This document shows positions 1-30,825 of a stretch of 30,825 nucleotides of DNA, in pieces. This stretch comes from a virus. How positions within the stretch are numbered: the stretch's first letter is position 1; each line of letters begins with the position of its first letter. A program made the translations under genes and the position numbers. The notes beneath the pieces are model-generated. The model searched no databases, was not told where the DNA came from, and saw nothing but the letters and a program-made list of their open reading frames with translations. The stretch is taken from positions 1 to 30,825 of the IMG/VR virus record IMGVR_UViG_3300042326_000224; one strand, written 5' to 3'.

Positions 1-806
1 AATCCAGTCGCGGCGCGATAGCCTCCAGCGCCTCCACCTCCTCCGGTGGCGCTACCACCACCTCCCCCGCCTGCGATGACGAGGTACTCGACGTTGTAGG
101 TGCTGCTCTGCGATGTCGCGTTCGCCGTGTTGCTGTACGAGGAGGACTCGCCGGGGTTGAAGGCCCACACCTTGTAGTAATACTGGGTGGACGCAGTCAG
201 TCCGGTGTTGTTGTAGGTGGTGACGCCAGCGCCAACCGTGGCCAGCGACGAGAAGGTGATGCCGTCCGTGCTGCGGAAGATCTCGAAGCCCGTCTCGTTG
301 TTCGAGTTGTCGGTCCACGCCAGGTTGATCTGGCTGGAAGACACGGCAGTCGCAGACAGGCTGGTGGGCGCCGCAGGAACCATCCAGATCGTGGTCACGC
401 CTCCGGTGCCATTGGAAGCAGCGGGGCTCTTGGCGCTTTCTCCAGCCAGGTTGTACGAGGAAACCCAGTAGTAGTACGTGGTTCCCTCGGCAGGGGCATT
501 GGCTCCGCTGTTATCGTCGTTGTCCGTGTAGGTCGTCGATCCAGCCGCCAGTGTGGCAATGAGCGTGGCCCCGGTGGAGGTGTTCGTCGTGTTGCGGTAG
601 ACATAGAACCCTGTCTCGTTGGTCGAGGCATCGGTCCAGGCAAGGTTCACCGAAACGTCAAACAGTCCTGCTGAAGCCGTCACCCCCGTGGGCTCATGGG
701 GAAGCATGGGCAGTGGGGGCGCAACGGCAACTTCGTCTCCCGCTGGAAACGGAATAATAACCGTCTTGCCGTTGACTCGGGCCACTGCCTTAGGCTTCAG
801 TCCCAT
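1..806 (-). CDS. Fn3-repeat, glycine-rich virion/adsorption protein (3' end missing)
   Basis: The open frame starts at ATG 806 and runs off the left edge after 268 codons without a stop, so the C-terminus is not visible. A GGAG ribosome site lies 9 nt before the start, in the end of the upstream gene. After about 40 residues there are two fibronectin type III-like repeats (about residues 40-135 and 145-235), each with a W-T-D core (LAWTDASTNETGF, LAWTDNSNNETGF) and a late Y-Y-Y strand. A glycine run follows, introduced by EYLVIAGGGGGG, a pattern common in phage tail-fibre and receptor-binding proteins. Its place after the tail fibre fits a virion or host-surface adhesion role; the exact function is inferred. 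Other frames over this stretch are shadows. Confidence 0.8.
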   Translation of the reverse strand, partial: MGLKPKAVARVNGKTVIIPFPAGDEVAVAPPLPMLPHEPTGVTASAGLFDVSVNLAWTDASTNETGFYVYRNTTNTSTGATLIATLAAGSTTYTDNDDNSGANAPAEGTTYYYWVSSYNLAGESAKSPAASNGTGGVTTIWMVPAAPTSLSATAVSSSQINLAWTDNSNNETGFEIFRSTDGITFSSLATVGAGVTTYNNTGLTASTQYYYKVWAFNPGESSSYSNTANATSQSSTYNVEYLVIAGGGGGGSATGGGGGAGGYRAATG

Positions 807-813
807 TGAGGAA

Positions 814-1161
814 TCACTCCGCGAGGAAGGAGTTGTAGGTCAGGCCGCCACCGTTCACGAACTGGGCCCGCATCTGGGGGAACAGTTGAACAATCTTGGT
901 CCAGGAGAACAGGGCAGTTCCCGCTACCAGGCTGGACTTGACGTACTCCGCATCGGCGGGAGAGCAAGTATCCACGTTGAACCAGGTCGTGCCGTCCAGG
1001 GAGCCCTGGAGCATGATCCGGTGGGAGGCGCTGTCGGTCAACTTGGCTCCGCTGTGGGTGACCACGAAGACCCCGTACTGGTCATACTGCATGGTCGGGG
1101 TCTTGACGTTGGACGTGGAGGCGGTGATTGCCTCGCCCTGAATGAAGTGATGAATCCGCAT
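814..1161 (-). CDS. Small beta-rich protein, probable virion accessory
   Basis: This 115-residue protein starts at ATG 1161 behind the ribosome site TCTAAGGAA. It has no signal peptide or membrane segment. The composition is beta-rich, with Ser/Thr stretches and the pattern HRIMLQGSLDGTTWFNVDT (about residues 47-65), which resembles the small beta-sandwich proteins that report a 'difference from a reference sample' fold in phage tail regions. No family could be assigned by eye. The stop is 7 bp before the Fn3 protein start, so the two are probably co-expressed. Role in the virion is inferred from position only, between a coiled-coil membrane protein and an Fn3 protein. Confidence 0.65.
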   Translation of the reverse strand: MRIHHFIQGEAITASTSNVKTPTMQYDQYGVFVVTHSGAKLTDSASHRIMLQGSLDGTTWFNVDTCSPADAEYVKSSLVAGTALFSWTKIVQLFPQMRAQFVNGGGLTYNSFLAE

Positions 1162-1169
1162 GTGGTTCC

Positions 1170-1394
1170 TTAGACTGAAATGGACTTCATAACGATGTTA
1201 CCGACCACGGAGACCCCGGCACCGATGGCCGCAGCCCATCCCATGGCGAACGACTTGGAATGCTCAAGTTCCCGAAGACGTTCTTCATGGTTCTTGATCT
1301 GGTCTTCCTGGATGCGCTGCATCTGGATCAGCGTATCGACTTTCCCCTCTAGACGGCCAATGGCCAGCATCATCTCGCTTTCTGGATGGGACAT
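1170..1394 (-). CDS. Coiled-coil plus one membrane helix; holin candidate
   Basis: The 74-residue product has a charged heptad-like region (about residues 10-46, GRLEGKVDTLIQMQRIQEDQIKNHEERLRELEHS without its middle being remarkable) and then one hydrophobic, glycine- and alanine-rich segment (about residues 50-70, ending VVGNIVMKSISV). In T7 the gene directly after the tail fibre (17.5) encodes the holin, so position and size suggest a holin or other lysis membrane protein. The topology (soluble coil first, membrane helix last) differs from T7 gp17.5, so the assignment is an inference. The ATG at 1394 has only a weak ribosome site; it sits 9 bp after the tail fibre stop and may depend on coupling. 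Confidence 0.6.
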   Translation of the reverse strand: MSHPESEMMLAIGRLEGKVDTLIQMQRIQEDQIKNHEERLRELEHSKSFAMGWAAAIGAGVSVVGNIVMKSISV

Positions 1395-1403
1395 TGGTCA
1401 ATC

Positions 1404-3242
1404 TCAGTTGAGGCGAAGGATCCACAACTTGACGAAGACCGAAGCGTTCGTGTCTCCCGTCAGGATGAGGCTGTCTGTCGTGTTGGCCGTTCCAGTCCAG
1501 CCAGTACCGCTTCCCTGGAAGTAGGCGGTGACTCCGGCACCGATGGTCTGGACACCTTGAACGAAGTTGCCAAGGCTGTAGGTCCACGGCAGGGAGAAGT
1601 TGGTCGGTGAGGCCGTGTTGGTGGGGAACCCAGAGGTGGCATTCTGCCAGGCAAACTCACCCCACAGGACCATGACCTTCACGCTGGTGGCACCGTTGTT
1701 CTTCAGGGCGATGTAGTGGGTGCCCGTGGTGGTCCCGGTGTTCGGCACGGTAAGCGTCTGGTTGACGATGGCCAGGCGGCGGGTGTCAATGGAGTTGACC
1801 GGAACCTCGACACGCACCAGGCCTGAACCCACGTTCGTCGCAGACAGGGTCTGGGGATCCAGGTTGTACAGGGGCAGCAGGTCAAAGGCCGCCTTGGTCA
1901 TCAGGTCCGTGGACGCACTGGCCGCCCCATCGGCCCGGATCGTGGTCGTCAGGGTTCCAGAGGCGTTATAGCCCTTCCAGAGGTGAGTCTCTGCCAGGCT
2001 CTTGGCTTCCACCAGGCCGTTCCGGTTCAGCCGGATTGCCTGGGTGCCTGCCGTGGTGGGAGCCCCAGGAACGGTCCCGGAGGAGACGCCATTGGCATCC
2101 CAGGTGGGTCCATACTGGCTCAGGCGGTCGGCATTGATGGTCGTTGCGGCGATGTTGGAGTTGGTGATGGTCTGCTGGGCGATCTTGGTCCCAGTGACCG
2201 CCGCATCTGCGACCTTGGCCGTGGTGACTGCTCCATTGGCCAGGGCAGCCGTTCCAACGGCATCCTTCATAATCTCCGTGGAATCGACCTGGTCCAGCGT
2301 AGACAGGGCCCCAAGTCCCAGGGTAGCCCGTCCAGCGGTCGGAGAAGCATCGTCCACCAGGGACCGCCCAAAGCCCGTCATGGTGATCTCTTGAGGAGAC
2401 CCGGCAGACACGGTGCCGATGATCTTGTCCGCCGACAGGTTCTGCATCTTGGCGAAGGTGACCGCATCATCCACGATCTTGGCCGTGGTGATGGAGCCAT
2501 CCTCGATGATGACCGTCGATGCGATCAGGTTCCGGGCAACGCCGAAGTTGCGGACGGAGATGGCTCCGGTCTTGCCCGTGGAGAACACGATGCTGTTGGA
2601 GGTGATCGTGTACGTCGAGGGAGCCTGGATGACCCCACCGAACTCCACCAGGAACATGGAAGATTCCGTGTTCAGGGGAGCCGGGTTGGTCAGGGAATAG
2701 GTCGTCCCGCCCGTGCCCGTGATGCTCCAGGTCTGGGGAACCGTGACGGCCCCGCCAAACAGGGTGGCCACGGTGAACTGGCCCATGGAGACGGCATCCG
2801 AAGAGTCCAGGCCATCGGCCATGTTCACCACACGCTTGCCCTGGGCATCCCATCCGGTCTGGGCGTTGTTCAGGGCAATCGTGTTCTCCGAGGCATCCTG
2901 GGATTCCTGGGAGATGTGGACCAGTCCTTCGATGGCTCGATCCAGGGCAGCAGCCGTCAGGACCGACCCATCCACGAAGTCCACCACGTCACTCTTGAAC
3001 CCCGCAATGGTGCTGGGGGTGTTCCGCTTCAGCGTGATCTTGACGCTGGTCGCGGGGGCAGTGGTGAACTGGACCTTCCACGTGCCGCTGACGAGGTTGA
3101 TGGAGTATCCCGTGGTCTGCAGGGTGCCATCCAGGTAGACCTCGATGAACCCGTCATTTAGCCACCCGTCGATTCCGGCCAGGCTAAAGTCGGTCGTTGA
3201 CCCGTCTCCGGTATAGATCAGGTAACTATTGGGGTTGGGCAT
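1404..3242 (-). CDS. T7-type tail fibre protein (gp17-like)
   Basis: This 612-residue protein probably forms the trimeric fibre that binds the host surface. Residues 1-150 match the T7 tail-fibre N-terminal domain that attaches the fibre to the tail: an early TGDGSTTDFSL strand, VDFVDGSVLTAAALD at about 87-101, and a late RVVNMADGLDSSDAVSMGQF. Residues about 240-340 carry the fibre-shaft pattern TTAKI/VTFAKM, RSLVDDAS and GRATLGLGALST seen in many podovirus fibres. The C-terminal half is unlike T7 and probably holds the host-specific part; no chaperone or sialidase motif was noticed. Start ATG 3242 is preceded by TCTAAGGAAA. It is slightly longer than T7 gp17 (553 residues). Confidence 0.92.
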   Translation of the reverse strand: MPNPNSYLIYTGDGSTTDFSLAGIDGWLNDGFIEVYLDGTLQTTGYSINLVSGTWKVQFTTAPATSVKITLKRNTPSTIAGFKSDVVDFVDGSVLTAAALDRAIEGLVHISQESQDASENTIALNNAQTGWDAQGKRVVNMADGLDSSDAVSMGQFTVATLFGGAVTVPQTWSITGTGGTTYSLTNPAPLNTESSMFLVEFGGVIQAPSTYTITSNSIVFSTGKTGAISVRNFGVARNLIASTVIIEDGSITTAKIVDDAVTFAKMQNLSADKIIGTVSAGSPQEITMTGFGRSLVDDASPTAGRATLGLGALSTLDQVDSTEIMKDAVGTAALANGAVTTAKVADAAVTGTKIAQQTITNSNIAATTINADRLSQYGPTWDANGVSSGTVPGAPTTAGTQAIRLNRNGLVEAKSLAETHLWKGYNASGTLTTTIRADGAASASTDLMTKAAFDLLPLYNLDPQTLSATNVGSGLVRVEVPVNSIDTRRLAIVNQTLTVPNTGTTTGTHYIALKNNGATSVKVMVLWGEFAWQNATSGFPTNTASPTNFSLPWTYSLGNFVQGVQTIGAGVTAYFQGSGTGWTGTANTTDSLILTGDTNASVFVKLWILRLN

Positions 3243-3260
3243 GGGGCGGTTTCCTTAGAT

Positions 3261-6200
3261 TCATTTCCTGCGGCGGCGGGGCTGCTCCTCCAGGAGGTCC
3301 CAGTCATCCGACAGTTCCTTTTCCTTGATGTTGAAATACTGCTTCAGTCCCGGAAGATTCTGGAACGGCAGCAGCAGACGAGCCTTGTGCAGGGTGCTGG
3401 AGGTGGTTTCCCGCTCCAGATCCAGGCCCAGGGTCTTGGCCACGGAGGATCCGTACACGTCCTCGAACACCGAGTCCACGCGGCTGGCAACGGCCATGGC
3501 AGGGAAACCATACCAGGTCAGTCCGCTGTACCGATAGGGGGAGAACAGGGGATCCTTGTCGGCCAACTTGGTCCACGCAAAGTCGGTCAGCAGGGCCGGG
3601 ACGAAGAACTCCGAGGGGCCCGTCATGGCACCACGGATGAAGCCAGCGAGGTCCATCTGGGCTTCCAGTTCCTCCATCTTCTCCCGGTTGCCTGCGGCCT
3701 CGAACGACTTGTAGTCGCCGTAACTCCGCATGTACTGGATGAGCCCGGCAAACATCATGGTCGCACCGATCTCCGACAGCACCTGCACCTTGGTGGCAGA
3801 GGAGCCGTTGGCCATCCGGGATGCGTTCTGCAGCAGGAAGTTGTCGATGCCCTTCAGGTTGAAGGTGCGGAACTGGGTCAGCAACTTGCCGACGAAGGAG
3901 AACATGGACTTGTGGAAGTCACCACGGGTCGGCAGGTCCTGGATGCGGGTGCGAACCATGCGGTCCACCAACTGGGCCAGTTCCACCATCTCACGGGAGT
4001 CCACGGACTTCAGGTCCACGACACGCTCACCCAGGAACCGCTTCTCGGTGACTGCGTTCCTGCCGATCCACTGGATCAGGTTGTCGTAGCGTTCCTGGGT
4101 CATTCCCAGGGTACGCAGGGTGGACTCATCCAGCCGCTTTCCGTTCTGAACCGCCGCTTCCCACAGGTGCTGCAGGGTTGCCGCTGCGGTCAGGTGCTGG
4201 GTGAACGAGGTGACCGGAGCCAGCAAGGACACATCCGACAGGAAGTTGGCGCTGGACTGCAGGGCGTTGTTCAAGAACTTGCCCCGGTCCAGATCCCGGC
4301 TTCCGTCCCAGTAGGACGAGAAGGCCCGGCGCAGGCGGTCCGTGGAGGGCGAGAACCAGGAGTCGATGGCCGATGCCAGATTCTTCTGCTCGGTATCCAG
4401 GTTCTTGAAGTTCGACACCATCTCCAGCAGCAGGGGGATCTGGCGAACGGTATTGCCGACTCCCAGCGTGGCCACGATTCGGGACACCTCGCCCATGGCC
4501 GCCAGGCCGAACTGTCCACCCGTCACCAGGTAGCCGTAGGACTGGATCATGGGCAGGATCTTGTCCGTCATCTTGGTCCGGCCATGATGCAGCGGCTCAT
4601 AGGCAATCGCCGACATCAGTTCCCGGATGGCTTCCTCATGCTCCGGCTCGATGGCTCCACCCAGTTTCCTGGCCAGGCCGATCATCTGGGACACGTTCTC
4701 GACCTGCACGTCCTTCTGGGTCAGGCCCTTCTTGGCCAGGAACTCGGGAGACAGGACACCACGTGCCCGCAGTTCGTCGTTGAAGGCATCCACCATCCGC
4801 TTCAGGTTGATGGACCCCATGATCGAGGTGACGTACTTGTGGAACACGTAGGGCAGGTCATCGTGCGTCAGGTCCGCAATCGACAGCCCGGTCTTGCCCA
4901 TGGCCAGCAGGTCTTCTCCTGCATCGGTGGCGGCCTGTTCGTTCAGCAGGATCCTGGCCCTGCCGAAGGGGGACCGTGAACCGGACTTCTCCTTCATGGG
5001 CCCGCCGAGTTCAACGATGGCGTCGAACAGTTCCTGCTCCTGGGAAACCAGGGGAGCGTTCTCGGTGCCCTGGGCAATGGCGATCAGCCGCTCGGTGAAG
5101 ACCTTGGCTGCAGCATCGATGTCGCCCTCAAAGGCTTCTTCGACGCCGTCAATGACCACCCTGCGTCCGTCCTGGTCGATGGACTGGCGGATCAGGGCTT
5201 CCAGGGTCTTCTTGCCCTTGGCAGTCGTGGCCAGGGTTCGGATCCGGTCCCAGCGCCACATTCGGGGCATGTAGTTCGCCACCGCCGACTTCTGGAATCC
5301 GGACAGACCCACGGAGTGGGCCAGTTCATGGATCCGGTTGAACATCTCCCGGAGACCACGTGCCGTCTCGTTCACCGCATCCACCGAGTCATCGAAGGCC
5401 CCGGTACGCAACTGCTTGACGACCCGGGCATCGAACTCCCGCAGCATCTTGCGGTTCTTGAAGGCCGTGACCAGTTGGTCGCCGATGGTGATCTTGGTGC
5501 CGACATTCTCCGTCCCGCCACCCAGGGCAAACCGCACGAAGCCGTTGCGATAGCCCTTGATGAACATGGCCGTGGTGGCGTACAGTTTCTGGCTGCCCCA
5601 CTCGAAGATGGTGTGGGCCTGGGCCTCGCCCATGTCTCGACGGGCAAAGAAGGCGTGGTTGCCGATGAGACGCGCCCACCCGTTCTTGGCCTGGTGCAGG
5701 AGAGCCGACTGGTTGCCCATGCGATCCCACCAGGGCAGGCGCACCCGGTTGACCGGGACATCCGAGGCATCAGCAGCGGTCCCGCCCACGGCCTGGCTGA
5801 CGGAGACGGCTGCAGCGGAGGGCAACTTGGCGGCCACCTCGGTGGACATGCGCTGGATCAGGGTCGGCGGGATGAAGATGTCCTTCCCGTTCGTGACCCG
5901 CTTGTTGATGACCTCGTACACCTGGGCCCGGCGCTTCAGGGTATCCAGGACCTGGACTCCCTTGGCGTTGGTCCGCTTGGGCGGATTCTGGGCAATGACC
6001 CGGAGTTCATCGATCACTGCGGAGACGGCGGCCCGATTGACGCTTCCGCCCCGGTCCTTCACCTCCTGCAGCACCCGGAAGATCAGCGAGGGCTGGACAC
6101 CCGGCTCAAGGTGCTGCTTGGTCCTGAAGGCCTCGAAGACCGAGGTGACCATGTCCTCGCGCCGAGCCGTGTCGAACACGGTCTTGTCGATGCCGTTGAT

Positions 6201-7553
6201 CATGGTCCGCTGGCCCATCTTTCGGACCTTGCCAGCGACCTCTGGATCCACCTGGCCGAGAAGTTCATCCCAGAAGGCCTTGTTGAAGGTGGCACCCTTG
6301 AGTTTCTTCTGGTCCACGTTGACCAGGACCTGGGCCACCTTGGAGAACACGTCCTTGTCCAACTTCATCCCGGCCAGGCTCAACTCGAATGCAGCGGCCT
6401 TGATCGCCGAACGCAGGCCCTGGGTTTCCCCGACACGAACACGCATGGGCTTGGCTGCCCCGACCTCCATGGCCCCGATGGGGGTGGTCCGGGTTCCGGG
6501 GATGAAGAAGTCGGCCTTGTTTCCCGGGGCCTTGGACCAATCGACCCACAGGTCTCCCGCGATGCGGTCAGCCTCGAACTGGAGATTCCCCGTCCCAGGG
6601 GCAAACAGCATCTTGTCTGCAGCCACCGGGGAGTCAAAGCCCCAGTTGCCGTTGTAGTTGATCTTGTAGCCCCCGGGGAGATCAACCGTCCGCATCGTCC
6701 TGAAGTCACGGACGGCAGCCTCGATGTTCTCCTTGACGAAGTGACGACCGAAGGCTGCGCCGCCGATCAGGCCTGCCGTGGTGCCGGAGACCACGAAGTC
6801 GAACATGGCCTCGCCAAAGGTCGGGTCATAGGTGGGATCGACGGCGTTCTTGGTGGCCTGGAAGACGGCTTCCTCGCCCACGCCAAGGGCTGCATACCGA
6901 GCCGCCAGGTTGGTCCTGGAGACGCTGGCCACCGCTTCTGCAACCGCAACCGCCGGAGTCTGCGTCCGGTAGGCACCCACGGAACGGGCCATGACCTGGG
7001 ACGCCATCGTGGTCCGGGTGCCAAGGCCAGCCAGGGCCAGAGGCTCTGCAGCCAACCCCAGGGTCGTGAAGGCCCCGATGTCTGCCGCCAGACCCATGGC
7101 ATAGCCCGCTGTCGTGGCCATCTTCTGGGCCTCGGGGGACCGCATCTTCAGGAACAACTTGCGATCCTGGTAGGTGCCCCAGTCCTCGCTGGACAAGAGC
7201 CAAGGCCACTCGGAGGCCGGGATGTCGTTCAGGTCCTGGGCAATGGACTCCGGGTTGTTCCCGGCAAAGACGGACACGTCATAGTCCCCACGGGAAGCCT
7301 CGTCAATCCCCACCGTCAGGTTCAGGGGTGCCGTGGTGGGCGAGAAGGTCCGACCAACGGCCATGCTGGCCCGGGTCAGTGCCGTTCCAACCGTCGATGC
7401 CTGGGCTCCGACAACTTCCCCGCCGAAGGGCGTCTTGGACAGGTCCTGGAGGTCCGCATCGAAGATGGGAGCCTGCATGGACCGCTCCTGCAAAGCCTGC
7501 CGCTCCGCATCGGTCATCGAGAAGATCGGCGGAACAAAGGTGGTCTTTGCCAT
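3261..7553 (-). CDS. Internal virion/ejection protein, gp16-like, without visible lysozyme domain
   Basis: At 1430 residues this is the largest gene, and it sits exactly where T7 places gene 16, after the gp15-like gene and before the tail fibre. In T7, gp16 is part of the inner core and is ejected to form a channel across the cell envelope. The protein has alanine- and glycine-rich helices near residues 145-260 and a conserved-looking C-terminal part including LLTQFRTFNLKGIDNFLLQN. T7 gp16 starts with a transglycosylase domain (catalytic Glu); the N-terminus here, beginning MAKTTFVPPIFSM, shows no such domain. The product ends in a basic RRRRK tail. The ribosome site GGGAG lies inside a short inverted repeat at 7556-7567. 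Homology is inferred from order, length and composition. Confidence 0.85.
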   Translation of the reverse strand: MAKTTFVPPIFSMTDAERQALQERSMQAPIFDADLQDLSKTPFGGEVVGAQASTVGTALTRASMAVGRTFSPTTAPLNLTVGIDEASRGDYDVSVFAGNNPESIAQDLNDIPASEWPWLLSSEDWGTYQDRKLFLKMRSPEAQKMATTAGYAMGLAADIGAFTTLGLAAEPLALAGLGTRTTMASQVMARSVGAYRTQTPAVAVAEAVASVSRTNLAARYAALGVGEEAVFQATKNAVDPTYDPTFGEAMFDFVVSGTTAGLIGGAAFGRHFVKENIEAAVRDFRTMRTVDLPGGYKINYNGNWGFDSPVAADKMLFAPGTGNLQFEADRIAGDLWVDWSKAPGNKADFFIPGTRTTPIGAMEVGAAKPMRVRVGETQGLRSAIKAAAFELSLAGMKLDKDVFSKVAQVLVNVDQKKLKGATFNKAFWDELLGQVDPEVAGKVRKMGQRTMINGIDKTVFDTARREDMVTSVFEAFRTKQHLEPGVQPSLIFRVLQEVKDRGGSVNRAAVSAVIDELRVIAQNPPKRTNAKGVQVLDTLKRRAQVYEVINKRVTNGKDIFIPPTLIQRMSTEVAAKLPSAAAVSVSQAVGGTAADASDVPVNRVRLPWWDRMGNQSALLHQAKNGWARLIGNHAFFARRDMGEAQAHTIFEWGSQKLYATTAMFIKGYRNGFVRFALGGGTENVGTKITIGDQLVTAFKNRKMLREFDARVVKQLRTGAFDDSVDAVNETARGLREMFNRIHELAHSVGLSGFQKSAVANYMPRMWRWDRIRTLATTAKGKKTLEALIRQSIDQDGRRVVIDGVEEAFEGDIDAAAKVFTERLIAIAQGTENAPLVSQEQELFDAIVELGGPMKEKSGSRSPFGRARILLNEQAATDAGEDLLAMGKTGLSIADLTHDDLPYVFHKYVTSIMGSINLKRMVDAFNDELRARGVLSPEFLAKKGLTQKDVQVENVSQMIGLARKLGGAIEPEHEEAIRELMSAIAYEPLHHGRTKMTDKILPMIQSYGYLVTGGQFGLAAMGEVSRIVATLGVGNTVRQIPLLLEMVSNFKNLDTEQKNLASAIDSWFSPSTDRLRRAFSSYWDGSRDLDRGKFLNNALQSSANFLSDVSLLAPVTSFTQHLTAAATLQHLWEAAVQNGKRLDESTLRTLGMTQERYDNLIQWIGRNAVTEKRFLGERVVDLKSVDSREMVELAQLVDRMVRTRIQDLPTRGDFHKSMFSFVGKLLTQFRTFNLKGIDNFLLQNASRMANGSSATKVQVLSEIGATMMFAGLIQYMRSYGDYKSFEAAGNREKMEELEAQMDLAGFIRGAMTGPSEFFVPALLTDFAWTKLADKDPLFSPYRYSGLTWYGFPAMAVASRVDSVFEDVYGSSVAKTLGLDLERETTSSTLHKARLLLPFQNLPGLKQYFNIKEKELSDDWDLLEEQPRRRRK

Positions 7554-7584
7554 CAGTGGGCTCCCACGGTGTGGTCAAGGTTCA

Positions 7585-10302
7585 TCATGGAGTGTAGTAG
7601 CGGCCCCAGTCAGGGGTTCCCTTGGCCTTCTTCAGGGAGGCCCCGAACTGCGTGACTTCCTTCTCGGTCATCACGATGTCCTGCGGGCGGTAGACGCGGC
7701 GATCACCGGGCACCGATTCCCCGTTGGAAAGACGTGCGGCCATGACTGGGGTTCCGTCCGGGTCTTCGCTGACGACGACCAGGGTAGCGTCTCTGCCAGG
7801 GAACTTGGATTCCAGCCAGGTCTCCATAAAGATCTTGGCGCTGACGGGATCCATGTTTGCCTGGGGCAGGCCACGGACGGGAATCAGCGACCCACGGACC
7901 ACCGCGTAATCCTCGGTCAGTTTGTCGTTGGCCGTCTCCACCGCCTTGTCGTGATCCTTGGTCTGCTCCAGGGCATCCATGTAGTTCCTGCGGAACTCGG
8001 CCATGAAGAAAGGGGTGGAATCCGACTGGGTGATGTTCTTCTCCGCAAACGACAGGGCCGTGGACTGCAGGGTTTCCATGTCCGAACCACCACCAGACAT
8101 GTTCATCCACGCCAGGGGAGACAGCATGGCTTCGGGGGTGATCCGTTCCCGCTGGCCGAAGAACTTGCGCTGAGACAGGTCCCGGGCGATTTCCTTGGGA
8201 GAGACACCGCTGCGGTACTGGTTGAGCGCCCACCGGACTTCGCTGTCCAGGGCCTTTCCTGCATCCCCCGTGGGCATCAGGGTGGAGATGTCGATGCCGT
8301 TTCGCTGGGCCGTGGCATAGGCCTGCAGCAGGTCGTCAAAGGCAGCCAGGCTGGCATCACTGGTCTCCACGTTCTCGGGAGTCAGCAGGTTCCGCATGGC
8401 GTCCACCGTCTGGGCAGCCATGAGACGGGATCCGTAGGCAGCCCCAAGGGACATCTCGGCAACCATCAGGCGCTGACGAGTGGCAGCCCTGGCCTGGTTC
8501 TCCTGCTCGTTCTCGGAGGGACGCAGATCGGTGCTTTCTCGCAGACGGCGCAGGCCTTCGGCCCGCTTCTGAACCTCCAGGTCATAGACCTTGCGGGCCT
8601 CGGGCGAAGTCGTCACGACACCCTGGGCCATCAGGAGGGAATCGATACGTGCCTTGGCTTCCGCAAAGGGAGGAATCTCGCTGCTCTGGCCTGCGACGAA
8701 CTGCTGGACTGCAGGACCAAGCACGGCATCGTTGGCCTGGTCCACGCTCTGCTGCATCGACACAAGCCGGGCAACCTTGCGCTTGTCCTCGTAGGCCTTC
8801 AGGCTCTCGTCCAGGTAGTTCCGAATGGTGATCTTGCGGGCCTCTGGGATCCCCTCCATCTGGGCTTCCAAGACCTGCCGGGCTGCGCCTGCGTACTCCT
8901 CCTCGGACAGTCCTGCGAGATCAGCGGGAGGATTCGTGGCCAGGTTTGTGGCAGACACCAGGATCTGCTCGTTCTTTGCTTCCTCAACCTGGGCCTTGTG
9001 CTGCTTGACCATCCCGTCGATGTTGCTCTCGGCAGCCTGGACGTACCGGAAGGCCTCAGTCTCGGAGAACCCCAGTTGCTTGGTCAGGGTCTTCAGTTGA
9101 GCCTTGGAGTCCGCAGCCCACTGGTCAGGGTCTTCCTGGAGGGTCAGGTCGGTGGAGATCACTCGGCCCAGGCCCTTGAACCAGGCATCCTGGGTGGCCT
9201 CGGCGTCCTCTCGCTGGCGCTTCGTTGATTCCTCGCTCCAGCGGGACAGCGCGTGGCTCATCTTGGACCGCTGCTCACCGACCGACAGGCCCTGCCACAC
9301 GGGGTTGTCCCGCACGGCCTGGATCACGTCCTGCCGAGTCATGTTCCGGTTGACCCACGCGGGTGCGGAGTTCTCGACATAGTCCAGCCACTGGTTGTCC
9401 TTGTCGCTGGTGATCTTCTGTCGGTTCTCCTCGATGGCCGCTCGGGCAGACTCGTAGGCAGCCTTGGCGTACTTGGTGTCCTTCAGCAGGCCAGTGCCCG
9501 ACTTCATCGAGTTCCAGAAGACCTCCATCTGATCCAGTTGGTCGGTCTGCTTCATCACCGCGATCATGTTGTCCACGACCGCCTGGTTGACCCGTGACTG
9601 GCTCAGGCCCATGCGTCCGGCTTCGACAATCGAGTTCTCGAAGACTTCCATGGACTGGGCGCGGACTTTCGGGTCCATCGACCGGGCATCCTGCACCAGT
9701 TGCGCCACCGAGGCTCCGATGCCGACCGCGACCTTCTCCTCCGCTGCCTGGACAACCCGTTCCTCATGCTTCAGGGACATGGAAGCCACGAAGGGGTTGA
9801 ACGACTCGAAGAACGCCCGGCTCATGTACGGGGAATCCTTGAGGGTCGTCCCCACGTTCTGTGCATACTGGGAGGCCAGTGCATTGAACGAGTCGGCATT
9901 GTCGAAGAACTTCGGGTCTTCCGCTGCCCGCTTCTCGTAGGTCTGCATGAAGTGAGCCCGGGCCTTCATGCCCTCCATGGCACCACTTCCCTGCTGGGCC
10001 CCGATGGCAAGCCATGGGTTCTCCGAGGGCTTGATCTGTCCCGACTCCACCAGTTGCTGGTAGGTCTGCTGGCTTTGGTTCACCAGATCCAGGCCACGCC
10101 GCAGTTCCTCTTCGTTCGACTGTGCCTTCAGTCCTCCCGCAAACTTGGCGGCAGTCAGCGACAGGTCCTTGAAGGCTTCGCTGAACTGCAGGGCCAGATT
10201 GACGGTCTGCTGGTCATACAGTTCCGCCGCAGCGGCCATGGGGGCCACATACGTGCTGACCGGGGCTGCGGTTACACCGAGAGAGGGACGCTGCTTTGCC
10301 AT
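7585..10302 (-). CDS. Internal virion/ejection protein, gp15-like
   Basis: A 905-residue, mostly helical, Gln/Glu/Ala-rich protein with no signal peptide. It lies between the gp14-like and gp16-like genes, the same order as T7 genes 14-15-16, whose products form the inner core and then the ejected periplasmic tunnel. T7 gp15 is 747 residues, so this one is longer. The N-terminus (MAKQRPSLGVTAAP, then ALQFSEAFKDLSLTAAKF) is typical of podovirus gp15-like proteins. The ATG at 10302 overlaps nothing and is reached by TAACCAATGG after the gp14-like stop, with no clear ribosome site, so translation may be coupled. Function rests on gene order plus general character, not on a catalytic motif. Confidence 0.83.
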   Translation of the reverse strand: MAKQRPSLGVTAAPVSTYVAPMAAAAELYDQQTVNLALQFSEAFKDLSLTAAKFAGGLKAQSNEEELRRGLDLVNQSQQTYQQLVESGQIKPSENPWLAIGAQQGSGAMEGMKARAHFMQTYEKRAAEDPKFFDNADSFNALASQYAQNVGTTLKDSPYMSRAFFESFNPFVASMSLKHEERVVQAAEEKVAVGIGASVAQLVQDARSMDPKVRAQSMEVFENSIVEAGRMGLSQSRVNQAVVDNMIAVMKQTDQLDQMEVFWNSMKSGTGLLKDTKYAKAAYESARAAIEENRQKITSDKDNQWLDYVENSAPAWVNRNMTRQDVIQAVRDNPVWQGLSVGEQRSKMSHALSRWSEESTKRQREDAEATQDAWFKGLGRVISTDLTLQEDPDQWAADSKAQLKTLTKQLGFSETEAFRYVQAAESNIDGMVKQHKAQVEEAKNEQILVSATNLATNPPADLAGLSEEEYAGAARQVLEAQMEGIPEARKITIRNYLDESLKAYEDKRKVARLVSMQQSVDQANDAVLGPAVQQFVAGQSSEIPPFAEAKARIDSLLMAQGVVTTSPEARKVYDLEVQKRAEGLRRLRESTDLRPSENEQENQARAATRQRLMVAEMSLGAAYGSRLMAAQTVDAMRNLLTPENVETSDASLAAFDDLLQAYATAQRNGIDISTLMPTGDAGKALDSEVRWALNQYRSGVSPKEIARDLSQRKFFGQRERITPEAMLSPLAWMNMSGGGSDMETLQSTALSFAEKNITQSDSTPFFMAEFRRNYMDALEQTKDHDKAVETANDKLTEDYAVVRGSLIPVRGLPQANMDPVSAKIFMETWLESKFPGRDATLVVVSEDPDGTPVMAARLSNGESVPGDRRVYRPQDIVMTEKEVTQFGASLKKAKGTPDWGRYYTP

Positions 10303-10305
10303 TGG

Positions 10306-10995
10306 TTATGCCGGGGCGTTCGAGAGCAGGAACGGAGCCATGGGGGTGCCGCCTGCGGGGGGATTTGCCTGGAGGAAGAAGGGAGTTCCAGCGGTCGTCA
10401 GGTTGGAGCCAGCGCCGATGTCGGTGGGAGCCTGGAACGACCCGAGCATCGAGTACGCGCTCAGGCCCGTGGAGACGCCGTTCATCAGCGAGGCCCAGGG
10501 GCTGACCGTGGCAGCCGGAGGCAGCGGCGGGGGATACCCGTTGTTGATCGCCGACTGGCCACGGGCATAGATCGCCTGCGCCTCGATGTTCGACTGGTAG
10601 CGGGAGTTGCGGATGTTCCGCATGGCCGTGGACTCGAACTCTGCGATGTCTCGCTCGAACTGCATGTGCAGCATGTCCACCGTGGCACCCTCGACGCCTG
10701 CTGCAGCCTGCTGGGTACGGGCCGTTGCCGATGCCTCCCGGATGTTGCGACTGATGTTCTGCAGTTCGTTGGAGGTTGCTGCAGCCTGCTCGATGTCACG
10801 CTGGGCCAACTGGTCGATCTGCAGGCCGATGTCCCGGATCGCCGCTGCAGCGTTCTCCTCGTATTGCTTGTTCTGGGCAATTCCGAGGCGGCGGCGATAA
10901 CTGTTCTGTTCGTTCGCAGCCGCAGCCTGGGAACCAAGGTTCGCTGCGGTGCTGGCTACACCAATGCCGATGGCTGCTTCAACGACTCCGCACAT
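10306..10995 (-). CDS. Internal virion protein, gp14-like
   Basis: A 229-residue protein with a hydrophobic, alanine/glycine-rich N-terminus (MCGVVEAAIGIGVASTAANL) followed by a long polar helix rich in Ala, Gln and Asn (about residues 25-150), then a proline/glycine-rich end. This is the common pattern of podovirus gp14-like proteins, which leave the virion first and are thought to form the outer-membrane pore. Size is close to T7 gp14 (196 residues). It overlaps the end of the gp13-like gene by 17 bp and is followed after 3 bp by the gp15-like gene, so the three are one translation unit. Confidence 0.83.
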   Translation of the reverse strand: MCGVVEAAIGIGVASTAANLGSQAAAANEQNSYRRRLGIAQNKQYEENAAAAIRDIGLQIDQLAQRDIEQAAATSNELQNISRNIREASATARTQQAAAGVEGATVDMLHMQFERDIAEFESTAMRNIRNSRYQSNIEAQAIYARGQSAINNGYPPPLPPAATVSPWASLMNGVSTGLSAYSMLGSFQAPTDIGAGSNLTTAGTPFFLQANPPAGGTPMAPFLLSNAPA

Positions 10996-11452
10996 GGTTG
11001 ATTCTCACAAACTCGATGAAGGGAAGTTTCTGATGACCGTATTCGGGAATTATCCGAACGAACTTGAACCCGAGCCACTGTAACCACTCAATGTGGATTT
11101 TGTTTCTTTCGTCAACGCAGTTGAACAGCAGTGAGCATCGGTCCTGCATGTAATCGACCCATTGACGGGACTGCCTCAAGAATGACCACTTGTGGTCCAG
11201 GAGATGAGTGGAGGCCAGCATCCAGACCGCTCCACAAGGCTCGGTGCGTGACTTGACGTACCCAAACATGCCCAGCCTGAGGCCTTCGGGAGACACCAAA
11301 GTGAAGCACTCCGTGGAATGCAGGTATCCCTTGGTCAGGGCCCTCTGGGGGGTATCGCCGGATCCTGCGTAGACCTCGGAGATGTCCTCCGGGCGCATGG
11401 TCTTGGCGACCTCGGAGATGTCGGGAACGATGGAGGGACGAACGGTAATCAC
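10979..11452 (-). CDS. gp13-like protein with GNAT-like fold
   Basis: A 157-residue protein in the T7 gene 13 position, between tail tubular protein B and the gp14-like gene. T7 gp13 is needed for virion assembly and looks like a GNAT acetyltransferase relative. Here the beginning (ITVRPSIVPDISEVAKTM), a middle strand (LGMFGYVKS) and the late IEWLQWLGFKFVRIIPEYG segment match the order of GNAT strands and helices; an acetyl-CoA loop is not obvious, so activity should not be assumed. The start is GTG 11452, overlapping the gp12-like stop as GTGA. The 3' half (about 11000-11160) is visibly poorer in GC (45-50% by count of two 60-base lines) than its neighbours. Confidence 0.78.
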   Translation of the reverse strand: MITVRPSIVPDISEVAKTMRPEDISEVYAGSGDTPQRALTKGYLHSTECFTLVSPEGLRLGMFGYVKSRTEPCGAVWMLASTHLLDHKWSFLRQSRQWVDYMQDRCSLLFNCVDERNKIHIEWLQWLGFKFVRIIPEYGHQKLPFIEFVRINHVRSR

Positions 11453-14244
11453 GACCCGTAGCGTATCGCCCGGTCGTCGTAGGTGCCCTCGAACTCCCCG
11501 TTCAGGATCTTCGATGGGAACGGTGAATCGTTCAGCACCTTGATCGTGACGTTGTCGTTGCGGGAGTAGATGGGCACACGGAAGGACCCGGACTGGATGT
11601 TGGGCGTGTCCATGGTGCTGGAACCCAGGATTTCCCCGGTGAAGGGGTACTCATAGGTGTCCTCGTTCTTGATCTGGACCGTGACCCGGAAGTAGCCCGA
11701 GTCCGCGTACTGCAGGCTGAGGTACCGGAGTTGGTAGCGCCCGTTCAGCAGGGCTGCGGTCCCACGTCCGGCTGCACCCTTCAGGTAGGGAGTGGAGAAC
11801 TCGTACAGGGTCGTGTAGGCGGTCCCGATCCAGACGGGGGTGCTGCTGTAGTCCCCGATCACGGAGACCGTCCCGGCAGCCTGGGTGGAGATGTTGAAGG
11901 CCGTGCCTCCACCGTTGTTCAGGATCAGGCCGTTGGCCGTGACTACCTGGGTCTTGCCTGCCACGTAGGACATGGGCTTGGCCAGGGTGAACGTGGTCAG
12001 GCCCGTGGCGCTGCTGTAGGTTCCCTGCCCGGCGGGGTAGTACTTGCGCTGGTCCAGGCAGGTCACCCAGGACTTCCCGGTGGTGGCCACGTCATTGATG
12101 CCCACCCCCATGCGGATCTTCTCGATGGTCAGGTAACTGGTCGAGACATCCCGGGTGCGCTTCAGGACCACGTACAGGTCAGACTCCACAAACCCGGCCC
12201 AGACGGCCTTGGCGTGTGCATAGGTCTGGGCGTTGGAGTCCTGGAAGGTGAACCGGAACCATGCCGACTGGATCCGCTCGTTCCCGGAGTTGAAGTAGCG
12301 ATAGCAGTACAGTTCCCCGTTGGAGACCACTGCAGCCAGGTTGTCGTGGGTGGTGGCCGTCAGATGGGTGGGATTGCCGGGGATGTACCGGGAGACCGAG
12401 GTGGTCAGGTCGTTGGCCAGGTAGGAGCCGTCCAGGGCAGGCTGGGGCACCATCTCCCGCAGGCCCGTGAATCCGCCGTTGGCGAAGGTGAAGAAGATGG
12501 CGTTGGCCGAGGGGATCGGCTTGACCGTGGATGCCTGGGAGTCGAACTCGGCGACCGGGATGATTGCCACCTGGCGGGGGCTCAGGATCTCCCCTCCACG
12601 CAGGACCATCTGGCTGGTCGGGGTGAACAGGATCAGGTCCCGGTTGAACGGGATGGCCGCGACGATCTTTCCCACCCTGGGGCTGGACGAAGCAACGTCA
12701 ATCGGGTTGGAGTCCAGGATGTCCAGGGTGGTTGTTCGGAAGAAGTTGAAGAACTCCGAGGTCTCGCTGAAGACGATGTTCTCGCCCGACAGGAACCCGA
12801 GTCGGTTCTGGTGGAACACCATGTCCTGGATGGGAATGCCCACGAAGGAGGGCAGGGGATTGGTCAGGTCATCTCCAACCAGGCGGTCGGTCCACTTGTA
12901 GGCGTTGTAGTTCGCTCCCCCAGGAACGTTGGAGGCCGGGGTCGTTCCATCAGCCCGCTTCAGCATGAACGACAGGTCGGACTGCCGGATCAGGATCAGG
13001 GGCATCTCGCTGGAGTTCAGCGTGGTCTTGACCCCAGGAGCCGCACATTCCTCCCAGATGCCCCGGGAGAAGGTGCCGTTGTCGGCCTTGAACTTGACCC
13101 AGTAGTCGTCATACTCGGATTCAGGGGCACCGACGACCTTCACCATGTAGCCGTGGGGCGCAGTCGGGGGCAGGTCCTCGAATCGCTGGACCTCGTCCCG
13201 GATGTAGACCATTCCCTCGCCTGCAAAGTCATCCTCGACAACCACGGTGAAATCTGCGGTGGTGGACTTCAGGTAGATGACGCTGTCCTCGTAGGTGGTT
13301 GCCACATAGGGGCTGGTGGCGACGATGCCTCCCACGGGACCGATGTAACTGCTGGTGCTACCCTCGAACAGCGACCGGGCAACGTGGTCCGTGCCGATCT
13401 CGCCCGTGGTGGTTGAGTCAATCGTGACCTCGAAGTTGTTGACGTTGCCGATGGTGGCCGGAGCCGCCCTCCACTTGGAAGCGGTGATCTGCTCCGAGTC
13501 CCATCCTGCGCCATCCGAAGTGATCTGAACCTTGGTGACCTTGCCGCCGGACACGGTGATAGTGGCAATCGGGTTGGTCTGGGCGTAGGTCCCGCTCACG
13601 TAGATCAGGGGGACATTGGAGTAGACGTTGTTTGTCCCCGTGCTTCCGGCATTGCTGATGACCACCGACCGGGAGATGTTGGTGAAGGTGCTGGTGACCG
13701 ACCCGTTGGTCAACTTGATGATGTGTTCCCGGTTGTAGTTGGTCTGCCGGATCCACACCAGGCCTGCACGGTTGTAGGTCGTGGGGTTGGGGGTGACCAC
13801 GGCATTCGTCATGGCCGGGATCTTGGTGGCATTGGACAGGAACGTCACGTCACCGATGGTCAGGGCCTTGCGCTGGCTCTTGGTGGCGGCACCCAGGGTA
13901 ACGGGACTTCCGCTCACGACATCCTGGTACAGGGTCTTTCGGTTCCCCGCCAGGTCGAAGATGTCCATGTCCCCGGCCTCGGTCACGCACAGCAGGTACT
14001 TCTCCGTCTCGTCCCGCTCAATCAGGTGGATGAAGACCGACTGATTGGTGTTGATGTGCCGGAGCGTCGAGCCGTTGGAGGTGACCGCAGTGACCATCTC
14101 CGTGGGTGGGCGCTTGGTCAGGCCTTCCACGGGAGACGGGACTGCATTGTCGATGGCCTCAGCCTCGTTGGCCGCACGAATGGCCGCAGGCTGCTGGCTA
14201 ACGCCACCGATCAGGTTCTGGAGCGGGGAGGTCAGGAGAGGCAT
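11449..14244 (-). CDS. Tail tubular protein B (nozzle), gp12-like
   Basis: A 931-residue protein, beta-rich, directly after the gp11-like gene as in T7. T7 gp12 (794 residues) forms the hexameric nozzle at the tip of the short tail. The N-terminus is diagnostic for this family: SPLQNLIGGVSQQPAAIR followed by AEAIDNAVPSPVEGLTKRPPTE. The middle has the family's NRLGFLSGENIVFSET pattern, and FDSQAS/FTFANGGFTGLREM. The start ATG overlaps the gp11-like stop at 14244. The product is longer than T7 gp12 by about 140 residues, mostly in the C-terminal two thirds. Confidence 0.93.
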   Translation of the reverse strand: MPLLTSPLQNLIGGVSQQPAAIRAANEAEAIDNAVPSPVEGLTKRPPTEMVTAVTSNGSTLRHINTNQSVFIHLIERDETEKYLLCVTEAGDMDIFDLAGNRKTLYQDVVSGSPVTLGAATKSQRKALTIGDVTFLSNATKIPAMTNAVVTPNPTTYNRAGLVWIRQTNYNREHIIKLTNGSVTSTFTNISRSVVISNAGSTGTNNVYSNVPLIYVSGTYAQTNPIATITVSGGKVTKVQITSDGAGWDSEQITASKWRAAPATIGNVNNFEVTIDSTTTGEIGTDHVARSLFEGSTSSYIGPVGGIVATSPYVATTYEDSVIYLKSTTADFTVVVEDDFAGEGMVYIRDEVQRFEDLPPTAPHGYMVKVVGAPESEYDDYWVKFKADNGTFSRGIWEECAAPGVKTTLNSSEMPLILIRQSDLSFMLKRADGTTPASNVPGGANYNAYKWTDRLVGDDLTNPLPSFVGIPIQDMVFHQNRLGFLSGENIVFSETSEFFNFFRTTTLDILDSNPIDVASSSPRVGKIVAAIPFNRDLILFTPTSQMVLRGGEILSPRQVAIIPVAEFDSQASTVKPIPSANAIFFTFANGGFTGLREMVPQPALDGSYLANDLTTSVSRYIPGNPTHLTATTHDNLAAVVSNGELYCYRYFNSGNERIQSAWFRFTFQDSNAQTYAHAKAVWAGFVESDLYVVLKRTRDVSTSYLTIEKIRMGVGINDVATTGKSWVTCLDQRKYYPAGQGTYSSATGLTTFTLAKPMSYVAGKTQVVTANGLILNNGGGTAFNISTQAAGTVSVIGDYSSTPVWIGTAYTTLYEFSTPYLKGAAGRGTAALLNGRYQLRYLSLQYADSGYFRVTVQIKNEDTYEYPFTGEILGSSTMDTPNIQSGSFRVPIYSRNDNVTIKVLNDSPFPSKILNGEFEGTYDDRAIRYGS

Positions 14245-14840
14245 CAGTAGACCCGGTAGGAGCCCTGGCGCAGGAAGGTCCGGTACACGTCAGGAGAATC
14301 GAAGATCGTGTAGTCCCCAACGTCATTCTCGAACTCGTTCATGGTGGCCAGGGCGGCGATCTCGTCCCTCAGGGTGAAGGCGTGATGCTTCTCCGAGCCG
14401 ACCATGCGGTCCTGGAAGACGCGGGCAGACCGAATGGTGATGTACCGCTTGGCCGACTCCGGCATCTGGTCGAAGTCCATCAGGTAGATCTGGGTCACGC
14501 TGATGGGACCCGAGAACACGTAGGAGTTCGTCTTGCGGTTGTACAGGCGGTTCCCACGGACGACGATGTCGTACTCGTATTCCTCCCGGGGCATGTCCAC
14601 GCGGACCACGGTGTCCGGCACGTAGATGAACCCGGTGTTGCTGTCGGGAACCAGGGAAACCTTCTCGTCGGTGTTGAACTGCCAGCCGTAGGTCAGGACC
14701 TCTCGGCTGATCTCGTCCAGGATGTTCTGGGCAATCAGGGCATCGGCCCGTTGTGCCGCCAGCGAGTTGATCGGAGGTTCTCCCACCGTGGACAGCATGG
14801 TGTTGATCGCCTGGATCTTCGTGGTCTTTGACAGAGGCAT
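14244..14840 (-). CDS. Tail tubular protein A (adaptor), gp11-like
   Basis: A 198-residue protein, almost the same length as T7 gp11 (196), which joins the portal to the nozzle in the short tail. The N-terminal helix carries the family pattern AINTMLSTVGEPPINSLA, followed by LDEISREVLTYGWQFNTDE, and a late ITIRSARVFQDRMVGS helix. It is the first gene after the capsid terminator, so its transcription depends on read-through or on a promoter not recognised here. Start ATG 14840 sits behind GAGGTTCCCCC, a GAGG ribosome site. Confidence 0.95.
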   Translation of the reverse strand: MPLSKTTKIQAINTMLSTVGEPPINSLAAQRADALIAQNILDEISREVLTYGWQFNTDEKVSLVPDSNTGFIYVPDTVVRVDMPREEYEYDIVVRGNRLYNRKTNSYVFSGPISVTQIYLMDFDQMPESAKRYITIRSARVFQDRMVGSEKHHAFTLRDEIAALATMNEFENDVGDYTIFDSPDVYRTFLRQGSYRVY

Positions 14841-14850
14841 GGGGGAACCT

Positions 14851-14896
14851 CAAAGAAAAGAGGGGGTGGAACCCAACTAAGGGAACCACCCCCTCT
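14851..14896 (-). terminator. Intrinsic terminator after the capsid gene
   Basis: On the minus strand an 11-bp GC-rich stem (AGAGGGGGTGG pairing with CCACCCCCTCT, bases 14886-14896 and 14859-14869) is extended by an inner GGG/CCC pairing around a TTAGTT loop. It is followed by TTTTCTTT. It lies 25 bp after the capsid stop and before the gp11-like gene, the same place as the T-phi terminator of T7, which lets capsid protein be made in excess over tail proteins. Confidence 0.92.
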
Positions 14897-14921
14897 CTCA
14901 ACTCAGGGGTGAACCTGCGGC

Positions 14922-16022
14922 TCAGACGGAAGCCGAGGTCAGTTCAAAGCAGCACTCCTCGCGGAGGACGTTGTGACCCATGGCGTACTTGGCAAGCATG
15001 AGGGTGCCAAGACGGTCCATCTGGTACTCCGACTCCACGGCCAGGTCGAGCAACTTCACCGTGGCAAGAGCCTCACGCTGGAAGGCGATGCCCTTGTTGG
15101 TGGTGTAGTTGAGACCCGAGTAACCAGCGCCCGAGGTGCCCGAGACATCGTTCTTGACGCCATCAGCACCGTGCAGTGCATCCTGGGTCGAGGACTCGTT
15201 CGCGGTCGGGAGGTGGTTGCTCTTCAGGATCTGGATGCCAGCAACGCGCATGATCATGCCCGAGGCGGTCGAACCGTTGCCCTCGTTGCCGTAATCGCGG
15301 TTGATGGCCTCGGTGCCCTCGTTCACCAGCGCGTAGTACACCGAGGGGGGAACCACGGCATAACGATCCTCGCTGGGCACGTTGGCCTCGTCCATCTTCT
15401 GGGCAACCTTGAACAGGCCGTCGATGGCCGTGGCACCCGTCGAACCAAGGCCCTGCTGTGCGCCGAGGAAGGCTGCGTCCGAGCCACCGAAGCGATCAGT
15501 GGTCTTGCGGGCACCAGCGATCACGCTGCGGATCAGGTTCTTGTCGGCGGTGTAGGCCAGGGCCCGACCGATCTCCGTCGAGTAGATGGAACGCACGTCA
15601 TAGTGGTTCTTCATCTCATCGATGTCGGCCACGAACACGCTGCTGACGAGAACGTCATCGATGAAGACGACCTTCTCGTTGTGCTTGAAGCGGCTGAGGT
15701 ACTTCGAGGCAGGGCTGTTGCCCGAATCGAAGGAGGTCGTCGGCGAACCAGCGGAGGCGCTGGCGGCGAACAGGCTGGTGCCCGTGGCCTCGGCGAGGAC
15801 CGACTCACCCGGAACGTGGTAGCGAGCCGAGGCAACGCCCGTCACAGGGAACGTGGCAGACTTGCCGCTGGCGATGGTGCGGACGCGGTGGAGGGGCATC
15901 ATCACGTTGTACTTTTCAAACGTGGTGATGATTTCCCCGGAGAACACCTTGAGGAAGAGGGCATCGGCATCACCAGCCAGGTTGACCTGGCCGAGACGCG
16001 AGGGATTCACAAAGTCAGGCAT
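14922..16022 (-). CDS. Major capsid protein, gp10-like
   Basis: A 366-residue HK97-fold capsid protein of the T7 type. Family hallmarks in order: GDADALFLKVFSGEIITTFE (about residues 17-36), VRTIASGKSATFPVTG (about 47-62), YHVPGES, the VVFIDDVLVSS strand, and DEMKNHYDVRSIYSTEIGRAL (spanning about 134-154). T7 gp10A is 345 residues. A sequence of low complexity (residues about 85-105, SLFAASASAGSPTTSF) is inserted compared with T7. No sign of a slippery site or second frame that would make a longer 10B-like form was found before the TGA. It is preceded by the largest intergenic space of the window and followed by a strong terminator, as expected for the most abundant protein. Confidence 0.96.
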   Translation of the reverse strand: MPDFVNPSRLGQVNLAGDADALFLKVFSGEIITTFEKYNVMMPLHRVRTIASGKSATFPVTGVASARYHVPGESVLAEATGTSLFAASASAGSPTTSFDSGNSPASKYLSRFKHNEKVVFIDDVLVSSVFVADIDEMKNHYDVRSIYSTEIGRALAYTADKNLIRSVIAGARKTTDRFGGSDAAFLGAQQGLGSTGATAIDGLFKVAQKMDEANVPSEDRYAVVPPSVYYALVNEGTEAINRDYGNEGNGSTASGMIMRVAGIQILKSNHLPTANESSTQDALHGADGVKNDVSGTSGAGYSGLNYTTNKGIAFQREALATVKLLDLAVESEYQMDRLGTLMLAKYAMGHNVLREECCFELTSASV

Positions 16023-16178
16023 TGTTGTTTCCTAGAAAGAAAGCGTGTGTTGATTAGATGGATGAATGCCGCGCCGTGGTTGTCCCTCGCAAGGGGCCGA
16101 CATTGCAGACACCTCCCCGGCCCATCTCAAGCCTGGGGAAAGAATTGAACCCCCCGGATTTCTCCGAGAGGTTCTTGA
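16023..16178 (-). promoter_or_regulatory. Capsid leader, longest intergenic gap (156 bp)
   Basis: The longest non-coding stretch in the window, directly before the capsid start, is where a late phage promoter would be expected. Nearest the start the minus strand reads TTCTAGGAAACAACA before ATG: a ribosome site that also looks like one half of the TCTAG-N3-CTAGA dyad seen at four replication-block genes. No sigma-70 promoter and no convincing terminator were recognised. A few short imperfect GC hairpins occur around 16085-16150 without a following T run. A phage-polymerase promoter is likely but cannot be defined from a single copy. Confidence 0.35.
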
Positions 16179-16415
16179 TTACGGTTGAACCGGATCAGGT
16201 TCTGGTACATGAGCCGCCCACCATCCGGCAGGGATCTCAATACGGTTCACCGATTTTACCCGAGTACCGTCCTGCTGCACCACGAACACGTGGGCCTTGA
16301 CGGGTTCAGCCAACTGGACCGGGGTTCCTTGGGGCACCACGATCACGGTGGTCCCGCACCCGGCGGTGGAAGCGATCACGAATCCCGCCAGCAGTCGGAT
16401 CAGCATTCTTGGCAT
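16179..16415 (-). CDS. Small lipoprotein, possible outer-membrane spanin-like
   Basis: Start ATG 16415 is chosen because TCTAAGGAAACCT precedes it; an upstream in-frame start at 16442 has no such site. The 78-residue product begins MPRMLIRLLAGFVIAS and has a candidate lipid-attachment cysteine in STAGCG (Cys20), so it is probably exported and lipid-anchored. The mature part has the pattern VVPQGTPVQLAEPVKA and RIEIPAGWW followed by a proline-rich end, a recurrent form for small phage lipoproteins. The start lies inside the preceding 60-codon gene, in another frame, similar to the nested Rz/Rz1 spanin genes. The lipobox is imperfect (Thr at -3), and the lysis role is inferred. Confidence 0.65.
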   Translation of the reverse strand: MPRMLIRLLAGFVIASTAGCGTTVIVVPQGTPVQLAEPVKAHVFVVQQDGTRVKSVNRIEIPAGWWAAHVPEPDPVQP

Positions 16416-16488
16416 AGGTTTCCTTAGAAGCGATTCGTTCAAGAAACTTCAGGATTGCCGTTACCAACTGCTCGACCCAACCGATCAC
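16306..16488 (-). CDS. Short peptide with amphipathic N-terminal helix, overlapping the lipoprotein gene
   Basis: A 60-codon frame starting with GTG 16488, which overlaps the stop of the holin-like gene as GTGA, so it is probably translated by coupling. The first 20 residues (MIGWVEQLVTAILKFLERIA) form a hydrophobic/amphipathic helix; the rest is polar and basic, with ADPTAGGIRDRFHRR resembling the DPTD..FD..FRR ending of some small phage lysis-region proteins. More than half of it overlaps the lipoprotein frame. It could be a short inner-membrane partner of that lipoprotein, but at 60 residues it is shorter than known spanins and may simply be a small unknown. Coding status is uncertain. Confidence 0.45.
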   Translation of the reverse strand: MIGWVEQLVTAILKFLERIASKETYAKNADPTAGGIRDRFHRRVRDHRDRGAPRNPGPVG

Positions 16489-16667
16489 TCCTTGGCGTCC
16501 TTGGCCAGGATCAGGCCCAGACCAGCCGTGCAGGCGGCAATGACCGAGGCAATGTCGAAGACGGTCGCCGGGTCGTTGTCAAGCAGGGCAATGGCTGCCG
16601 AGGAAAGGGCGGTCAGGATGGTGGCCACGCCAAGGGCGGTGGTCTTGAAGTTCTTGGGCTTGGTCAT
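16485..16667 (-). CDS. Two-helix small membrane protein, holin-like
   Basis: A 60-residue protein with two predicted membrane segments (about residues 9-28 and 37-54), a short loop between them and charged ends (MTKPKNFK at the start, AKDAKE at the end). This is the layout of class II holins. The start ATG 16667 overlaps the scaffold stop as ATGA. The location, between scaffold and capsid genes, is not where T7 keeps its holin, so the function is inferred from topology only; a structural or superinfection role is possible. The coiled-coil membrane protein at 1170-1394 is the competing holin candidate. Confidence 0.7.
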   Translation of the reverse strand: MTKPKNFKTTALGVATILTALSSAAIALLDNDPATVFDIASVIAACTAGLGLILAKDAKE

Positions 16668-17395
16668 CGGTTCTGGACTCCGAGTGCGTTGGAAAGAGCG
16701 ACCCGCTGTTCGACATCCTTGCGGTACGCGGGGTCCTTTGCATACCGGGGATCCTTCATGGCCTCAACGATCTCGGCAACGCTGCGGAAGGCACCACCGG
16801 AGGGACCAGAGACCTCGCCCTGGATCAGACGACCCTGGGTTCCGTTGCTCTGCTCGAACCGGGCCTTCAGGCCAGCCACGGCCATCTTGATGGCATTCAT
16901 GTTTCCGCCTTCGATGATGTTGTTGAAGGCGTCGATCTCGTCTTCGGGGAAGGTGTTCCCGGCCCACTCGACCATGGCCTGGTACTGGTCCTGGCCTCCG
17001 GCAGCCTGCATGACCGTGTTGACGTTGGTGTCAAGCAGAGCCTTCTGGCCGTCCACGTAGGCACGAACCAGGGGCTCCGGGAGACCCATGGAGGTGATGG
17101 CCTTGATCGACTCGTCGCTCAGGTCCCCGTTCTCCGCGAACTCCTTGGAGTACTGGTCCAGGGACGAGAAGTCCGAGGGCTTGCCACCGACCTTGCGCTC
17201 CAGTTCGGAGTAGGCCTTGGCCAGTTCACCCGGATCCTTGAACTTCTCCGGCAGCCACTCAGGCCGAGACGACTCGGGGGCTGCGGTGACCGGGTCCTGC
17301 TGGGTCTGCGATTCCATGGCGGCCTGCAGGGCATCGGTCTCCCTGTTGGATTCCGCCGTGTCACGAACGATACTGACTTGCTGGTGGTTTGACAT
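16664..17395 (-). CDS. Capsid scaffolding protein, gp9-like
   Basis: A 243-residue acidic, helical protein between portal and capsid genes, as T7 gene 9 is. Scaffolds guide the assembly of the prohead and leave before packaging ends. The N-terminal 40 residues are polar and probably disordered. A PEWLPEKFKDPGELAKAYSELERKVG segment (about residues 46-71; typical of T7-like scaffolds) follows, then helices, and a basic C-terminus (RSVAEIVEAMKDPRY, RVALSNALG) of the kind that binds the capsid shell. The start ATG overlaps the portal stop as TAATG at 17395-17397. Confidence 0.93.
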   Translation of the reverse strand: MSNHQQVSIVRDTAESNRETDALQAAMESQTQQDPVTAAPESSRPEWLPEKFKDPGELAKAYSELERKVGGKPSDFSSLDQYSKEFAENGDLSDESIKAITSMGLPEPLVRAYVDGQKALLDTNVNTVMQAAGGQDQYQAMVEWAGNTFPEDEIDAFNNIIEGGNMNAIKMAVAGLKARFEQSNGTQGRLIQGEVSGPSGGAFRSVAEIVEAMKDPRYAKDPAYRKDVEQRVALSNALGVQNR

Positions 17396-18927
17396 TACTG
17401 TTGCTGCATCCGCTGCTCGATCATGTTGCCCGTGGTCTTGGCGGCTTGAGGTCCGGCCATGGCCAGCATCTGCTGTTGCATTGCCATCTGCTGTTCCTGG
17501 GCGATCTGCTCTTCCGTCTTCACAAGACCCGCCGTGTCGATTCCGAGCGAAGCCGCACGGCGATTCAGGTATTCACGGAAATCAATATACTGCTGAATGC
17601 CTCCTGGACCCAGAACCTGTGCAATTCCCTGGAGATAAATATCCAGGCGGTTCAGGTCATTGCCTCGGCCCAGGGCGTCGATTCCGGTGACGATGGTCGG
17701 GGTGATGAAGTTCTTGTCGATCTTCGGCATCTTCCGCGCCTTGGTCAGGCGGTCGATGATGCGGTTGACCAGGGGCAACTGGAACTCCTGGGACAGCAGG
17801 CTGTAGATGCCGCCCAACTGACGCTCGATGCTCTGGGTGACCAGCCGGATCTCTTCGGCGGTGACACGCTCTGCATTTCGGATCGAGGCCTCGGTCAGCA
17901 GGAAGGCGTAACTCAGGCGCTCGTTGATGGCGTTCATCGTGTTCAGGGCCACGCTCAGGTCGGCGGCCTTCTGAACCTGCAGAACGGTCACGTCCTGGGC
18001 GTTGCCCTCGATGATGGCCCCGTTGGGGCTCTGTGCCAGTTTCTTGGACCGGGTGCTGCCCGTGGGGTTGACCAGGAACAGCACCTTGGCCATGGCCGCA
18101 GCCGCTTCCACGATGCTCTTCGACAGGCTGTCCAGGGACACCAGGTCCCCGAAGTACTGCTCCACGTAGCCACGACCGTAGTCCTCGCCGTCCACCCGGT
18201 GCATACGCAGGGCCAGGAACGGGCTGCGCTCGGCAGGGTAGGTGGACATGGAGTCCGGGAGGATGACCCCGCCGATCTCCTGGTAGACCTCCACCTTGCC
18301 ATCCTGGAGGACGTGGCAGCAGGTGTAGATCTCCACCGTGTCCTCATGGGCGCACATGCAGGTCTTGGCAATGGCGGCAGCCTCGGGAGGCAGGACCGAA
18401 GGAGCCACGTTCTCCTTGATGACGATCTTCCGCACATGGCCCATCGGGTCACGCTTGACCACGTACCGATCCAGCCGGAGGACACGCATCGGGCCGTCAT
18501 CCGGGAAGTAGACCAGGACGTTCCCGGCGACGATCAGTTGCTTCAGGGCCTCGAACAGGGCCACCCGGATGTTCTGGGCCTCGATCTCCTTCATCACCGT
18601 CCGCTCCATCTCGGACAGGCTCTGCTCGGCCTCGCTGCGGGCCCGGGGGGACATGGCGTCCAGGTTCCGGGCAGCCTTGGGGTCGATGATGAAGCGGAAG
18701 AAGGGGGCGTTCGGCGGCAGCAGGGACAGCAGGAGCGCAGACGCCAGGTTGTTCACGCCACGGGCACCCACGGCCTGGTACGGGGTGGGGAACTTGTAGG
18801 CGGTCTTGTCCCCCTCGTCAGGAATCAGGTGGGGCAAGGTCAGACGGGAGCAGTCCCTGGCCCGTTCCAGGTACGGGTATCGCTGGTTCTCCAGCCTCAG
18901 GTACAGGGCCTTGCCAGTGTCGGCCAT
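17395..18927 (-). CDS. Portal (head-tail connector) protein, gp8-like
   Basis: A 510-residue protein, near T7 gp8 (536). The portal dodecamer is the DNA entry and exit channel at one vertex. Family features seen: LENQRYPYLERARDCSRLTLPHLIP (about residues 12-36), PYQAVGARGVNNLASALLLSLLPPNAPFF, and late EIRLVTQSIERQLGGIYSLLSQEFQLPLV. The last 30 residues are glutamine-rich (QQMAMQQQMLAMAG, RMQQQ). The start ATG 18927 follows GAAGG and shares the surrounding sequence TAACCAATGGC with the gp15-like gene start. It is followed with a 1-bp overlap by the scaffold. Confidence 0.95.
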   Translation of the reverse strand: MADTGKALYLRLENQRYPYLERARDCSRLTLPHLIPDEGDKTAYKFPTPYQAVGARGVNNLASALLLSLLPPNAPFFRFIIDPKAARNLDAMSPRARSEAEQSLSEMERTVMKEIEAQNIRVALFEALKQLIVAGNVLVYFPDDGPMRVLRLDRYVVKRDPMGHVRKIVIKENVAPSVLPPEAAAIAKTCMCAHEDTVEIYTCCHVLQDGKVEVYQEIGGVILPDSMSTYPAERSPFLALRMHRVDGEDYGRGYVEQYFGDLVSLDSLSKSIVEAAAAMAKVLFLVNPTGSTRSKKLAQSPNGAIIEGNAQDVTVLQVQKAADLSVALNTMNAINERLSYAFLLTEASIRNAERVTAEEIRLVTQSIERQLGGIYSLLSQEFQLPLVNRIIDRLTKARKMPKIDKNFITPTIVTGIDALGRGNDLNRLDIYLQGIAQVLGPGGIQQYIDFREYLNRRAASLGIDTAGLVKTEEQIAQEQQMAMQQQMLAMAGPQAAKTTGNMIEQRMQQQ

Positions 18928-18930
18928 TGG

Positions 18931-19125
18931 TTACGCCTTCTCGGTGGGGATGACCAGACCACGCTTGCCACGGCGCATCAGGAGGGGGTTCTCCATCGGT
19001 GCCTCCTTGGGAGCCCGAGGTCCAGCCTGGGTGATGCCCGGGGACACGATGTTCGGGATCATGGGGGCGTTGGGCAGTTTCACCGGGGGAGGCGGTGGCG
19101 GCGCGGAGGGTCGGCTAAAGCACAT
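18931..19125 (-). CDS. Small proline-rich protein before the portal gene
   Basis: A 64-residue protein starting MCFSRPSAPPPPPPVKLP, proline-rich through its first half, and ending with a basic segment RRGKRGLVIPTEKA. It overlaps the upstream gene by 11 bp and ends 3 bp before the portal start. T7 has a small assembly protein (gp7.3) with a basic, small-residue C-terminus in the same place; that comparison is positional only. Similar proline-rich Cys-starting peptides occur beside portal genes in other podoviruses. It probably takes part in tail or head assembly, unproven. Confidence 0.7.
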   Translation of the reverse strand: MCFSRPSAPPPPPPVKLPNAPMIPNIVSPGITQAGPRAPKEAPMENPLLMRRGKRGLVIPTEKA

Positions 19126-19333
19126 TTTCGTTCTGTTCCTCGAAGAGGCGGATCAGGTAGCGAACTACGGAACGCTGGCCTGCCCGGTGGTAGATCTCTG
19201 GGAGACCATCCTTGAGGTCGGCACAGCGTTCTGGAAAGTTGGCGTCAAGGAAAGCAATCATCTCCCGGCTGATCGGAGGAACCGGGACATATGGGACCAA
19301 CTTGACTTCCTTAGATGCGTACTCATTGCTCAT
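19115..19333 (-). CDS. Conserved-looking small protein of unknown function
   Basis: A 72-residue protein of no recognised family. The visible pattern is VKLVPYVPVPPISREMIAFLDANFP followed by GLPEIYHRAGQRSVVRYLIRLFEEQ, i.e. a proline-rich strand and two helices. No signal peptide or membrane segment is seen. It overlaps its upstream neighbour (DUF1599-like) and its downstream neighbour (proline-rich protein) by about 11 bp each, so it lies exactly at the change from nucleotide-metabolism to morphogenesis genes. Confidence 0.7.
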   Translation of the reverse strand: MSNEYASKEVKLVPYVPVPPISREMIAFLDANFPERCADLKDGLPEIYHRAGQRSVVRYLIRLFEEQNENVL

Positions 19334-19649
19334 TTTTCTTGCTCTGGATGTAGGCGTACAGGATGATGACGTAGTTGATCACGTCCAGCACGGTGTCCTT
19401 GACGGCCTCGTCCTTGACCTTGAACTCCCCCGTGGTGATGAAGGTGGACAGCCGGGACATCTTGTCGGTCAGACGGACCATGATGCCCGCCTCGGTCTTG
19501 CAGATGCCCATGGCCTCGCACCGAGTGAAGTTCAGGAACGGGTGCGAGTCGTCCTTGCCTCCCGAGTAGTCGTGGTTCTTCCGCTCGGACAAAGCCCGGG
19601 CCTCATCCGTCAGTTCCTTGTGGATTGCCAGCAGGCGGGTTCGATTCAT
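19323..19649 (-). CDS. DUF1599/Nmad1-like nucleotide-associated protein
   Basis: A 108-residue helical protein. The core KNHDYSGGKDDSHPFLNF (about residues 24-41), RLTDKMSRL, and VKDEAVKDTVLDVINYVIIL is the pattern of the DUF1599, or nucleotide modification associated domain 1, family, an all-alpha relative of the MazG-type NTP pyrophosphatases. The acidic residues of the last segment would bind metal. The family is often found beside base-modification or nucleotide-salvage genes; its substrate is not known. The start ATG 19649 is chosen because it overlaps the exonuclease stop as ATGA; an in-frame ATG at 19658 is possible. Confidence 0.82.
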   Translation of the reverse strand: MNRTRLLAIHKELTDEARALSERKNHDYSGGKDDSHPFLNFTRCEAMGICKTEAGIMVRLTDKMSRLSTFITTGEFKVKDEAVKDTVLDVINYVIILYAYIQSKKNEQ

Positions 19650-20383
19650 GGTGTCCATAGTTTGACCTTCTTGGTGTCCCAGTCGTATTCGCCGTGGTGC
19701 AGGATCCGGGCGCAGCGGGCCTGTACCAGGGCATATTCCTCGTTGTATCCGTGCGCCTCGTAGGCTGCCTTGACCTCGGCCCAGGTCCCTTCCTTCAGGA
19801 TCTTGGCCGCACTTACCGGGCCCACCCCTTCCAGCCCGGGGTAACCATCCGTCTTGTCTCCCGTCAGCGTCTGCGTCAGCCAGTTCTTCCGGGCCTCGTT
19901 GGGAGTGATCAACCGGGGCTGGTCGTCCTTGTCAGGGTTCCAGATCCACCCAGGGATGGAGTTCAGGTCCTTGTCGCTGGAAACGATGACGCTGTTGTTG
20001 TAGGTGCCCTCGGTCTGCAGGATGCCGATGATGTCGTCTCCCTCCAGGGTGGGCTCCTCCTTGACCGCATACCGCTCCCCCAGGCGCTGCTTGACTGCCT
20101 TGTACCCACAGGGCTTGCGGCAGGCCTTGCGGTGGGCCTTGTAGGCGGGGTAGATGCCCTTGCGGAAGTTGTCCTTGCCCGTGAACCCCAGGACGCAGAA
20201 CTCGGCATTCAACTTGTCCATCCAGGACTTGACCATGGAGTCGCAGACATCCAGGGTCTCGCTGATGTTGCAGAAGGCCACGTCCGTCTCGTCATCGAAC
20301 CGTGCCACGTACTCGGTGGCCGAGCAGATGGAGTAGACGAGTATGTCCCCGTCGATCAGCAGTGTCGTCCTCTTCTTCGCCAT
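19646..20383 (-). CDS. 5'-3' exonuclease, gp6-like
   Basis: A 245-residue protein of the PIN/FEN-like 5'-3' exonuclease family. T7 gp6 removes RNA primers and degrades host DNA. Seen here: the first metal-binding strand TTLLIDGDILVY (Asp 11 and 13), a helical arch with basic YKAHRKACRKPCGYK, the PTLEGDDIIGIL acidic cluster, VIVSSDKDLNSIPG, and TDGYPGLEGVGPVSAAKIL, the helix-three-turn DNA-binding motif. It is shorter than T7 gp6 (300). ATG 20383 overlaps the previous stop as TGATG and has GGAGG before it; GTG 20386 is an alternative start. Confidence 0.93.
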   Translation of the reverse strand: MAKKRTTLLIDGDILVYSICSATEYVARFDDETDVAFCNISETLDVCDSMVKSWMDKLNAEFCVLGFTGKDNFRKGIYPAYKAHRKACRKPCGYKAVKQRLGERYAVKEEPTLEGDDIIGILQTEGTYNNSVIVSSDKDLNSIPGWIWNPDKDDQPRLITPNEARKNWLTQTLTGDKTDGYPGLEGVGPVSAAKILKEGTWAEVKAAYEAHGYNEEYALVQARCARILHHGEYDWDTKKVKLWTP

Positions 20384-20586
20384 CACTCCTCCGACTGGGC
20401 TTCTGCCGCCCGCTTCAGGATCTCGATCAGGCCGAACGACCCGTGCATCGTGGACTTCACGCAGATGCTGTAGTTGTCCTCGGACTTGGACTTGGCACGG
20501 AACCCGATGAACATGATCTCATCGAACCGCTTCTTCAGTTCGTGCAGCAGTTCGTCGGTCTCCATGAACTCAATGGGGGTGGACAT
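20383..20586 (-). CDS. Small unknown protein between endonuclease and exonuclease genes
   Basis: A 67-residue, acidic protein not recognised as any family. It begins MSTPIEFMETDELLHELKK (helix), then a short strand region (EIMFIGFRAKSKSEDNYSI) and ends in helix FGLIEILKRAAEAQSEE. A ribosome site GGAG lies about 9 nt before the ATG, inside the endonuclease frame, with which it overlaps by 17 bp. Its stop overlaps the exonuclease start. Probably a soluble replication-stage accessory. Confidence 0.68.
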   Translation of the reverse strand: MSTPIEFMETDELLHELKKRFDEIMFIGFRAKSKSEDNYSICVKSTMHGSFGLIEILKRAAEAQSEE

Positions 20587-20902
20587 GCTTCAGGCTCCTC
20601 AGGGTGTTGAGATGTCTAGCACGGATGGATGAAGTAGGTGCTGCACAGGCAGCGAACAAAGCCACGATCTGCGGGTGCTTGATGATGCTGTAGCGGGATA
20701 CGTTCTTCAGGAACTGCAGCGCCGAACGCCCATACATGGTCCAGATGAACACGCCATTCTGCACGGGCCGGATCGTTCCGCCCCACTTGGCGGCCATCTC
20801 CCTCAGCACCTTTCGGTTCTTGTTCGTGACCTCGACGGTGGGGCACTTGTTCCAGCGAACGCAGCCCTCACCGTCCAGCAGTCCTGCCGCATAGGAGTTC
20901 AG
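20570..20902 (-). CDS. LAGLIDADG-type endonuclease overlapping the DNA polymerase stop
   Basis: About 110 residues in frame with one LAGLIDADG-like motif, SYAAGLLDGEGCV, then the family order VEVTNKNRKVLREMAAKWGG, a W-T-(M)-Y-G strand and RYSIIKHPQIVALF. One motif implies a homodimer, as in I-CreI. No ATG with a ribosome site leads directly into this motif. The listed start is CTG 20902, whose last two bases are the first two of the polymerase TGA (CTGA); an ATG at 20992 inside the polymerase would add 30 basic residues that look like a shadow of polymerase code. Homing endonucleases near DNA polymerase genes are common in T7-like phages. The catalytic acid is the Asp of LLDGEG. Confidence 0.72.
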   Translation of the reverse strand: MNSYAAGLLDGEGCVRWNKCPTVEVTNKNRKVLREMAAKWGGTIRPVQNGVFIWTMYGRSALQFLKNVSRYSIIKHPQIVALFAACAAPTSSIRARHLNTLRSLKHVHPH

Positions 20903-22653
20903 TGTGTTTCTGCCCAGTTGGCCCCCACGCGGAACTCGCCATCGAGGGCGCACCTGAAGGCGAACGTCTGTCCCGCTTCCTGAATGGCGCATACCAAGAT
21001 GGTACCGATACTCTCAGAGATTTCCTGGGGAGCGACGAACTGGTACTCGTCATGGATGCTTGCGACCTGGGCAACTCGGTCGTATCCCTCGAACAGGATC
21101 TTGTTCCACGCGATCACGCAGGCCTGCTTCATCACCACTGCACCAGCCGACTGCAGCAGTGTGTTCAGCGCCGCATGTTCAGACCGGGGATACAAAGGGC
21201 GTCCGTCCAGTCCCTTGAAGTAACCGTCCCGCTGCATGGCAGAGGACACGGCCTCCTTCAACTTGGAATAGGCTGGGACCTTGGCCTCGAAGTTGGCACG
21301 GGCCCGGCGTCCACGCTTGCGGTCACCTCCAAGGACGAACCCCAACTTGTCGTCTCCTGCTCCGTAGATCAGGGCGTAGATTGCTCCCTTGGCCTGGTTA
21401 CGTGCAGCCTTGTGTTCTGGGTTGGACTTGTCCTGCTGAACGTCTCCGACCAGACCGAAGGCCTTGGCGTTGGTCCAGTGGATGTCGCCTTCCAGGATCT
21501 GCTTGGCGTATTCGCCCTTGTCGTATCGACCGAGGTAGTGGGCCAGGCAGCGCAGTTCCAGCCCTGAGGCGTCCGCGCCGACCAGCATCGTTCCCTTGTC
21601 CGGGATGAACAGGCTGCGGTAAGCGGGGTCTGCAGGGACCTGGGCCATGTTCGGGTTCCGGTGGGTGCAGCGGCCCGTGATGGCACCGTTGGTGTTCACG
21701 CGGCCATGGAGCCTGCCCTTGCGGACCAACTTCAGCCATGCCTCGTCACCCTCGGCCAACTGACCAAGACGCTTCAGGACGGTCAGGTATCTGTTGAGGA
21801 TCTGGGCTTCTGGGAAGGACAGATCGGACAGCACGGCCTCGTCCACCCTGGGGCGTCCATCGGGGGTCAGTTCCTTGGGCTCCCAGCCGTACTTCTCCTT
21901 CAGTCGCTCCGCGATCTGCATCCGGCTGCCGGGGTTGAACGGCTCGACCTTGGGCTTCAGGGCCTTCCCGGTCTTCTCCGAGACGCGCTGGATGACCTTG
22001 GGAGGGAACACCTCCTGCAACTTGGCCTCGATGTCCAGCAGTTCCTTCCGCAAGTCGGCATGGAGCCGTTCAGCCGCAGCCACGTCGAAGCCGAAGCCGT
22101 GACGCTCCTGGTTGCGGATGATCTGGGCAAAGGCGTGTTCGATGTGGATGGCCGGGGCTGCATCCTTGAACGTCTTCAGGGACTGCAGGTGGTTCCACAG
22201 AGTGTTGGTGACACGGACATCCTGCAGGCAATACTCCATCAGTTCCTCGGAGTTCTTCTCGAACCCGGGAGCCTCGGACTTGCCGCAGCCCAGTCGGTGA
22301 CCCCAGGCCTTGAGCGAGTGACTGCCCACCAGTTCCTTGGGGAAGTCCTTGGTCTGGAAGTCGATCTCCCGCTGGTTGGCATTGAGCAGCCGGGCCACGA
22401 CCAAGGTGTCGATGATCCGGTTCATGGGATCGAACTTGCGGCTCAGTTTGCGGAGTGCCGGGATGTCGAACGACAGGACGTTGTGACCGACGATCACGTC
22501 CGCCTTGTTCAGGATCTCGACGCCCTCCTCAAGGCTGACGATCCGGGGTTCCCCACCGTCGATGCTGACGGCCATGCACAGGACCTGCTTCAGGTCCGAC
22601 AGTTCCAGCCAGTCCTCGATGGGATTCGTCTCGATGTCAAAGGTGACTTGCAT
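20899..22653 (-). CDS. Family A DNA polymerase with proofreading exonuclease, gp5-like
   Basis: A 584-residue replicative polymerase, shorter than T7 gp5 (704). The 3'-5' exonuclease residues are all present: DIE (Asp6, Glu8), SFDIPAL (Asp63) and YCLQDV (Tyr141, Asp145). Polymerase motif A is VGADASGLELR (Asp361), motif B is RNQAKGAIYALIYGAG (Arg418, Lys422, Tyr426, Tyr430) and motif C is ASIHDE (His534, Asp535, Glu536). The C-terminal ANWAETH resembles the T7 ending NWAICH. Tyr426 is the counterpart of T7 Tyr526. The gene starts 15 bp after dyad D, with GGGAG as ribosome site, and its stop overlaps the LAGLIDADG gene. Confidence 0.98.
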   Translation of the reverse strand: MQVTFDIETNPIEDWLELSDLKQVLCMAVSIDGGEPRIVSLEEGVEILNKADVIVGHNVLSFDIPALRKLSRKFDPMNRIIDTLVVARLLNANQREIDFQTKDFPKELVGSHSLKAWGHRLGCGKSEAPGFEKNSEELMEYCLQDVRVTNTLWNHLQSLKTFKDAAPAIHIEHAFAQIIRNQERHGFGFDVAAAERLHADLRKELLDIEAKLQEVFPPKVIQRVSEKTGKALKPKVEPFNPGSRMQIAERLKEKYGWEPKELTPDGRPRVDEAVLSDLSFPEAQILNRYLTVLKRLGQLAEGDEAWLKLVRKGRLHGRVNTNGAITGRCTHRNPNMAQVPADPAYRSLFIPDKGTMLVGADASGLELRCLAHYLGRYDKGEYAKQILEGDIHWTNAKAFGLVGDVQQDKSNPEHKAARNQAKGAIYALIYGAGDDKLGFVLGGDRKRGRRARANFEAKVPAYSKLKEAVSSAMQRDGYFKGLDGRPLYPRSEHAALNTLLQSAGAVVMKQACVIAWNKILFEGYDRVAQVASIHDEYQFVAPQEISESIGTILVCAIQEAGQTFAFRCALDGEFRVGANWAETH

Positions 22654-22668
22654 TGGTGTTCTCCCTTG

Positions 22669-22681
22669 TCTAGTTCCTAGA
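22669..22681 (-). promoter_or_regulatory. TCTAG-N3-CTAGA dyad, site D (before DNA polymerase)
   Basis: The minus strand reads TCTAGGAACTAGA, an exact 5+5 inverted repeat around GAA. It includes the TAG stop of the HTH gene and ends 15 bp before the polymerase ATG; GGGAGAACACC follows. It is one of four copies. CTAG is otherwise very rare in this window. Confidence 0.7.
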
Positions 22682-23018
22682 TCAGGTCGTCTTTGGTCAG
22701 GCCCTGTGCCTCGAAATACACCCGGATCTGGGCCAGAGCCATGTCATGGTAACGCTTTATGGCCTGGCCGTCAAGCGGATCCTCCGGGTTCAGGAGGGTG
22801 TATCTCCGGGCCAAGGCCTCCCACGTCACCGAGTCCTCGTCCTTCACCGGGACACCACGCTGCCGCTTGGGGCGGTTGTTGTAGTCGTGCCGGATCACCG
22901 TGGACACCAGTTGGGGGCTGATCCCGTACTGCCTGGCAATGGCCACCTTCTTCATGGAGGTCTTGCCAAGGGCACGGATCTCGGCCACCTGCAGGTCAGT
23001 CAACTTTCGTTCGCGCAT
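22677..23018 (-). CDS. Helix-turn-helix DNA-binding protein
   Basis: A 113-residue protein with a single helix-turn-helix near the N-terminus: LTDLQVAEIRALG, then VAIARQYGISPQLVSTVIR (about residues 26-44), the resolvase- or transposase-like HTH form. A basic NRPKRQRG follows, and then an acidic and helical C-terminal half without a recognised domain; no HNH or GIY-YIG nuclease motif is visible. ATG 23018 with AGGA upstream is preferred to TTG 23024. It overlaps the coiled-coil gene and its stop codon forms part of dyad D before the polymerase gene, so it may regulate that site (inference). Confidence 0.75.
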   Translation of the reverse strand: MRERKLTDLQVAEIRALGKTSMKKVAIARQYGISPQLVSTVIRHDYNNRPKRQRGVPVKDEDSVTWEALARRYTLLNPEDPLDGQAIKRYHDMALAQIRVYFEAQGLTKDDLI

Positions 23019-23181
23019 GTTCAATCCTGTCCAGCCGATTCACGGCCTGTTCGAGTCTGTTGAGTGCCCGGTCAAGTTCCACGTTCCTGCGTGGGCCGGG
23101 CTTCTTCCTGCGGGCATCGATCAGGTCCCTGGAGGACTCGATGATGCTCAGGACGATCCGTTTCATGGAGTTCGTGATCAT
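22996..23181 (-). CDS. Small basic coiled-coil protein
   Basis: About 61 residues from ATG 23181, which overlaps the ThyX stop (ATGA) and so is the likeliest start; open frame continues upstream within thyX, but no ribosome site supports an earlier start. The protein is basic and helical: KRIVLSIIESSRDLIDARRKK, then VELDRALNRLEQAVNRLDRIE with Leu/Ile/Val spacing of a coiled coil. No known family. Probably forms dimers; function unknown. Confidence 0.6.
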   Translation of the reverse strand: MITNSMKRIVLSIIESSRDLIDARRKKPGPRRNVELDRALNRLEQAVNRLDRIEHARTKVD

Positions 23182-23816
23182 TGCGAATGGCGACACAAGG
23201 CGGTCCATGACGTTGGAAACTTGGTCGCACATTCGGCAGCCAGACGCAGGGCAACTTCCTTGGTTTCCTGCTGGGCTGTCGGGTGCGTCCGCTGCTGCAC
23301 GACTCGGTTGAACGCATACAGAGATCCGGTCCAGATCCATTCGGTCATCACTCCCTGGGGTAGGACAGCCCTCGCCTGCTCCGGGCACACCCCGTCTGCA
23401 AGCAGGCTGCGGTAGGTACGGACTGCCAGTTCCATGGCGTACATCAGGTCCAGCATGGCCCGCTCGTTGGTCACGGCCAGGTCGCTGCTGCCCTGCTTGA
23501 CGTTCTCTGCCGCCTTTCGCAGGTACTCAGGCTTCCACAGGACGGGATCAACCGTGACGTACCTGCGGCTGACCTCGTTCCACGACAGGCCCACCTGGTG
23601 CTTGGCCAGTTGCCGAGCCACGAAGATCGGGGCAGTGACGCGGAACTTCAGCATGACGTGGGCAAAGGGGGACCAGTGCCCGTGCTTGGCCAGGTAGTCG
23701 ATCAGGCTGGCATTCTTCTCAGTCGGATACTCCGTGGCGATCTTGTCGAACGAAACACGGGCGGCGTTCACGACAGAGTCGTCGTCGCCCATCCAGTCAA
23801 TCAGGGTCACGTTCAT
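23178..23816 (-). CDS. thyX: Flavin-dependent thymidylate synthase ThyX
   Basis: A 212-residue ThyX, which makes dTMP from dUMP with FAD and methylene-tetrahydrofolate. The signature appears at about residues 68-86 as RQLAKHQVGLSWNEVSRRY, a phage-type variant of the classical RHRxxSxNExSxRY. The upstream HWSPFAHVMLKFRV strand and the C-terminal QQRTHPTAQQETKEVALRLA segment are also typical. The enzyme would raise dTTP supply during replication. It sits among small unknown genes and is bounded by ATGA overlaps on both sides. Confidence 0.95.
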   Translation of the reverse strand: MNVTLIDWMGDDDSVVNAARVSFDKIATEYPTEKNASLIDYLAKHGHWSPFAHVMLKFRVTAPIFVARQLAKHQVGLSWNEVSRRYVTVDPVLWKPEYLRKAAENVKQGSSDLAVTNERAMLDLMYAMELAVRTYRSLLADGVCPEQARAVLPQGVMTEWIWTGSLYAFNRVVQQRTHPTAQQETKEVALRLAAECATKFPTSWTALCRHSQ

Positions 23817-23965
23817 GGTTCATTCTCCTCGTCCAGTTCGGCCAACTTGTCCAATGCGTCTTCCATCACGATCCGCTGGCACTGTCGGCACAGGTTCTCG
23901 AATGGGTCGATCTTCTTCTGACAACTGCACTCGTAACCGATGTCCTTCTTCTCTTCGTCGCTCAT
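23813..23965 (-). CDS. Four-cysteine small protein, probable zinc binder
   Basis: A 50-residue frame that starts ATG 23965 (ATGA overlap with the preceding stop) and ends in an ATGA overlap with thyX, filling the space exactly. Cysteines lie at residues 13 and 15 (YECSCQ) and 26 and 29 (LCRQCQ), a C-x-C...C-x2-C set that could hold one zinc. The C-terminus is acidic. No family was recognised. Perfect coupling on both sides and no non-coding space argue that it is real. Confidence 0.7.
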   Translation of the reverse strand: MSDEEKKDIGYECSCQKKIDPFENLCRQCQRIVMEDALDKLAELDEENEP

Positions 23966-24324
23966 GCAAGACTCCTTGCAATCATCGGGCGCACAATGGC
24001 AATACTGCGAATATCAGTTCCTTGTTTCTGATCCACGGCATTTTTGAGGGTCTGTGCGACAATGCTGCCGATGTGTTCGTACTGCTTGTTGACTCGGTAC
24101 AAGTCCTCAACGAACTCGGGTGTCATCAAAAAGGTTGTCACAACCTTGACGCTTGTAAGCATCGAAATGTCGTGCCCATGCTTTTTGGAGGTTCGTTGAT
24201 CTTGCTCAGCCTCTACTAGAACAACGATGTCACAGAGCCTTTGTCTCGCCTCGTCGCGCTCCTTCCGCAGTTGCGTGATGATTTCGATTGCTCGGTCCAG
24301 AGTCAGATCATCAAGGTCATCCAT
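23962..24324 (-). CDS. Unknown helical protein in low-GC stretch
   Basis: A 120-residue protein, helical and charged at the start (DLTLDRAIEIITQLRKERDEARQRL), with a middle MLTSVKVVTTFLMTPEFVEDLYRVNKQYE and no recognised domain. Its DNA is about 45% GC in two 60-base lines I counted, against roughly 60% in neighbouring genes, a sign of recent acquisition. The ATG has GGAGG 6 nt upstream, inside the 87-residue gene it overlaps by 8 bp. Confidence 0.68.
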   Translation of the reverse strand: MDDLDDLTLDRAIEIITQLRKERDEARQRLCDIVVLVEAEQDQRTSKKHGHDISMLTSVKVVTTFLMTPEFVEDLYRVNKQYEHIGSIVAQTLKNAVDQKQGTDIRSIAIVRPMIARSLA

Positions 24325-24580
24325 TGTGGTCCTCCAGTTCTTCCAGTTGCTTCATGGTCATGCGTTCCAGCCAGAAGGGCGTGTTAGGCCCAACGTAGGC
24401 GCAGGTCACGTTGAACGACAGGTACTCCAGCGCCTCTTCAAAGTCCATTCCATCACGTTCCATCAGAACCGTCAAGGCCTTGTCTTGGTCGTACACCGCA
24501 TGGACCTTGTTCTCATGGTCGATGATGATTCCGATGAACGCCCGCTCGAAACCATCGGCCAGCAGCAGGTCAGATGTCAT
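24317..24580 (-). CDS. Conserved phage protein of unknown function
   Basis: An 87-residue protein. The central ALTVLMERDGMDFEEALEYLSFNVTCAYVGPNTPFW is a widely seen phage pattern (MxRDGMxxEEAxEYxxFNVxxAYVGxxTPxF) in small proteins next to replication genes; it has no known biochemical activity that I can name. Upstream it overlaps the primase-helicase end by 11 bp, so it probably is expressed with it. Confidence 0.75.
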   Translation of the reverse strand: MTSDLLLADGFERAFIGIIIDHENKVHAVYDQDKALTVLMERDGMDFEEALEYLSFNVTCAYVGPNTPFWLERMTMKQLEELEDHNG

Positions 24581-26159
24581 CGTTGATCTCCATCTCGGTT
24601 TCGTGCAGCCGTCCCGTGTCCTTGTAGTACGTCAGCATCCCCGCGATCCCGGTATCCCCGGTGAAGCGGTTCTTCAGGACGCGCAGCACCAGTTCATTGG
24701 GGTTCTCGCCCTGCTGGTTGCGTTCAAGACCGATCACGGCGTCAGCCAACTGGGCAATGGAGTGGGACCCACGCAACTGGGCCAGCGAGGTCGAGGCACC
24801 TTCTTCGTGACCACGGTCCCCATCAGGACGCCGCAGGTGGGAGACCACGAACATGGCCGCCTGGGTCTCCTCTACGAGGGAACGCAGCGAGGTCATGGCG
24901 TTGTCGATCAGCCTGCGCTCGTCTCCATCCCCAAGGCCGGACACGACGATGGACAGGTGGTCCAGGAAGATGTAGTCGCACCCGCATGACTTGATCATGT
25001 ACCGGGTCCGTGCCAGCAGGTTCTCCGGGTCCACCGATCCGAAGTGGTCGAACAGCACCACCTTGGCTACCGTCGAGTCGAAGGCCTCACGCTTCTGGTC
25101 CTGCGAGATGCCACGCTCCTCCCAGAAGTACGGGGGAGTGTTGAGATGGATGCCCATGAGGTTCCGTCCGGTGCGCTTGACGCTCTCTTCGAGCATGAGC
25201 AGGCCCACCTTCTTGCCGCTGCGGATGAGGTGACACACCATTTCCCGGCACACGCTGGACTTTCCGATCCCGGTGCCGGAAGTAAGAACCACAAGTTCGC
25301 CCTTCCGAATGCCGAGCAACTTCTCGTTGAGGGCAGACCATGGGTAGGGAGTCGAATCGTTGGGATCGTCCGCGTTGACGGCGTCCCAAAGATCAGATCC
25401 CAGAACCACTCCATCAGGCCTGAACGCCTTCGCACCGTAGACCGCATCGATCACCCGCTTTCCTTCGCCCGCGACATGGGCATCGTTTGCATCCTTGAAG
25501 CCGGGAATCGTCCCGATCTTCGCCTTGCCCGGGGTCAGCAGCATGGCACACTCACGCGCCGCCTTGCGACCGGGCTCGTCGTCATCGAACATGATCACCA
25601 CGTTCTCGAACTTCTCAAGCCATTCGAGGTTGTTCTGAAACGACTTCAGGGCACCCGCAGCCCCAGTGGGAACCGACACGACAGGCCACTTGTGGCCGAA
25701 CAACTGGCTGATGGTCAGGGCATCCACCTCGCCCTCGGTCACCGTGACCATGCGGCCACCATCCCGCCACAGGTGCATCCCGTAGAGCGGCATGTTCTTG
25801 CTGTCTCCCAGCACAAGGAAGTCCTTGGAGGGGAACCGCAGTTTCTGGGCCACGACCTCGCGGTCACGGATGTACTGGGCCACCTGGACCGTCTGGCCGT
25901 TGTACTGGCCGAGGCCGTACTGCCAGAAGACGCTGGTGTCCTCCGTGATTCCCCGCTTGTTGAGGCGCGAGGGTTCGACCGAGATCAGGTCCTCGCGGAC
26001 CTTGGTGATCGGCTCGATGACCTGCCCGTCTCCGGCCTCGTAGTGCTTGCAGCCGAAGCAATACCCGTGTCCATCCGTGTACCGGGCGAGGTTGTCCTTG
26101 CTCCCGCAAGCGGGGCAGGGCTCATGCTGAACGAACTCCGATTCTTTGTGGAGTTGCAT
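24570..26159 (-). CDS. Primase-helicase, gp4-like
   Basis: A 529-residue fusion of primase and ring helicase. Start ATG 26159 is chosen because GGAGAGAG precedes it; an in-frame ATG eight codons upstream lacks a site. A zinc ribbon lies at CPAC (Cys15, Cys18) and CFGC (Cys34, Cys37). TOPRIM acids lie in VTEGEVDAL (Glu142, Glu144) and FDDDEPG (Asp192-194). The helicase Walker A is SGTGIGKSS (Lys300), Walker B is YIFLDH (Asp400), and the later H4 region QLRGSHSIAQLADAVIGLERN is intact. It ends in an acidic MEINDDI tail, which may contact the polymerase. T7 gp4 is 566 residues. Confidence 0.97.
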   Translation of the reverse strand: MQLHKESEFVQHEPCPACGSKDNLARYTDGHGYCFGCKHYEAGDGQVIEPITKVREDLISVEPSRLNKRGITEDTSVFWQYGLGQYNGQTVQVAQYIRDREVVAQKLRFPSKDFLVLGDSKNMPLYGMHLWRDGGRMVTVTEGEVDALTISQLFGHKWPVVSVPTGAAGALKSFQNNLEWLEKFENVVIMFDDDEPGRKAARECAMLLTPGKAKIGTIPGFKDANDAHVAGEGKRVIDAVYGAKAFRPDGVVLGSDLWDAVNADDPNDSTPYPWSALNEKLLGIRKGELVVLTSGTGIGKSSVCREMVCHLIRSGKKVGLLMLEESVKRTGRNLMGIHLNTPPYFWEERGISQDQKREAFDSTVAKVVLFDHFGSVDPENLLARTRYMIKSCGCDYIFLDHLSIVVSGLGDGDERRLIDNAMTSLRSLVEETQAAMFVVSHLRRPDGDRGHEEGASTSLAQLRGSHSIAQLADAVIGLERNQQGENPNELVLRVLKNRFTGDTGIAGMLTYYKDTGRLHETEMEINDDI

Positions 26160-26526
26160 TGTTCTCTCTCCATTCGATTTCAATGCGTGGCTGGTCGCTG
26201 TAGCACTTCTCTGCTTCCAGCCACATGATCTGTGTGTCGTCCTGCCACGCCCATCCGTTGAGCGAGTCGAGGATCGACTTGACGTGATTGTCGATGTCTC
26301 CTACGGGCCAGACATTCGACGGCTTCTTGGGTTTACGACAAAAGAAACGAACCTTCACCAGCAGCGGACCCGAGAGGGGGCAGCCCTTGGGCTTGTTCAT
26401 GGCACCAAGGGCCGCCTTGGCCTCTCGTCGGAATCTCTCGTAGGTCTTCCCGTAGTAAGCGAAACCCCTCCGCGAAATGCGGGGACGAGACGCCGGAACA
26501 GGATCAACCCAGAGGACGATCTTCAT
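26122..26526 (-). CDS. RusA-like Holliday junction resolvase/endonuclease
   Basis: A 134-residue protein with the RusA-type core: SRPRISRRGFAYYGKTY near the start, then GDIDNHVKSILDSLNG (about residues 76-91; the acidic residues bind metal) and WQDDTQIMWLEAEK. RusA cuts four-way junctions as a dimer. In T7 this position is filled by the unrelated endonuclease I (gp3), so this is a functional replacement used for replication intermediates and before packaging. The start overlaps the ssDNA-binding gene stop as TGATG; the end overlaps the primase-helicase start. Confidence 0.92.
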   Translation of the reverse strand: MKIVLWVDPVPASRPRISRRGFAYYGKTYERFRREAKAALGAMNKPKGCPLSGPLLVKVRFFCRKPKKPSNVWPVGDIDNHVKSILDSLNGWAWQDDTQIMWLEAEKCYSDQPRIEIEWRENNATPQRIGVRSA

Positions 26527-27134
26527 CAGAAGTCGTTGTCTTCCGATCCGGTCGCATCGTTGGCGTTGGCGCTGGCCACGAAGCCCTTGGGATCAGCCTT
26601 GAACCCGTAGGCATCGAAGTTGTCGCCGGGGACGTACTCGCGCAGTTCCACGATCTGGACCGCCTTCATGCGGAGGGAGATCCCGGCGCCGACCATGGCG
26701 GTGAAGAAGGGGACCACCTCGAAGGCGACCTTGATCTTGGAGCCAGAGCCCACGTTGGGCGGGGTCTGGATGGCCGTGCCAGCCGAGTCGAAGAGAACGG
26801 GCTTCTGCTCCCATGACTTCTCCTCGTTCCCGGCCTTGGCCTTCAACTTGAACTTGATGCGGATCATGCCCTCGTCCGTCTCCTTGATGGGCATGGCCGA
26901 CCGCTTCAACTTCTTGCCGCCGCGCTTCTCGCACTCGGACTCGTAGGCCTCATCCGCCGCCTTGTTCAGCGAAGCGATGAAGTCCTTCGAGGCCTTGTCC
27001 TTCGGGTCCAGTTCCAGATCCACGCTGTACACGCCGTCCTTGTCGAACTTGGTGTCCGGCGTGGTCAGGCGCGGGTAGATGGCCGTACCGAGGGGCGAGG
27101 TGATGCGGGCGAACTTCTTGCGGGTAGCACTCAT
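26526..27134 (-). CDS. Single-stranded DNA-binding protein, gp2.5-like
   Basis: A 202-residue protein of the T7 gp2.5 type. It starts basic (MSATRKKFARITSPLGTAIYPRL), has an OB-fold-like beta pattern (VYSVDLELDPKD, IRIKFKLKAK, KIKVAFEVVPFF) and ends with a highly acidic tail ending SEDNDF, like the gp2.5 ending in Asp/Glu-rich DEDF. That tail contacts the polymerase and helicase. The start ATG 27134 has AAAGGAG and dyad C upstream. Confidence 0.9.
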   Translation of the reverse strand: MSATRKKFARITSPLGTAIYPRLTTPDTKFDKDGVYSVDLELDPKDKASKDFIASLNKAADEAYESECEKRGGKKLKRSAMPIKETDEGMIRIKFKLKAKAGNEEKSWEQKPVLFDSAGTAIQTPPNVGSGSKIKVAFEVVPFFTAMVGAGISLRMKAVQIVELREYVPGDNFDAYGFKADPKGFVASANANDATGSEDNDF

Positions 27135-27150
27135 GTGGCGTCTCCTTTGT

Positions 27151-27165
27151 GTCTAGGTCCTAGAC
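27151..27165 (-). promoter_or_regulatory. TCTAG-N3-CTAGA dyad, site C (before ssDNA-binding protein)
   Basis: The minus strand reads GTCTAGGACCTAGAC, the longest copy with 6+6 arms. It lies directly after the RNA polymerase TGA and 16 bp before the ssDNA-binding ATG, with AAAGGAG between. The loop is GAC here and GAA in the others. Confidence 0.7.
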
Positions 27166-29559
27166 TCAGTTGAAGTAGTAGTCTGAGTCTCGGACCTTCG
27201 TGATGTCCAGAGTACCGTACTCAGGAACTTCAGGCAGTGTAACAGACCCGGGCAACATTGTCAAGGCCCCGGTTCTGAACTCATTCAGCAGGTCCCGGGT
27301 GAAGATGTCAACGGTCGCCTCGCGGACGCACGAAGCCACCTTCAGGTAATCCCCCGACAGGCACATGATCTGGTCATGCACCGACCCCAGGTGGTTGATG
27401 CCGTTGGCCGCGCACAGGTTGACCGTGTGCCCAAGCAGGCCGCCGAAGCCGTCCAGGGAGTGGACATAGTTGGCGGGGCCTCCGTTCAGGGCCTTGCGCT
27501 TGGACTGGACACCGTTCTCCAGCCGGATGCTCAGGACCTTTGCTTTCGCACCGATCCGGGTGGAGACCGTGACCACATCGTAGTTCTCGTACCTCATCCG
27601 AACAGGGAACCCGATGGGGGTCATCCAGTACGGGGTCACGTCATTGTCGATCAGGACCGCCATGACATCACGGATGAACTTCATGCCCCGCTGGGCGGAA
27701 CCCACGACATCACCGATGGATTCCCAGATGATCTTGCCCAGGTAGGCCACGGGCTTGTAGGTCTCCAGGCCGAAGGGGTTGTTCCCGGTCTTGCGGATGC
27801 GGTCTTCCAGCCACTCACGGGTGTACGAGATGCACGAATGCAACGTCAGCCCATAGGGCAGGGTCATGGTCTGCCGCTTGGTGGTGGTCCGGTCGATGCC
27901 CATCTTGAGCAGGGTCTGGGCCATCGGCTCCATTGACGACTTCAGTTTCGTGATTACGGTGTCGGCAACGAACTGGTACGGATCCGAGGGATGGTCCGAG
28001 GGCAGTACGTTGGTGGCCAGGGCCGACACGGGATCCCGCAGGAGCATCGAGTAGATCTGCAGGCCCTGCGTGGTGGCGTCCATGGCGATGGGCAGGCTGC
28101 TGACGAAGGACGATCCCTGCCGCCACATCTCATGGATCTCACGGCAGGCGGCCACGAACGCGAACGGCTCGTCTGCCTCAAGCCACACCTTGTTCGCCCA
28201 TGGGTCACGGGCCACCTGCTGGATGCTTGCCCGGTTCTCCTCGACCCACCGGACACGCTCCTTGATCGTCTTCTTGTCGAGGCCGAACTTGTTGGCCACC
28301 TGGATGTACAGGGGGAACTGGTCGGCCTCCGTCTTCAGGGGCTTGCCATCGGCGAAGCGCAGCATGGCCTTGGCATACGAGACGCCCTGGGGGTGCAGGA
28401 ACAGGGGCAGTGGGTAGCCACGACCACGGAAGTCCAGTTGGTGAGGGAACCACAGCCGTCCATGGGCAGCCATCTTGTCGGCCACGAACAGCGACTTGAG
28501 CGTCAGCAGGCGCTGGGACTCATACGATTCGTTCAGGAAGTGGATCTTGGCTGCGGCCTTGCGCCAGTCACGGCGGGCCTGCTCGTCGGTGTCGATGTTG
28601 ACGGGCTTGGTGGGCAGTTCCTCGTCGCGGCTCGGGGGCAGACCATCGACGGCCATGCCTTCCTTCCAGCACTCATGCACCAGTTCACGGATGTAGCCAT
28701 CGACCACCCATGGGGTGTTCTGCACGAAGTTGACCGCCGCATACACGCCCGATGACAGTGATGATGACAGTGATTCCTGGTACGACTTCGACCTGCTCTT
28801 GACGAGGGGCCGGGGCTTCCAGTCCAGCGATGCGTAGCCGCCCACCCAGGGGTTGTTCCACTCCAGGGGCTTCTCGATCATGGGCAGGAACATCGGCTCA
28901 AGGGATTCGTGGTATTCGTGGCATCCCTTGATCCACTCGCGGATGTCCTTGGTCGGCTGGATCACGCAGTAGCGGCGGCCCCGGGCATTCAACTTGGTGA
29001 TGATCTCGATGACCCCGGTGCGCTCGGCCAGCATCTCCACCAACAGCAGGCCCACGGCCAGCGCCTCGGCCTTGGCCCAACGCTTGGTGACCAGGTCAAC
29101 GGCCTTGGCTGCGTCACGGGCGAACCTGCGCTTGAACTTCTGCCCCACCTTCTTGAACGTCTTCTTCTGGACGGTTCGGAGAAAGTCGGGCTGCTCACGG
29201 GCCAGTTCATCGAGCAGGATCTCGTCCTCGATGGCACGGCCCACGGCGATGCAGGTCCCGGTCAGCATCCGTTCCTGGGACAGGGCATCGATGACCACCT
29301 TGGCCGCGATGACGGCTGCCTTCTCCGAGGCGATCTGCGACAGCAGGGGGAAGCAGCGATGCCTACGGCCAGGTCCGTTCTCGGCACGTGCCATCCACAG
29401 GGCCAGCCCCTTGGCCAGTTCCGTGGTGCATCGGTTCAGCATCATCCGCCCGGGGATGGTGTTGCTCTCCGAGGCGATCTCATGGGCCTTGGCCTTGCGG
29501 TTCTGGTACCGCTGCTTGCCCAGTTCCACCATTTCCTTGTTGAGTTTGTCCTGCCGCAT
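27166..29559 (-). CDS. Single-subunit DNA-dependent RNA polymerase, gp1-like
   Basis: A 797-residue T7-type RNA polymerase (T7: 883). Catalytic elements: MDATTQGLQ with Asp494 (T7 Asp537), TTKRQTMTLPYG with Lys561 and Tyr569 (T7 Lys631, Tyr639, the same 8-residue spacing) and GSVHDQI with Asp729 (T7 Asp812). The C-terminus SDYYFN parallels the T7 foot ending in DFAFA. It makes the phage a self-directed transcription system, recognising promoters of its own type. Dyad B is 10 bp upstream of the start, and an intrinsic terminator separates it from the early genes. It is the third large gene to be transcribed, not late as in phiKMV-like phages. Confidence 0.98.
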   Translation of the reverse strand: MRQDKLNKEMVELGKQRYQNRKAKAHEIASESNTIPGRMMLNRCTTELAKGLALWMARAENGPGRRHRCFPLLSQIASEKAAVIAAKVVIDALSQERMLTGTCIAVGRAIEDEILLDELAREQPDFLRTVQKKTFKKVGQKFKRRFARDAAKAVDLVTKRWAKAEALAVGLLLVEMLAERTGVIEIITKLNARGRRYCVIQPTKDIREWIKGCHEYHESLEPMFLPMIEKPLEWNNPWVGGYASLDWKPRPLVKSRSKSYQESLSSSLSSGVYAAVNFVQNTPWVVDGYIRELVHECWKEGMAVDGLPPSRDEELPTKPVNIDTDEQARRDWRKAAAKIHFLNESYESQRLLTLKSLFVADKMAAHGRLWFPHQLDFRGRGYPLPLFLHPQGVSYAKAMLRFADGKPLKTEADQFPLYIQVANKFGLDKKTIKERVRWVEENRASIQQVARDPWANKVWLEADEPFAFVAACREIHEMWRQGSSFVSSLPIAMDATTQGLQIYSMLLRDPVSALATNVLPSDHPSDPYQFVADTVITKLKSSMEPMAQTLLKMGIDRTTTKRQTMTLPYGLTLHSCISYTREWLEDRIRKTGNNPFGLETYKPVAYLGKIIWESIGDVVGSAQRGMKFIRDVMAVLIDNDVTPYWMTPIGFPVRMRYENYDVVTVSTRIGAKAKVLSIRLENGVQSKRKALNGGPANYVHSLDGFGGLLGHTVNLCAANGINHLGSVHDQIMCLSGDYLKVASCVREATVDIFTRDLLNEFRTGALTMLPGSVTLPEVPEYGTLDITKVRDSDYYFN

Positions 29560-29569
29560 GGGTCTCCCT

Positions 29570-29582
29570 TCTAGTTCCTAGA
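29570..29582 (-). promoter_or_regulatory. TCTAG-N3-CTAGA dyad, site B (before RNA polymerase)
   Basis: The minus strand reads TCTAGGAACTAGA, then AGGGAGACCC before the ATG. It lies immediately downstream of a candidate extended -10 box, i.e. over the expected transcription start, as an operator would. Confidence 0.7.
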
Positions 29583-29590
29583 CTGTACCA
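29582..29590 (-). promoter_or_regulatory. Candidate extended -10 promoter before RNA polymerase gene
   Basis: TGGTACAGT on the minus strand (TGn plus TACAGT, 4 of 6 of TATAAT) after the terminator T run. No good -35 is seen. The preceding TTATTTGTG also occurs in the strong early promoter. A weak promoter would explain how the gene is read despite the terminator. Confidence 0.35.
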
Positions 29591-29596
29591 CATACA

Positions 29597-29635
29597 CAAA
29601 TAAAAACCCCCCGTATTCACTTGGAATACGAGGGG
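29597..29635 (-). terminator. Intrinsic terminator between early genes and RNA polymerase
   Basis: On the minus strand CCCCTCGTATTC pairs with GAATACGGGGGG around a CAAGT loop (12 bp, one G-U pair), followed by TTTTTATTT. It is 42 bp after the DUF932-like stop. It should stop most host polymerase transcripts from the early promoter before the phage RNA polymerase gene. Confidence 0.92.
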
Positions 29636-29677
29636 CAGGGAGAGGAGAACACCGCGAGTGGCGGCTCTCCCAAGATA

Positions 29678-30394
29678 TCACGCCAGTGCGTAGAACTGGT
29701 CGAGGTTGCGGTCGAACTCGATCACGGCACGTGGACGGTCCACGGGGTTGGCTTCCTTGACGAGGTGGGTGAACGCAGCCTGCAGGTTCCACAGGCACAG
29801 GTACTCCGTCTGGTAGTCGAAGGACGGAGACTTGGACTCCTCGTAGAAGTCCAGGATCTTCGACTTGTTCAGGACGCCACGCTGGGCCAGTTGCAGCGCA
29901 AACTGAGCCAGTTCGGTGCTGCCCGTGTACTGGGTCTTCAGGCGATCCTGACGCTCGGTGTACTGGCGGGACTGTGCGACGAACGACTTGACCGCGTTGT
30001 CGATCATGACCGGGAGCCGATCCCACACGTTGGTTGTGTGCTTGGTCCGCAGGATGTGTTCGGCCATGATCAGGCCGTTGGTGCAGACTCCGACCGTCTT
30101 GCCAAACATGACACGGGCAGCGATGGTCATGTCGTAGGAGTTCATCACGGCAAACTCCCACGTCTCGCCGGGGGAATCGGGCAGGTCGGGCGAGGTGATG
30201 ACGGCCTTGGACACGAACACGGGCCGCTTGCGGTGGACCTGATGGTGGTCGCTGACGACCCGGAGTCCGGCGCTCTCGAACTGCCCGCACACCGTGTTCC
30301 ACAGGCGTTCCTGGGACACGGGGCAGTAGGTGCGGGTGGCGGCGGGGACGGGGAAGGACGAGAGGCGGGTGATGTCGGTGTAGGTGCGGGACAT
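29678..30394 (-). CDS. DUF932-like early protein
   Basis: A 238-residue protein. ATG 30394 with AGGAG upstream is preferred to an earlier in-frame start (30439), which lies within the preceding gene. The centre matches the DUF932 (phage/plasmid-like) pattern: WEFAVMNSYDMTIAARVMFG, VGVCTNGLIMAEHIL and KHTTNVWDRLP, i.e. N-S-x-D, V-C-x-N-G-L and H-T. The family is common in phages and plasmids; no activity is established. As a gene transcribed by host RNA polymerase in the first minutes it may act on the host, but that is inference. It ends just before the terminator. Confidence 0.78.
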   Translation of the reverse strand: MSRTYTDITRLSSFPVPAATRTYCPVSQERLWNTVCGQFESAGLRVVSDHHQVHRKRPVFVSKAVITSPDLPDSPGETWEFAVMNSYDMTIAARVMFGKTVGVCTNGLIMAEHILRTKHTTNVWDRLPVMIDNAVKSFVAQSRQYTERQDRLKTQYTGSTELAQFALQLAQRGVLNKSKILDFYEESKSPSFDYQTEYLCLWNLQAAFTHLVKEANPVDRPRAVIEFDRNLDQFYALA

Positions 30395-30395
30395 T

Positions 30396-30560
30396 TCAGT
30401 TCTCCTGAGTCTTGTTGAGGGTGTCAACGATGGAAGCAAGGCGGGTCAGTTCTTCCCGGCAGACTTGCACGGTGGTGGGGCTGGGGTCGGACGTGAGCAG
30501 GTGGATGATGATCTCCACTGCGGTCGTCCACGTCATGTTCATCTGGATCGTCTCTGGCAT
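30396..30560 (-). CDS. Small early protein, 54 residues
   Basis: Starts ATG 30560 with CGGAGAACACC upstream and stops at TGA 30396-30398, 1 bp before the DUF932-like ATG. It is helical and acidic: MPETIQMNMTWTTAVEIIIH, a short proline turn SDPSPTT, and CREELTRLASIVDTLNK. No family recognised. The fit of ribosome site, length and close spacing supports it as a real gene. Confidence 0.62.
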   Translation of the reverse strand: MPETIQMNMTWTTAVEIIIHLLTSDPSPTTVQVCREELTRLASIVDTLNKTQEN

Positions 30561-30573
30561 CGGTGTTCTCCGT

Positions 30574-30586
30574 TCTAGGAACTAGA
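30574..30586 (-). promoter_or_regulatory. TCTAG-N3-CTAGA dyad, site A (early region)
   Basis: The minus strand reads TCTAGTTCCTAGA (the same site in reverse orientation: TTC rather than GAA). It covers the last codons and the TAG stop of the 71-residue gene and lies 13 bp before the next ATG, followed by CGGAGAACACC, nearly identical to the sequence after site D. Confidence 0.68.
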
Positions 30587-30790
30587 CTTGCGGCGGGCCT
30601 TGGGCTTTGGTGGATGCCCGAGGCAGTGATTGATGAAGATCCACTCTCCATCCGTGAGCCACGACTTGTGGTGATCGACACGCCAGACCACCAAAGACGC
30701 GAAGTTGTACGCAGCCTCCGTCTGACCTGACTCGGCCAGCCTGAGCGTCTGCAGGATCGATTCCGTGATCAGGAAGCGGCTGTTCTCCAT
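30575..30790 (-). CDS. First early gene, unknown 71-residue protein
   Basis: The first gene after the sigma-70 promoter. It begins MENSRFLITESILQTLRLAE, has VVWRVDHHKSWLTDGEWIFINHCLG (aromatic and His-rich) and ends basic, PKPKARRKSSS, overlapping dyad A. No domain recognised. No ribosome site is present; the ATG lies exactly where the transcript is expected to begin (7 nt after the -10), so it may be translated leaderless. The frame is intact and a promoter points at it, so it is probably coding. Confidence 0.65.
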   Translation of the reverse strand: MENSRFLITESILQTLRLAESGQTEAAYNFASLVVWRVDHHKSWLTDGEWIFINHCLGHPPKPKARRKSSS

Positions 30791-30796
30791 GAGTGA

Positions 30797-30824
30797 ATAT
30801 TACCACAAATAACAATCCTGTCAA
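30797..30824 (-). promoter_or_regulatory. Strong sigma-70 early promoter
   Basis: On the minus strand TTGACA (30824-30819, perfect -35), 16 bp, then TAATAT (30802-30797), preceded by TGG (extended -10). The predicted start is about base 30790. It points into the early block and should be used by host RNA polymerase. Confidence 0.9.
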
Positions 30825-30825
30825 G

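Follow-up and report, generated by a model that had tools for sequence, protein, structure and literature searches.

Palindromic dyads before early and replication genes of T7-like phages: probable operators of a phage-encoded DNA-binding protein

Why does a T7-like phage carry the same short palindrome just before several of its early and replication genes? In the window, by which we mean the whole 30.8-kb fragment of a phage genome analyzed here, a preliminary description had noted four TCTAG-N3-CTAGA dyads and offered three options for them: an operator for a phage repressor or activator, the core of promoters for the phage RNA polymerase (RNAP), or an mRNA hairpin. The first of these fits the evidence presented below, and the other two do not.

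Dyads at gene starts

The phage was identified as T7-like (Autographiviridae) by its T7-like gene order and single-subunit RNAP (797 aa, PF00940/PF14700, 27166..29559, minus strand). Its gene set includes a gp2.5-like ssDNA-binding protein (SSB; PHROG 112/PF21265, 26526..27134, minus strand), a family A DNA polymerase (DNAP; profile matches, 20899..22653, minus strand), a RusA-like resolvase, and an exonuclease, along with portal/connector, capsid, and tail proteins. RNAP, SSB, and DNAP are genes that the dyads would control. Among cultured phages the nearest relatives were temperate and T7-like, for example LUZ100 and Roseobacter CRP-113 (44-45% identity in DNAP and 32-33% in RNAP), and a near-DNA search of cultured phages gave no match. 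A further contig, L017, shares 2,373 bp with the window end (2 mismatches), is the same phage, and prolongs the window upstream by ~7 kb.

The exact 13-mer TCTAGNNNCTAGA was found 4 times in the window (22669-22681, 27152-27164, 29570-29582, and 30574-30586), always ahead of a gene, and all of the genes run on the minus strand. On the coding strand, TCTAGGAACTAGA (22669..22681) lies 15 nt 5' of the DNAP start codon (22653), and its first CTAG contains the TAG that terminates the HTH gene upstream. The SSB site widens to a perfect 15-bp dyad, GTCTAGGACCTAGAC (27151..27165, minus strand), placed directly after the RNAP stop codon and 17 nt 5' of the SSB ATG (27134). TCTAGGAACTAGA recurs 10 nt 5' of the RNAP ATG (29559), and TCTAGTTCCTAGA, with its spacer reversed, precedes a 54-aa ORF (start codon 30560) by 13 nt. 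The coding-strand spacers are thus GAA, GAC, GAA, and TTC, and the coordinates, the 10-17 bp gaps, and the loops originally described were all borne out.

Chance does not account for these sites, with 0 copies of the exact dyad in 300 dinucleotide-preserving shuffles and, in 200 shuffles, never four copies of any single 5-bp arm. The reported scarcity of CTAG was also confirmed (12 observed vs 37 expected in the window), and 8 of the 12 fall within dyads. Counting beyond the window, as had been proposed, added 8 dyads in the L017 extension, giving at least 12 in the phage, before early and replication genes. The morphogenesis (late) block of the window holds no copy, as first noted, but the half site described before the capsid gene (16032) is TAGGAA, a stretch resembling a ribosome site; it is probably a coincidence, since relatives retain TAGGA without a dyad.

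Dyads across related phages

Dyads occur at the same gene starts in ~45 related uncultured T7-like contigs, with placement constant across the clade at RNAP and SSB and often at DNAP. Neither loss from these starts in close relatives nor spread over many random places, the two outcomes set against the motif at the outset, was seen. Each genome holds 10-15 near-uniform sites, against a shuffled maximum of 2-3, and the sequence differs between genomes, even among phages 95-99% identical in RNAP, SSB, and helicase. There are 11 copies of TCTAGTCACTAGA in G007, 15 of TCTAGGATCCTAGA in G008, 12 of TCTAGAGTTCTAGA in G009, 14 sites (11 exact) of TCTAGACCCTAGA in G010, 11 of TCTAAGNCTTAGA in G003, and 10 of TATAGASTCTATA in L010. 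Operators differ between G007 and G008 (identity 98% in RNAP, 95% in SSB, and 96% in DNAP) and between L010 and G003 (99% in RNAP, 99% in SSB, and 99.8-100% in helicase). Half-sites switch jointly (TCTAG/CTAGA, TATAG/CTATA, TCTAA/TTAGA, TCCAA/TTGGA).

Dyad orientation is uniform in G007 and mixed in L010, G003, and G010. Within one genome, an asymmetric spacer found at some sites recurs at others as its exact reverse complement (CGA/TCG, ACT/AGT, GAA/TTC, AGTT/AACT), so the element is read as dsDNA. An mRNA 5' hairpin that stabilizes the message, processes it, or hides the ribosome site could draw on the position of the dyad just 5' of that site at many genes, on covarying arms, and on the SSB stem of -6.2 kcal/mol, but it is hardly credible. 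Spacer reversal and genome-wide concerted change of the arms are not expected of a hairpin, the stems are weak (-2.6 to -6.2 kcal/mol), asymmetric arms disrupt pairing at the SSB sites of L007, L025, and L032, and some RNAP dyads adjoin the ATG, leaving no ribosome site between.

Since the phage encodes a T7-like RNAP and the sites precede genes, a promoter core for that enzyme was also considered, and it is the least credible of the readings. The 99%-identical RNAPs of L010 and G003 meet wholly different dyads, the palindromes have no direction and are missing from the late block of the window, host-type -10 boxes adjoin the RNAP dyad, and a start 3' of the dyad would delete the ribosome site. 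The dyad pattern fits instead an operator for a symmetric DNA-binding protein.

Spacers of both N3 and N4 were observed, sometimes in a single genome (G002), a variation that a rigid dimer would not easily allow.

Promoters and terminator at the dyads

An extended -10 element, TGGTACAGT (29582..29590, minus strand), is predicted from the sequence and its relatives to direct transcription of RNAP by the host polymerase. Its last base is shared with the RNAP dyad (29570..29582, minus strand), and the predicted transcript start lands within that dyad. In 11 of 20 distinct relatives, a comparable -10 box precedes the RNAP dyad by 1-6 bp; in L067 the operator is absent and the RNAP promoter (TATACT) is still there. 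A terminator-like hairpin with a T-run (29601..29635, minus strand) separates the DUF932 gene from RNAP, whose transcription therefore probably depends on a promoter of its own. Further upstream, a sigma70-like promoter, TTGACA-N16-TAATAT (30797..30824, minus strand), ends 6 bp before the ATG of a 71-aa ORF (30575-30790, minus strand). Host-type promoters serve the early genes. The RNAP dyad overlaps or adjoins such a promoter; most other sites occupy short gaps 5' of start codons with no promoter alongside.

These arrangements bear on whether the dyads serve a phage-encoded activator or timing regulator that turns on early and middle genes, or marks origins, with no immunity role. We consider this unlikely. 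In its favor, nearly all sites belong to early and replication genes, searches for lysogeny genes were negative, and some E1 loci (see below) have their first dyad 5' of the promoter, a position open to an activator. However, the place of the dyad relative to the -10 box ranges from the -35 region to the start point, which suits steric block, promoters are missing at most sites, and a pure timing regulator offers no reason for a dozen sites to change in concert between 99% identical phages.

E1 and other candidate readers

Two proteins were tried as readers and set aside. The HTH protein encoded before DNAP (115 aa, 22677..23024, minus strand), whose binding to the site had been raised initially, has a near-invariant recognition-helix region despite different dyads, is also retained in phages lacking them, and does not track the motif. 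Phage RNAP fails likewise, with different dyads at 98-99% identity and a Mantel r of 0.05.

The motif covaries with E1, the first early gene (generally ~220 aa; 224 aa in L017 at 3070-3744, outside the window), and not with RNAP, SSB, or the HTH protein. E1 identity falls to 36% between G007 and G008, and between L010 and G003 there is no usable similarity (29% in a forced alignment). E1 homologues 81-100% identical share the same operator class. E1 and motif distances were correlated across 13 phages (Mantel r 0.38, p 0.001); among the 10 most diverse genomes the value was 0.30 (p 0.08), still the top of nine genes tested. All 10 dyad phages whose early region was complete enough for testing encode E1, and G013, a full-length (40.9 kb) relative, has neither dyad nor E1. 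A sigma70-type promoter lies ~110 nt 5' of E1, and in 9 of 12 cases its score is 9 of 12 or higher. Taken together, the covariation points to E1 as the likely reader of the dyads.

E1 belongs to no known family. It had no match among DNA-binding families in Pfam, PHROGs, NCBIfam, and PDB sequences or among solved folds in the PDB (Foldseek); no E1 was found in cultured phages, and plasmids gave a single insignificant match. A weak PDB sequence match (7bqq, 'Gogy', E 2e-4 to 6e-4) was judged compositional, involving an alanine/glutamate-rich helical stretch. The AlphaFold model is confident and all-helical; it includes a pair of helices resembling an HTH and, at the C terminus, a long helical hairpin. 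E1 is a candidate new DNA-binding fold.

That E1 is assignable to no DNA-binding family, and that hosts may differ between near-identical phages, leaves room for a host repressor or nucleoid protein as reader, with different hosts imposing different sites. This is improbable, as E1 identity follows the motif and collapses in both near-identical pairs, G013 lacks both E1 and dyads, and single metagenomes contain several dyad types (for example, L010 and L015 in 3300042691, and L006 and L036 in 3300046007). We hold it equally improbable that E1 acts as a ParB/KorB-like clamp that loads at the dyads, spreads, and silences at a distance, perhaps maintaining the phage extrachromosomally. Such a clamp would explain promoter-free sites, and KorB of RK2 acts from 12 sites whose core is palindromic (PMC11790492). 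The resemblance of E1 to the ParB HTH region was suggested by eye, but Pfam and NCBIfam HMMs and Foldseek against the PDB gave no ParB/KorB match, and ParA (AAA_31, PF13614) was absent in 10 records.

Proposed silencing by E1

We consider it probable that the dyads are operators of the phage's own homodimeric DNA-binding protein, most likely E1, and that they silence early and replication genes. The sites, their placement, their double-stranded reading, their concerted change, and their covariation with E1 are read from the sequences; from these we infer binding by E1, repression, and a role in immunity. E1 would be produced at once from its strong host-type (sigma70) promoter and would then occupy the ~12 dyads. 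The RNAP dyad overlaps or adjoins a sigma70 promoter, and E1 bound there would block initiation. Elsewhere, in the short gaps just ahead of start codons, E1 might act as a roadblock to the elongating polymerase, which is a guess because most sites have no promoter alongside. The outcome would be silence of the early and replication genes, among them that of the phage RNAP, and an E1 of one type would silence phages of that type and not of another. Otherwise near-identical phages differ jointly in E1 and operators, and the system therefore behaves like immunity specificity.

Alternatively, the dyads could be read by a second factor, supplied by the host or by a different variable early gene.

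More tentatively, and with less than even confidence, E1 may represent a new protein family, and with it a form of immunity that is likewise new, in T7-type phages without recognized lysogeny genes. E1 would then be an immediate-early repressor acting at 10-15 palindromic stoperators, its specificity renewed wholesale between sister phages, and would serve as superinfection exclusion or a carrier-state switch. A lysogenic state to maintain is not evident, because no integrase or serine recombinase (PF00589, PF00239) or ParA (PF13614, AAA_31) was present in the 10-11 records searched and no HTH_3 repressor was found in the records searched.

Comparison with known systems

T7-like phages are textbook lytic phages, and self-specific silencing of early genes would be unexpected in T7-type viruses without lysogeny genes. 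If such a genome-wide network exists in a large uncultured clade without integrase, immunity-type competition would also shape T7-like phages. The open-access papers searched gave no account of sites of this kind for Autographiviridae, which is not proof of absence.

Temperate T7-like phages of the LUZ100/CRP-113 type carry a MarR-family regulator and a tyrosine integrase (PMC10134795). A regulator gene upstream of RNAP is a feature that they would share with the phages described here, but they have neither a repeated dyad nor E1; in LUZ100, CRP-113, and HTVC031P no repeated dyad rose clearly over shuffle level. In phage P1, a temperate plasmid prophage, one repressor, C1, acts at many dispersed operators, which are asymmetric 17-mers; the annotation of the P1 record shows one operator. 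The dyads are likewise many and dispersed but palindromic. KorB of plasmid RK2, a CTP-using ParB protein with a ParA partner, is one global silencer at ~12 palindromic OB sites, some near promoters and some far (PMC11790492). About a dozen palindromic sites on one replicon are found here too, although neither a ParB/KorB fold nor a ParA partner was.

Stoperators of Cluster A mycobacteriophages (L5, Bxb1) are 13-bp repressor sites present many times genome-wide, mostly in short spaces between genes and seldom at promoters, and their sequence varies with the phage's own repressor, producing separate immunity groups (PMC6550527, PMC9283540). Cluster A phages are temperate phages of actinobacteria with integrase or parA, and their 20-30 asymmetric sites are monomer-bound and strictly oriented with transcription (PMC6550527, PMC9283540). 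In contrast, the sites described here are palindromic and of mixed orientation in several genomes, E1 is an unrelated protein of no known family, and the T7-like phages that carry it showed no integrase or partition genes in the 10-11 records searched. The likeness lies in 10-15 near-identical sites of repressor size per genome, mostly just 5' of genes, and in a phage-specific sequence that covaries with E1, the putative repressor. Sister phages with swapped operators and E1 provide a ready series for studying how the specificity of a repressor and that of a dozen operators shift jointly, a problem familiar chiefly from lambdoid and Cluster A phages.

Dyads in the phage and its relatives

The four perfect inverted repeats (dyads, TCTAG-N3-CTAGA) of the preliminary description, at 22669-22681, 27151-27165, 29570-29582, and 30574-30586 of the window, were confirmed in place and as nonrandom, with 0 exact copies in 300 dinucleotide-preserving shuffles. 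They lie 10-17 nt upstream of the start codons of DNA polymerase (DNAP), the gp2.5-like ssDNA-binding protein (SSB), RNA polymerase (RNAP), and a small early ORF; each of these genes is on the minus strand. The window is a viral fragment of 30.8 kb; counted together with L017, an overlapping contig of the same phage (2,373-bp overlap, two mismatches) that reaches ~7 kb further upstream and has ten dyads, two of them common to the window, the phage total is at least 12. A RusA-like Holliday junction resolvase was identified at 26122-26526, a place typically taken by endonuclease I (gp3) in T7-like phages.

Relatives gathered with RNAP and SSB as queries comprised ~45 contigs, all from a single clade of uncultured T7-like phages. 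Every contig with an SSB at least 60% identical and the start region present had a dyad within ~55 bp upstream of SSB, including those with one degenerate arm (L007, L019, L025, L026, and L032-L034), and every such contig having the RNAP region had one upstream of RNAP; DNAP was preceded by a dyad in most of these contigs, not all. The dyad was present in L014 (SSB 56%, RNAP 61%) and was not found in L066-L069 (SSB 54-58%) and more distant contigs. Among 2.9 million viral contigs scanned, TCTAGGAACTAGA followed by a ribosome-site-like GGAGA was identified in ten, all of this clade. The nearest cultured phages are distant (Pelagibacter phages, Roseobacter CRP, and LUZ100; RNAP 32-36%, DNAP 43-45%), and the three examined (LUZ100, CRP-113, and HTVC031P) had neither TCTAGN3-4CTAGA nor a repeated dyad clearly exceeding shuffle level.

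The cultured freshwater T7-like Limnohabitans phage YIMV22061 harbors TCTCG-N4-CGAGA dyads near 14771, 14324, and 7888, three in apparently noncoding early stretches and with flanks common to two; these may be sites of a similar kind. A proteobacterial MAG (JAIXOQ010000009.1) contains a relative of the phage (primase-helicase 87%), which is a host hint only.

Nature of the element

Dyads were near-identical inside one genome and different between genomes, with spacers marking different phages (N3: GAA, ACT, CGA, TCA, and ACC; N4: GATC and AGTT) and arms altered on both sides in some, including TATAG..CTATA (L010), TCCAA..TTGGA (L014), and TCTAA..TTAGA (G003/L011, L018, L049, and L053). Such concerted change implies a single sequence-specific factor for all of the sites, since a hairpin acting by structure only would drift site by site. 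In many genomes, the asymmetric spacer at SSB is the exact reverse complement of that at RNAP and DNAP (CGA/TCG, ACT/AGT, GAA/TTC, and AGTT/AACT), and L010, G003, and G010 have dyads in both orientations; these sequence patterns indicate that the dyad is recognized as double-stranded DNA by a symmetric protein. One genome, G002, combines N3 and N4 spacers, unusual for a rigid dimer.

The late-gene dyad TCTAGGATCCTAGA, whose context was read in G008, adjoins the ATG of a gene resembling tail tubular protein A (G008:13653, G007:6458). This GATC dyad is present in G007 too, though the early sites there are of another type, so the rule is not followed by every dyad. In ACT-type phages (G001 12373, G011 2362, and G012 32678, oriented records), a dyad or near-dyad, GLDSRPLYPRSEH, lies at the same place in the DNAP coding sequence and is perhaps an intragenic operator.

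Candidate readers

The suggestion that the dyads are bound by the HTH protein encoded before DNAP (115 aa, window 22677-23024; weakly similar to repressor, HNH, and transposase PHROGs) was not upheld: its recognition-helix region, (V/I)SPQ(L/S)(I/V)S, is nearly invariant throughout the clade, it is also kept in phages without dyads, and its distance does not track the motif.

Two sister pairs are natural experiments. G007 and G008 share RNAP (98%), SSB (95%), and DNAP (96%), with dyads TCTAGTCACTAGA versus TCTAGGATCCTAGA, and L010 and G003 share RNAP (99%), SSB (99%), and helicase (essentially 100%), with dyads TATAGAGTCTATA versus TCTAAGTCTTAGA. The large early gene that collapses in both pairs is the first early gene, E1 (36% in G007/G008, not alignable by BLAST in L010/G003). 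A small disordered-looking late-block ORF likewise diverges in both pairs and makes a poor candidate as a specific reader of DNA. The motif class was common to E1 homologues at 81-100% identity (L114-L117, L120, L121, L123, and L124), with L125 intermediate. E1 distance correlated with motif distance across 13 phages (Mantel r 0.38, p 0.001) and more weakly in the ten most diverse phages only (0.30, p 0.08), where it was top of nine genes. E1 was identified in 10/10 dyad genomes whose early region could be tested; it was not found in the full-length relative G013, which has no repeated dyads.

E1 had no match in Pfam, PHROGs, NCBIfam, or cultured phages and no significant match among PDB folds. 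AlphaFold gave a confident all-helical model for E1 of L030 (mean pLDDT 88), in which we read a short helix pair (66-76, 81-97) as of HTH type, and the long C-terminal helical hairpin could dimerize.

Promoters and proposed mode of action

A sigma70-type promoter, typically TTGACA-N16-18-TAnnnT, lies ~110 nt upstream of E1 (scoring 9 or more of 12 in 9/12 cases), so E1 should be expressed as an immediate early gene. L017 has one dyad near this promoter and another directly after E1. The RNAP gene is preceded by a terminator, and a -10 box ends 1-6 bp upstream of the dyad in 11/20 distinct relatives; several more have a dyad that overlaps the -35 or the -10 region, and L067, without the dyad, retains a TATACT box. 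By its position, the RNAP dyad lies where a repressor would belong. There was little promoter sign at SSB and DNAP sites, with the same -10 score reached at 9/25 and 1/20, respectively (random 21%). The majority of dyads occupy short gaps immediately upstream of the following gene; a protein bound there could act only on elongating polymerase, as in the logic of stoperators, the dispersed repressor sites of Cluster A mycobacteriophages (PMC6550527, PMC9283540).

TTGACA-N16-TAATAT at window 30788-30824 ends 6 bp upstream of an ATG. A -10 box likewise stands 6-7 bp upstream of the RNAP start codon in several relatives, and both placements suggest that early transcripts are leaderless. The stretch L017:3830-4190, which separates E1 from the early gene that follows, is AT-richer and noncoding, with repeats CAGGTGTAATAC and ACCTGTGGATTACCTAAAGGTATACC and a sigma70-like promoter (TTGACA-N16-TAGGAT), and is a possible origin or regulatory hub.

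Possible immunity role and known systems

By contig name, different operator types occur in the same metagenome (L010 and L015; L006 and L036; L012 and L035; L014 and L121; L050 and L115), and with sister phages carrying unlike operator/E1 pairs, these resemble distinct immunity groups. Among the records searched, none had an integrase, serine recombinase, ParA, or HTH_3 repressor; a putative protected state may therefore be superinfection exclusion, a carrier state, or lysogeny through means not recognized. Stoperators and KorB operators are the closest analogues, and the candidate dyad system would share their way of working. The dyads lack the asymmetry of stoperators, the temperate genes of stoperator systems were not found in the dyad phages searched, and E1 gave no match to the ParB fold of KorB.
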